Assembly: GCA_018902385.1 (NCBI GenBank)
Contig: JABSSW010000078.1
Location: 1 to 64,000, forward strand
Reading direction: 5' to 3'
Origin: Physcia stellaris
Lineage: Eukaryota; Ascomycota; Lecanoromycetes; Caliciales; Physciaceae
Length of the DNA: 64,000 bases
Of this stretch, positions 1 through 64,000 are shown one piece after another. Within the stretch, counting starts at the first letter, position 1; the number at the start of each line of letters is the position of its first letter. The notes below the pieces were generated by a model. The model saw only the letters and a program-made list of their open reading frames with translations. It was not told the origin of the DNA and searched no databases. Made by a program: the position numbers and the translations under genes.

Positions 1-1130
1 TCACCAGGCAGCTACACCACACAATCCTTTTCCGCACCATGGAAAAGGGTATCATGGCAGCATCGCCTCTCTTGTGCTCCCAAGCTAGGAAACAACATAT
101 AGTACCGGCAGCTCCACAAAAGAGCCCGATCACCGTGGGGCTGTTCCAGCGATACTTAGTCCCGCCCCATTGCAGAGCCAGAAGGAATTGTATCGCAGCA
201 GGGGCGAAGATTGCGAACCCCAATAGGTCTAGTCTTTCACGGAGGATGGTGGGCAGTGGAGTGCCTTTATGCTGGGCGGTGCGGTCGGGGATCTTTATCA
301 GTAACAAGATAGCAGCGGTCACACCTCCGATAGGCAAGTTGATGTAGAAGCACCAGCGCCAGGTGGTATATTGAGTGAGCGCTCCGCCGATCAAGGGGCC
401 GAAAGCTATACCGAGTTGGCCTATCGACATCACCATGCCTAGGTAGATGGGTCGCTTTGCCAGAGGAACGCATGCTGCGATAATGGTAAAGGCACCATTG
501 ATGAGTCCTGAACTACCCAGGCCTGCTACAGCTCTACCTACTATGAGCATTTTCGAGGAGTTGGCGACGCCGCATATCAAAGAGCCTAATTCGAACAGAG
601 CTAGAAAGCTAATAAAGGTAGACTAGGATGATTGGCATTTCGAACAGAAAGGTTGTGGGGTGCTACTCACTTTCGAGCGGAAGTAGGTGAAGATTGTCCC
701 GGTTAAAGGTTGGAAAGAGGCGCTGGTCCCATGTTTCAGACAAAGAACAACTCGAGGCTTTTCAACGAACTTACCTTGCAAGAAGGTATGAGCTGCCGTA
801 CCAACCGACATCGGGCAGAGAGTGGAAGTCGCTTGTGATTTGAGGAATCGCCTAACGAATGGTCAAAACAGTCAAAAAAATTATTTTGAATCAGCCTACA
901 GTAGCAATGATGGACTGATCTAGCATGAGCAGAAAAGCGACCAGGATTACGCAGCCAATAACCGTAATCAGCTTGATACCCGTGATATACTGATAGTCTT
1001 CCTCAACGACCGCATCAGACTTGACCTCTTCGGCCAGCTGAGCTACACCGGCGGCGTCAGACTCGATTGCCGGATTGGATGGAAGCGTGTTTTCAGCTTT
1101 CTCAACGGCTTTTGCATCTTGCTTCTCCAT
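1..1130 (-). CDS. MFS multidrug/toxin exporter, DHA2 (14-TMS) type, 5' part; runs off the window
   Basis: Plasma-membrane proton antiporter family that exports drugs or fungal toxins. I place the start at the ATG read from 1130 (MEKQDAKAVEK); longer openings upstream lack ATG. Exon 1 (1130-901/900) has a polar N-terminus, then TMS1 ending LLMLDQSIIAT. A 48-nt intron (899-852) leads to exon 2 (851-775; AIPQITSDF, WYGSSYLLA), then exon 3 (722-671; FQPLTGTIFTYF) and exon 4 (622 to the window edge; VGRAVAGLG, the motif-C-like GPLIGGALTQ, WRWCFYINLPIGG). That order is typical of fungal DHA2 transporters of the Tri12/aflatoxin-pump type. Only about the first half is present, because the gene continues beyond position 1. 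Family assignment is firm; the substrate cannot be read. Nothing beside it in the window suggests a cluster. Confidence 0.9.
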
Positions 1131-1660
1131 TGTGGTGGTGAACAAATCTGTTCCAGCGGAAAATGGCGATCATCACACCTGGCAGAAAGAGGGTGTTCCA
1201 GTGCTGTCGTCGCTGATTCGCGTCAAGGCGCGCCAAAAAGAGAGCCTATCATGGGAAAAAACAAAGGAGTCGTCGGAGAAGACAAGGAGCTGAAGTTATA
1301 TTGAAAGGAGGAAAGAGGGTGAGAAGGCAGCAGCAATAATGCCGATGGAATTTATCTCGGGATCAAAGTCTGATTCGACCGGACTTTAGACTTATCTCCA
1401 CTTTCGTCCGAACGCGTTCCGTGAAAGTTGCCCTGACAACCAATTAGTGAATGACCTTTCAGAATGCTAACTCATAAAGCCCGCTTAGGATGTACTTCGA
1501 AATGAGGAAAGTGTAAAATCTCAGTTTCCTACCATGTGAGGCCTTGAAGAATCCGAAATATGTCCCGAGATGCCAAGACGGAGTGTCGGCCCTCCGACCG
1601 CAGATAAGATTGATGCCCCCACGTTGAGATTGTCCCTGCCCTATCATAGAAGCAATTTTA

Positions 1661-2152
1661 ATGTCGTCCGACTCCGTTCTTTCCCTCATCCCCCAAGCTC
1701 GCAACATCTTACAATTAGACCACTGGGCGCTGACTCCCGCCGGCGCTCTCGCCCTCATCCTTCTCGACCCGTTCCCACGGAACATCTTCCGCAACTCTGC
1801 GGACGCCTTTGCCTCCGACGCCAAAGCTCTGAGCATCGCCACTAGAGCTATTACGCAGGCTCTTGATCAGGCCGTACCTCTGATCCAGCAAGCGTTCTTT
1901 TATTTACCTTTCGAGCACGATGAAACGTTGCTGAGCCAGGTTGCGTGCGTGGCTTTGTATCAGGGGTCGGTGGCACGATCTCAGGAGGGGTCGCAGGACA
2001 AAGAGTTTGCGGATAAGAGCGCTGGGTATGCTCTCTGCCATCGGGATGTGATTGTTGCTTTTGGGAGGTTTCCGGGAAGGAATGCGGTGTTGCGGAGACA
2101 GTCGACGCCTGAGGAGCTCGAATTCTTGAAGACACATCCTCAGGGATTTTGA
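1661..2152 (+). CDS. DUF924 family protein
   Basis: A 163-residue single-exon protein that starts at an ATG (MSSDSVLSLIPQARN). It carries the hallmark motifs of the DUF924 (PF06041) family: ALILLDPFPRNIFRNSADAFASD, where the family has LLDQFPRN, then FFYLPFEHDE, then CHRDVIVAFGRFPGRNAVLRR and ST.EELEFL near the C-terminus. The family is widespread in bacteria and fungi, predicted to be all-helical (TPR-like) and cytosolic, and has no established function. Usual length is about 180-250 residues. The FWFG...FD segment normally found at the N-terminus is missing, so this copy is short or has an unrecognised upstream exon. It is transcribed away from the MFS gene across a 530-base divergent intergenic region. 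Confidence 0.85.
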   Translation: MSSDSVLSLIPQARNILQLDHWALTPAGALALILLDPFPRNIFRNSADAFASDAKALSIATRAITQALDQAVPLIQQAFFYLPFEHDETLLSQVACVALYQGSVARSQEGSQDKEFADKSAGYALCHRDVIVAFGRFPGRNAVLRRQSTPEELEFLKTHPQGF

Positions 2153-2842
2153 ATTGTAGCTACATCCTCTGTGTGGATCGCGCTTTTTGGCAGTGGATGC
2201 AGATTGGTGATAATGTGCATGATGACGCGCGTGTGACCTTAAGTGCACTTGACATACAGATCTATACGCCGCGACTCTTGGTCATTGACAACAGCAAACA
2301 GTGATTGATTCATCTGCCGAGTGGGCACATGTCAAGCGATTCGAAGAACGATCGGTAAGGTGGTGCGTATTTTATGATGGCATCTCGGGACGAACCCAGG
2401 AAATAAAGTTTGTTTCTCCGGAGTATGTTCATCGACGTCAAATTTTTGATTTGTCTGATTTGATCAAAATAACATAAGAAAATGTGCCTTCTGTGGACAG
2501 CAATACGGTCATTCATACCCTTATAGGATCCGTGTTGAAAGAGTCGTAATTGTGTCATCGTCTTTTAACCGAATATGGTCTCGTTCCAAACGCATCACGA
2601 ATCATAGTTCACTCTCAAACGTGACTTGAAGTTGCTGTGAGTGAATTCGAGGATCGGCGTTCATATCACATTTCCTTTCATTGATAACACTCTTTTAGTT
2701 CGGTCACTCATGATAAACTAGTAGTCACCATCTTAAACTATATAAACTCAACCTCGACCTTCTTCGGAATCTCTGTCATGCGAACTGAGTCATTGCAGAA
2801 TCTCGAAAAAAAATTCTTTGCGACTTTTTATCAGAAATCATT
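2153..2842. other. Intergenic, no gene recognised
   Basis: Normal composition with short open frames only. I see no family resemblance, tRNA or repeat here. The right half should hold the promoter of the following gene. Confidence 0.5.
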
Positions 2843-3628
2843 ATGACAGCCACTTGCGAGTTAGTATCTCATATCCTACATCGAAGGCTCGCTAAACATA
2901 TCTCAGACCTTCCAAGGCCACAGGCTTCTTCGACTTATCGCGAGAGCTTCGAGACGAGGTGTACCTATACTTGTACGGTAATAGCTACGTTCACAGTTCA
3001 GCGGATGATCCTGGTTGTATGATTGAGGGCCTATGCTTTCGAGAGGGAGTCGTGGGCATCTCTCGCTGCAGCATTCCCAACTCGCCACTGCCCTTGGACA
3101 ACTTCCTCTTTGCTTGAGCAGCTCATGGTCTGTCGACAGTTTTACCGGGAAGGTGCCTCCATCTTTTACTCGACTTCTAGTTTCACATTCCGCGACTATC
3201 GTCGAATCCATCGTTTGATGGAAGCAGTACCTCTTATGTACCAAAACTCAACCCCGAAACTGGAGATCGAGATAGCGTCGGAAACGGTGTTCCAACAAGC
3301 ATGGAGGCACTTCCTTCGGCAGCAATTGACAATTCACTTCTCCGGCCTTAGCGAGATTCGAATTACAGCTTACGTGCCAACGGACGATTATGGATCCAGA
3401 GATCAACCAAATCTATCTATAACCGACTCACTGGTTTTGCCGAAATTGCGAGAAGCGAAGCTCTCTATCTGGCCTCGATTTGTGGAAGCATACAGCAAGG
3501 AGTATGTGGCGACCTCGCCAGACGCACTTTTGGGGGAGATAGCAGACTTTCTGAGATGGAGAGCGACAGACATCTTTCGAGATAACTATCGAAGAGAAGT
3601 GGAAAGCTTGCCAGGGGGAAGCAGCTAA
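2843..3628 (+). CDS. DUF7730/F-box-like protein, probably spliced, possibly frameshifted
   Basis: The N-terminal motif GFFDLSRELRDEVYLYLYG (about 2924-2981) followed by LMVCRQFYREGASIFYSTSSFTF (about 3122-3190) is the layout of the large fungal DUF7730 (F-box-like) family: a start helix, then 'L.CRQ.Y.EA...Y....F'. Proposed start is ATG 2843 with a 17-nt first exon (MTATCE), a 46-nt intron with a GCTAAAC branch-like site and exon 2 at 2906. The two motif frames differ by one base near 3115. Either there is a second short intron (GTTGTATG at about 3013 to TGCAG at about 3071) or a 1-nt indel. The C-terminal frame is open to the stop at 3628. The role is unknown; such proteins are thought to act as adaptors. 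Two further members lie at 12957-13790 and 15059-15970 on the other strand. Confidence 0.55.
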
Positions 3629-5636
3629 AGTAGACAATCAGGAAGTCGCTGATACCACATGCAATATGTGAAGACAGGTTAGAGGGAGATCGTGCTCTAT
3701 CTCATAACCAATGACGAGTTACCGCTCTCGTGCCTTTCGTCGCTGTGCTTTTGTGTAAGATTGTCAAGTACAGCCAGAGTCTCTACGCCTTCTATTCATT
3801 TGAACACTAGGGGTCACCAGTCGATTAGGCTTTGTTCCACTGATTTTTCTTTCTGTCCACCAGATACGAGCTAGAAGGTAGTAAGTCCATGGGATTGAAC
3901 GGCTTGTCTCTATGCTAATCGAAGCGAGCTATCGTAAGTCGCGAATCGCAGAAGAACGCTGATGTCCACTATTTGGACCACCTCTTTTGAGGTGAGAACG
4001 AACGTCCTAGTCCAATTCTCGGCAGATTCGTTCACACTGTTCGGGTTGTGGGCATAAGCCCCGCGAACCAGATGATATTTCGGCTCTTGTTCTTCTTAGT
4101 CATCAAGAACGGACGCATATCAGGAGACATACTGCCTCGTCGAACCTCGGAACCATGCGGAAGTAATCAATAGTCTGGATAAGTCATGCTTCCATGAAAA
4201 TATTAGGAAAGTATCCAGTGCCTTATTTTTCTTTTTCTTAGCTCCTTCGTCGATAACTAGTCTTGCAGGGTCTGCCCAAATGGACTACTCGCTTAACGCC
4301 GCGCGGTCCATGGACCGCCACGCAAGCGCTGACGTAAGCTCTGTTAGTTGGAACGTGGGGGCTGAACTCTATTCCAAACCAACATATATAGCTCGATTGA
4401 TATTGGTGATTTGCAACCTCAACTGTTTCATTATCCGAAGCCCTTGATAGCGCCAGCCTTGGCCAAACGATCTTCCTATGAGATGCTCTCCGTCTAGTTT
4501 AAGTCTACACAGACGCCCGTTAGGATTCCAGGGCGCAGAGCCCTAACTTATTCGGCGCTACATGGTCGAGCTGTTGCAGACGACGTTCCTTCGGTGCCGC
4601 TTTGAAACATGTACTTCAGAGTCTGGATGAAACTAAAATTGTACAGATCGAATCTCAAACTAGACAACGAGAGAATTCGTCCTACGCGTCAGCTGTTGCA
4701 ACCTCTCGTTGCAACCTTCCAGCCAGTCAATCTGGAATCGATGCGACTGCAAGGGTTATGATCAGTGGAATTCCACCACAAATAGTCCAAACTACTTGGC
4801 TTGGATTACAGTGATTACGCGTGCGGCAGAGTATCCGTATGTGACGCAGTGTCTCCACAAAAACAACATCGAGATCGGAAGACATCTCTCGGGATTTTTT
4901 TCTGTCGCGGTGTGACGGTGGCACTGGTACATCCGCATTCACGCTAATCCCGGAAAGCTCTAGATGCACGCCACATGGGCGGAGAAGTGAAGCCGCAGAG
5001 TCCTCAACTGAAATCGGGTTTTCAATCAATCGTTGTCGCCTCGGACAGCCCTGTCTCCTGAACTCTGTTACTGCGTACTTCCCTCGCCTGCTGCTTGAAG
5101 CCGCCGGCAGAGGCCAAACCATAACGAAAGCATGACACAGACATCTGGTACGCAAGTGCATGAGAAATAGAAGTACCAAGCCCGGTTTCGATAATCTCTC
5201 TCTATGCTGGCTTAGAACAACAAATATTAGTGATGGAGCTATGAATTTCCTAGGAGTAAATATCCGATGGTATCGTTCTGTGCTTCCAGCTCTGAGACAA
5301 TCGGCTCGAAGGAACGGACGAATGATTTGCATTCTTCGCAACTGTTCACCCCACAAGAAACAGCAATGGGGCGGGAATGGATCAGCGGTAGAGTAACACG
5401 TCAATCTCTGCTGATCGGTTTGTTGCTCTATCCAACATGAACACTGTTTGTGGGGAGTGACTAGTTGTAGCCAGAAAAAAGCAAAATTCGACGCGTCACC
5501 ATGGACATCAAGAGCCAATATATAAGGGTCATACTCTTCCACAAGCCATTCAATTTTCCTCATCGACAATCGAATCCATCCTCATCACATCGACTAGAAA
5601 TCCCCGCAGATATCTCGAATCACGCAAACAGCAACA
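3629..5636. other. Intergenic; promoter side of the small secreted protein
   Basis: No recognisable gene. A 280-codon minus-strand opening (4727-5569) has no family signature and starts inside the TATA/leader region of the next gene, so I do not call it. The last 120 bases look like a fungal promoter and leader, with a TATA box and a C/A-rich leader. Confidence 0.45.
5517..5527 (+). promoter_or_regulatory. TATA box of the small secreted protein gene
   Basis: The sequence CAATATATAAGG lies about 115 bases upstream of the ATG at 5637 and is followed by a C/A-rich leader ending CAACAATG. Spacing and context fit a fungal core promoter for a strongly regulated gene. This is inferred from sequence only. 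Confidence 0.5.
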
Positions 5637-5970
5637 ATGCAGCTCCAAAGCCTCCTCACAGCGGTAGCCGCCCTTACCATCGGCATCAGTCCCGCCCTCG
5701 CCCTGCCCGAAGCCAATCTAGGTGAACGTGCAGCAGCATGCATTGCTGGGGGCAAGCAGGCTGGCAGCCACTGCGAAGCCGGGAACCTTGGGAAATTGGC
5801 CTGTTCGAATGATAACACTGCATTGGTGGGTTGTCCTACACCATGGCCAAATTATATGGCGACTCTGAACGGCTGACTCGATACTCGTGGTGCAGATGAA
5901 GTGTTCGGGCTCTGTTCCCCAATGGCACATCACAAAGCAATGCAACTGCAGCTATTGCAGATGCATCTAA
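5637..5970 (+). CDS. Small cysteine-rich secreted protein (effector-like)
   Basis: Two exons: 5637-5825 (63 codons) and 5896-5970, joined across a 70-nt intron (GTGGGT...GTGCAG) in phase 0, giving 87 residues. Residues 1-22 (MQLQSLLTAVAALTIGISPALA) are a clear signal peptide. The mature part has eight cysteines: ACIAG, HCEAG, ACSND, KCSGS and a terminal cluster QCNCSYCRC. Without splicing the frame would stop after four cysteines, so the even number of eight supports the intron. The size, cleavable signal and four possible disulfides match apoplastic effectors or small antimicrobial-type proteins of plant-associated fungi. I recognise no named family. The gene stands alone, with about 2 kb of gene-free DNA on each side, a setting common for effector candidates. 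Confidence 0.75.
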
Positions 5971-7974
5971 ACGAGAGAATGGATAGCAGTCAGGAAGGGA
6001 GAAGGGAGAGTTGGTTGCAACTCGGTCGATCAGGGCGTGATTGGACTTGAATTATGGCTCTGCTTTCTACCACCCTGATTGTGCAGTCTTGGTGAATTAA
6101 TCAGCTAGTGTTGGGGGGTTGATGGACTTTTCGGTTGCGCTTGTGCTTTTATTGCAGGCTAATAGCTGTCCCTTCGTTTAGAATCTACTTGAACTGCGCA
6201 GTTCTCACTAATGCCTCCAAATCTCTTATGCCTTAATCTCCATTCTATCGAATATCACTTAGCGTGGACGCAATGTTATTTCGTAGTCAGGAACGTGGTA
6301 GCCAAGACGATAGCAGAAAATTGTAACTTAGAGGTATCAGAAACGTTGAAATATACCATGTTGTGGTACAGATGTCGCAAGGCCCATTAGACTACTATTC
6401 TATTCTTAAGATTACGAGACATAGAAATCTAGCTTTAGTAGGTGCTCTGTAGTCAGTGAGATTTTGCCTTATCTAACTTTCTCCTACATCAAATGTAAGG
6501 ACTTCAGCTGAACATTAGACATCAGACTGAAATAGAGACTTGGTGTATGACCATTATTGTGTTCTCACACGACTAAGTCACCAATCATTACCAACCATCT
6601 TCATGCATCTCTGTGTCAAATCGTGGAGAACTCTTTTTAGATGAATTATAGATACCCTCCACTAAACCTGTCCCCTTATATAGCTTGCCGATGTAGTCAA
6701 TTGGCGATCTGAGTAAATCATTGAAAAGCTATGACCGAATACCACGCCGTTATCCATCACATCTAATATACTGACAATACCGCAATCGAACCCTACTGTG
6801 TAGTCGTCGCTCTTCAGCACTCTATCCACAAAGGATGGAAATTTTCTCCGTTTTGGTCTGGGATTTCTTATGGATTTATTACTAGATCTACGTGAAGAGA
6901 ATTTACAGTAATTTGCTCAATCTTCTGATGCTGTCAATTGAGTGTATAGAGATATATAAGATAACGATTTTCCTCGCTCAAGCAATTGAAGTATACGGAT
7001 TGATCTCTGTCCTTTGTGTTATACCCAGGGTGTATCTCTTACCTCGTCCGTCTGGCAGCACCCCGGATTTGCACCAACTTTTGGTTACATCTACCCCGTA
7101 GTATGAGCGGAATGATGGTGCAATTCCGGGGTGCTGCCAGACGGACGAGGTAAGGGATACGGTTATGATGTGCACAGTTGAGATATGGCCGCAATTCCTC
7201 TGAGACATGTAGAGAAGACACCTACGTCTTGAAAAATATGGATGAGATTTTCAGCGTCTTTCTAGGCTCCGTGTACCAAAAAACTGTTAGAGGGTAGGAG
7301 CTGTTGTACTGCCAGCTACAGTCTACTCCATGAGGCAGAAATCTATCTGCTTTCAGTATTACATCTGAACAAACAGTTTCTAATGGAGCCAACAACAGGT
7401 ATTGAATACAACAAAGCTATAAAGGTCTGCAGTATTGATTGCCCAATGCGGCTAGTTGGGCAGGATGCAGGATTGCTGCTAATATCAAAGAGACATGCTT
7501 GCTTGTAAGACGAATTAAATAATAGAGATCTAATCATAGAAAGCTTACTAGAGAGATACTTTCCTAGACATGAAATACATGAACAATTCTTTCGTATATT
7601 AAGAGAATAGAAACGCTCAGATTTCAGATTCCTGGCTCTTATCCTGCGTTGGGTTGGCGGAATCGCGCTTTTTCTACCTCGGAATGCGGCATGATGCATG
7701 TGAACCCTGTACCTGATGTTTGTATTGCACCAGCTCTGTGAATGTTTGCTAGTGGGGTCAAGTGACCTAAGTACAGCCCCATAAGCACAAAATCGCTCAT
7801 AAGAATTCCTCCCTACAGAGCGGACACTTTGCAACGTGCGCGTTTCTTGCACCTCTGCAACTTTACGCCTTCTCCAGATCCAGAAAGAATTGATGAGATT
7901 TAACTTGGGCACCTTACCTGACTATTCTCTGTCGTGCTTCTGAGTCCCCTTAGTTAGCAACGCCGGTTTTCAGT
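5971..7974. other. 2-kb intergenic stretch with a fold-back element
   Basis: No gene recognised. A 189-codon minus-strand opening at 7343-7912 has no family signature. The only clear structure is the inverted repeat at 7032-7160, listed separately. Composition is moderately AT-rich but not of the kind seen in the two AT blocks. Confidence 0.45.
7032..7160. repeat. Fold-back inverted repeat, 45-bp arms
   Basis: The left arm, 7032-7076 (starts GTATCTCTTACC), and right arm, 7116-7160 (ends GAGGTAAGGGATAC), are reverse complements at 43 of 45 positions, separated by 39 bases. A transcript from either strand would form a long hairpin. It could be a minimal fold-back/MITE remnant or a microRNA-like precursor. 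No target-site duplication is obvious at the arm ends. Confidence 0.9.
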
Positions 7975-9164
7975 ATGGCGTCCACTATCCTATCCGAGAT
8001 CTCTGTTCAAGGCCTTTCAGATTCCAGTATTTCTCCTTCGGCGTCAATAACAGGAGTCAAACACCTGTCCTCCTACAACTGGATCGAGGCACGAACGCCT
8101 ACCATAGCTGTCCCAGGCAGTCCACCTCTCTGGTCCGCTCCAAATGGTTCTGTACGGGTTAAAAAGGACACTGGCTTCATTTACATTGCTCAGAACGCAG
8201 CTCGCCATCCTGAAAGTCCGCTGGAGCCCCTATTTCGCGCGCTCTACATCGCCGATCCTGAATTTGACATCCGCTCGATTGATGTCGTGACAGACCGAAA
8301 CAACGTTCGCAAACTCCTCTCATTCATCGACCCGAGCTCGGCCAAGAATGGACTCGAAGCTTTCACTATCCATGTAGAGGTTGTGGAAAATACTGCGATA
8401 CTCTCTCGTGAGGAGACTGCGACATCCGAAACCATTGGGCCGAGTGAGTTCAAGGGCTTTGGTCACGAGTTCGAGAAGGCGTACACTACCAGCCAAATCG
8501 GGGGCAGCACTGGACATCATAGAATTATTTCATACCGGCTGGGTGACTTGAAGTTTGTCATTCGCCACGAGACGGATGGATATGTCGGCAAGGGTACAGG
8601 GGAATCTTCCTCCAAATTCAAGAAGCCAGAAAGCGACAATCTCTCTTCTCTACTGGGATCCTTGTCTTTATCTTCGGCTACCAGCACTCCTAAGGCTGTC
8701 TCCACCGAATCTGGATTGACAATCAAAAAGAAGGCCAGGTTGTACCAATTGAAGCGACTTTGGAAATCAAGACTCGCGTCTTGGGCAAGCGTCTGGAAAT
8801 TTCAGAGGTCGCATCTCAGCTCTGGATTTCCCAGACTCCGAATCTTGTGAGAGCTTTTCACAACAATGGTACGTTCCTTGATCCAAAGGTCGAGGATGTA
8901 GCAGCTCAGATCAAGGCGTGGGAAAATCGGAACCAGGCCAACCTGACCAAAGTGGCTGCACTGATTCGAAAAATCATTGCTGTGGTGAGGAACAATGGTA
9001 GAAATGCAATTGTTAGGTATGATGTGAATAAACGCAAATTGGTCGTCACCAAGTTCGATGGGAAAAAGATGTTACCAAAGGACCTGTATTACAAGTGGAG
9101 CTGCGGCAACAAAGCTGAAGCCGAGTCTGTTACGGATCAAGAGGTCGATCTTAAGGGGGTTTAA
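7975..9164 (+). pseudogene. Uncharacterised fungal protein ('geranylgeranyl pyrophosphate synthetase'-labelled family), 1-nt frameshift
   Basis: Two overlapping frames read as one protein of about 395 residues. The first (7975-8850) has NWIEARTPTIAVPGSPPLW, then FIYIAQNAARHPESPLEPLFRAL, IDVVTDRNNVRKLLSFID, FGHEFEKAYT and HHRIISYRLGDLKFVIRHETD. The second, entered near 8720, continues EIKTRVLGKRLEISEVASQLW and NLVRAFHNNGTF to the stop at 9164. This pattern (VPG.P.W, VTDRNN.RKLL, HHR...Y, VR.E.D) is that of a common ascomycete family that databases often label 'geranylgeranyl pyrophosphate synthetase' without evidence of that activity. The switch lies at a five-A run (about 8723-8727), where a one-base indel would join the frames. 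It is either a recent pseudogene or an assembly error. The function is unknown; I infer none. Confidence 0.6.
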
Positions 9165-10602
9165 AGACTGAAGATCGGGTGGCGATTAAATCTCATGGAA
9201 AGTAAATGTTTCCTGGTCCGGAAGACACGAAGGACTGGGGATCCCACTGAGAAAGCCAAAGGCCAATAACGAGCGTTCCCTTGCGAGCAGCTTCTGGATT
9301 CATCTCCCGGCAAAGCTATATGATCAGATCTGGGAGACGGCAGAAAAAGGTCTGGCCCCAAACCTGGGGAAGGTTCTTCTGGATTCTTAAGCGATGTCCA
9401 TCTTCTCGCTTTTAGGTAGCTCGAAAGAGAAGATTAGATTGGGATGTTGTCGGATCGATGCCATTAATAACAATGATGATAATCGTGTTTCCTATAAACT
9501 CTCATGACGAAGTTAATGATGATTCGATTACAGACTGCCGATCGCACATGGGATCCAACATTTTGCAACGGAAGGGGCGTCAAGGCATTCTTGTAAATGG
9601 TCCTATAACTTCCACAAAACCTTATTTCAGTACCAACTGAACGTTTCCAAGCTCCTTTGATGGTTTCGTCAATCTTGAATACAAACTACGATTTGTAGTG
9701 GGCGTTTTTTCTTCTCCCATTCATAGACTTCTCCTCGAGATCTGTAGAAATGTCGCGCAGCATCTGCGTGCACTCGATGTTGAGACAGACGGAGAGACGA
9801 AATTTACGAAGGCCTAATGCCAAGCCTATGTGCTGTTTACATAAGCATGCTCTGATTGGCCCGCTTGCTACTAAAACTTTTTTCAGGGTTAGCTACTCGA
9901 TCGGGTAAGAGTGCCGCAATTAACATTCCTTTCGAACTTTTCACGATCGACCACTGCATTCAGAAACTCCATCAATTCTCACTGAATTCGCTGTCATTAG
10001 ATGCGAGTTCTACGTTTTGAATGTCGCTTCGATGGGAGTCACAACGCCGGTATGTTTTTCACAACAACCTACCCCACGGTCGTAAGACATTCGTAGGAAA
10101 ATTATCAAGCAGATTTCTGCCATCGAAGAAAATCGAACAATTTCGTTCCAGATCATCTTGAAGGTCTTTTCGTCAATCAGTTCCTATATAAGCATTTCCA
10201 AGCACGGTTTTCCGGAGCTCTGGATGGCGGGACTATGACGCCTCAGTGTTTATCGGCCGAAATCGGTCTTCAATGGCCGAGAGCTGCATGTTAATCCCTT
10301 TCCTCTAAGTGCGCCGCCAAACGGCTCTGCAGAGTGTGCCCTTTGAGATAAGAGGCAAAGAAGAAGCACACTATTGATTGAAGTTCCGATCGAAGATGAC
10401 CTAGTTGAAATCAGACGCCGGAAGGGACCAGCGAGTTTTGAGTTCAGGCAATCAAGGTCGAAGCTTACATCCGTGATACTTCGGCGCTCAACATTCGTAG
10501 TAACAACGTCCTAAAGTCTATTGACATCGCCGTCATTGGACTCTCCATTGCATCTCCACAACTTCGTCGTCAAAACAGATTTTTCCATTCGGCTGGCAAC
10601 TA
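9165..10602. other. Intergenic, no gene recognised
   Basis: Only short unsupported openings. Leader-like sequence precedes the monooxygenase start at 10603. Confidence 0.45.
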
Positions 10603-11979
10603 ATGTCGCGGCGAGACACTATGCCTCTTGACATAACCATCGTGGGTGCCGGCATTGGTGGTCTTTCTGCCGCAGTGGCTTTGCGCCAAGGCGGTCATCG
10701 TGTCACAGTAGGTTACTTCTAAACTTACCACGCAACCAAATTCCAAGCTGACAGCAATTAGATCCTCGAGAAATCCAAATTCAAAACCGAGGTCGGAGCA
10801 GTGAATCTTCCAACTTGCCACTTTCTGGTGCTCTGTACTAATCATCTCTACAACCAGGCCGTAGTATTAGCGCCCAACGGATTTTTAGTGCTGAAAGCAC
10901 TTGGGGTCAGTATTGAAAATTTGAGGCCAACTACACTGAGGTGTTGGGAAACCGTGGATGGGGAAACGCTAGAAAAGATTTCTAGCATAGGTTTCGAGGA
11001 CTCCATCGATCGATATGGCTCAGAGATCCTGGCGGTGCATCGCGTGGATCTTCATAACGAGCTGCTTCGGCTCGCAACAGATGAGCACAGTAGCATGCAT
11101 CCGGTTTCATTGAGATTGGATACGAAGGTAGAAGTAAAGGGTGAACAGGGTCACTTATATCTAGGCAACGGGACCAGGATAGACGCAGACCTCATAATCG
11201 GAGCTGATGGTGTCCACTCCCTTGTCAGAGATGCAATCTTGGGACAACAATCATCCATGGTAACGACCACAGAGCTGAGCGCCTTTCGTTCTTTGATACC
11301 CACAGCTAAGCTGGAAGAGCGACTTGCGACAAGTAAGCCGTTGCACGACTTATATTTATCAAAGCACAGAGGCTCGTCGATCTACGCAGACACAACCACC
11401 AAAAAGGAGCGCCATCTCGTATGGTACGACTGTCGGGGCGGCGAAGTCCAGAATATTGTTGGGATACACCCGACTCGGAGTGAGGATGGGAAAGATACCG
11501 ATCCTAAAGAAGCCCTTCTAGAGGAGTTCGGCCATTTCGGTGCTGGCCTTGTGGAATTGCTTGGTCTAGCCGAGAATGTAGCCGTTTGGCCATTACAGGA
11601 TTACTTGCCATTTTCGCGCTGGACATCCAACAATATAGTCCTCATTGGCGACGCTGCGCATCCGATGTTGCCGTTTGGTGGGCAAGCAGCTAATCAAGCT
11701 TTGGAGGACGCCGGTGCTCTTGGAACGCTCCTCGCAAACGTCACTTCCAGAGAAGAGATGCAGCACCGTCTGAAGCTGTTCGAAGATATCAGGAAGCCAA
11801 GAGCGAGCGCCATTCAGATTCTCTCATCCGTACGGGTTGGTTTGGAGGAGAAAGTTCAAGACAAGCTGCAAAGATACGCAGCGACGGAGTGGAAGCCCAC
11901 CTCTTTCGGGGAGCGCCTTAGCCACGCCTACAGCTACAATGTCTTACAAGATTGCCATGACAGACTAGAGTCTGCCTGA
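10603..11979 (+). CDS. FAD-dependent monooxygenase (PF01494, salicylate hydroxylase-like)
   Basis: Three exons: 10603-10707, 10762-10800 and 10858-11979, with 54- and 57-nt introns, encoding about 421 residues. The N-terminal Rossmann dinucleotide site is ITIVGAGIGGLSAAVALR (GxGxxG), then the adenine-side segment ILEKSKFKTEVGAAVVLAPNG. The central DG motif is LIIGADGVHSLVR, and the FAD-ribityl GD motif is VLIGDAAHPMLPFGGQAANQALEDA. This is the class A flavoprotein hydroxylase plan (salicylate or 6-hydroxynicotinate hydroxylase-like), using NAD(P)H and O2 to hydroxylate an aromatic or polyketide-type substrate in the cytosol. A second ATG six codons in (MPLDIT) may be the true start. Length is normal and all motifs are intact. 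The natural substrate cannot be inferred; no pathway genes adjoin it. Confidence 0.88.
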
Positions 11980-12956
11980 ATAGGTGGTTTCTTCCGCGTG
12001 CTCACCTGCCCATTATCCCATGGCCTGGTACCAAGTGGTGCTAATGTTTGGGAACACATCTTTCTTATGATATCACCCGAAAGACCTGTAATTACCCGAC
12101 CTAAGGACGGAATCAGAAAATGATACCATCTTCATGCAGTCTTTTCACGTCTTGTATGAAACACGGGTTCGCATCTCGTCATATAATGACTACATCAGTG
12201 TCGATACACGAGAGGCAGAATAGCACCACCACAGATCATGTTATATGCAGAGTTTATTGAGAGTCTTACATCTCTGATAATCAGATAATGAAACCCATCC
12301 GACGCGATCTCATTCATATTTCACAGAAAATCATTGAAACCCCATCACTTGTCGGACGAGTCACCCGCTTAGAAGTGTACCTCCCACATAACGATATGAG
12401 ACTGACAAATCAGTGCCACCAAGCCCAGCATCGATCAATGGTCACGGAGTTGGTTCCAAATCTTCATGGCACCTTCACGGGTAGACGTCTAGTCCTGCCT
12501 CAGAAAGTTCTCTATGCTGCAGTACAGACGAACCTTGTAGAGGCTGGGAGCAAAGGGTCTTTTGAATTGATCAATTCGAAGGTCGTAGATGTTGCTAGAA
12601 CCATAGGAAACGGCATATTTCAATTAGAAGACATGGCTTTGATGGTGTTAGCTGGGAAGTTTTAATCCCAGCAAGATAACGTTATAAATGGCGCGAGGTA
12701 GAGTGTCATGTTTCTGATGCAAATTGATTTAGATTTATGGATTTGCTGCTATCAGTCGTTGTGGGATGATGGCAGATGTATCCGACTTCCATATCAATCA
12801 GAGCTGTGAGTGATCGAATGATAGCCAATCAAGATATACACATCCTTTATTGCGAAAAGTCCAATTTTTACCATCTATGCTTGAATCCCTCCTCTAACCC
12901 AGCCCGTCCAACCATAAGAACATCGCATAGAAACACTAATTCTAATACACCCCCCC
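11980..12956. other. Intergenic with a dispersed non-coding repeat
   Basis: Contains one copy of a degenerate repeat (12033-12184) shared with 52397-52551. A 125-codon opening from ATG 12288 has no recognisable family and is not called. Confidence 0.45.
12033..12184 (+). repeat. Degenerate dispersed repeat, copy 1
   Basis: Shares with 52397-52551, in the same orientation and order, AAGTGGTGCTAAT, TTACCCGAC.TA.GGACG, CATCTTCAT and AAACACGGGT.CGC.TC.TGTCATAT-like blocks separated by diverged spacers. It is non-coding and has no visible terminal repeats. It is likely an old short interspersed or MITE-like element. Confidence 0.6.
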
Positions 12957-13790
12957 TTAACCCCCCAATCCCTGTCCATCCATCCCTCCCCTCCCAGTCC
13001 CTCTCCTCCTCTGAAGATGAATAATCCGCCTCTCCAAATCCCACGCCTCCACATCCTCCTCGAACACAGCCGGTTGCCCTCCACCCCCGGTAACCACCCG
13101 TCCAAACTCCCTAACGCACCGCACCAACTCCTCCGAATCCCTCAAGCGCAGCGGAAACTTGACCTCAAAGCCCCTCGCCCTAAACCTCAATATCTCAAAC
13201 ATGCGGACCAGATGCTGCGGGTCCGGCGTCTCATAATGCACCATTCGCTCGAGGAATTCAAAGTCGCAGGGAGCTAGCTCAATACTTATTCTGTTGAGAG
13301 GTTGCGCGGCTCTATTGACTACGGCAACGACCTGGGCTAAGTTGATATATAGGTCTTGGCGTAATTCGCGGCTGAAGGTAGCAGGGCCGTCAACGGTCGA
13401 GATTTGCACCCGCAGCTTCCGGACCTTGGCGAAGGGGAAGCGGAGCAGCAATTCTTCCCAGCGCTCGGCTTCCCCGGCGCGGAGTGGGTCGCGGGTGTAG
13501 TCGTGCACCAGGAAGGTCACTCTGTTGAGGAAGAATTTCAGGGTGAAGGTTCGTGCGTAGAGGAGCTGGGAGGCTTCGGTGTCGATTTGGCGGTTCAGGC
13601 AGAGGATGCTGGGGTGGCAATGCGCGTCGTCGGTGCGCAGGCTTGGGAGATGGGAGTCGGGGTAGAGGAGTCGTTGGGAGTGGGGGATGGGGCTTATTTC
13701 GGCTGCATTGGGGAGGAGGTGGCGGTAGATCTCAGTGCGGAGTTCCGGGTGGAGGGATAGGAAGCTTGGGGAGGAGGTGTTGGGCGTCAT
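12957..13790 (-). CDS. DUF7730/F-box-like protein
   Basis: 277 residues in a single exon. The ATG at 13790 (MTPNTSSPSFLSL) is chosen because the longer frame upstream starts at CTG. The N-terminal motif FLSLHPELRTEIYRHLLP, then ILCLNRQIDTEASQLLYARTFTLKFF, is the fungal DUF7730 signature (short F-box-like helix, then 'CRQ.. EA..lLY...F'). A later block, WEELLLRFPFAKVRKLRVQI, matches the family's charged 'LR..V.I' strand. The protein ends in a basic tail rich in R and G. The family is greatly expanded in Leotiomycetes and Dothideomycetes with no proven function; an adaptor role is guessed from the F-box resemblance. The gene is a paralogue of the neighbour at 15059-15970 and shares its orientation. 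Confidence 0.75.
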   Translation of the reverse strand: MTPNTSSPSFLSLHPELRTEIYRHLLPNAAEISPIPHSQRLLYPDSHLPSLRTDDAHCHPSILCLNRQIDTEASQLLYARTFTLKFFLNRVTFLVHDYTRDPLRAGEAERWEELLLRFPFAKVRKLRVQISTVDGPATFSRELRQDLYINLAQVVAVVNRAAQPLNRISIELAPCDFEFLERMVHYETPDPQHLVRMFEILRFRARGFEVKFPLRLRDSEELVRCVREFGRVVTGGGGQPAVFEEDVEAWDLERRIIHLQRRRGTGRGGMDGQGLGG

Positions 13791-15058
13791 TGGTGATGCT
13801 CGTGGGAGCAATGATCTGGATTGGATTTGTTTGGACGAGAGTGTACTCTGTATATTCGTATGGTGCTCGTGGGAGACTTCCGAATCCGACTGCTGGATAC
13901 TAAAATACCCAGTCGGAACTTGCGACTTGGTGGATACGGATAAGAGATTCTTAACACTATCAGAGTACACACTGAGCTCCGGTGTATATAGCAATAGCAG
14001 ACATGTACAAACTGGAAGAAGCGTTGAAATGACTCAGAGAAAGATGTTGAGTGAGACGTTGAGCGCCATGACTAAAAGTGATTGTTCCCACAATTGGCAG
14101 GAGCCACTTCTCGTCTCCTTTCCCCATATCATCCGCGACTTCCCTATGTTCACGGTACCTGCTCCTAACAGACAAGACAAGAAACCCTAAAGTATCGCAT
14201 TTTCGAGCGTCATACTTCGACTCGTCTGATACGGATTGCGCCTGTAAATGCATATACGGAAATTCTGGAGCAATACAATCGGTGGTATGGATTCGGATTT
14301 CATGTGAAGATACGGCGACTTGACAGCAACGAGCAGTCTAGCCCTAGCAGTTGGGTTAGCACTAAGTTGATTGATATCGATCTACTAGAATTGAAATCTC
14401 GAGACTTCCTCGCAGTTTCATCCGCACAATTACCCATAGGTAACTTCGTACCATAGGCAAGATCAAGATCCCAACCCGCACTACCGCGCTCTCGGCGTTC
14501 TTTTCTGCGCCTGGCACATGGCTGAAGAGTGGGTTTCCCGAACGAATGGAAACTGGCAGAAGTGAACCTAAGCGATCGTTGATTGCACCCAAAACTCACT
14601 TCAGGTTCGATTCTGGGTACACGCCTAAGGCGAAGTATGACGACGCGAGCTACCCGCTTGAGCAGCCTGCTACCGATAGCTCCACTGTGTATCTTGGGGG
14701 AATAGCGCTTTCAGTATAGTAAGACGAGACGAGACGAGAACATTAAGAGATAATGGCATGGGAGGAGGGAATACGTGTTTCGGCCTTCTAGGATGCGTTG
14801 AGGTTGTTTTCCCTTCGGATATACGGAAAAGGTAACCAGGAAATGCGGATGTCCGGATATGTAGTGCCAGATGATGTTCTGTGACCATTATAGGATAAGC
14901 AATCTAGAATACTGATGCAAATTTGCACTGTTAGACTATTGAGTGGATGGCACGCATCCAGCCTCGTCCGCCCCACCCATGCTCGACCCAAGAGAATAAC
15001 AAACTGCCACTAAACTGAACCATGTATTTCCTCAGCTGGCTCAATGCATAGTCACTTC
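13791..15058. other. Intergenic; possible remnant of coding sequence near 14450-14720
   Basis: No intact gene. A plus-strand frame of about 90 codons ending at about 14720 (FSAPGTWLKSGFPERM...) has protein-like composition, but no start, splice site or family that I can support. The rest shows only short openings. Confidence 0.35.
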
Positions 15059-15970
15059 TTAGAGAATGATACTTCGCGTATGCCACTCGGTGTTAAGTGC
15101 CCCAAGCCTCTTGCCCGTGCCGTCCCCAGTCACTAGTTCTTTTATTTGGACGACCATTCCGATATCCTTTGAAGACGCCTCTTTTACCTTGGTGTTTGTG
15201 CATCTGAAGCAATCTCGATGTGAGGCCATGAATCGTCCACATTCTTTAGCAACTCGAATCGTTTCTTGACAGTCCTTCGCCCAGAGCGGTAGGTTAATTT
15301 CGTGACTTTCCACACCGCATAGATGCTGCGACAAGCGAATGAAAAGACATTGGAGATTTGTTATGCAAGGCTTTCCGCAAGAGTGAGTCGAAGGCATACA
15401 GCAGGGCTCCGATAGATCGATGATGAGATGTTTTAGGAGATGGCTCTCGCTGCTGGCATATTTAAGTTCCGAAATAACTTGATTCAGCCACTCGAAAATG
15501 CCATTCCATGTATGAAAGCCTGTATCGGACACCGAGAGGGGTACAGACCGGTTCGGAGGGGTAAGTACACGGAGTCGTAATGCTTTGATACGGTGGATAG
15601 GTAAGACATGTACAAATTTCTTCCAGTCACCTCGGCGTTGGACGATGATACCGCAGCCTTGAGAAGCGGTTTTATGAGTGGAAATCGTAATGAAAAAGGT
15701 CCTGGCGTACATCAACTCAGACGCTTCCGCATATACTCTCCTATTGACGGCTAGAAACGCAATGTGACACTGATCACCGTCTTTACGAAGACTGGCTGCT
15801 TCATAGCAATCCGTATGTGAGCCACAGCTAGGGTGTTGTACGGCTCGGCTGAAGCGAAAGTTGATACATATGTCATCTTTGTTGGGTATGAGATAGTTGT
15901 AGATCTTTGTTCGAAGTTCAAATGGCAGTAGCAAGAAGCTGGAGTCTGTCTCTGTGCTAGGCATTTCCAT
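15059..15970 (-). CDS. DUF7730/F-box-like protein
   Basis: 303 residues from the ATG at 15970 (MEMPSTETDSSF); the frame is open further upstream but only from a TTG. Motifs are FLLLPFELRTKIYNYLIPN at the N-terminus, then HIAFLAVNRRVYAEASELMYARTFFITIS, the DUF7730 'NR.VY.EA.ELMY...F' block. A central region, WKKFVHVLPIHRIKALRLRVLT, corresponds to the 'F.K...LRL.V' strand. Nine or more cysteines in the second half could bind metal, but I see no standard zinc-finger spacing. Same family and strand as 12957-13790, so the pair probably arose by duplication. The function is unknown. Confidence 0.75.
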   Translation of the reverse strand: MEMPSTETDSSFLLLPFELRTKIYNYLIPNKDDICINFRFSRAVQHPSCGSHTDCYEAASLRKDGDQCHIAFLAVNRRVYAEASELMYARTFFITISTHKTASQGCGIIVQRRGDWKKFVHVLPIHRIKALRLRVLTPPNRSVPLSVSDTGFHTWNGIFEWLNQVISELKYASSESHLLKHLIIDLSEPCCMPSTHSCGKPCITNLQCLFIRLSQHLCGVESHEINLPLWAKDCQETIRVAKECGRFMASHRDCFRCTNTKVKEASSKDIGMVVQIKELVTGDGTGKRLGALNTEWHTRSIIL

Positions 15971-16966
15971 TCGGCAAGGATAAATCTCTTGCACGATTGG
16001 GACTTCAACTTCGACGTAAGATGGTTGCCTAGTATTACGGTGCAACTCTTCATTCGGCAGTTCTACTGAATAAGTCGTCCATCTCTGAGCAGAGAGTTGA
16101 TGATTTTGGTAAATCCGATATCTTAGCGTGCAAGAAATATGGTAGAATCGGAAATTCGAATGTGCTACTATGAGTCAAACGGAGATTATGAGACCTCGGT
16201 CGAGCTACCTGCCTCAGGCCGAATCTCAAAGGCCGGCCCTTGTCAACTTTCACCCAATTGTGATAAACACAATGAAAAAGTCTTTCTCTGTTAATGCAGT
16301 CAAATACTATTTGTTGAGCGAACTGTTGAGCATACTGCACGCCACAAACCTAATGCTTAAGTTCACTTAGCCCAAGGAACACTTTGAGTGGACCACTGAT
16401 GGTTCATGTCCGAGCCAGCCCGAACCAGCAGATATTATAGCTAAGCTGAAGAGAGCCCCATTAAAGGCTTAGCATGGACTATTGACATCAAGTATCGTCC
16501 AATGTCCAACATATCAGTCAGACCACCCAGCCCTTTGAACACCTAGATTCGAGCCCTGGGCGGACAGTTCGGTGAACGCGAGGCAGAGTAGTGAACTATT
16601 GAGCAAATAAAAAGTTTCTAAAATAGACTTCGAACGATAAAAGGACCTACACTCTGCTTGAGGTCATCTTCCAGGTGACCCGAGCGTGTTAAGTCCCCTA
16701 GGAGCAATCCTTGACAGCTAAACTGCGGCGTAAGACGAGCAAGGATCTTACAAACTCTGCGTTCACGCTCTGGCTTGTCATCTATGATGAAAGGATCCCT
16801 TCCGTGCCGAGAGCTGGAGTTGTGTCTATGTCGCTTGTACCACCCGCCCATACAGCTGGTATCGAATCACGTCCGAAGAGTCGTAGGGCAAGTTTTGGCA
16901 CCACACTGATTCGGACAGACATTACTCTGCACGTCTTATTCTTGTCGCGTTTCTCGCAGGGGGTTT
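15971..16966. other. Intergenic, no gene recognised
   Basis: Short openings on both strands, none with a family signature. No repeat seen. Confidence 0.45.
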
Positions 16967-17548
16967 TCAGGTCTCAAGTGCCTTTACAGCGTCCTCGAAA
17001 TCAGGGATCCAATCCGCCCTAGGCGCCGGCTGTCCCCATCGAGCTGTACCTGTACCATCCACGGCAAAGCTGCCACTAGTCTGCCAACGGCTTCCAGATT
17101 CCGTGGGCCTATTCCATATGCCCTCCTCTTTCCCGAGACAGTACACACTCCACAGTCCCCCGGGACTCAGGACGTGCCACATGCTCGATGTGCCAAGACC
17201 CCATGCCGCGAATGTTGTGCGCTCTGAGTCGACCACCACCTGCACCTGGCCAGCGCCTCCAACGGCCTCTAGCCATCGTTCTGTGGAGGTTTGGTCGCTG
17301 TGGGAGACGGCGATGAAGGTGATGTTGGGGTGGGAGGACGCGTGGGCGCGCAGGGATAGGAATGTCTTTTCGGCGAAGGGACATCCGCAATGGCGTAGGA
17401 AGGTTATGACGAGACCATTACCGCTGGCGCTGGCGCTGGGGATGGGAAGTAGGGTAGTGAAGGGTGCTTTGTCGCCACTGGAAGGGGGTAAGGCTGTTGA
17501 GATGGGGGATGGTGAGAGCCAGGATTTAAGCTCCTGCTGGTACGACAT
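16967..17548 (-). CDS. Thioredoxin-fold AhpC/TSA-like (redoxin) protein
   Basis: 193 residues in a single exon from the ATG at 17548. The core is LVITFLRHCGCPFAEKTFLSLR: a strand followed by a CGCPF redox-type motif at the helix start, as in the AhpC-TSA_2/redoxin-like fungal proteins. It is followed by ITFIAVSHSDQTSTERWL, VQVVVDSERTTFAAWGLG and the family's NRPTESGSRWQTSGSFAVDGTG block, then a closing ARADWIPDFEDAVK. Cysteines one residue apart could form a peroxidatic or disulfide-exchange centre. Peroxide or disulfide reduction is inferred from the fold, not proven for this family. Length is typical and the protein is predicted cytosolic (no signal peptide). It stands alone. Confidence 0.75.
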   Translation of the reverse strand: MSYQQELKSWLSPSPISTALPPSSGDKAPFTTLLPIPSASASGNGLVITFLRHCGCPFAEKTFLSLRAHASSHPNITFIAVSHSDQTSTERWLEAVGGAGQVQVVVDSERTTFAAWGLGTSSMWHVLSPGGLWSVYCLGKEEGIWNRPTESGSRWQTSGSFAVDGTGTARWGQPAPRADWIPDFEDAVKALET

Positions 17549-18121
17549 ACTGAGGGCCCAAGCTCAAAGAGCACGTAATGTGAACTACACGTGAAGGTTT
17601 GGTTTGCATCGACGAGTCAATAATTACCTTACGGACACCGAGTGATTGCATGAGGGGTCAAGGAAGAAGCTTTCCCCGCTTTCTCGGGAAGAATCTATCC
17701 GTGTTCTAGCCTCTAGCGGCGAGATCGACCAATGGGAGCACTTCCGCACCTAAAGCTTGGCCTCGAAGATCCGCATGTGTCTCCTCCGCCACTCCCAACA
17801 TCCAATTCCCATCCTTCTCCGCCCTCAACTGCTCCTCTTGCGGCTAGAGCTTCAATACTGCTGCATCCCTCTATCCTCTTCTGGCCACAGTCATGATGTC
17901 AACCTCCAAAACCCGTTACGCAACATGTGCGGATGCCAGTCGTTGTCCGCTTCGCAGGCAGTCATGACAGCTGGTGGGGAATTCGAGGAAAGAACGGATG
18001 AGAGACCACCATGAGGCTCCGAGCTGTTCTTATACCCCCAGCTCTCCCCTCCTTACAAACCTTCGGTCACCGATCTCTGCGTCTTCCATCCACACCCCTA
18101 GTGTAACATCAGACCTTCAAT
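17549..18121. other. Divergent intergenic region
   Basis: Lies between the divergently transcribed redoxin-like and Rds1-like genes. A CCAAT-type motif occurs near 17730. The 60 bases before ATG 18122 are C/T-rich, as expected of a fungal leader. Confidence 0.4.
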
Positions 18122-19184
18122 ATGCGTCTTTCCATTCTAGTTTTGGCTTCAGGCATTGTGCCTTTGGCACTAGCGCACCCTTTGGAGAAGAGGGAAAACA
18201 CCTTGCCTCCAGTGAACAGTGCGACTGATGAGTCCGTTCTGCAATTGGTGGGCGTCCTCCCATGGGTCGACCCGGTGGCAATACTGATGGCTCTAGGCTC
18301 TCTACCTCGAACATCTCGAGCAATCCCTCTACACTGGTGGCTTCAACAACTTTACCGACGCCGAATATGAGGCTGCTGGCTTTCCACCAGGCTTCCGGGA
18401 AAACGTAGGGGTTATTGCCGACGTAAGCCACCAAAGAGTATCTACATGGATTCGTCAACTAACTACTTTTCCACTCTAGCATGAGACGACCCATGCCGCT
18501 ACGATAGAGGCCATCTTGAAGAATGCCGGCTACTCGCCCGTGCCGCCGTGTCTGTACTCATTTCCATACACCGACCCAGTATCGTTCGTTGATTTGGCCA
18601 ACATGATCACCTCTGTTGGGATTGGTGCCTATCTTGGAGGAGCATCACTGCTTACGGATGATCCCATTCTGGAGACAGCTGCCGCGGCTATACTTACTGT
18701 GGAGGCTCGCCATGATGCATATCTCCGTGCTGGTGTTGGCGGTTCCCCATTCCCTACCGCATTCGACACCGCTCTTACCGCGACCTTTGCGTACAACTTA
18801 GCTCAGATGTTCATTGTCCACTGCCCCCAGCAGCTGCCTATCACCGTTCTACCGAAGCTCAAGCTCGCGGCCCCTGCTCCTCAGCCCCACCTACAGCCTC
18901 CCACGCCTGCCGGTACCGCGTTGACTTTCAACTTCGACCCTTCGACTTTCTTTGTCAAGGTTGATCCTGCTGCTCCGCTGTACATTGCCTTTATCAATTC
19001 GGTGACAAATACTACCTTCGTTAAGACGACAAGTTGTGGTACCGGCTGTGCGAACGTACCTCTACCCGAGGGGCTGGGGAATGTCGCGTTTGCCGTTCTG
19101 ACCACTTTTGGTGGCGGTCTCACGGAGCAGCAGCTCACTGAATTCGGAACTCTTGCTGGACCAGCCGAGGTTGTCATATCTTGA
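18122..19184 (+). CDS. Secreted ferritin-like (Rds1-type) protein
   Basis: Three exons: 18122-18247, 18297-18422 and 18480-19184, both introns in phase 0 (49 and 57 nt), giving 318 residues. A signal peptide, MRLSILVLASGIVPLALA, is followed by a dibasic KR site. The ferritin_2 domain (PF13668) shows the helix pairs with metal-type residues: ALYLEHLEQSLYTGGFNNF with DAEYEAAGFPPGFREN, then ADHETTHAATIEAIL, then YLGGASLL and ILTVEARHDAYLR, followed by PFPTAFDTALTATFAYNLAQMFI. The E..E and EARH/HE..H residues expected of the di-iron-type bundle are present. Members of this family are called stress-response or sexual-development proteins (Rds1, Cat5-like) and are extracellular; enzymatic activity is unproven. 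It is the last host gene before the AT-rich block. Confidence 0.88.
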
Positions 19185-19581
19185 GGCTATCGACAAGTCA
19201 AGTGCATACCATCACCAATGGAAATTCTTTTCATAAAGCTTGGGGGAGCATAATTATATCTGTTTGTCTTCTAATGCTGTAATTTACAAGTCTAAAAGAT
19301 TAGTAATATCTGATAATGATCATTCAACAAGTGTCCATTGTCATTTCCGTGGTCTCCATTATGCACCTACCTCAAGGAGCAACGTCCTGTTTGCACGTTA
19401 GTATTGCAGATCTATCGCCCAACCACTTGTTCCCAGTACTCTACCTCTCGCTTTCTATCCGTACCCATCCACCTCTCCCAGCATCGCCGCAATACTACTA
19501 ATAGACTTGCGTGAAGACTTGAGAAGGTTCGCGAGAAGTCAAAGTGACTCTAAGAGAGTCAGAGCGACTTAACTGGTCTCG
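19185..19581. other. Intergenic up to the left arm of the 35-bp inverted repeat
   Basis: Holds the 3' region of the Rds1-like gene. Beside the repeat arm there is a small imperfect palindrome (TGACTCTAAGAGAGTCA, about 19545-19562). Otherwise nothing recognisable. Confidence 0.4.
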
Positions 19582-19616
19582 CGCCTAGCAGAATAATTCG
19601 GACACCTCCAACCCTA
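19582..19616 (+). repeat. Left arm of a perfect 35-bp inverted repeat around AT-rich block 1
   Basis: Begins CGCCTAGCAG and ends CTCCAACCCTA. It is identical over all 35 bases to the reverse complement of 30937-30971. Similarity stops at both edges. A CTGGTCT heptamer lies 2 bases outside this arm (19573-19579) and again 4 bases outside the other arm. Confidence 0.9.
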
Positions 19617-21591
19617 TCTGTTTTTCACCACGGCTACAGCATTCTTGACGACGGCCGTGGGCACAAAACCTTTGACTACAGAATTATTGCCCAGCGCAGC
19701 GGCTCCATGGGTTGACTTCTGTTGCAAAATGCCGAAACAAGGTTCTGACTCATCACTTTCTGTCCAATCATGTAGACGACTCAGTACGGGAGTTAGCTTC
19801 TTCAGGCACTAAACTAGCTATGTTCAGCTGTAACTTCTTCGATTGTTGAATTTCAATGTTTTGCAATCGCTTTTTTCGAATAATCAGCTGTTTTAGAACA
19901 GTGAAATGAAATTCGTCATGTTCACGATTTTTCAAAATTGTTATTATTTTTTTTTTCGTTGAGCGTTTTCGATTTCATGTTGTGATGTTGATGAAATTTT
20001 TTGATCAACATTTCAATTTCAAATTTCTGATTTCGATCGTACATTTTTTTTTTTTTCTCTTTTTTCATAATTTGAAAAAATTGTTATTTTTATATTTTTC
20101 ATTTTGTTTTAATCGATTGCATCAAATATCATTCGTTCGAAAAAAATCAATTGTTTATTAATTTGCTTTTTTTTTATTCAAATTTTCGTTGATAGTGTGC
20201 ATCGTCTCAAAAAAATTTTTCTGAAATTACTCGTTTCAGTTGAAATTTCTTTAATTTTACAACTTTATTGAGTTTTCATTCAGACTTTTCTTCTCCGAAT
20301 TCTCTTTTCTGTTTGTTTTAAGATTGAGTTTTTTTATCTGTATATTATTCGATCAAAATCTGACTGTTTAAACGTACGATGTCAACAATGACACGATGTG
20401 ACGAATGTACTGTTCGATTTGTTGCGTTCAATGATATACTTTGCGCTAAACAGATTTATTCGAACATTTTACTAAACGACTTTTTCTGTTTGATTTTTTT
20501 TTCAATGAATGTTCTAATTTTACACGCATTGTCTTCAGTTCACGTTTGTTTCGATTTTTTTCATTTTGATTTTTACGCTTTATTTGCATTTCGACTTCTA
20601 AATATCAAAACGTACGATATCGTGAATCGTGAAGTTTTTTGACGATTTTCATGATTGACGTGCTTGCGATTGTCGAAAATAATTCAAAATGATTTTTTCA
20701 AAAATGTTTTTTAAAATTTTGTTGTCAAGATTACGCGTTTCGTGAAATTTGTTTCTCAGTTTTTATTACATTTTTTTTCACATTGTAATTTTTCATCTTT
20801 TGACAATATGTCTGTTTCGAAGCATGTTGATACGAATACGTTTGCAAAAACTCGCGTTAAACGCAAATCTTTGAGCGATTTGATTGATTTTGTTATTAAT
20901 ATCGTCAATAACGCAATCAACGTTGATTCGCTTTTCACATTTCGAGAAATCAATAGAAAAACGTATGTCAAGAAGTTCAAAGCAGAACAGTTTCAGAAAG
21001 AATCAAATCATTTTCGCAACAAAACAAAGTCGATCGAATCAATCAATAAAATATTTCGTGATCAAGAAATTTCTCGAAAAAAAACTGCACGACGTCGTCA
21101 GAAACAAATAACGCGTCACGAGCGACAAACACAACGACGAACTCAAATCAATAATTCATCATTCATTTTTTTTTCGATTTTTTTCGAATTGCGTCGCTTT
21201 TTTACATTTGTTTTTTTGAATCATTTTTTTTCACGTTTTTCGTTTTTTTCAATCGTTTTTTCAAACGTCGCAAACGAACAAAAAAATCACAATACAAACG
21301 TTGCGAATTGTGTCGTTTCGTTCGAATTTCGTTTCGATTTTTCGACGACGATTTTTTTGCTGTTATTGCGAACACGACGAAAATGTCGAATTACAATGAT
21401 GTTTGAACGAACATCATGAAATTTCTGTTCAAAACATGAACGACAAAATCAGCTGTTTTGCGCACGAGCGTTCGAGAAAAAATGATGTTCGAATAATTGA
21501 TGAAAATAATGATTTGTTCTGAAAAATCTTTCAGCAACGTGTCGACAATAAATTTTTGAAAAAAATCGTCGTTTCGAAAATTGACTGAAAT

Positions 21592-22200
21592 TTGATTCGT
21601 GATTTTCACGCAAATTTGAAAAATATCAAACGTCAAATTTGCGATATTTGCAACGAAAAACGTTTCATCGTCAAATTCAAATTCAAAAAAAAACAAATTC
21701 GATGCGAACGATGTATCAAAAATTTCAAAAAAAACAATGTGAAAACGTTTTTTGTAAAAAATTTTATGAATTCAAACGTTGTATTGAAATTTTTATCGAA
21801 ATTCACGATCGTCGAAAAATTTTTGATTGTTCGAATTCATGTTTTGATAAATTATTCACGCGTCAAAAATATGCAATACAAATATTTCGATCACATTATC
21901 AATTTCATGCAAAATATTTTCAAAATCGTTTTCAAATTGTCGTCGTTGTTTCGAAAATTGCAAATTTTGCATTTGAAATTTTTTTTTGTTGATTTGAAAA
22001 ACAATGTCGTGCAACGCGAATACGATCGAAAATTCAATATTAAACGTAATTATGTCGAAAAATGATTTCGATATTTTATCGTCAATCATTCGAATTACGC
22101 AAATATGATTATTGATATTAATCGATTGAATCAATTGTCGAAAAATGATTTTATTTTGAACGATATCAAATTAATGACGTTAAAATCGCGTGAAAAAAAA
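21592..22200 (+). pseudogene. Helitron cysteine-pair region preceding Rep (DUF6570-like)
   Basis: The frame reads QICDICNEKRF...IRCERCIKNF, two Cys-x2-Cys pairs at about 21640 and 21700. It continues VVLKFLSKFTIVEKFLIVRIHV, QYKYFDHIINFMQNIFKIV and, after an in-frame TGA at 22063, RYFIVNHSNYANMIIDINRL. Fungal Helitrons have here 'P..L..LT.VE..LIARVHV', 'GQQYKY.GHVINF' and 'W..YLI.NHPGY.D'. Differences are mostly L/P to F and W to stop, the expected direction of the mutations. The region probably binds DNA through zinc. Confidence 0.8.
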
Positions 22201-22429
22201 ATTTCGTTTTTTTAAAATGTTGAACACGATACGTTGATCAACGATTTGTGTAATGCGTGTATTGACGAACGTATAAAAAAAATTTTCGAAAACGAATTTT
22301 TCGATTCGAAATTCGACGTCGTTTTTATCGAAAAATTTTGCGTTTTAAATTCGAAAATTATCGAAATCGAATTTCGAACATTATAAAACGCGTTGAAATG
22401 TCAAACGAATAACAAAAAAAAAATCGATT

Positions 22430-23740
22430 TCAATGTCGTCGTTTTTTTTTCGATGTTTACAATGCGTGATATTTTTTTTTTCGAATTCGATTTTTTTTTG
22501 CACATCGAATGCAAAATTTTTTTTATTTTTTTTTCGCGAAAATTGATTGTTTTTATCGAATCGCGTGAAAAACGAATTGAATTCGATGAATGAATCAAAC
22601 ATTTGTTTTTGTACAAAAACGATCGTTTTGTTCGTCATTTTCAATTTCGTTATTGAATTTTCAATATTTTTATGAAATCACGAATCGTCAAAAATGTTGT
22701 GTGAATGACGAAACAATTTTCGAACAAAAAATTTATTTTGAAACAATTCAAAAAAATGACGTCGCGTAAAAACAATCATTTGATCGACAACATCATCAAA
22801 AAAAATGACGTTATAAAAAATATCAAATTTTACTGAAAGAAAATCAAATCGAAACTCGAAACAATGATATTATGCATCGGAATTTTCAGTTTTTTTTTCA
22901 TTTTCAACGTCGTCGATATGCAATGAAACGATTTTTACGATCATGTTTTTGCTGACATAAAAAAACGATATGAAAAAATTACGATCGAATTCGTCAAAGC
23001 AATCATCGCGATGCAGTTTCTGTAACAAAATTTTCACATCGTATCGAAATATTTCACTATTCGTTGAAAAATGTTTTTCAATGACGTTTTGAAGAAGAAA
23101 TTCAAAATCAAAAAACATTGATATCGATATGAATGACAAAGTCGTGACAACGATCACATACATGATTTTTTGTGAATCGATGATGTTTCAAACAACGATA
23201 TAAAACAGAATTTTGTCGATTATTGAAATTCGAAAATCGTCGTTTTGAATTTTGACGTTATTTTTTTTTCAACGACGATTCATTTTAACAATTTTCGTTT
23301 CGAAAATCGTTCGAACATTATACGTCAATTGACGAAATTTTTGAATCGATATCAACGTCACATCAAATGCATTTCGCAATACTGTTTGAAACGAAAAAAA
23401 AACGATGACGTTGACGATTTGATTTGCAAATTTCATTTTTTTCAAAAACATTTCACAGAATTTGCGTTTGAAAACAAGTTCAACGCAAAACATTTTATGT
23501 TTGAATCGATTCGAAACGATTTTTTGTTCGACAAATACATGTTCATTTTCATCGTTTGTTGAAATGTCAACATCGACGTTTTTTTTTGCGATGACATCAT
23601 TTTTGTTGTCGTTTATTTTTTCAAATACGTCGTCAAAGAAAAAAACAATTTCAAAAATTCGTCGATGTCAATCGAACGTTGTTGAACACGATCAAATTCG
23701 ACGTCGAAAACTTTTTGACGAATTACATCACGAAAATTTT
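22430..23740 (+). pseudogene. Helitron Rep (HUH endonuclease) domain remnant
   Basis: In the frame of the upstream part I read FFFIFNVVDMQ*ND (22.89-22.93 kb; the family has FFTxSAADxxW) and KKH*YRYE*QSRDNDHIHDFL*IDD (23.11-23.18 kb; the family has WYRxEYQxRG..HxHG..W). The HUH pair His-Ile-His is intact at 23155-23163. After a +1 shift at a T run, the two-tyrosine segment VVYFFKYVVKK follows (Tyr codons at 23615 and 23627; the family has Y..KY..K). In an active element this domain nicks and joins single strands during rolling-circle transposition. Confidence 0.85.
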
Positions 23741-24499
23741 GAACAAAATCATCGTTGAACGAAATTGATCGACACAGAAAATTTGTCATATTTTTTTCGA
23801 TTTGAATTTTCGAAATTCGTCTAAAACTGTAAAGTGTTTGAATTTTCGTTTTTTTCATAAACAAAAACGCGTCGTTTTTTTTGAATGTTGCGAAAACAAA
23901 AATGAATTCACTGTCACTGACATCAAGTTGAAAAAATACTGTGATCGGAAAAAAAACAAGAAAAACATGATTTTGTTTCAGTTCGTTCGAAATTACAAAT
24001 GAAATGTCCGAATCGAAAATTTCACGTCTCGACGCGAAATTGTTGTCAATGCTTTTTTCAAATACAAAAACGAAAAAAATTCGAACAATTATTGCAAAGC
24101 AAAATTGATGTTGCATCATTTTTTTCGAGACGTCGAAAATCTCAAAATCGTTGACGACGTGACATATGAAATCTGACATGACGTTTATCAAATTTGTCGT
24201 GACAATCATGTTAAATTTCACGATCACGATTCGTTGAGTGAACATCGTTTTTTTCAGAAAAACGATTCGAACATGAAATTTCTGATCAGCAACGAGAAAA
24301 ATTCTATCGAAATCGAGACACATGAAAAATTTCTCGTTTTTCGCAAATTTGATCGCGATGATCGAAACGTCGAAATTGATTTTGATTTGAAACGACGTTT
24401 TATGAATCGTCAACACGATTGATTTCGTAAATTTTACGATATCGATTTTTTTCGAATCGCAAAAAATTTCGAAATTATGTTTCGACACAAGAGTATGTT

Positions 24500-25970
24500 C
24501 GATTTGATGTCTGAAAACTTCGTCGAAACAAAAAATTTCGATCAGTTGAATGTCAAACAACGCGAAATGTTCGATTTGTACGTCAACGTCTATTTTGCGA
24601 ATTGTACAAATCAGTTTTTCATTCATTTGAACGACGTTGTTGACATTGAGAAATCTCGCGTAATCGATATGTTTTCAAGATTCTTGATTTATCACGTCAA
24701 TCAGAAAGATAAGAAATGTCCGAAATTCACGATTTTGCGAAATGTTTTTATCGATGTAATCGTTCACAACATCGACGATTTTACGTTGCATTTTTTTTTT
24801 CAAATTTTTTGTTCGACGAAAAATGAATAATTTAAACAAAACGAAATTAATTCAATTTCAATCGAATTTTGATTTTTGTTGATTTTTAATCGTTGACGAA
24901 AAATCGATATTAAAATGCAAATTTTTTCATTTTGTGAATTTTCGATTACGTCAAATTTTTTGCAAATTCGACGTTTATTTCGACGATTTCAATATTTTTT
25001 TTTGTGACGATTTCGATCAATTGATTTTCGTCGACGATCACGTTTTGTACAACGATAATGATTTTTCGATTAATCGTTTGATTTATTTTGCTTTTCAACG
25101 TATTATCGTTTTGAAAAAAATCATGCGTCAAAAAAAACAAAACGAACGTGTTCGTTTTTTTCGTCGTATTTTGAATCAAATTCGAAATAATTTTATTGAC
25201 AAAATCAATTTTGATTTTTTTGTCAACAAAAATCGTTTTAATTTTTCGCAAAAAAATGAATTTTTTTTCGCGATGTCATCAAATTGTATTTTTTTCGAAA
25301 ACAAATCGTCAATCACAATATAAAACGTTTGATTGAATTGCAAAAATTCGTGTTACGCGTGAACGTCACGAATCATAACGCAAAAATTGCACAAATGAAC
25401 GAAAACGATGTTGACGATTTATTCAATACGTTGTTTATCGTCATTGATGCGAAAATTATGTTGATTCGAAATTTTTGAATCAAAAAAAATTTCGTCAACG
25501 AAATCATGAACACGATACACAATATTTTCTGAAACGACGAAATACAGAGTTTTCATTTTCGTTTATCGATCATGATCATGATCGAATTCGACGATTATGA
25601 AAACAATGAATGCATCGATATTGAAAATCGCAAAATGATTTCAATTGTTTCAATCACGAACATTTTCGAAATCAATCACGCTTTTTGTCATCGAATTCAA
25701 TTTTTTTTGAAATTCGCTTTTGTCATCACGATTCACAAAAATCAGAAATTCACGTTGTTCAAAATCGTGATTTATTTTCAATTCAAAGACGTTCACACGA
25801 CGAACGTTTATGTGACTTTGTTCAGAATTCGAAAAGTTTGCGATTTCGTCATCGAAAAATTTGTTTTTCGTGATGTCTTTTCGAAACTGATTTTCGTCAA
25901 AGTGATAAAGCGATTGAATGATGAATTTCGTCGTCAAAATTGTTTTGATAAGATTATTTCTTTGTTTTTC
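24500..25970 (+). pseudogene. Helitron Pif1-type SF1 helicase domain remnant
   Basis: Read in order: LNVKQREMFDL (Q motif); DVVDIEKSR at 24633-24659 where Walker A has GVAGTGKSR; VIVHNIDDFTLHFFFQI for 'G.AA.NI.G.TLHSLF'; LRQIF and FCDDFDQL (25003-25023) for Walker B 'LCGDFDQLPPVGD'; KIMRQ for the MRQ motif; and ITIHKNQKFTLFKIVI (about 25.73 kb) for 'TIHKSQGLTL.K..ID', then VYVTLFRIRKVCDFVI for 'YVALSRVR'. Gly-to-Asp/Glu and Leu/Pro-to-Phe changes dominate. In a live element the helicase unwinds the donor strand. Confidence 0.9.
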
Positions 25971-26249
25971 AAAAAAAAATCGAATGAAAAAAAACAATTC
26001 ACGACAAATTCGAGTTTCGTGATTGATTCTGAAGTTCACGAATTTTTTTTTTACGTCGATGACGATTCGTTCAATGATTTTTTTTCGCTTTATATTCTTG
26101 CAGATGATGAAATTTCGAATCAGTTTTTTGTAATATCGAATGACAATATTGATGTTTCGTCGTTATTGAATTTGTTGACGTTGATCGATATTGCATTCAT
26201 GTTGTTTTCGAAACGTTTTCGATTGAACATTTCATGCGATTTTTACGAA

Positions 26250-26966
26250 TGAGATTTGTTTTTCGCTCATTTTCATCAGCGAAATGAAATCGTCGAAATC
26301 ATTGATCAATTTTTTTTCAATCGAGTCGTGAATGATGTTGACAATCAAAATTTGCACACAATCGAACGTTTCTGACACGATTTTCAATTTTATGTTGATT
26401 TTAACGCATTGTTTTCGTTTCTGACAATTCATTGATTTCATAGTTTTTCGATTTTCGTCGCAATCAATGTTTTGACGAAATCGACTTTCAACGTACAATT
26501 GTTAAGTTTGAATTTGACGACATACGTGCAAACGATGATTTTTAAACGATTTGAAAATGTTGAACTCATTAATATTTTTTTTATCATTATCATTGTCGTC
26601 ATTTCTGTGTGCATTTCGAATCATTGATTTTTTTTTTTCGTCATTCGTCAAAATACGAATCTTTTAGTCATTTCATGCAATTCTTTTCTCGATATGAAAA
26701 ACTCGTCGTTTCAACGATTTCTAGAAATGTACGTTGAAGTTCTGCAAAAAAAATCGAATTATTTTGAAAATGCAATTTTCGATGATCAGATTCGATCGAT
26801 GATCAGTGTGCGTCAAAACGATGATCACAATTGCGACGTGTATGTCATTGTTAACGTCATCGATTTGTTCGAAAAAAAACAGTCTTTTTTGAATCGTGCT
26901 TTTTTTCGCGAATTACGTTTACAATATGTTCGTGCGACGACGAGACATCATGAAATGAAAATTTAA
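26250..26966 (+). pseudogene. Ulp1/C48-like cysteine protease domain at the C-end of the Helitron frame
   Basis: Follows the helicase in the same frame as 25572-26252, interrupted only by TGA codons that fit TGG. Motifs: IISVCISNH*FFFFVIRQNTN (His codon 26622-26624; C48 has 'NHW.L.VI'), then a segment with SCNSFLDM where C48 has 'YDSL', then SVRQNDDHNCDVYVIVNVIDLF (Gln 26814, Cys 26832; C48 has 'Q.D..NCGVYV'). It ends at 26966. The His/Gln/Cys spacing suits a SUMO-protease-fold peptidase, although the Asp position is not clear. It could instead be a neighbouring element's gene that happens to share the frame. Confidence 0.55.
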
Positions 26967-27549
26967 CGAAAATTTTTGTCGTTGATATTGAATGAAATCG
27001 TTATTTGATTGAGAAATTTGAATCAATTGTTTGACAATCAATGTATCGTGAATGATGCGATTTTCATCGAATTTTTGTATATAGTAAGTTTGTTATTTCA
27101 AGAAAATTTCGTATTTTGATTTTTGTGTTCGTCGTTAGTTTTTCTTTCGTCTATTTCATTTCTTTGAATCTTTTGATGTTAATTCGTACGTCGACAATGA
27201 ATACGTGCTGTGTTTTAAATTATGTTATCTGTTTTGTTGTTTGTGTTTTATTGACGATCATAATGATCGTTCAAAAATGTCACGTTTGACGAAATTTGTC
27301 GATGTCTTTCTTCTTCGCGAGTTTTTCATTGTATTCATTCATATTTTGATGTTTTTTACTAGAATTTTTTTTTATTTTTATTGAATTTTTTTGTGTGTAT
27401 TCGTACGAATATCATATCAATTATTTGTTGATTTCACAGCACAAATCGCTTTTTGTGTGATGATAAAAATGCATTCATATGATTTTGTTCGAAAAAAGAA
27501 TTAATTTTTTTTTTTTCATTTCATTCATTTGATATTGTCTATGTGAAAT

Positions 27550-27807
27550 GATATGTTTTTTTTTTCTAGAAATCGAATTGATTTGTTTTGCTTGATTGAA
27601 TTTAATTATTTTTTTAAAATTTTTATTCGTACGAATGTTTTTTCACATGTGTTTTACGCATGTTTGATTCTAATGTATATTATTTTTGCTTTTGATTTAT
27701 TCACAATGATTTTTTTTAAACAAATGTTGATATACAATACAATGACAATGTGTTGTTGACGAAGTCGAAATTCATTCATTAACGTTGTTTTCAAAATCAT
27801 TCTATTA

Positions 27808-27849
<42 letters not shown>

Positions 27850-28950
27850 CATCACGATGTCACGCAACGCTCGATTTTTGATCACACGTAAATATATTTG
27901 TTTGATTTATTGATCATTATGAAATTTAACGTGAATGTAATGAATAACGAAAAATACGTTTTCGTCGTCAATGTCGTTGCTGTGAGTTTGACTATGCAAA
28001 AACAACAAAAATTTGATTCACGAAAAGACGATTTAGTTTCGAAACGTTTTTTTTCGCGATGATCGTCTCGTTTTCGTCAATTTTTACGACGATCACGCAA
28101 TGCTTTTGTCTTTTTTTGATCGCATTTTTGCGAATATTACGCATTCGCAAAAATTCAAAACGTTTGCGATTCAAGTAAATCATATCGAAAGTTTGTGTTT
28201 CGAATATGTCATTAATCATTTCGTTAAATCGCTGATCGAACGACGTCGCAACGTTGCATTCGCTGCGCTCAAACTGAAAAAAACAAGTCGAAATTTGTTT
28301 TTTTCGTTTGTCGTCAAGTCAAAGATGAGTTTGAAATTTGCGACGAATGTTGATTTAAACACAAAACATCGCAATGTTCGTTGAGTAAATCATATTTTTT
28401 TTGATTTTGAACGACAATTGATTTTTTTAAATTCGATGCGTGTGAAATTCGCGATCGCAAAAATGATGTTTTCGATTTTCGTCAATATCATTGTTTTTTT
28501 TCTGCATCAAAAGACACGAGAATTTATATTAAAAGCGTGAAAACATTTTTAATGTTCACAAATCAGTGTTTTTCGCAGCGATCATTCAACAAAAAACGTC
28601 GATTGACGTTTTTTGTTGAACGCGAACGATCAGAAAAAAGCGACGAAATCGACGAATCAATCGATAATCGTGCTGAAATCGTCGTCGATTTTTCATTATT
28701 TTTGTTTCAAAACGAAAAATCATTTCAATTTGAACAACATGACAATTACGACGATTTCGATTTTGATATCGAAATCGAACGATTCGTTTCTGAGTTTTCG
28801 AATGTTGTTTTTATCACAAAAAAAACAGAAGTTTCAAAGAGTCAATTTTCAAAAAATGATAAAAATCGAGTTTCAACATCACGATCTCGTGTCGTAAAGA
28901 AATCTTTATCATTTTCTTGATTTTATTTTCGAAAAAAAAAAAATCAACGT
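27550..28950 (+). repeat. Dispersed repeat A, copy 1 (decayed, coding capacity uncertain)
   Basis: Aligns in the same orientation with 62.2-63.53 kb. Anchors: CATTAACGT.GTTTTCAAAATCATT just before a T run (here 37 T, 27810-27846), the start-like ATGTCACGCAACGC, GCGACGAATGTTGATTTAAACACAAAACATCG, ATTCGATGCGTGTGAAATTC followed by GCAAAAATGATGTTTTCGATT, and an acidic coding-like segment (FSLFLFQNE...DNYDDFDF...EIERF, about 28.69-28.80 kb). The two copies share that acidic protein-like segment in frame, which suggests a once-coding element. No known domain is recognised, and I see no terminal repeats. Confidence 0.7.
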
Positions 28951-29259
28951 ACGTATGAAACGAAAAAGCGACTTCATCTGATGCTGTAAATAGACGTGTG
29001 AAACGAGAAAAAATGAAATTTGACGTTTGAACGTTTTTTCAATGATCATGTATAAAGAAATTTTGTTATGAAAAACGATTTCATTGCAGACATCGTTCGT
29101 TATACACGATATTGTGAAAAGATTGTCGTTATTCGCATCAAAAAATGTCTTTATTGTAATTATTTTTCATTTTACAATTTCGTCTATTTCTTTTTTTTTA
29201 CTTTCGAATTTTCTTATCTCATTCGTACGAAGATGTTTCTCAATAAACGTGATTGATTT

Positions 29260-30776
29260 GTAATATGTTTTATGATGCGTTAAAAATTTGATGTTGTCGA
29301 ACAAATGTTTTTCGTATGTTGTAATTGAATATTATCGATGTTGTATCGTCGTTGAAATGTTTTGATGATGCTCGACTTCTTTGTTGAAAAAATGATGTGA
29401 ATTTTTTTATATTGTTTCGATATTCGCAATCTAAATTCGTTCGAAAAAAGCAATCTATATGTATTTAAAACATGATGTTGAATTTGCTAATTATTGAACA
29501 ATATTTGTGATAAAATTGATGTTTTCATATCATATGTCGTTTTCATTTCATAAATTGATTCATGATCATCATGTCGTGAATTTGATATCGCGAAATCGAT
29601 AAAATTTAATTTCGCACGTTCGTTTAATTTTTCATTCGTCGTTTTCGCAATTTTTTTTCATTTATTTGTTGTTTTTCAATTTCTGCTTCGCATCATTCAC
29701 ATTACATGATTGCATGTTCTGTCACATCGTGACGATAAGCTGTAATACGAAATTCTGAATTTCTTAAACGTATTTCTGACACGATTCAGCGCGTTCTTGA
29801 ATTTTTATCACGTCGTAAATTTCACATACGTTCAACTGTGATCATGCGACGATGCTTTCAATGACGACGAGATAAATGACTTTCATATCAATACATTCAG
29901 TTGACTTTTTCTGATCATTAGCAATTTTACGATCTGTTGCGTCTTTTTTGCAATTTATCACAAAAAGTCTGTCGAAACATCTGTTCGATTTTTTTCTTCT
30001 TTTTTTTTTCTTTTTCATTTTTTTCATCATCATTCATTTCGTCAAATACGACTAGATCGTTCTTATTTTCTCGAGCGATATTTTTATTATCTTTTTTTTC
30101 TCGATTCACACATCATTTTAATTCGATTTTGTCTTGTCATTTCTGTTTGCAATCGTCGTTGTTTTGTCAACATTTCAATCGTTTTCTTTTTTTGTTTCGT
30201 ATTTCGCGCGATTTTTCATCATGATCACAACAACAAAAAAAATGATGTTTATTGTTTGTTACATTTCACATATTAGCGATGATTTCAAATTATCAATTCA
30301 ACTATCTGGAAATTTTTTCGTCGCTCAGTTGCATTTTATACACACAAACTGATTGAGATCAGTTTTTACTGATTGATTACATGAAAATTCAATTTATTGT
30401 TGTCATCATCGCGATTCGAATTCGAAATCTCAAATAATTTTGAATGAAAAATGCTTATTTACAGTTCTAATCGTTAAATCATTCAGTCAGATTCGTTTCA
30501 TTAAAATATTGATTTCTTATTTGCATATATATACATTATGCGACGTTCAAATTTTTTTTCATCTTTGTCAGTCAAAATATCATTTCAATCTGTTTTTCAC
30601 TCTATTGTTTTATCAATTTTCAATTTTCACTTTTTTTACATTCAATAATCTGTTCTTTATAACTATTTCATATTTGTTATTCTGATCCGTCATTCTTTCT
30701 GTCTGAAATCACCGTGATTGTTTCCATTTTCGTTCAATTTCATCATGATCATCCACTCATCCGGTCGCGTCAATAT
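29260..30776 (+). repeat. Dispersed repeat B, copy 1
   Basis: Matches the reverse complement of about 60.40-62.0 kb. The most similar stretch is 30.44-30.55 kb (TGAATGAAAAATGCT...ATTATGCGACG), differing mostly by C/T or G/A, and the match continues through TCGATTCACACATCATTTTAA and TTTCGCGCGATTTTTCATCA. B ends at 30776-30780, directly against the telomere-like tract. The open frame at 29937-30224 is recognisable in both copies but is Phe/Ser-rich low complexity, so I do not call it a gene. Confidence 0.8.
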
Positions 30777-30780
30777 GCTG

Positions 30781-30795
30781 TAACCCTAACCCTAG
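30781..30795 (+). repeat. Interstitial telomere-like repeat, (CCCTAA)2
   Basis: TAACCCTAACCCTAG, two full units of the TTAGGG-type fungal telomere repeat plus a partial one, exactly at the junction between repeat B and normal-composition DNA. It is too short to be a chromosome end. The 35-bp inverted repeat also ends in AACCCTA on its inner side. Confidence 0.8.
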
Positions 30796-30936
30796 AACAC
30801 CATGCGCTGGGCATACGGAGACAGGCTTGCCTGCCTCAGGATACCTTGTACAATTTTTGCAACTTAACAATATTTCCGTAGAAATCGTAACGTCATTGTG
30901 TATCGTTGTTAAGTTGATCAAGCTTGCACATATGCG

Positions 30937-30971
30937 TAGGGTTGGAGGTGTCCGAATTATTCTGCTAGGCG
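30937..30971 (-). repeat. Right arm of the 35-bp inverted repeat
   Basis: Exact reverse complement of 19582-19616 (35 of 35), beginning TAGGGTTGGAGG and ending CTGCTAGGCG on the plus strand. The arms are 11.39 kb apart outer edge to outer edge. It lies about 155 bases upstream of the next host gene's ATG. Confidence 0.9.
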
Positions 30972-31127
30972 GGAGCTGGTCTTGGGATACTGTGACGTCA
31001 GATCCTGATGCCCGGGCCGATGATTTTCCGAGACGCGCTCGGCGCGTTCATGGATATCAACGCGTCAAGTTTACCATTTGTGTGTGCCCGCACGTTAGCA
31101 TATTTGCTTCTCCCCAAGGCATCAACC

Positions 31128-32066
31128 ATGACTTCCCACAAACGCTCGCGCTCTACGGCGGAGTCTGGTGCTGAGTCTCCCAAAGTCGCCAAAAAGCCGA
31201 ATACCACGAAACCTGCAGAAGACCTGGCGCAGGCGAATGCTCGAATCCACGAGCTGGAGGCCCAAGTTAAGGAGCTACAGGACTACATCTACAGCCAGAA
31301 CGTCGCCCTTGGTAAATCTATATGCAAAACTAGTAAAAGGTCAATACTAACCTCAATTGCTATCAGATGCCCCAGCCACGATCCGGAGACACTTAGATAA
31401 TCGCACAGATGCAGCTGAGAGGCTTGCAGAACAAGTTCGCGCCGCGATCCAGGCCTCCTACGATGAATTGATCGATCAAACCTATAATTCTAGGAAGACC
31501 GGCGTTACCTCTGATGATCTCAGTAAAGCCATGATGTCCTATTTCGAAAATATCGAAAGAGTGTGGGCATTGCCAGGTGGATTGAATTACGCGTTTGATC
31601 TCGTGTTGAAGCTTGGGCAATGTTCGTTTGGCGATCTTGATTCAGATGGAGGAGGCTACGGTGACCGGCCGTCTGATGAGGATGCTGATGATCTACTTTA
31701 CAAGATGATTCAAGAGCGCAGGAGAATCGACTCTGAATATAATCCGATCGAAACACTACAAGATTTGAAGGATACGGCGAAGAACTTGAGTGCTTATGGC
31801 GTTGATACCTATTTCCCTCGGTCTATTGCTCTGCTTACAAAACGGTAATTTTTTCCTGCGAGCCTTGAATGAGCTTTTGCTAAACTGCTGCTAGGGACAG
31901 TCATGTTGGGGAGGAAGCGTCCAAGGAGACAAACAACATCATTGACCTCATAAAGACCCAAGATTGCATTGTAGAGTCTCGAAGGCTCCCGCCTTTGCCC
32001 ATCGACCACGGGTCCCATTGGCGTCGAAGGAAGATTGCAGAATCTCGACGGCTGTATAACAATTGA
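31128..32066 (+). CDS. Coiled-coil protein of unknown family
   Basis: Three exons: 31128-31311, 31367-31844 and 31895-32066, with introns of 55 and 50 nt that both carry CTAAC/CTAAAC branch sites, encoding 277 residues. The N-terminus is basic (MTSHKRSRST, then KVAKKP), compatible with a nuclear signal. Residues about 33-58 (AEDLAQANARIHELEAQVKELQDY) form a coiled coil. The middle is helical and acidic (DLDSDGGGYGDRPSDEDADDLL). Exon 3 ends in an Arg-rich tail (GSHWRRRKIAESRRLYNN). I recognise no domain. It is the first gene right of the AT block, its promoter overlaps the right inverted-repeat arm, and an upstream in-frame ATG at 31008 exists. Gene model good; function unknown. Confidence 0.65.
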
Positions 32067-32489
32067 AAGTTCAGCAGCATTTCCCTCCGCATATTTCAGA
32101 ATCGTGCAGGCTCTTTTCAAACTTTCACCGAAACATACCTTAAAGGTCTGTAACCCTCCAGTAAGGCAGTTCATTGCCTAGGGACGGAGAATATCACACC
32201 ATCAACCGTAGACCTGAACTACTCCGGGAGGCTGTGTCCTATTCCGACTAGCAAGGCCATACTTAGATACCCAACCAGGCAAATACGCGCTTTACCCGCG
32301 AACGGCAGGAGTATGTACACTGTACAGTATATGTGCTTGTTCTAAGGCACGCACGTCGCCTATGGCACAGTGACCGTGCTGTCTTGCGCTAATCGGATGT
32401 TAATCAACCGCTCCCACCTGCTTGTGTTACATAAATTTTTCTTCGGTGTCCCTTTCCTACCTTTTCGTTATTGATAAACCACATCAATC

Positions 32490-33165
32490 ATGCGCCCACC
32501 ACAGTTCTCACTTCGCTCGTTTGTCGCTATTTTCCTATCTTTAAGCTCCTTCGCAAGCGCGAGAATTCTGCCCAACGTAATTTGCAACACCACTGGGAGT
32601 GCCGGCCAGCTCCAAAGCAGAGGCTGCATAACGGCACCCATCGACCAATCTCGTTCTGGGTTTCCAGTAAAGTAAGCGCAAGATCAATACCTAATCCAAC
32701 CCTTACCCACCGACGGAGGTGTACTCATTTCACGACAGTATCTCCCTCTCCACACGCCCCGGCTCTGGGCCTGGCCTTCCTGACCCCTTCCGCTACCGCA
32801 TCCCACGCAGCACGAAATCCATAGTCTTCAAGCACTGGGGCAAGGCGCTGCCCAACTTCGACGACGTGATCACCATGATCGACAAAGCCGAAGCGGAGCT
32901 AGCCAGCGAAATCCAACACAAAGGCTGGGACGAGCCCCTGCCCAAGCAACGGGGCTGGAATTTCGGCACCGCGCGCCTGCAGGTCTTTAACAATGAGAAG
33001 GAGAAGGGGCTCGATCATAGGAGCATGATGCGGTTTCTGTGGGGGTTGAGGGAGAGTGGGATGGAGTACTGGTTTTGGGAATGTGGGATTGAGTTCCATG
33101 ATAGTGAGTTTACGATGGAGGAAAGAGGGATTGGACTTTTGAGATTGGCGCCGGCGCCGAGGTGA
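32490..33165 (+). CDS. Secreted protein of unknown function
   Basis: Two exons: 32490-32666 and 32719-33165, with a 52-nt phase-0 intron (GTAAAG...GGAG), giving 207 residues. The N-terminus MRPPQFSLRSFVAIFLSLSSFASA is a signal peptide. The mature part has a 'VYSFHDSISLSTRP' strand, then KSIVFKHWGKALPNFDDVITMIDKAEAELASEI, then LPKQRGWNF, then the MMRFLWGLRESGMEYWFWECGIEFHDSE block. This plan (short beta part, helix with D..I..A...I, 'L...L..L..GL....', 'F.I') recurs in unnamed secreted proteins of ascomycetes. The stop may be followed by a further exon, because the last codons (GAG|GTGAGG) contain a donor-like site. Apoplastic role inferred only from secretion. Confidence 0.6.
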
Positions 33166-34353
33166 GGTCGGGCGTGGTTTGGGAAAGGGATCAGTGGACG
33201 AGGTTGAGAATGGCGAGCGGCGATGATAGTCACTCAAGAGAGACGCTGAGGCCGATGGATGAGGAACGTGAAATGTCTGTGAAAGATGCTGTGAATTTTG
33301 CGTTGGGTTTCCAGGTGAGATGGGGCTAGATAAGAGGCTAAGCTCCGATCATTAAGGCTCTTTCTACCCTCTGCTTACTTATTAGTCCCCCGATACGATG
33401 GGACTGGGACTGGAAATTGGAAATTGGAAGTCACCTCAGGATCCATCCTCTACGACCACGGAGAGTCTCTCAAAGCAGCAGTCCATCGAATACGATGAAC
33501 AAGGTGCTTCAACCATACCGCTTGAGGCGCAATGGATATCCACCGATTGCTAGGGTATCTCTCGGTCACGATTGTGCCACCTGGGTGGAAGCATGATCTG
33601 GAGACTAACCATCGATCTTGCCATCAGGTCTATTGCTTTATATGACCAATCTTGGTCTCATGGGATCATTGACGTCACCGTTGAGAGACTTTCAGAGAAG
33701 ACGAGTAGGAAAAAAACTCCTACTATCTCTGTGTCTGACTCATGAACACCATGTTATGGCGAATCTCACCTTCGGCACAGGGTGGGGACGAAGGTCTGAG
33801 ATGTCCGTAGATGAGGCCGAGATTTGCGTAGGTACCCCTACCCATGTCTCGGGTGTTGACCAACCGCGGTAGGGGATTGCTGGTCTTTCATCTTTCAAGC
33901 TGAAATCCCCCAAACGAGGAACGAGTGGGATCTCAGCAACCAGCATGGTCCCTGTATGTACATCTATGTGTGGGCGCAATTCTGCAAAAATCGATGTAGA
34001 AGCGGTATGCTTAGTGCATGTAGGTATTCAGCTTCTTTCATGGAAAGTGAGAGCAGTTTCGGCTAATCCTTGGTGACAGATGAAGGATCGTAATGACGAG
34101 ATAATCGGCGTCCCAGTTCCTCTCTTCTTGTTGTGAAAACCGCTCTCCTACTTACTCTCCTTTTCAGTTATAGCACATTCTTTACAGTACGTTATTTCTT
34201 GTGTGTCCACGAACTGTTGTACGTGGCACTGCATTGTCCTTCATTACTTTTCAAGATTGCAGTTCCTTGGGGTATGGGTTCGTGTTCCTAGTTACCTAGC
34301 GGGTACTTGCTGACGTATATCCCGCCATCCCAGCAGCTCCCAACGGGTTCGAA
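33166..34353. other. Intergenic, no gene recognised
   Basis: Short unsupported openings only. Just before 34354 the sequence is leader-like. Confidence 0.4.
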
Positions 34354-35477
34354 ATGAGTAAACGCGACTATTCGACATTTGAAGAACAACATGGGGCTTC
34401 ACTGAAGAGCGGAGACTGGTCTGACTTCGCTATCATCTGCGAAGGCACCAAATGGCAAGTCCATAGAGAAATCATCTGCCAGTAAGCATGCCGTCACTAA
34501 GTCGATATTGGGTTGAATGGTAAACCGCAGTGCAAAGACGTACTGTGGGAGTACTTGTTGTGCTAGGAAAAGTCCGGCTAGCAGGCATGAAGGCAATCGA
34601 ACTATTTTGCAACACTGTGCAAGAATGATTGCGTAGTATGTACATGCCATCCTTCACCCTGCTCTTGTTTTCATAATTCGCACTAACTTGTCCGTCAATA
34701 GGAAAGTCGAGAGGGAAAGGTCGATCTCACAGGCGATAGTCCGGTCGCGGTGGGACGAATGCTTGATTATCTCTACACCCACGCCATCGACTACGGCCAG
34801 GACTTCGACGAGCAAGACAAAGATAGTGTCACCAAGCGTATGCTCGAGATCTTGGCCGTGTACGTCCTGGGAGACAAGTATGACGTTCCAGGTCTCCGAA
34901 GATACTGCAAGAAGTCATTCGAGAAGGTGGAAAACGAAACAGACGATTTTTGTATGTCTCATTCCCGGCTGCGAACTTCAGTCACTCCCTTGGTGCGCTA
35001 TGCATGATGGATATTCTGCATGCCAACGATACTCTGCTGCATATGATGAAGTTCAGTGAATTGACTGACGCAATCATAGGTCTTCTCAAATTAGTCGCCA
35101 AAGCTGTAGCTTCAATTCCTCCCAACGACCAACAACTTCTAAAGGCAGTTATTCAATCCTGTGCAACGAACGTAGATCTCATTTTCAGCCCTACACCGAC
35201 TTCCGATACATTTCAAACAACTCTTGAATGGAACAACGTCTTCCGTGAGCATCCAATATTCACCACCAGGCTTCTCCAGGCGGTGACAGCCCAATCTTTG
35301 GACCAGGCGAAGACCGATGAAGTTTTCATCAAGTCCCTGGCCAAAAGACTCTCGGAGGTGAATCTCGAAATCAAAAGCCTACAGGAGGATCTAGTTTCTG
35401 CACGGATGAATATCAGTGCTCTGGCGAAGCATTTCGGAGTTGTTCCTTCTGTTCCTAGAAGCCCGGATGATAGCTAG
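34354..35477 (+). CDS. BTB/POZ domain protein, middle of gene model unresolved
   Basis: Exon 1 (34354-34481) reads MSKRDYSTFEEQHG...KSGDWSDFAIICEGTKWQVHREIIC, the start of a BTB fold ('SD..I...G..W.VH..ii'). An exon from 34702 reads ESREGKVDLTGDSPVAVGRMLDYLYTHAIDY...LAVYVLGDKYDVPGLRRYCKKSFEKV, the second half of the domain, ending at about 34951. The last exon (35080-35477) ends QEDLVSARMNISALAKHFGVV, a coiled-coil tail. The residues that should link the halves (about 34.53-34.63 kb) do not join both sides in phase by any splice I can find. So this is either an unusual exon or early decay. BTB proteins mediate dimerisation or link to cullin-3 ligases; the partner is unknown. Confidence 0.65.
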
Positions 35478-36173
35478 TCACGGCCCGATACAATCTGAAA
35501 TAGCTGTTGTTCATCCTTGCTTCATACATTTCTTGCGAAGGATTCAAAAGCGGCCAAGGGTTTGGTAGGAGGGGAAACGCATGTCTTCAGGGAACTGGAA
35601 TGGGTCGCTAGGCTAATGATGGATCAGTTTGCTTGACGATAGTCTCCACATCTTCTTCCTAGTCAACTAGCGGTCATGTAACGACTCCGGAGTTAATCTA
35701 CATGAACGTACTTCCATTTACGCTGTGCTCATCGTCCTATGCAGCGATTCTGGATTCGAGTAGCATAGCGACCTAGCTCAAGGTATATGGAATATCAGAG
35801 CAAGACTTTTTCTACTTGTCTTAAGACGTATTAGAGCTGCTCTTATTGAGGTCGTAGCTCGTTCACTCAAGACTTACCCGAAAATAGAAATACAACGAAG
35901 GATAGAAGGGTGTTGCCATAGTCCGCTTCGTCTATGTCCGAGAGTAGAAGATGCTCTCGACTCTGACTCGTCGTCCTTATTCAGAGATACAGGCTCTTAT
36001 CGCTACTCGCTCCGTTCTAGCGTAATATATATCTGTTGTGGGAGAAACATCGCATCACGAAAAGCTCATATAAAAGTATCCATCCTAATAATACTGCACG
36101 AATTATAACCTGCCTTTTCCTACAATTTTCGTCATGAGCTACCTCCGAATAGCCCACCCCATCTCTCAGCCCC
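35478..36173. other. Intergenic between convergent genes
   Basis: No gene, repeat or RNA recognised. Contains the 3' regions of the BTB gene and the minus-strand gene that ends at 36174. Confidence 0.4.
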
Positions 36174-37895
36174 CTAATATAACTTCTCGAGCCTATCAAC
36201 CACATCTGCCACTGCTCTCCGGAAATCCAGACTTGTCCCCTCCACAGCAGCCAGCATCATGCACCTCGCGCTCCAAGAAACATTCTGGATCTTTTCGTAA
36301 AGTCCCCGAGCTTTTGATGTCTGGATGGACGCGATGACGTGTTTCAACGCATCCGGTCGAATATATTGAAGCCTTTATCCGAATTAGCAACACCATCCCA
36401 ACCACCAAAAGTTGAAAAAATGCTTTACTCACAAACATTGGAGATGACCAGGCACGAGCGCCAAAATCCCGATTCCGAACGCGCAAGAGAGGGTATACAG
36501 CTGCTCTCCCCCATCGCTAGACCTCACACTTTCCACACTAGGCAGCGACAACCCCATCCCAGCCGCGATCCTATAAAGCTCCGCCTGCGCCAGATTCTCA
36601 CCAAACCGATCCAGCGCCGTCTTTCGGCCGCTGAAATGCCTCAAGCACAACGCCAACGAGCGGAAACTTCCCGCAACAGGCGCTTTGAAGAGCGAAGGCC
36701 AGGGCATCGTTGGAGTTCCCTGCGGTACATGCAGGTATTCGTATTCCAGAGCTCGGATCTGCTCCCGCCCTTCCTGTCCCAGGAGCTGGGTTAGGAGATT
36801 GACGGCGTCAGAGACCTCTTTCCCGATCTTTTTCCGAAGCTTACGGGACCCGGCGCTCGGTTGATGTTCCTGTAGGAGGGGGGCGGGGATGAGGGCCGGG
36901 TGGGCCATTGCGGCGTCTTTGACGAGGCGCCAGGTTAGCCAGGCTTCTGTGTTTGCTTGCTGGGGAGAGGAGAGGGTCTGGTGCTGGGTGGGGTTGTTCG
37001 GGTCCTGGGCTGAGGTGGTGAGGTTGCGCAGATATCCGGCTAGGACGTCGGAATGGGGCCGCTGGTTGTATTGAGGTGGAATTAATTCGTCATCGAGCAT
37101 GAGCTTCCGCTTGAGGGAACGAACGCCTGTGACGATGAGCTCGTTGCTGTCGCCAGGCGCGGTGCTGTTGGAGTTCTGGACCGTCAGAGGACTGATGGCT
37201 TCTAGCCTAGTAATTTCCTCGTCTAGCTGGCTTTGATTTATCCTTGGGAGGCCATCACATCCAGGCAATAAAGAGCCAATAGGTGGTTCAAGTGGTATTC
37301 GACCTGCGAATGGCTGCAAGAATCTCCTAGCTGTAGGCTCCGAAGCTTTCTCGATCTGCTCGAAATCGGAAAGGAGCTCTTTGGCTTCTCCTGCTGGAAA
37401 GATTTTTTGCTGGATCTGTCCCAAATTAGCTCGAAAGTTGAACTGTGCTTGGCTTATGATCGTTCCCTTCCTTTTGCATTTTGTTCTCGAGTGCGAGGGA
37501 GAGTAAAGAAAAGAAATCAAGCGGAAAAACGCCGCACTCACCTCCCCAACCCCATTCACAAACCTTTTCGCCTCCTCCTCCTCACCCACCTTTTCGATCA
37601 GCGCTCGCATCAAAATAGCCACCCCCTTGAAGTATATGTACATCTACACCTCCCTCAGTCATCAAACCCCCATAAACCAAAAACAAAATTTAAGATTTCA
37701 TACCTCGCTTTCCCTCCCATCCGTCTCACTATCTGGTTCATCGAGTACGGACTTGATGGCGGGCAGCTGACTTATCTGCGCTAGATACTCTTCCATTCTC
37801 TCACCGTCCGTGTCGGGGCTGGATGCGAGCCGGTGGATGATGCGCAGCATGCCGTTGAGGATGGTTTGCGCTTGGGGATTTGGGGGGTAGGCCAT
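36174..37895 (-). CDS. Four-exon protein of unknown family
   Basis: Exons 37895-37704, 37643-37542, 37442-36433 and 36372-36174 join in phase to 500 residues. The start is ATG 37895 (MAYPPNPQAQTIL). Visible features: helix-rich N-terminus, an acidic EEEEAKRF segment, a basic patch (VRSLKRKLML), another at GSRKLRKKIGKEV, and a helical C-terminal half (SFRSLALCLRHFSGRKTALDRFGENLAQAELYRIAAGMGLSLPSV; the last exon reads LKHVIASIQTSKARGLYEKI...DVVDRLEKLY). I recognise no domain and see no signal peptide or membrane segment. The all-helical make-up with basic patches could suit a nuclear scaffold protein, but that is only a guess. All splice sites are canonical, so the gene is very likely real. Confidence 0.65.
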
Positions 37896-39399
37896 GGTTG
37901 GGGCTCGGAAATGGCGATTGGGTGGAGCGTGGATTTGTGGAGTCTGTGAGATCTAGATGTAGGAGTTAGATGTAGATAAGGCCGTTTCTGGGGGGGTTTA
38001 TATGCTCCACTTACGGTGAATGATTATACATCTGTGATTTGAGACGTTGAATCACGGAATGGGCGCTGTGAATGGATATCGATGGAATGGTCACGAGTGA
38101 ATGAAGCGCATCGTCACATACAAAGCACGGAGGCAATGAGAATGAGATTTTCTCTGCAATGACAGGATTATGTCTGGTGCATCAGATCTAATCTGTGAAG
38201 CGTGTTCGAGGGTTCATCTGGGTGTCAATTGTAGCTTCACCTATTAACGATAGGTTGGAGGGTAGATATGTAGTCATCAACTTATACACCGTGAAGGTCT
38301 CTCTTCGACGTCAGTCTATCTCGAGCAACGATCGCACCTTTGGTCTTTCCAGATTGACCACCAGGAAGGTAATGATGAGCAGTGATTGGTTCAGTAAAAG
38401 GATATCGAATCTCTCTGACGAGGGTGATGAGCGAGGATGTGTGAGGAGTGGTTAGAACGATATGTAAAAGCGTCCGAACGAGAAAGATGAGCTATTTTGG
38501 TGAAGACGATAGTCATTTCACGCTTCAAGAGACACAAATCCCTCAGCATTGCACCGTATCCTGACTTTTGTAACATTGCTGGGCCTTGGGACTCGTGGAA
38601 CTGTACAGTCAGGAAGCCGGGAGTTTTATCTAGAATGAGCAGCTTCGTATTATGATTTTGACTTGATAGGCCTACAGAGGTCTTTCGTCAAGTAGAGGTA
38701 GTAAAAGATTGAGGCGGGGATATTTGATTCGGACGTGTTACTTAGGTTAAAAGACAAAAAGAACAAAGCTGCAATATAGTGTACCTGGGTACCCTGCAAC
38801 CTTGTATTGAACTCCTGTTGATGCGGTCGCACCTAGAATTTCAAGCTTTCTAAGCGTAAGGATGATCTGTAGGCGATAAGAATCATGTAAATTCGTAGGC
38901 TTCAGTGTGGTGTATAACATAATAGAAGATCGATCACTAACTGTTGTTGTAGACGTACTTTAGCACGATGTGTCAAGGTATAGCTTAACTATAATCCCAA
39001 AGTTGGGCAAATGGCGACTTGTTCAATTTCCGTTGGCTTGTCAGATCTCGAGATCCTCGGCTACAGGCGCTAGGAATCGCGTACCACAACCACTTGTACG
39101 TAACACTGAGCTGTACGAATCTGGAACACGAGTGAAAGTTGAAGTCTATTATTTGAACAGTAATCGGAGAGGAAATGTATCCAACGAACTGTTACAAGCC
39201 TGACAAAGCTTTAATGGGCATGGAGTTCGCTGGATGGGTGGCTCGACTGAGGTACGAGTACACCACCTGTCTCCAACTTTCTTCGTCACTTCCTACAAAG
39301 GTTGTCGTTCGGGAAAGACTATTTTCCCTGAATTCTCCAATTTTTTTAGAGGCGTAGCCGGTCATCGTGGGAATCCTTAGACAACATATGCTCAACGGA
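37896..39399. other. Intergenic, no gene recognised
   Basis: Shared upstream region on the right of the 4-exon gene. Short openings only; no repeats found. Confidence 0.4.
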
Positions 39400-40746
39400 T
39401 CAGACCATGTGACCCTCGACATCAATGGAGCTTTTTCCGGGCTGTCGCATCTCGATCTCCTTCGATTCTTTGGTTGCCAAGGTTCCAAATGATCGAGCGC
39501 CAGACAGAGTATCGTATTCTTCACTGTTCGGTTTGACGGTGATCGCTTTAGATTTTCCGTGAAGAGAACGTGAGATACACTGAAGGGTGAAGCTCGGCAA
39601 CATTGAGCGTTTTGAGTATTCTTGAATGAGCCTGAACAGTGGACGTAGGGTTGCAAGACAGGCGCAGCAGATGCCAACACATGGTTCGATCATAGACCAG
39701 ACCATTATGTCAACTTCGGTATCTAGAATTTTCAATCAGTGACCTTTTCGGCGTCATCAATCACAGGTTCCAGCTTACAAGTTAGGTCTGTCATATCCTC
39801 AACGCGTGATGCGTAAACAGTTCTAACAACACTAGCCGCGCAAGCGCTTTGAGTGGTGTAAGCAGCTGGCTCGACTTCCTCAGTCCTGGGGGAAATCAAA
39901 ACTTACACAGTTCCCAGACAAAACAGGAGGCATAACCCGATTTTTTATTTTAAGGGCAATTGTAGGCCTACGAGTGTGGGTATAGGGAGGACCAGTAGCG
40001 CAACGTCGGCAATGAGAGTAAGCGTTGCAAGAGCTAGGAGAAGTAACCGAATCCGAATGCAATGGCCTTGCGTATTTCCAGAGAATCCGTCCCATAGGTA
40101 GTGAAAAGGTTGACATTGTATCAGGGTTACCACGGTCGACGAGATGGTAACTGCGATGACGTATGCCCCTATAATATACCAGGCAAACTTGAACCGGACA
40201 TTATTGAATGTGAATAAGGCACGATACTGAAACAATAGTGAGAATTTAGTTGCCAAGTGGCAGTAGATGTACAGAAGTTCCAAGGCAGGTGATATCTGCC
40301 ATTACGATGATCAGTTCTTGGGGCTACTAACATATGATCGGTACTTACGGATGAGATTCTAACGGTATGGTCGATACCAACTCTAATGGCATGTTTTCCA
40401 GATCCGTAATGAACGTCTAACATTTAGTCAGCTTTCACTAAAGGGTCCGCAGCCTTTGTTTGATACTTAGGATTGTTGCAGCGTAGTAGCCCGAGGCGAG
40501 CACCTGTGATAGTGTCAGGTACCAATCTCACAATATTTCGGGTCAATATACCGTGGCCGCAACGATGGCATAGTCATCTATCTGCCAGGGTATTTTGAGA
40601 ATAGTCCTTCTAGTAGCCAGACGTAATATCACAGTGAGCAATGACAGTGCAATGAACACTGTTGTGACTGTAATGACAAGAGGACCAAGATCATCATCCC
40701 AATGGGTACGTTCGAAGGCTATATTATCGGTTGTTAGCGTGGCCAT
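39400..40746 (-). pseudogene. Fungal rhodopsin-domain (SAT4-like) integral membrane protein with one in-frame stop
   Basis: Start ATG 40746; exon 1 (40746-40552) holds TMS1 (ITVTTVFIALSLLTVILRL) and IPWQIDDYAIVAAT. Short exons follow: VLASGYYAATIL, then NVHYGSGKHAIRVG, then ALELLYIYCHLATKFSLLFQYRALF and QCQPFHYLWDGF with the family's C.P...W pattern. Next come TLIADVALLVLPIPTLVGLQLPLK and, after a TAA at 39945-39947, KIGLCLLFCLGTV, ACAASVVRTVY, TEVDIMVWSMIEPCVGICCACLATLRPLF and the cytoplasmic tail to 39400. Seven membrane helices of PF20684 type. Everything except that one TAA, which lies in a cytosolic loop, is intact with good splice sites. So it is a young pseudogene or an assembly error. 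Paralogue: 50951-52320. Confidence 0.75.
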
Positions 40747-43700
40747 ACTTCATCAGCTGTTGATTCTGCGATTGGGAAAACTGGTCACAAACTAAGCCAC
40801 TTACTCTGGGAGAGCTCGCTTTTGTATTGCTATTAATTAGCGTTACTACATCACCGCCTACCTCTCTCCGGGCGAATCGTAGGCCATAAGGCAAAGAGGC
40901 AAAGCTTGACGCAATCCCTTACCGAGGGCGCGTCTTAAATAAACACTAGCGGAATTTGTGCATAGCGCTCACGCTCTTGTTGCTATGAGAGGGTTGAATG
41001 GTTGCCTTGCAGAGTGACCGTTACGCCGTTATCGGCGAGACTTGAGCATGGAGAGACATGCATGTAGTACCATCTTGGAAGCCACTGATTTGATACATCT
41101 ACCCTAAAATCACACAGGCCTTGTCAAACCGGCAATGTGTCCAATTATCCTGGAGACGTGTGGCCAGAGTTGACATACAATCAAAGCTTTCATCTACGTA
41201 TCCTGGTTAAAACTTCATTAGCCTACCAATGTACTCCTGATGGATCGCCTTGTGCGACATACCTTCTGTCTAGTTTGCTTCGTAACCAGTCCCGGCCCCC
41301 ATATTTTCGACAAGGGTTCAAGCTTATCTTGCTGAAGAAGCTAACGACTGTGGCTAGTCCTACCTGTGCTACATGGTTCAATGGAGAGTCTGCTTTAAAG
41401 TATACGTCAGCTAGTCACAGTGAAATAGATGGCCATGCAGAGATAGAGAAGTGAGTTTTTTTTTATCACGAATCCTCGAACAGCCGTCCAAATCTCTCAT
41501 GGAATTAAGGCAACCATGGACGTGACTGATCAACAGCCGGAATGAGACACACACATATGCCTTCTGCACGCCACTGCTGTACCTAAGGCAGTGCGAGTTT
41601 ACCCCACTTTGCTATGATTATCGCGCCGCAAAGCTTGAGCTCTTCGTCTTCGCACTTCTTGTTTTGTACTCCGCAATTCATACTCCTTACTCCGAACGGA
41701 AAAGTAGAATGCAGTGATACATCACAAAGCCGCCGGGTTTGATGCGCACCAGTCTAAAAGAAGCGAAGAATCAGCCATCCTGAACAGGACTTAGCGACGA
41801 TCGGGGATTGGGGGTTCTCCACATGTGGATAACATGAGCAAATGCTTTGTTATGCCTTCTTGTCATACGGCGAACCACACCATATGTCCTGCCCCAGGGT
41901 AAGACTTAAGAGGGAACGAGATGAAGTACGTAGTCGTGTTCTGTAGCAACCTTAGCCCCTGACCCAGGGCACCATCACGCTCCCCGATCGGGCTCTATTC
42001 CCTTGTATTTCGAGAACGGTTGTCAACATCAGTTCAGGAATGCCACTTCACAAGAATCATTTAAGGGTCTCTGGTAGCTGTAATTGCAAGGCCATCCGCT
42101 TGAGATCGACGTCCTAGCGCAAGTGGACCGGCGATTGATTGCAGCCCACCTTATTAGATGAAGCCAAAAGCGATGATCCGATTCACCTACCTTCGGTCTG
42201 TATCAGTGTTACAAGCATGCCTAAGATCTCGTTTGGGATCTTATCTTATCAGCGGAAGTCCACACGGAGCCTAGCGTGATCTGAGCTTGGCGCGCAAGCG
42301 ACTTCAGGCATTTCGATGTCCCATGTACATATCTGCTCTTTAGATCAGTTGTTCTCATTTGTGGTACCTAACACCCTTCTAGCCAGCCACGGCCCCTGAC
42401 AGTACTGACGATGACGAGGTCATCTTCACGTCTCCAGCGCAGCAAACTATCTCGCCTGGGGTTGTGCGAGACTAATTGATACCTGGCCAAACCTCCTGCT
42501 CCGACTCAGTAGGTTGCTCGTCAGGGCACGCGAGTAAGTGAAAGAAGACCACCATACCATGGAAATCTTCCCTCTGGAGGCGGTGTTCCAATTGTGACGA
42601 TTGGAGGCTGGCATGCAATTCTCCAATGCTCTTCGTGATCTGTTCGCCTACTCGTGTGGTCTCCGCCTCTTGTCTCCTCAATCTGCAACCGATGAAGAGA
42701 TCTAAATTGCGAGAGAGCTCAATTGCGATACGAAGCATCCTGCATGGACACCGGCCGCAGAAGCTTTCAAACGGTGACCCGAGAGGGCTGACAATTTCGT
42801 CGGGCAATATCGATCCTCCGAGAAACGGAAGAGATTCTTCTATGTGAGAAGTGGAACGAGTCTGACCTATGTAATTCATCCTATGCCAGAGCCATGGCCA
42901 CCCATGTTGGATGTGTATCCAGGAACCATCCATCGAGAAGACCTTGATACAGATTGTATGATACCAGAGAGACATTCTTGGTGAAAATGAAAGATGGAAC
43001 GGATTAGGAGATTTGCGGAACCGGGAGGATAGAAGATGAAGAAACATTCAAGGTACACCGTGAACGTGACTGCACAGTGATCTTTGAATGGTCTTCTTGA
43101 AGTCAAAGTCTGGAAGCTCGATCGAGATCAAGAGAGTAACGTTTCTTGCTTCTCGCCGATCGATCTCACAGGATATTGATGACTTCGCAAGTCACTTGTC
43201 ATGCTCAGCTTTTGAGAATGTGCTCTCCAAACCGCATCAACACAAAGAGCACTGGCACGAACAGAAACTGAGCCAGTACAAGCACTGAGACGCTCCAACC
43301 TCGGCCTTTTCTGATAGGTACGCCGGCTAGAGGGAGCATAGAACACCTCGTAGGAAGTAGTTCTGGGTGACTGAATTGTATTGCTTGAAGGTTCTATCTA
43401 CAGGTCTGCTAGGAGGATTATATACACGTTCTGCTTGTTGCAACGTACTACCATGCAACAACAATCGGATAAATCGCATATATCGCATATGCGGGTGTAT
43501 GCTATTAATTGACGAAACCAACAGTCTCATGATATAACGGCCTGGTGTTTCGAGCCCAGTGGCCTGGCGGGTAGGATGTTACCTGTTGTTTCGAGTAGAA
43601 CCTGTCAAGAGCTCTGCAATCGGTGCAGCACGATTACCAGTAACATTCACATCAGCTTGCGTGTCGCGAAATTTCCAGTTGTAGCGCAGGAGGGTCCTGA

Positions 43701-43848
43701 CCTTCGGCTATCGCCAGAGACTTTTGAGGCTAGCCCGTATTTCAATCACAGTCATGCAGCAAAACCTCCATGCAGACAAAAGATCAAGGCTCCCCAACTT
43801 TTCACCACAGAAAACAACTGGGAATTTCACTTCCATTTCGCAAAAGTC
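40747..43848. other. 3.1-kb region without a supported gene
   Basis: Includes a 191-codon minus-strand opening (42472-43047) with a charged helical C-terminal part, but it has no family signature and I cannot support it. No tRNA or repeats recognised. Confidence 0.4.
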
Positions 43849-44712
43849 ATGCTCTCGCCGCACACCCTCCTTCCCTTTCTACTAATCCTAGTCTCCACCA
43901 CGACTGCTATTCGCCCCCTTCTTCTAAAAAATGCCTCATCTCCACTTACAGCTCTCAGCCCTTTCCCCTTCATGGATGGAGTCGATACCGACAGATCTCC
44001 CGATTGGGCCGGCAACTTTGATCCCCTGGACTGCCGACGGGCCCGAGGGCTTTTGCACGAAAAAATAGATCACTGGGATGAGGCGACTCGCTGGAAGTTT
44101 TGGTCAAGGCGGTGGAGGACTAGGCCCGAGGGACAGCAGTGGGAGCTGCCCTATGGGCTAAGCTTCCGTGAGTGGCCCTCCCCCCTTTTTCCCCCTCTCC
44201 GCTCGCCCCGCTTCCTACTCTTATCTCTTTTCCATTTTTTTCTTTCATTTCTTTTTGGTCTCTGCCCCTCCACGTTCAACCACTCCCACCAAATTCCGTA
44301 CTATCATATTTCCTCTTTTGAGCTCAGAGCCCTTCGTATCGCAACTAAAAAGTCCCACACCACAGAAACATGCACCATCCTCCTCCGCATCGGTAAAGAT
44401 TTCGGCGATCACGTCATCCCCACCATGAGCGACAACAGCTACATGAGAACCTCCATCCTGGCTCCGGAAGCAGTTCTCCTATGGCAGGAGCTCGATACGG
44501 CTATGGACCTCGGTTTGCGCAGTGTTAGGTGGAATAAGAGACCGACATGGCTGGGGGTGCATGAAAATATGAGGGAGGAGGGGTATGTATATGTGTTGTT
44601 TTTGCCTAGCAGAAGTGCGATGGCGAGGGTGTGGACGGTGGGGATGAGGGCGGGAAAGGATGGGTTGGAGGAGGGTGGCGCTAGCGCGAGGGGGAGTGGG
44701 AGTCGGGAGTGA
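43849..44712 (+). CDS. Secreted protein of unknown function
   Basis: Start chosen at ATG 43849, because from there MLSPHTLLPFLLILVSTTTAIRP forms a signal peptide; the frame is open further upstream. Mature segments: DWAGNFDPLDCRRARGLLHEKIDHW, then FWSRRWRTRPEGQQWELPYGLSF, a probable intron (GTGAGTGG at about 44171 to a T-rich tract and CAGAG at about 44330, a multiple of three), then TETCTILLRIG, APEAVLLWQELDTAMDLGLRSV and WLGVHENMREEGYVYVLFL. The layout 'DC..A...I', 'LP.....TC.I.I', 'W..I...A..I...C', 'GG...G....V.V' recurs in unnamed secreted fungal proteins. It is a single gene with wide empty flanks. Function unknown. Confidence 0.6.
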   Translation: MLSPHTLLPFLLILVSTTTAIRPLLLKNASSPLTALSPFPFMDGVDTDRSPDWAGNFDPLDCRRARGLLHEKIDHWDEATRWKFWSRRWRTRPEGQQWELPYGLSFREWPSPLFPPLRSPRFLLLSLFHFFLSFLFGLCPSTFNHSHQIPYYHISSFELRALRIATKKSHTTETCTILLRIGKDFGDHVIPTMSDNSYMRTSILAPEAVLLWQELDTAMDLGLRSVRWNKRPTWLGVHENMREEGYVYVLFLPSRSAMARVWTVGMRAGKDGLEEGGASARGSGSRE

Positions 44713-47560
44713 GGTAGGCATGATTTATTGTTTGAGCTTGGTTAAAAGAGGCTGCAAGTACGCGCACACCTCATTCCGGATTACGCACATCTCGACTTCT
44801 ACGGCGCATATTCTTTATACTTGGTTATCACACGATCTTTACAAATAGTTCAGAGCAGATGGTCATTGCGATGACAATGCGATGATCAATTCGGCGATTG
44901 AATGCGGATGAGATGAAACTGAGATTCTCAAAGATTCGCTAGGAGTTGATGACCATTTGTATGGCGTCGAAGAAAGATGTATGACAGGGTTCTTTTGCTT
45001 CCCTTGCTCTTCATGTTCTTTGCTTTGCAGACTTTTGAATTTTGAATTTTTCTCCTCTCTCTTCACTTTTTGTAGCTGTCGCCTAGACGATAAAAGGTTG
45101 TTGGCGCTTGAAGCGATTAAATGACGGCTAGATTGTTCCTTGGTCGTCGATAGAGTTCAAATGACAGATTGAAATAGATGTTTGAAGCATGTTCGGTGTA
45201 AGAAAGTGAAGCATAACAAACTTCAGATCATGTCAATTCGAGTGTTTGATGAAATAATCAATCGATCAAGACAAATTCCCTTCACAGTCTATCTGATTTT
45301 CCAGAAGACACTCGATCATCTGTATCTGCTTTCATTATATCTGTTTATTTGATATCTGAGCTCTATTGTCGTTCGAAACTGCTCAATTCCTCATTTGTTC
45401 ACTACCTTTCACTACTTATCTGAACTACAACTACTCTCGTATGAAGGGTAAGAAAAAGATCAAAAATCATCAAAGCAAATGTGTCATCGCAGAAATCTAT
45501 TACTATTTCATGTATTTACTGATGTGACGTCGTGGATTTATGATTTCCAGCTCGTTTTTTTTGGCGTTCTGTGCGTGTATACGGGATATGGTGTGGGCGT
45601 ACTTGCCGCCTTGAAAATATGGCAAAGGGACTGTGATACAGAGACTCATCAGAGAAAGTGCGATTCTGACGAAGATTCTATAACCTGCACATGACAAGGA
45701 GATATTGACATGTATAGATGAGGATTTGATTTGAAAAACGTATGACCTCAACACAAGAAGCATTCAGCGTCCTTCTTCATTCATTTCCTTCCATCTATAT
45801 AATAAATGCTTACTGAGTATGGCCGATTACAAGAATCATCATTCTATCCGTCTTGGGAGACCATTTTCCGAAAAATCAATATCGTTCTTCGTCCGATAGA
45901 AGGCGAAAAAAGCATCCGTTACAACTCATAAACAGTCTATAAAGAGTACAACCGATATCCAGGGGAACAAAACTCGAGGAAGAAACCGCCTTCGCCGGGC
46001 TGAAGAGCAATCACTTTCGATGATGCGGAGAGGGGTCATTCTGTAAATGGGTGGAGATATGTATAAGTGGACATTTAGAATGATGACATGCTGTATCATC
46101 CATAAATTCTTGTATGACTACATATATGCGGGAAACCTCCATCTATCGTTCCCCAAATGAATAACGGTACAACTCATTCCCCATATGCTCTCGCCACTCC
46201 CATCCCAAAAGTCTCCATCTAGCTGCTTAAATAAGAGCTCTACCAGTCCTGGGAACCTTTGTCAACTCCTATCAGCAGCGTCGCTGACTCGCTCAAATCA
46301 AATCTTTCAGTTTCCGCAACTCCACTAGTATCATCTCTATGGCGCCTCTCAAACTCGCTGCTGATCAGATACCCTATACACGATGTATACCACATTGTCA
46401 ACCTAGATCTTATCCATCGTAAAGTATCCGAGGGTTACAAGACGCGACGAGAACAACCATGTAAACCAAAATCCGAGATCTCATTGAAATATTCCGGGAG
46501 AATTTACACCAGGATTTGAAGGTAAACTTCTTCGCCCTTGCAATGAATGCGCCTGCGGAGTTTTTTTGGGGATCTGGATCTATCATGCCAACTTACCGAT
46601 CTATCCTGGAAGATAAGTAAATTTTGGGCCATCGCTGGAGTTCTAGAGTGGAACCCGGGTTCGGCCTCTTGTACAGATAGCGAGACCTACACAGTCAGAA
46701 TACTAGAGTAGATGGAACTGCGGACGCAAACTAGATGAAGGATTCTGGAGGGATTTTGGGGGTTCGGTCCATTAGTGGGTGTTTTCTTTACAGGAAAAGT
46801 ATCTTTGGGGGGCAATAGGATCGTTGATATAGGTTTTTATTTGAGGAGGTTGGAATGTGGAGTTGATGTGTACGTGAAAGCGGGTGAATGAAATGATAAT
46901 CTCCGAATGAAGGAAAACAATGAGTGGTCGTCTGCAATATAACGAGCATAAAACTTGAGCATTTTCTTTAATTTGCGCCTTCCCTCAGCAGGCTCAACAC
47001 AACGTCTGTCTACAGCCGCAAAAGCAAGGGTTTGGAGTTTTTGAGAAGAGCTATAGTTCGCTTGAACACCTAACCTCGTAATGGTGTTTCCTAATTTGTT
47101 TTTTGGATTGTCCATTGCCGCATATCAAACATCTCAGCTAACATCCCAGGAGTTTTCTGTATAGAGATTTTGCTGATTGATTTGATCAACGAGCATCGTC
47201 TATGCAAAAAGAAAAACATCCCCAATTTAGATTCTGTCGAGTAATAACATCGTCGTTTGATTTCTTTTTTTGGCAATCGAAGCATGAAATTGATATGTAC
47301 ATGAAAACGATCTTTCAAAAACAAATGAATGAAAATCAAAACATACTGAAAAAAAAGAGAAAAAATCAACAGGAAAGGGAGAAAAAAACGTTGACTGGAG
47401 GACCCGCCTGCAAATCTAATTAGCACAAGGTTCGAAACCTTCTTCTGACGATTGAGCATACATGCACTTTCCCTGCATCAGCACCCCTGTCCAGCAGGCC
47501 GACCATTATCCATGCCACCCAGATCAATCGGACGAGCAGGCATGCAGGCAGGCAAAGCTA
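44713..47560. other. 2.8-kb intergenic region
   Basis: No gene supported; only short openings. Composition is slightly AT-rich without the CC/CT depletion of the AT blocks. Lies between the 3' ends of two convergent genes. Confidence 0.4.
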
Positions 47561-49516
47561 TCAGTTCTTTCTCCTCCTAAACTGAAGCATAGGCCCATTC
47601 TTCTGGCTAGTCAAGTGATCCACGAGCTGAAACTCATTAACACGATGTCTCCCATCCTTCGCGCCGTCGTGACCTTCCCCAACATGACCCAACGGCCCCT
47701 CCGCCTTGCGGAACTCCAAAGATCGCATCAACCTGACTATGGTAAGGCTGATCTCCATGAGAGCTAAGCCGCGACCGATGCAACCCCGTGGCCCTATCGA
47801 GAAAGGGTTCCACGCGCGTTGGGCTCGTTCGACGTCGTCACTGCTGTTTTCGGGACCCGCGATCCAGCGTTCGGGGATGAATGTGTAGGGGTCTGGATAA
47901 TAGGTGGCGTTGTGGTGGATCGCGTACATGGAGGTTCCGACGTCGAAGCCTGCGGGTACGTGAGTGCCGCCAATCAGTTCGCCGCCTTGGTCGACTTCGC
48001 GCCACATCGCGCCACCTGCTGGGGGAGAAAGCCTCATGGTCTCGTAGACACAAGCGCGTAGGTAGGTACAGGATGTTAGCTCAGAGCCTGTGTGAATGTC
48101 TTCGACTGTGGCAAAGTGTGTGCAGATCTCTTCTTCTAATTTGGTGTAAACATTGGGGTAATGAGCGAGATAGAACAGCATCGAGGCCAGCACTGTTGAT
48201 GATGTGTCCGAGCCTGTCGTGAAGCTTAGTAGGTGAGTAATACGAGAAATCAAAAGACTTACCAGCAACGATGAGGAATTTGCTCTCTGACCATAGCTCT
48301 GGCAAAGAGAAGCCCTTTCCAGTTTCTGGGTCTTTGGCTTCGACTACCAGAGAGAAGAGATCGCCTTTGTGGTCTTTAGGAAGATTCGCACGCGATTCGG
48401 CGAGGCCTCTTGTCAGATCTAGGAATCGCTGTCTCATCTTAGCTCCCTGTGGGTAAAACACCTTTTCCAATTTGAATTTTGCCAATTCAGGTATTTGAGC
48501 GTACACAGAGGTGCGCATGTTCGAGGCGGCTATTGCATCAATGATGAATCGATTTTCCTCTTTCTCAAGCATGTTGAAAGCATTGCCAAATCCGAATTCC
48601 CCCATGACATCAAAGGTCAGGTAATCGCCTGGGCATGTTAGCCGAGAAATACGTAGCACCTTATTTAATATACGGAGAGCGTACACCAATCGGTCATGTT
48701 TTCGGATTCGTCCAGTCTTCCTCGGAGTCACCTTGGCCTTCGGCAAGCTTCTCACAGAATTTCGATAGGCAAGCGAGTAGCGTTGGCTCGAACTTCTTCA
48801 AGGCATCGTCCGACAAGCCTTGGGCAAGGACCTTGCGTTTGTGACGATGCATGTCCTTGTCAATTGCTGTATGTACACTGAAGGCTCCGGGTGCAGGTAG
48901 TATGGCGTGGTAGCCCTTGGCCTTCTTGACGTTCCTTGATTGTCCGTAGATATCTAGCATCAAAGAACTTAGGAGACTAGCTTCGAGCAGGGCCTAAAGA
49001 CAGAGATTCCTACTTACCATGCAGACCGGCGTCGGTGTTGAACAAAAGACGATTCGGCCCGAATCGAATGACGTCTCCTGGACGATCGTAAGCTTTACCA
49101 AATACTCCACTTTCAAAGCACCAACAGACCGTGTTTTCTGTGAGCTTTGTGCATAGCAAGATGTATGTCGCCTTTGTAGCCATGGTAGGCCGCGTAGAGA
49201 TCAGTAACCTTTGCAAGCCGTGGCCCAGGGAATTTCGACAATGGATGTAATGTCAGTCGATATATGATTGTTAGAAAGACCTTGTTAAACCGATCAGTCC
49301 AGTTCCGCATCTTAAGAGGTTCTTGATTGCTACTTAATAGCTGGAGCTTGCATATTTACTGACTTTGAAGAGCACCGAAGATACCAGGATAATTGCCCAA
49401 AGCGAAAATCGAGATGTTGAGAGAGGCGTATCAATTGACCAAGCATTGCTGCTGAGACTAAGGTCTAGCCTTCTGAGCCAGCCTACGACCATCAAGTCGT
49501 GAAGTGTGCTATACAT
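47561..49516 (-). CDS. Cytochrome P450 monooxygenase
   Basis: Start ATG 49516 (MYSTLHDLMVVGWLRR), with an N-terminal membrane anchor (FSLWAIILVSSVLF). It is followed by the proline hinge LHPLSKFPGPRLAK, exons with GDVIRFGPNRLLFN and HKRKVLAQGLSDDALKKFEP, then YLTFDVMGEFGFG, the I-helix GSDTSSTVL, the ExxR motif YETMRLSPPAGG, FIPERW and the haem-binding FSIGPRGCIGRGLA with its Cys thiolate ligand. At least five introns break the reading. All core P450 motifs are intact and the length (about 500 residues) is normal. It is an ER-bound haem-thiolate hydroxylase that needs P450 reductase. The substrate is unknown; the motif style resembles fungal benzoate- or pisatin-type and toxin-pathway P450s. 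An alpha/beta hydrolase and a rhodopsin-domain protein follow within 5 kb. Confidence 0.9.
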
Positions 49517-50950
49517 CGTCGAATATGTGGCACGAAAGCTGAAAAGACGAAAACTACTGAGTCTTGAACGATGCAAGACGGTATTGAGACGCTGGATGAA
49601 TTGGACAGAGTGGAAGGAGGGAAGGTTATCCTAGCTCATCCTTAAGCTTAGGATACACAAGGCGCAGCTCATTCTACCTCGACAACTGGCGAACTCGTCA
49701 ATTGACCATACACACCATTGGGAGCAATTAGATGTTCTGGCTTCTGGGGTGACACAGTTTGCGAATGAATCAGATCATTTAAGTTGTTTTGACTCACTAG
49801 CGTAGCGGAGCTAAGGGAAGCTGACATCAACCTTCCGAGCTCCCGTTGTAGCGCAAGAGACGAAGGCGTCGAGCTCGACTTCCTTGAGTGGGGCTGACGG
49901 TATCTTCAAACCGGAGTAGCACTCTGAAATGGGCACGGATATATTAGGATGGTGGTGCCGCAACTTCCACGGGACGATAAATTCCTCTGATCCTCTCCGG
50001 TCGATACAGCAAGCTGATGGGCGCCTGTGGCGTATGACGCCAGTGTATGGGGTTAACGGAGCCGGGGCACTCTTGAAGGTCGAATGCCGTATACTTTGCC
50101 TTTACAGTGCATTGGACGAAAAGCCAATATCGAAAGGGCGAGGTAAGCTCAGTACCCTCCATGCCGCCCCATTTGACGTATTTGATGGGCGCTTGTGGGG
50201 AGCGCATATGAAGATTGAAACATCCAGACAATCATAAGTCGGAGGCTGACAGGGCCGTTCAGTGGAGAGCCGGATGATTGCAGCTTCTCGAAAAAGCTGT
50301 GCCATGATCGAAACAGATGAGTATTCATGATTTACGGCAGATAATCGAGGCCCGCGGGCCGGTCCAGGCACACAATTCCAGCAATTAATACTTGTAAGTC
50401 ATCCAAGAAAAGAAGTAACCAAGACAGGAAGTCGTCTCCTGGGATCGACTTCTTAGGATCATGAGATTCCATTGGATGACTCGAATGCAGCACACCATCT
50501 CCTACCATGTCAAGCCAACTCGATTGGTATACGAGCGAAAGGATCTGCCCGACTAGTACGTGCATAAGTATGCATGAGCTCTCATGCACAGCCTGCACGA
50601 TGGCGTAAGACGTCTGGGAGCTTTTTCAGGTGGTCCACCATCAGCTGACGGACATGCATCCTGAAGGATCCAGACTCCGCTGTCCATACCGCGTAATCAT
50701 CCTTATGCTCCTTTGTCGGAATGATCGAGTACTGTTTGGGCCAATGCAAACCGTCAGGCGTTTCAGCCACTTTTGACCAAAAAGCCAATGGTTGGAACGA
50801 TCTAGCATCGTTCAACACCATGTCAAACCGACCTATGTAAATGGATACACTAGCTTGCCTCTTCCTCCGTGTCCCACTCCTCAACGGTCCCATCTTGACC
50901 TCGCTGGTAATCCTTTTCAGCAGTAAGAGTTCCAAATAGACCGATCTCAA
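49517..50950. other. Divergent intergenic region with a possible gene remnant
   Basis: Between the P450 and the rhodopsin-domain gene. A minus-strand frame (50582 to about 50818; MVLNDARSFQPLAFWSK...HVRQLMVDHLKKLPDVL) has protein-like composition but no identifiable family or partner exons. The rest shows nothing. Confidence 0.35.
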
Positions 50951-52320
50951 ATGGACGACGCCCAACAGCCACCCCCGGGCGGCGACCAAGATCGTGGGTA
51001 TATTATTGTCGTCGTCAGCGCCGTTTTCATCGCGCTTGCTTCTATCGCCATTGCTTTGAGAGTCTACGTTCGTATCAAGCTGGTACCAAGCATGGGTCTT
51101 GATGACTACACAGCACTCATTGCCTGGGTGAGTAGAGAAGAACTCTCAAAAACGCTCCATGCCCTGACTAACGGCTAGGCACTTTGCTGGGTTAACCTCG
51201 CATGTCATGTCGTGGAAGTGAATCACGGGCTCGGGCGCCACGAATACTATCTTTCATTGTCCGATGTCGCGATCAGTGGCAAGCTTGAGTACATCTCTCA
51301 GATCCACAACGTCCTCGCAGTGACATTCACAAAAGTCTCTGCGACCCTCTTTCTCTTCAGAGTACTCGCTCGGGGTACCACAAAGCGGACGCAATGGCCG
51401 TTGTACATCCTTATGGCGCTTTTTGTCACCATCGCCATCGTTACTATCGTAGCTGACTCGGTTCAATGCATACCGCTCAGTGCTAGCTGGGATCGCAGGG
51501 TCAAAGGGAAATGCTTGCGTCCACACCAAGTGGTTGCCTTTGCTTACGCTCTTGGAGGTGAGAGACTTTCAGCCGTTGAACCAGCAACAATAACTTTGAT
51601 GCAGGGTTTACGATAATCACTGACGTGGTTTGTGCTGCTTTTCCTGTCTACATCATTCAGAAGCTCCAGATGAACCTTCGCAAGAAGGTCGCATTAAGCT
51701 TTGTGATGAGTATGGGCTTGCTGTACGTATCTATCTGCAGATCAATCATGAGCGGCTAAGAGCTAGACTAACTCCCGATAATAGTACGGCTGCGTGCTGC
51801 GCGGTCAAAGTGAGCTATCTCGGCGGCATCAAGGCGACTGACTCGACCTGTAAGCAGAGTTCCCATAAAGCTCATGCTTTGGGAGACCTTCTGACACTTA
51901 GACAGGGGGCAGTCTTGATGTAGACGTTTGGGCTTCGTAAGTGGGCTAAATTTCGCAGTATTGATTTTCTCTGACGATCTGAGCAGAGTCGAGCAAAACT
52001 TGGGAGTCACTGCTTGCTCCATCCCGGCGCTTTATCCCTTAATCAAAGCAAGCTTAAGCAGTAAAAGACCGGGTAATGGAGGCGAGAAAAAACTGCCAAG
52101 GTCGTACCTGTCTCCTTTGCTCGATGGTAAAATCGCCAGATTGTTCGGCCGGAGTGGCCATAGTACGGTCGGCACCAAAAATGATGCAGGCTCTGTCAGT
52201 GAGGAGCGTATTTTGGAATCTCACCAATCCGACATCCGAAAGACCACAGATATCCACCTGGATATCGTCAGCAGAGAAACATCTCGAAATAAGAATCAAG
52301 ATACTTTACAGATCGTGTAG
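50951..52320 (+). CDS. Fungal rhodopsin-domain (SAT4-like) integral membrane protein
   Basis: About six exons with canonical junctions. Exon 1 (50951-51127): GYIIVVVSAVFIALASIAIALRVYVR and GLDDYTALIAW. Exon 2 starts 51179: ALCWVNLACHVVEVNHGLGRHEYYL, YISQIHNVLAVTFTKVSATLFLFRVL, ALFVTIAIVTIVADSVQCIPLSASWD. Then TIITDVVCAAFPVYIIQKLQMNLRKKVALSFVMSMGLL, AACCAVKVSYLGGI, VDVWAS and RVEQNLGVTACSIPALYPLI, followed by a hydrophilic tail to the stop at 52320. The 'H.GLG.H', 'C.P....W' and 'E..lg..a.s.P.l.pl' marks define PF20684; the family has seven helices, is often found near biosynthetic genes, and may act as a receptor or in membrane organisation (CFEM-GPCR relatives). No frame breaks seen, unlike the paralogue at 39400-40746. 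Confidence 0.85.
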
Positions 52321-52396
52321 AATTAGCTAGCAGTCACGCGATACGCAAGCAGTTGTTGTCTCCGAGGATGTATGATGTACCCCATAGTCTTGTAGT

Positions 52397-52551
52397 AAGT
52401 GGTGCTAATTTTTTTGGCTAGACGGACAGATCTACGTTTACCCGACTTAGGACGAAATAAAAAGACGATATCTTCTTCACGTCCTTTTTATGTTGTCTTC
52501 ATGTCATCTTCATACGCTTTGTACCAAACACGGGTACGCGTCTTGTCATAT
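52397..52551 (+). repeat. Degenerate dispersed repeat, copy 2
   Basis: Counterpart of 12033-12184 in the same orientation (starts AAGTGGTGCTAAT, ends TTGTCATAT). In both places it lies just downstream of a gene's stop codon. The 52321-52688 gap holds nothing else that I recognise. Confidence 0.6.
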
Positions 52552-52688
52552 TGGTTGTACCGGTTGCCATGCATTGATCGCACCACACCCGACCATGGGA
52601 TAATTTTATGCCGGGAATCCCATCTCGACCAAGTCGCGTTACGTTCCACCAGCTATCAAAGACGAAGTTGTCATCGATCCAAGGCCAT

Positions 52689-54107
52689 TTAAATATGTGC
52701 CTTCAGCTTTGACTGTTCTCTAAATTTGTGTTGCCTTCTTTCAGCTTCCTTGGTCATGATTTGTCGCGCCTCTTCTACCGTAGGCACCTCAATCTTCCTC
52801 ACATTTAAAGCACGTGATGAATTGCCATGAGATCCAACGAATGCGCCTTGAATTGTCATGTCGTCAGGGTTTTGGACACAGTTTAGGCAGAAATCTGCCC
52901 AATGCTTGAAACACAATTTTGTTTCCGGTAGCCATGTAAGGTACCCAACAAAGGAGTGTGGCATTGCCTCGAACTGTTCCCACTCCACGCACACACCTTG
53001 CTGCGCGGCACGGCGCGCAATCACGGCGCCTTCGTCCGCTAGCATCTCCTCCCCACAAGCAAACCTCAAAGGCGGAGCTCCAGTCCAGTCAATGGCAGCT
53101 GTCGGGCTGACGAGTGGATGGCAAATGGCTGAAAGATCGCAGTATAGATCTCCACGAGGAGGGGTGGAGGGCCAAATATCGCATGCAGGTTGGCTAGCGC
53201 GGATAGGGGGTGGTTCCAAGGGAAGCACGTCATGCTTCGCATTAGCAACCCATGAGTGTTGAGAGTGAGTCAGATCCGCGGACGTACTGAGACCAGCGAA
53301 GCCGGCAGGGACTGGCAAGAGTACGTCTTTGCCATGGAATCGTATTTTTGGATCTGTGCCAGAAGACTGACGCCGCAAGTGCAATATCAATTGTAAAAGG
53401 GCAAGGCAGACCCCAGCGCCGGAGGAGTCCCCAACTAGGACGATTGCAGATGCGGGTATTGGTTCGTGGAATGACCCGGGAGGTGGATACAGCAACGAGA
53501 GGTAGGCGACAAAGACATCCAAAAGGGCGGCTGGGAATGGATTCTGAGGTGCCAGTCGGTATGCCACGCTGAAACATCGTCCTCCGGTGAGCTTGGATAA
53601 GGTCCCTGGGATGTCTCGGAACTTGGACGGAGAACCCCAACTGGAAAAATTAGCCTTCATATAGACAATAATGAGCGTACTAAGATACAGAGCTGGGATA
53701 ACGTACTAAAAGGCGCCACCATGTACAAACAACAGTGTTGCTGTTGTTTGCACTTCGCTCATCAAGGCTTCGTATTTCTTGTGCTCAGGAATCCTAGGCT
53801 CCGTAGCCTTCCTGTCGGCACTTCTGCGATGGCCAACCCACTCGCCGTGAATTGACTCCAGCTTGGGTATGACATAGGATTCGCCGCCGATACCCAACTC
53901 TTTCGTGGCTTGAACGAGGTACTGGACCACGTCTGCTTCAGGTGGAGCAGGGAGTTCAAGTCGACTGACCCAGATAGGGCCTTGTGCGGGACTGTCCCCT
54001 GTGAGAGCTTTTTGCTGGGCAGAGATCGTTCGAAATTTCGGATCGTCAACACTATCCCTCATTTTCTTGACGACCTGCTCAATGGTCAGAGTCTTTGGAG
54101 AAGTCAT
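52689..54107 (-). CDS. Alpha/beta hydrolase (abhydrolase_3, HSL-like esterase)
   Basis: Two exons: 54107 to about 53709 and about 53643-52689, with a 60-70-nt intron that splits the oxyanion-hole region. The joined reading is LLFVHGGAFY WGSPSKFRD (HGGAF is the oxyanion motif). It continues FSVAYRLAPQNPFPAALLD, the nucleophile elbow IVLVGDSSGAG (Ser in GDSSG), FACGEEMLADEG for the acid residue and FEAMPHSFVGY for the catalytic His. This is the hormone-sensitive-lipase/steryl-acetylhydrolase-like class, about 450 residues, with a polar N-terminal 100-residue extension and a basic C-tail. It hydrolyses carboxyl esters; the substrate is unknown. It could act with the nearby P450. The gene's promoter abuts AT-rich block 2. 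Confidence 0.88.
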
Positions 54108-54559
54108 CGTGTTTTCCGTCTTGGAGCACGCAGGCGGGTAGAGTTGTCTTGCTGGGCTTCAGTGAGTGCGAGACGAGCCTCGCGAAGTAGTCGCCAGCTA
54201 GACAGTAATCTAGGTCTTAGGGAAGCGGATGGATGGAAGGATCGGGGGGTGTGCTTGACCCTGACAGGACTTCACGGTTGAAGTTCGGGGCTGTTACTGC
54301 ATGCACCAGAAGCGTGCGCGACAGGATCAGGAAAGAGCTGAAGGGTGTGGGAGACAGCTGCGGCGTCATCTTGACGCTTAACGTTTTGTGGAAACTTTAG
54401 CAGGAATTGATCTCGAAGGACCACGTACGAGGCTGACTCGGCTGAGAAGTGAGAATTGGACCTTCTTTTCCCGCTATTGACAGTCTTCGCTTATACGTGA
54501 TTCATGATGCAAGCCAAGCGATCGTCGTTAATCTCAAGCCGACATCGCGTGTGCGCACT
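54108..54559. other. Promoter of the hydrolase and edge of AT-rich block 2
   Basis: Composition is normal to about 54.54 kb and then turns abruptly into the CG-retaining AT-rich type. No terminal repeat matching the 35-bp arms of block 1 is seen here. Confidence 0.5.
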
Positions 54560-54767
54560 CGATTTCGTCTGATGATTCACGCTCGAACGAGTTTGATTTC
54601 GCGAGCGATTTTTTTCGCTCGCTGTTCGTGAATTGACATTCGAAACGATGATACGTAAAGTATTTTGAAAAAACAAAATGAAAAATCAATCGTTCATCGA
54701 GACGTCGCGATCGCTGTTTTGAACAAAAAACGAAAACGAACAAATTTCGTTCACACAAATTGAAATT

Positions 54768-54896
54768 GATTTTCACGTTTTCGTTTCAAATGCTCGTTCG
54801 CGATGATTTTCAAATTTCGTTTATCGTTCACGAGTTGACACGATTTTCACGTTTTGTTTTCGTTTCAAAACGTTTTTTCGCGATAATTTTTGAAAA
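54768..54896. repeat. Two-copy tandem repeat, about 74-bp period
   Basis: GATTTTCACGTTTTCGTTTC followed by TTCGCGATGATTTT (from 54768) recurs from 54842 as GATTTTCACGTTTTGTTTTC followed by TTCGCGATAATTTT. An imperfect duplication at the entry of the AT block. Confidence 0.6.
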
Positions 54897-57800
54897 TGAA
54901 TGAAACGATTCGATGATTTTTTCAATTCATGCGACGTAAATCAAATGATAACATTTAATTTCGAAAATGAATCGATAAATGAATGACGAAATCAATCGCG
55001 ATGTGTGTTGTTGTGTTGTTGTGAATTTTTTTTTGCGTTCGAGTTTAAAAACGTCGAAAATTTTTAAACGAATTTTTTTTTTTTGTAATTTTTTGTTTCA
55101 AATTTCGCATCGTTTAACAAATTTTTGTATATAACGTATTAAACAACGATCAACGCATTTTTCAATTTTATTTTTTTGAAATTGTCAAAAAGCGTTTTGA
55201 ATGTGATTTTCGCGATTGATAAACGTTTTCGCGAAAAATTCGAAAATTGATCGAAAATTGATTTTTGACAATTTTTGTATGTTTTGAAAAATTAAAAATA
55301 TGCGCAATCAATTTTCAAATATTCATATAATATGAAATTTCAAACGTGATTTTGAAAAAAAAATTTTGAATGTCAACGTTTTTGCATTGTGATCATGATA
55401 ATGTCGACGTCGTTCAACAAATTTTTATATTCATTATAATTTTGTTGATTGTGTACGAAATCATATTTGAATCGTTGATGCGATCAAAGTTTCGAAATTT
55501 CAATAAATTTGAAAAAAAAATTAAATGTGTTTAAAATATTCGATGATTACACGATTTTTCAAATTTAATTCACATGATGTTGTTCAATTCAAATTTCAAA
55601 AATAAATCATGTGAAACAATATTCATCGTCACGTCGATTTGCTGTAAAAAACTCGAAATTTTCAATTAATTTTGTCAACAGTGTACAATCAAACACGTGA
55701 ATCGATTATATCAACAAAATTTTGAATTTTCATTAGATTTTGTGTTGATGAAATTAATGATTTCGAAACGATTTTTTTTTGATCACAATTTATGAATGTC
55801 GAGAAATCAAATTGAAATGCGAATTTTACATGCACATGCACACGATTTGAAATCAATTTCTCATTGTTATTTAAATATTACGTTTGATAATATCACATTT
55901 TCGAAATCAAAATATTTCAGTTGTTTTTTTAGCTTTTTGTATTTATGATTTAATTTTTTTTTTTTGAACAAAACGACACGTTTTTTTTGCGTGAAATAAT
56001 CGAAAACGATGACAAAATTTTCATCAATGTATTTGTTTTTAACACGATCGATATTTTTGACATTGATTTTTTTTTGTACGTTGCGATTTTTTTTGTGATG
56101 TCGATTTGATTCATAAATTTTGTTTTTCGTGTATTGAAATCAAAATTCTGATGATGAATTCAGAAATTTTCGTTAAAATTATATCGATTTCGTAATTGCA
56201 CGATTTGTTGCATTTGATCAATCAATAATGAACAAAACAAACGTTCATATGATTTATTTTTCAAATACGATATTGTTTTTTCATAATTTTTCAGATTTGC
56301 GATTGTTGTTTTTTTTCAAACAATTTGTTTCAATATTTCAAAGAAACGATCACGTTTTTGACGAAAATCACGATTGCGACGAGATTATTTCATTCGTCGA
56401 ACAATCGATTGAAATTTTCCGAATACGTTTTGACGAAAAATGTCGATACATCGAATTGAACATACTGAATCGTTTTATGAAACATCGTGAACAATAACGA
56501 TTTTTTTGCGTTCGCATTTTTTTTGTTTTTTTTTCGAAAAATGTTTGTATTGTTTTGTTTCAATCGATTTCGTTTGAATGATGTGATTTGTGAATATATC
56601 ATTTGTTCATACATGTCGTTTCGCGCGTTTGTAACAAGTTTTCGTACAATTTGTTTCAAAACGTTTACGATCGAAACATTTGCATGAATGTGATAATGAT
56701 AAATAAAATGAATATCGATGTTCGATTTCGAAATCGATGAAATTATGATTTTTCGCATCAATGAAATTGTCGAAATTATTTGATTTGTGAACAACGAAAA
56801 AATATCGAAAATCGAATTCGCAAATAACGAAAAATTCGAACAATGCACATCGCGATTATCGATGACAAATTCAAATTCAATATCAACGAAAACGTCGAAT
56901 TGTTGCAATCTGTATGTAAATAAATATTGATCAATCAAAAAAAAATAAATATGTATCGAATCAAATCGCGAAACGTTCGTTCATTTTTTTTTTTCATAAA
57001 ACTGTAAAGTATGTGAATTCAATTTTTCATTTTGATGATTTGATTTGAATTGCGCAAATTTCGTTCAGATTTGCAATCAATTTTTTTTTTTTTTTCAATA
57101 AAATCGCAAATTTTGAAATTCGCAATGTCGTTTGTTTGCGAACGTTTTTTCTGAACATGATGAATACGATTGACGAATTCGAATATCGATATGAACGTAA
57201 AAAAATTTGATGAAATCAAATGAACGATATGTAAATAACAAAATGCAAAATCAACGACACGAAACGAAAATTTTCGCGTTACAAACATTCAATGTTTTTT
57301 TTTGACACATCATTCAACTTTTTGTGACATTTATATTTAAAATTCGTATAATCGTCTGTTTTGTTTTTGACGTCGTTTTTATTATCGTACGAATAATGTT
57401 ACAAAACAACAAAATGTTCAATCAACGTTTCATCGACGAACAAATTGTTGAAATTGATTAAATCAAAAATATTTCGTTTTTTTTTCAAACGTGTTGCGTT
57501 GAACTCATTCGTTCGTGAAACATTGTTTACATACATATTTTGACAAATTTTTTTCAAAATTCAAACAACAAATCATTATTTTTGATCGCAATTTTTTGAT
57601 TTTCAGAAATTTCGTCATTTTTCAATACAATACAAATTTCATTTGTACGTTTATTTTGTTCGCGTCAAATGCATTTCGTCAAAAATCAACGCGTCGTCGT
57701 TCGATTTTGTGTTTTTGAAAATTACAAATTGATTTACGACAAAAAACGATTGTTCAATTCAATTCATCGTTTTTCAATCAAAAATTCAATATGAAATCGA

Positions 57801-58699
57801 TTACTTTCGTTCAATTGCGAATCATCATGAAAAAAATTACAAAAATTCGATCATTGCACAAAAACACAATTCGACTTGATCGAATCAATCGAAAAAATGA
57901 AAATCGAAATAATCGAAAAAAACGAGAACGAAAAGAAAAAAAATGAAAAAAAAAATGAAAAACAAAACAACGAATCAAAGCATCAACTTTCAACGTTCAA
58001 AAAAAAAACACATATGTTTAGAAAAATGTTACAAAAAACTTCTGAAAAAACTCACGCTTTTTTTACATTGAAAAATTACAAAAAGTTTGTGATTGTCGTT
58101 CATTAAATCAACGTTACAATTAAAAATCATATAGTCAATGAAAGAAATTCGAAACGTTCGTCAAAAACAATTTTTTTTCGAATTATCTGAAATGTTTCAA
58201 ACAATTCGACGAAAAAACGTTCGAGTTGATCATGATTTAAATATACGTTTTTTGTGATAATTCGAACATGATTTTTATCGATACAAACAACGTTGAAAAA
58301 AAAAATTTCCGATTTGATTTCACAAGATCGAACATACAATCACGCGTTGAAAATGCGTTTCGCGTGCAATTGACATTATGAATATCGACAAAAAAAAATA
58401 TCGATACGTTTCGTCACGAAAAAAATGATTTTTGAAATGACAATTCGTCGTTGTTTCTAAACGTGTTCATTTACATGAAAAGTTTACAAAAAAAAAATAA
58501 AATATCGTCGTTGAATTGTTAAAATATTTTTTTTGATAATGTATATTATTTACAAATTGCAATATCGAATCGACAAAATCGTTATCAACGCGCGCGTTAT
58601 AAACGAAAAAAATTTACAAAAAATGTGAAAATACAATCGACAACATCGCTCGATCGATAATTTATAACGATTCGATACAAATCATAATGAAAATCGATT

Positions 58700-59450
58700 T
58701 TGAATCGAAATCAAACAACGAATTATGTTGCAATTGATTTACGTCATGATTTTTTTGTGTTTATTACGAATTGACGAAATTTTGCGCATTGAATTTCATT
58801 ATATTGAAATCGTAAACGAGAATTTCAATCATTTTTGCATCAAATTGATGTTGAAATTTCGAAAAACTCATCAAAATGAAAATAAACAAAACATTGATAA
58901 CGAGTTCGTCAACAATACAAAATTAACAATGTTTTAAACATCAAATTTTTTTATTTTTATGACAATAAGAACGAATTTTGATTGAATGTGTTTCATTTAC
59001 TCGCAAAATGAATTGTATTGTTCGAGTTCGAATTTAGCGACAAAGTTTTTCGACGATTTGATGTTATGAATCGCGTTGTCACAATCAATGTTTTTTTTAT
59101 GATATTGAATTTGATATTTCAAATTGAATGAATTTCGTTAACGTTTTTATTACAAATATTTCAAATTTTTCTGAGTAATTTTCGCAATAATCTTGTTGAT
59201 ATCGATGTGAATTCGAATTTTTTCGAAACGCACTCTTTTCGCAAAAACGATGTTCAATATTTTTTGATTTACAAACGTTGAAATATTCGCAAATTATGTG
59301 ACTAAAACGACTGAAATATGAAATATGACAATGTGACAATTGTCAAATACATTATCAATTGAAATGATAAATCTATCAAAATGCGAAAAAAATTTTTAAT
59401 TTTGACGATTAAAAAAATACACGTTGCAACGCATGCGACAAAAAATGCGA
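58700..59450 (+). mobile_element. Crypton-like tyrosine recombinase remnant
   Basis: Around 58740-58920 one frame reads LCLLRIDEILRIEFHYIEIV...LMLKFRKTHQN, the box-I Arg region of fungal Crypton recombinases ('LLR.DEVL.I...DIE', 'L.FRKTHQ'); the Arg codon is at 58767. At 59198-59370 another frame reads FFETHSFRKNDVQYFLIYKR*NIRKLCD*ND*NMKYDNVTIVKYIIN*ND. The family has YGTHSFRRGG, then W..R.IC.WGGWS, then TI.KYL..W. His-x-x-Arg (59231-59242) and the Tyr nucleophile (59348) survive, while every Trp is TGA or TAA and GG is ND. The two motif blocks are in different frames, so it is dead. Cryptons insert by site-specific recombination without a terminal repeat, so the element ends are unknown. Confidence 0.75.
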
Positions 59451-60399
59451 TTGCGCATAATTGATGACAATATCGAGCAAAAACAAATTTCGAAATGTCA
59501 AACAATAATGTTTTGAATAACGAAATTTATTTTTTGATCGCGACTTGTCGACGAATGCAAATTTGATCAACGATAATTCGTTTCATTGACATATGTATAT
59601 ATTTTCTAAAACATCAATTTTTCGTTAATCGTTCGATGTTTTTTCATGATCGTTTTGACTCGAAAATTTTCAAAATAAATCGTACGTTATTGCATATTAA
59701 ATATCGCAATCGAATTGAAACAATAAATATTGTGAAAAATGTTGTTTTGTCGTTGATATTGTCAATCGAAAAATGTTTAATCAATAATGAAATTCAAACG
59801 ATTCATTGATTGAAATCGTTTTCGTGTAATATACGTTGTTGAAAATGTATCTCAATTAATTGTCGAAATTTCTATTATTTTTTCAACATATATTCGTACG
59901 ATAATTTCAATTTATTTGTAAAAAGTTGAAACGATCAATCGAGTTTAAAATGAAAATTTTTTAACGTTCAAAAAGATTGAAATTAAAAACGTGTTTACGA
60001 AAATTGTCGATTGAATCATTTTTTACTTTTCGCATCATTTGAGCATCGTTTTTCATTATGAATCACATTATTGCATAGCAAACAACTCGTTCAGTGATTA
60101 TGATTTGAACAACATAAAATCATTGCTTTAATGCAATACACAGCAGCAAAATCTGTCTTGTTCAAAATTTTAAATCAAAATTTTGACATCTGTTTGATAT
60201 ATGCATTTAAAACAAAAACGAAAATCGTTGTTTTATTGATTTCTATTTTAACTTTTATTATTTTTTTTTCACAATGACATGAAGTATGTCAATGCAATGT
60301 TTAATGAATATTTTCTAATTTGCTAATATATATTGATGCAAAACGAATCTGTTTCTGAATGCTCAACGTTATGTGTTTTAAAATTATAATCATTTTCGC

Positions 60400-62000
60400 G
60401 AGCGCATGATCGATTCATCAATGCAAAATTGAACGAAAAGAACAATTATCACGATGATCGAAAAGAAACAAAATCAAAAATTGAACGTGACGAACACAAA
60501 ACGATTATAAATAACTGATTATTGAATGTAAATGATGCGAAAATTGAAATATTTTAGAACAAAACGTGAAAAACTGACTGAAACAAAACGTGAAAAATTG
60601 ACTGTAAATATATCTTGATTGATGAAAATGTGAAAATATTTGATAATCGTCGCATAATGTTTATATATGTAAATAAAAAATCAATATTTTAATGAAGCGA
60701 ATTTGACTGAATGATTTAACGATTAAAATTGTAAATAGCATTTTTCATTCAGAAAATCGCGAATTCGAATCGTATGATGAACAACGTATTGAACAATCGA
60801 ATGAATTATTTCATGATTATAAACACAAAACGCAAATTTTGACGCGAATGAAAATTTTCAAAATAATCGAATTGATAATTTGAAATCACTGTTAACATGT
60901 GAAATATAACAAACAACAAACATAATTTTTTTTGTTGTTGTTGTGATCATGATGAAAAATCGCGCGAAATACGAAACAAAAAAAAAACGATTGAAATGTT
61001 GACAAAACAACGACGATTGCAAACAAAAATGACAAAACAAAATCGAATCAAAATGATGTGTGAATCGAGAAAAAAAAAATGATAAAAACATCGTTCGAGA
61101 AAATAAAAACGATTTAATCGTACTTGACGAAATGAATGATGATGAAAAAAATGAAAAAAAAAAAAATCGAACAAATGTTTCGACAAATTTCTTGTGATGA
61201 ATTGCAAAAAAAACGCAACAAATCGTAAAATTGTTAATGATTAGAAAAAAAAAATTGCAAAAAACGAAAAAAAAGCGAATCGAACAAATGTTTCGACAAA
61301 TTTCTTGATTTGAATTGTAAAAAAAAAAAAAACGCAACAAATCATAAAATTGTTAATAACTAAAAGAAATCAACTTCATGTATTGATATGAAAAATGATT
61401 TATTTCGTCGTCATCGAAAACATGATTGCACGATCACAATTGAACGTGTGTGAAATTTACGACGTGATAAAAATTCAAAAACGCGTTGAATCGTGTCAAA
61501 AATACGTTTTTGAAATTCAAAATTTCGAATTACAATTCATCGTCATGATGAAAAAAACATTGCAACAATGTGATGTAATGATTACAAATTAAAAAAAAAA
61601 TAAATAAAAACGAAAAAGATTGCGAAAACGAATAATAATTTAAACGAGTTTGCGAAATCAAATTTTGTCGATTTCGCAATATCAATATCACGAAATCATG
61701 ATCATGAATTTATATGAAATGAAAACATCAAAACAATTTCATCACGATTAATGCACAATCGATATGACATATAACATCTATTTTTGAAAAATTTATATTA
61801 ATGTTTTCGCACGAATTGAAAAAGTTGAACATCGAAATTTAAAAACAAAATTACATTAAATTAACATGAATAGAAATCAGACATAACAAAATCATTTTAA
61901 CATCATTGTTTTTATGAATACAACATGCAAAAAACATCGATTTGACAACGATAAATATATTTTTTTTCATAAATTGTTGTAATGATTACACGTTGTCAAT
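60400..62000 (-). repeat. Dispersed repeat B, copy 2 (inverted relative to copy 1)
   Basis: Reverse complement of 29.26-30.78 kb. The best block is 60.65-60.76 kb against 30.44-30.55 kb. The whole low-complexity Phe/Ser frame of copy 1 is found again on the minus strand at 60858-61340. Copy 2 lacks the telomere-like tract at its outer end, and its local tandem duplications make it longer. Confidence 0.8.
61165..61365. repeat. Local tandem duplication inside repeat B copy 2
   Basis: AATCGAACAAATGTTTCGAC (from about 61165) and the following GCAACAAATC.TAAAATTGTTAAT recur 113 bases later (from about 61278). Copy 1 of B has a single unit. A second small duplication (AAAACGTGAAAAA.TGACTG, twice) lies at 60563-60605. 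Confidence 0.7.
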
Positions 62001-62199
62001 TTTTTGAATTCGAAACGATGTTTTTTCAACAATACTATTTTCATGTGCTATTGTTCTTTTTGTAATTTATAATGTAAATTGTGTTTTGACTTTACATTAT
62101 CGTGATTTTTAAAAATAAATGTTTTCGATCAAGAAAAAACAATGAAAATGTGAACATTTTTTCGATATTTAGATTATTTTTTAATATATTATATTCGTA

Positions 62200-63530
62200 C
62201 GTTGACGAGAAATGATAATTAAAATTAAATAATCGTTGATTTTCTTGCTTGATATTATGCAATTACGATGATATTGTTCATTTCATTGACAACGATATTT
62301 TTGATAAATTGTTGTTGTTTTAACATGTGAATATTTTCGCGTCAACACATATTCATCATTAACGTCGTTTGTAAAATCATTTTTTTTACATGAATTTCAA
62401 TTTTTTTTTTTTTTGTTGTTTAAATATCACGATCATCATCATCATGTTTCGTAACGCGAATCAGTTGATCATTTGTAAATGTATTATTGAATCGAAAATG
62501 TGTATGATTTCTGATATATGTTCAAACGTATTCGATGAAATTGTTATCAACGTCAATATTTTTGTCGTAAATGAAAATGCGAAAAAATGCGCACACGTTG
62601 ATTGATGTATGCGAAATTTCGTCAACGTTTATCAGAAAACGAATTTTTTCAATTTATTGAAATTTACGACGATTATACAGTTTTTTTGACGAGCGTCAAT
62701 CGTTTCGTTTCGTTTCAAATCATTCATTCGAAACAATTGAAAACTTTGATTATTCAAATAAATTTCGAATTTTAATATTCATAACATTGTTGACGCAATT
62801 TCAAATCATCGATCGAAATGTTCGTTCGTTTTGTATTCATTGTGTCGTCACGAACAATCGTGTTTTTCGCGTTTGTCGTCAAATCAAAACGCAATTTGAA
62901 ACATGCGACGAATATTAATGAAAACACAAAACGTCGAAATGTTCGCTAAATATGTTTTTTTTTTTTTTCGTTTCATTCGAAACGAATGAAACGATTGTTA
63001 ATTTATAATGTAAATTCGATGCGCGTAAAGTTTACAATCGCAAAAATGATGTTTTCGATTTTTTTCAAAATTAAAAATTTTTTTGTGCATGACAAAGACA
63101 CGCGAATTCGTATCAATGTTGTGAAAACAACATTGTCGAATTTCGACGCGTGTTTTTCGCAACGACAATCAAATCGTTAAAAATTGCTTATCAATCAATT
63201 TACGACAAATCGCGAACGATTACAAAAAATCGATTTCAATGTCGACAAAAATGAATCATTATTTTTGTTTCAAAATGAAAACGAATTCATGAATATGAAC
63301 ACAAAAATTCATTTTGAACACGACGACAATTTCGACGATTTCGAGTTTAACGATTTCGAAATCGAACGATTCGATTTTATCGAATTTCAAATCGTTGTTT
63401 TCGCATCAATTGAAAAAACAAAAATTTCGAATTTTCGCTTTACAAAAGCATTTACAATTTGAATTTCAAAATCGCGTCGTTTTCGCGTCGCAAAAAGAAT
63501 TGTAAATGTATTTTTTAAAAAAATTTGAAA
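62200..63530 (+). repeat. Dispersed repeat A, copy 2
   Basis: Direct-orientation counterpart of 27.55-28.95 kb. Shared anchors are CATTAACGTCGTTTGTAAAATC before a T-rich run, ATGTTTCGTAACGC (start-like), GCGACGAATATTAATGAAAACACAAAACGTCG, TTCGATGCGCGTAAAGTTTAC with GCAAAAATGATGTTTTCGATT, and the acidic segment HFEHDDNFDDFEF..FEIERF (63.3-63.4 kb). It lies beside the inverted B copy, so the A/B order and relative orientation differ from block 1. Confidence 0.7.
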
Positions 63531-64000
63531 AAAATTCATTTTTTTGATTTATAAAAGAAAATATCAGACGATGTTGAATGAAAACGAAAAAAAAATATTG
63601 AAAATTGTGTTGACGAAAAAAATCAAACAAAAAAAAATGTACGAAACGTTGACGAAAATATCGTTTTCGAACATTCAAATGAGAAATGTCGAATCAAACG
63701 ACGAAAACGAAAAATAATGAAATGAAATTGTGATTTGAAATGAAATTGAACACAATTGAATTTTTGTTTCGAAAATAATCATGTTGTGTGTCGATTTCAT
63801 TGCATTTTTCGTTATATACGAAATTGCAAAAAAGTTTTTTTGCATTGTTGTTTGATTATGAATTTTCTTGAATTTTTTTGAAACAATCATGCTTTTTTCG
63901 CGATTGTAAAACATCATTTTGTAATTCATATTAAATTTTTTCAACAATCAAACGATGCGAATGAAACGCGAAATTTGAAAAAAATAAAATCGAACGTGTT

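Follow-up and report, generated by a model that had tools for sequence, protein, structure and literature searches.

Nested transposition and C-to-T decay at CpY sites in an AT-rich block bracketed by an inverted repeat in Physcia stellaris

Background

In the window (the whole stretch of 64,000 nucleotides that was analysed, from contig JABSSW010000078.1 of Physcia stellaris), an AT-rich block of 11 kb lies between two inverted copies of a 35-bp sequence, at positions 19582-19616 and 30937-30971. The locus raises the question of whether these arms are the ends of the block, i.e., whether the whole is one large transposon, and, if not, how the arms came to bracket it and how the block became AT-rich. 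We propose that a MITE-like element was inserted first, that a Helitron was then inserted into it and split it, and that repeat-directed C-to-T decay at CpY sites (C before C or T) then affected the Helitron; we give this order of events a probability of roughly 0.93.

Results

The two arms are exact reverse complements (35/35), as a previous sequence-only reading had stated, and an inverted-repeat search extended the pair to terminal inverted repeats of 39 nt at 19578-19616 (plus strand) and 30937-30975 (minus strand), identical at 38/39 positions (97%) and the first among 106 inverted pairs listed for positions 19300-31300. That reading had also judged the match too long for chance, and by our own estimate the probability that 64 kb contains such a match at random is negligible (about 1e-12). 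The arm sequence has 7 matches in the genome, and a single orphan arm is located at C31:181411. An uninterrupted 236-bp element with the same arms as its ends was found on contig C13 of the same genome (G000:C13:532271-532506). Its left 110 bp correspond to window positions 19578-19687 (plus strand, 109/110 identical) and its right 126 bp to 30850-30975 (plus strand, 117/126 identical), and the joined window halves (110 + 126 = 236 bp) are identical to the C13 copy at 226/236 positions with no indels. Within the window, no similarity extends past the arms, because the inner stretches are opposite halves of a single element. The right half is more diverged from the C13 copy than the left half (9 vs 1 changes); the sole change in the left half is a transversion, and the nine in the right half are of mixed kinds and not mainly CpY transitions.

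A 5-bp target duplication made by this element, CTGGT, is located at 19573-19577 and 30976-30980. CTGGTCT, found on both sides, had been noted as a weak hint of a target duplication; of these letters only CTGGT is duplicated flanking DNA, and the final CT of the left copy begins the extended arm. Target duplications of 5 bp were seen in 4/5 copies of the family (CTGGT, CTTGA, AGGGT, and CCGAC), and none was seen at the degenerate copy on C31; contigs C21 and C38 carry elements of 222 and 225 bp bounded by similar arms. The arms thus belong to one MITE-like, non-autonomous element with a 5-bp target duplication, whose terminal repeats they form. In common with MITEs (short non-autonomous elements with terminal inverted repeats), it is short and non-coding (no ORF was seen covering it), it has terminal inverted repeats, and its target duplication is of fixed length; unlike MITEs, it is low in copy number here (5 copies found). 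Its parent transposon family was not found, and a literature search for a MITE with a 5-bp duplication matched no paper.

Comparison with the C13 copy, which is a paralogous and not an allelic empty site, shows that the element was broken at 19687/19688 (71 bp inside the left arm) and 30849/30850 (87 bp inside the right arm), and therefore the 11-kb block does not end at the arms. The sequence-only reading had named an empty site with breakpoints elsewhere as evidence against itself, and the C13 copy is such a site. BLAST placed the right boundary at 30845/30846 by aligning the last bases of the insert to the MITE-like element; this boundary was rejected, since the flanks give 30849/30850. The insert is thus 11,162 bp long (19688-30849, plus strand) with a one-base T ambiguity at its ends, and it lies at TTAT^A inside the MITE-like element without target duplication. 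Its GC content is 0.295 vs 0.48 on both flanks (0.25-0.32 in 1-kb steps from 20001 to 31000), so the AT-rich block described earlier is real. The left edge of the block, at position 19688, is the common terminus of its own repeat family: 10 of the 14 other matches to 19688-20400 begin exactly there. The 3' end of the insert is found again on C2 and C37. None of the places sharing the 19688 terminus is among the seven genome matches of the arm. In the flanks of the exact 5' ends, T is present at -1 and -4 in 10/10 read, and T directly follows the 3' end in 3/3 cases.

A single 11-kb transposon moving whole, with the arms as its terminal inverted repeats and CTGGT as its target duplication, would account for the perfection of the arms and for CTGGT on both sides, but the same arms bound the element on C13, similar arms bound those on C21 and C38, and the block has ends of its own (19688 and 30849) common to copies that are not between such arms; we regard it as highly improbable, and of the large terminal-inverted-repeat element suggested earlier only the identity of the arms as transposon ends and that of CTGGT as a target duplication are retained. 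Two separate short repeats flanking the block in inverted orientation by coincidence, the alternative named previously and one compatible with the seven matches of the arm, are less probable still, as the window parts are complementary halves that join exactly into one 236-bp element, the two together being flanked by a single target duplication.

Judged by its sequence, the insert belongs to the Helitrons: its ends are of the Helitron2 type, and its Rep and Pif1-helicase genes are decayed. Helitron2 is characterized by an asymmetric terminal inverted repeat, which here matches at 11/11 positions between its 5' copy TGCCCAGCGCA (19688-19698, plus strand) and its 3' copy TGCGCTGGGCA (30803-30813, plus strand), the latter 36 bp before the end. 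A clear subterminal hairpin, GAGACAGGC-TT-GCCTGCCTC, is present at the 3' end (30818-30837, plus strand), and at the 5' end there is a weak fold, scored without a shuffle control. A decayed Rep (Helitron_like_N) domain with 8 stops is located at 22600-23163 (plus strand; PF14214, E 7.0e-10, above cut-off); in a related GC-normal copy (G000:C2:1300795-1312220, 11,426 bp, GC 0.509) PF14214 is matched at E 1.3e-35 with no stop, and YLSKYVAK in one C2 frame is, by eye, the likely two-tyrosine motif. Decayed N-terminal and C-terminal parts of a Pif1-like helicase (24423-24830 and 25533-26252, plus strand) parallel the C2 ORFs L077:5191-5988, which matches PIF1 (E 1.2e-13), and L077:5681-6823, and a decayed Ulp1-like (Peptidase_C48) region (26628-26966, plus strand) parallels the end of C2 ORF L077:6920-7756, which has a weak Peptidase_C48 match (E 5.6e-05). 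When four window ORF pieces, including the helicase and Peptidase_C48 pieces, were searched alone against Pfam, 0 families were matched. The combination by which a Helitron is recognized is nevertheless present, i.e., Rep in both the window and the C2 copy, a Pif1-like helicase in the C2 ORFs, and no target duplication. A canonical Helitron1 (5'-TC, 3'-CTRR, A^T target) was rejected since the ends are TGCCC...CCTTG(T), and the T ambiguity may allow the target to be read as A^T. An LTR retrotransposon, considered because the block begins with TG, was rejected on the asymmetric inverted repeat ends, the Rep and helicase content, and the lack of target duplication.

In the portion of PMC5148889 available to us, the FoHeli Helitrons of Fusarium oxysporum (Helitron2 type) have an asymmetric inverted repeat with its 3' copy ~20-40 bp from the end, the same layout as found here. 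FoHeli3-5 begin with TGCCT, finish with CTCCTGT, and are 9-11 kb in size; the window element resembles them in its TGCCC start, ACCTTGT end, and length of 11.2 kb. The target of FoHeli1/2 lies between TNAT and A (TTAT^A here), and the one-base T ambiguity and absent target duplication are common to FoHeli and the window Helitron. FoHeli3-5 differ in having an inverted repeat of 13-16 bp without a 3' hairpin (11 bp with a 3' hairpin here), and in F. solani RIP has affected FoHeli1 at CpA, whereas CpY is affected here. By word search, C48, Ulp1, peptidase, and protease are absent from that paper.

When the block was compared with the C2 copy, 2416 of the 2677 differences were C>T or G>A (1353 C>T and 1063 G>A) and 261 were of other kinds; C2 is a relative and not an ancestor, so that some changes may have been assigned the wrong direction (74/2677 are T>C or A>G). 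C-to-T changes were found at 1236/1333 CpC sites (93%) and 1014/1374 CpT sites (74%), and were rare at CpA (98/1494, 7%) and CpG (68/1449, 5%). Heavy decay (~70-87% of CpY sites) covers 19837-30750, outside which the ends are little or not mutated: 2014/2325 CpY sites (87%) are mutated in the middle, 0/22 in the first 100 bp, and 0/16 in the last 49 bp. The earlier contrast between unmutated arms and a mutated interior also stands (1/110 changed in the left half and 9/127 in the right, with 87% of mid-block CpY mutated). The decay is RIP-like in a CpY context: C-to-T changes occur on both strands of repeated DNA, and the classical CpA preference of RIP is absent. The usual TpA/ApT index misses it, as a ratio above 0.89 was reached by 0/236 AT-rich 500-bp tiles and by 47/263 GC-normal tiles.

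Discussion

Rolling-circle elements insert without target duplication. In the proposed order of events, a 236-bp non-autonomous element with 39-bp terminal inverted repeats would have entered CTGGT, duplicating 5 bp; an 11.16-kb Helitron with Helitron2-type ends would then have entered this element between TTAT and A with no target duplication, moving the arms 11.3 kb apart; finally, a repeat-directed, RIP-like process converting C to T where C or T follows would have wrecked the Helitron and made it AT-rich, sparing its outermost 100-150 bp and both MITE halves. The geometry is that of ordinary nested transposition; what stands out is the CpY context.

In the sections of PMC5496416 available to us, the RIP order is CpA > CpT > CpG > CpC in Neurospora crassa, and in Trichoderma reesei CpA ~ CpG, then CpT > CpC. 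The window block is like both in its both-strand C-to-T changes in repeats, spared ends, and near saturation, and unlike both in that CpC, last in those species, is first here. CpT is a target in Botrytis, Sclerotinia, Magnaporthe, and others according to the accessible part of PMC4352252, and CpT changes are termed dominant or high in those of PMC7882544, PMC2621366, and PMC10998396; such signatures share the CpT target with the window block, but they pair CpT with CpA, whereas in the block CpC is the most affected and CpA is spared. By word search, CpC is absent from PMC4352252, PMC7882544, and PMC10998396, and both CpC and CpT from the main text of PMC7493409; the cpc matches in PMC5602860 are a strain number, and the lone match in PMC10246852 is a gene name in a reference. 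A CpY context was not found in the open-access papers searched.

The CpY decay might have come not from premeiotic RIP but from DIM-2-like methylation with slow deamination thereafter, or from a cytosine deaminase. The context differs from the Neurospora order given above, DIM-2 is described as methylating all CpN with a preference for CpT (review PMC13297926, in the part available to us), and the genome has a gene that looks DIM-2-like. However, 93% of CpC sites are mutated with just 261/2677 differences of other kinds, as if the episode had been fast; the mutations fall on both strands and at most CpY sites; the element ends are spared; and CpG, where methyl-cytosine decay normally strikes, is also spared. 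We consider this origin unlikely, though it deserves some weight, and we infer that the CpY process was premeiotic RIP.

Three PF00145 methyltransferase loci are found in the genome (C6:791557, C3:340323, and C5:499307), two of which look RID/Masc1-like and one DIM-2-like from their length and motifs. The fungus probably has RIP machinery with a switched preference, in which C before a pyrimidine (CpC > CpT) is mutated to near completion and CpA and CpG are left nearly untouched; such a preference would therefore leave almost no CC/GG in the AT-rich compartment, which the standard TpA/ApT index would fail to reveal. A RID-class methyltransferase would set the CpY context, and a changed RID-class enzyme is the first candidate for the switch; the genome apparently has two RID-like genes.

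Conclusions

The inverted repeat serves as a relative clock (MITE, then Helitron, then mutation), and the uninterrupted element shows cleanly what the insertion site of a fungal Helitron looks like when empty. Of greater weight than the nesting is the mutation spectrum. A genome with a near-pure CpY signature, in which three methyltransferase genes are candidates and the element is also present as a GC-normal copy, offers a natural comparison for RIP preference, and it carries a warning, in that surveys with TpA-based indices would rate such a genome RIP-free. The C-to-T change, almost confined to CpY, is an atypical variant of a genome defence already known from fungi.

A MITE-like element split by a Helitron

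The sequence-only reading was right that 19582-19616 and 30937-30971 form a perfect inverted repeat; with one mismatch the arms lengthen to 39 nt (19578-19616 and 30937-30975). When 27 bases of the arm were searched, with up to three mismatches, against the whole genome (43,974,083 bases in 147 contigs, with the window as G000:C78:1-64000), seven matches were found, compared with none for the reversed pattern used as control: a pair in the window, a pair within 226 bp on contig C13, and single arms at C31:365714, C21:184046 and C31:181411. The arm is rare, and where it occurs it accompanies short elements rather than AT-rich blocks. The orphan arm at G000:C31:181411 has no inverted partner in the surrounding 3 kb and is possibly the end of a larger relative.

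The earlier interpretation of the arms as the ends of one large terminal-inverted-repeat element is refuted by the empty site on C13, where a 236-bp MITE-like element stands uninterrupted. Joining the window halves, 19578-19687 (110 bp) and 30850-30975 (126 bp), gives the same 236 bp and a gap-free alignment to the C13 element with 226 identical positions. With the C13 element as query, at least five copies were detected in the genome: those on C13 (236 bp), C21 (222 bp), C38 (225 bp) and C31 (degenerate), plus the window copy, whose halves are separated by 11 kb. Four of the five are flanked by 5-bp duplications (CTGGT in the window, CTTGA on C13, AGGGT on C21 and CCGAC on C38); the inspected flanks of the C31 copy show no such duplication. 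The CTGGTCT previously suggested as a target duplication is therefore real in its first five bases, CTGGT, the last two belonging to the left arm. Such a geometry is what ordinary nested transposition produces: a Helitron went into a MITE and split it.

Ends and genes of the Helitron

The insert occupies 19688-30849 (11,162 bp) and its left edge is the edge of the family, 10 of the 14 other matches to 19688-20400 beginning at its first base. It starts with TGCCCAGCGCA, and at the other end TGCGCTGGGCA (30803-30813, 36 bp ahead of the insert end) is followed by a hairpin (30818-30837) and a terminal CCTTG(T). The 15-base 5' end has 12 genome matches, two of them with one mismatch; all ten exact ones have T at -1 and -4, and, since the C98 and C20 sites have a common flank, they represent nine independent sites, six of them TNAT and the others TATT, TAGT and TTTT. 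The 3' end, which recurs on C2 and C37, is directly followed by T in 3/3, and the empty site on C13 reads TTAT^A. In the part of PMC5148889 consulted, the Fusarium elements FoHeli1/2 are described as inserting between TNAT and A; their ends show a one-base T ambiguity, as do those of the window insert. Just 5' of the 3' inverted repeat lies a telomere-like double repeat, TAACCCTAACCCTA (30781-30794), which is conserved in the C2 copy; the C37 version carries a single change.

The exact 3' end is kept at only three places, versus 48 matches (the window included, in all shades of decay) for 30200-30845; the 3' region at 30200-30663 is part of a much more abundant repeat. A second AT-rich block (about 54500-64000, GC 0.24-0.28, with two CC/GG dinucleotides in 55001-64000) contains, at 60505-60971 on the minus strand, a stretch 73% identical to the Helitron 3' region. 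Another decayed copy, G000:C37:110390-132276, shares about 94% identity with the window copy in its core and has been lengthened to 22 kb through further insertions.

Helitron_like_N (PF14214) has 19 matches in the genome, 16 above the cut-off, among them 22600-23163 in the window (8 stops, E 7.0e-10) and C2:1304017-1304595 (no stop, E 1.3e-35); none occurred in 14 control genomes, a weak control because those named, in another search, are bacteria and archaea. ORFs of the GC-normal C2 copy (C2:1300795-1312220) match PF14214, DUF6570, PIF1 (E 1.2e-13), Pif1_2B and Peptidase_C48 (E 5.6e-05), and one matches Pif1 helicases of solved structure as well as Helraiser, a Helitron transposase (7lcc, E 1.6e-09). 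The C2 frame is also split into several ORFs, either by introns or by mutations. Four window ORF pieces alone gave no Pfam match.

C-to-T decay at CpY

When the insert was aligned globally with the C2 copy, 8,386 of 11,063 columns were identical; of the 2,677 differences, 2,416 are transitions in which a C (or G) of C2 is T (or A) in the window. With the context of C read in C2 on both strands, C-to-T change reached 92.7% at CpC (1236/1333) and 73.8% at CpT (1014/1374), versus 6.6% at CpA (98/1494) and 4.7% at CpG (68/1449); the 5' neighbour had little effect (0.90-0.94 for CpC, 0.69-0.76 for CpT), and only seven CC/GG dinucleotides are left in 19888-30700. Mutated CpY sites number 0/22 in the first 100 bp of the insert, 3/19 in the following 50 bp, 2014/2325 in the middle (20687-30200), 2/15 in 30751-30800 and 0/16 in the last 49 bp. 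The decay therefore ends within the Helitron, leaving the MITE arms outside, and this explains the fresh arms and mutated interior correctly noted from the sequence alone.

This alignment test covers one family, the Helitron. Among 543 distinct 500-bp tiles from sampled loci (44 of intermediate GC, 0.34-0.44, being excluded), CC+GG fell below 0.3 x (CA+TG) in 233/236 tiles with GC < 0.34 (52 loci) versus 0/263 with GC > 0.44, and TpA/ApT exceeded 0.89 in 0/236 versus 47/263, although the tiles are not independent families because one Helitron family supplies many of the loci, either as its copies or as their neighbours.

A RIP-like process fits the decay best because both strands are hit, near saturation, while the ends and the short, rare adjoining element are spared; a passage of PMC3017866 gives the RIP length as 400 bp or more. 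In the portions consulted, published preferences are CpA > CpT > CpG > CpC in N. crassa and CpA ~ CpG, then CpT > CpC, in T. reesei (PMC5496416); CpA, CpT and CpG signatures, with no occurrence of CpC, in PMC4352252; dominant or high CpT changes (PMC7882544, PMC2621366), together with CpA in PMC10998396; CpC-to-TpT double mutations alongside classical CpA in Monilinia (PMC8959702); and, in Rhizoctonia solani, CpC SNPs that are the closest spaced in a table whose authors emphasise CpG (PMC4014442). Passages of PMC5555474, PMC13297926, PMC4522978 and PMC3017866 describe no CpC-led, CpA-sparing decay, and we do not claim its absence from print.

Three C5-methyltransferase loci are present in the genome, at G000:C6:791557, C5:499307 and C3:340323. 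Judging by motif, the C3 locus appears DIM-2-like and those on C5 and C6 RID/Masc1-like, a set that suggests a filamentous ascomycete. We hypothesize that one of the three sets the CpY context, and it is this mutation context that deserves a specialist's second look.
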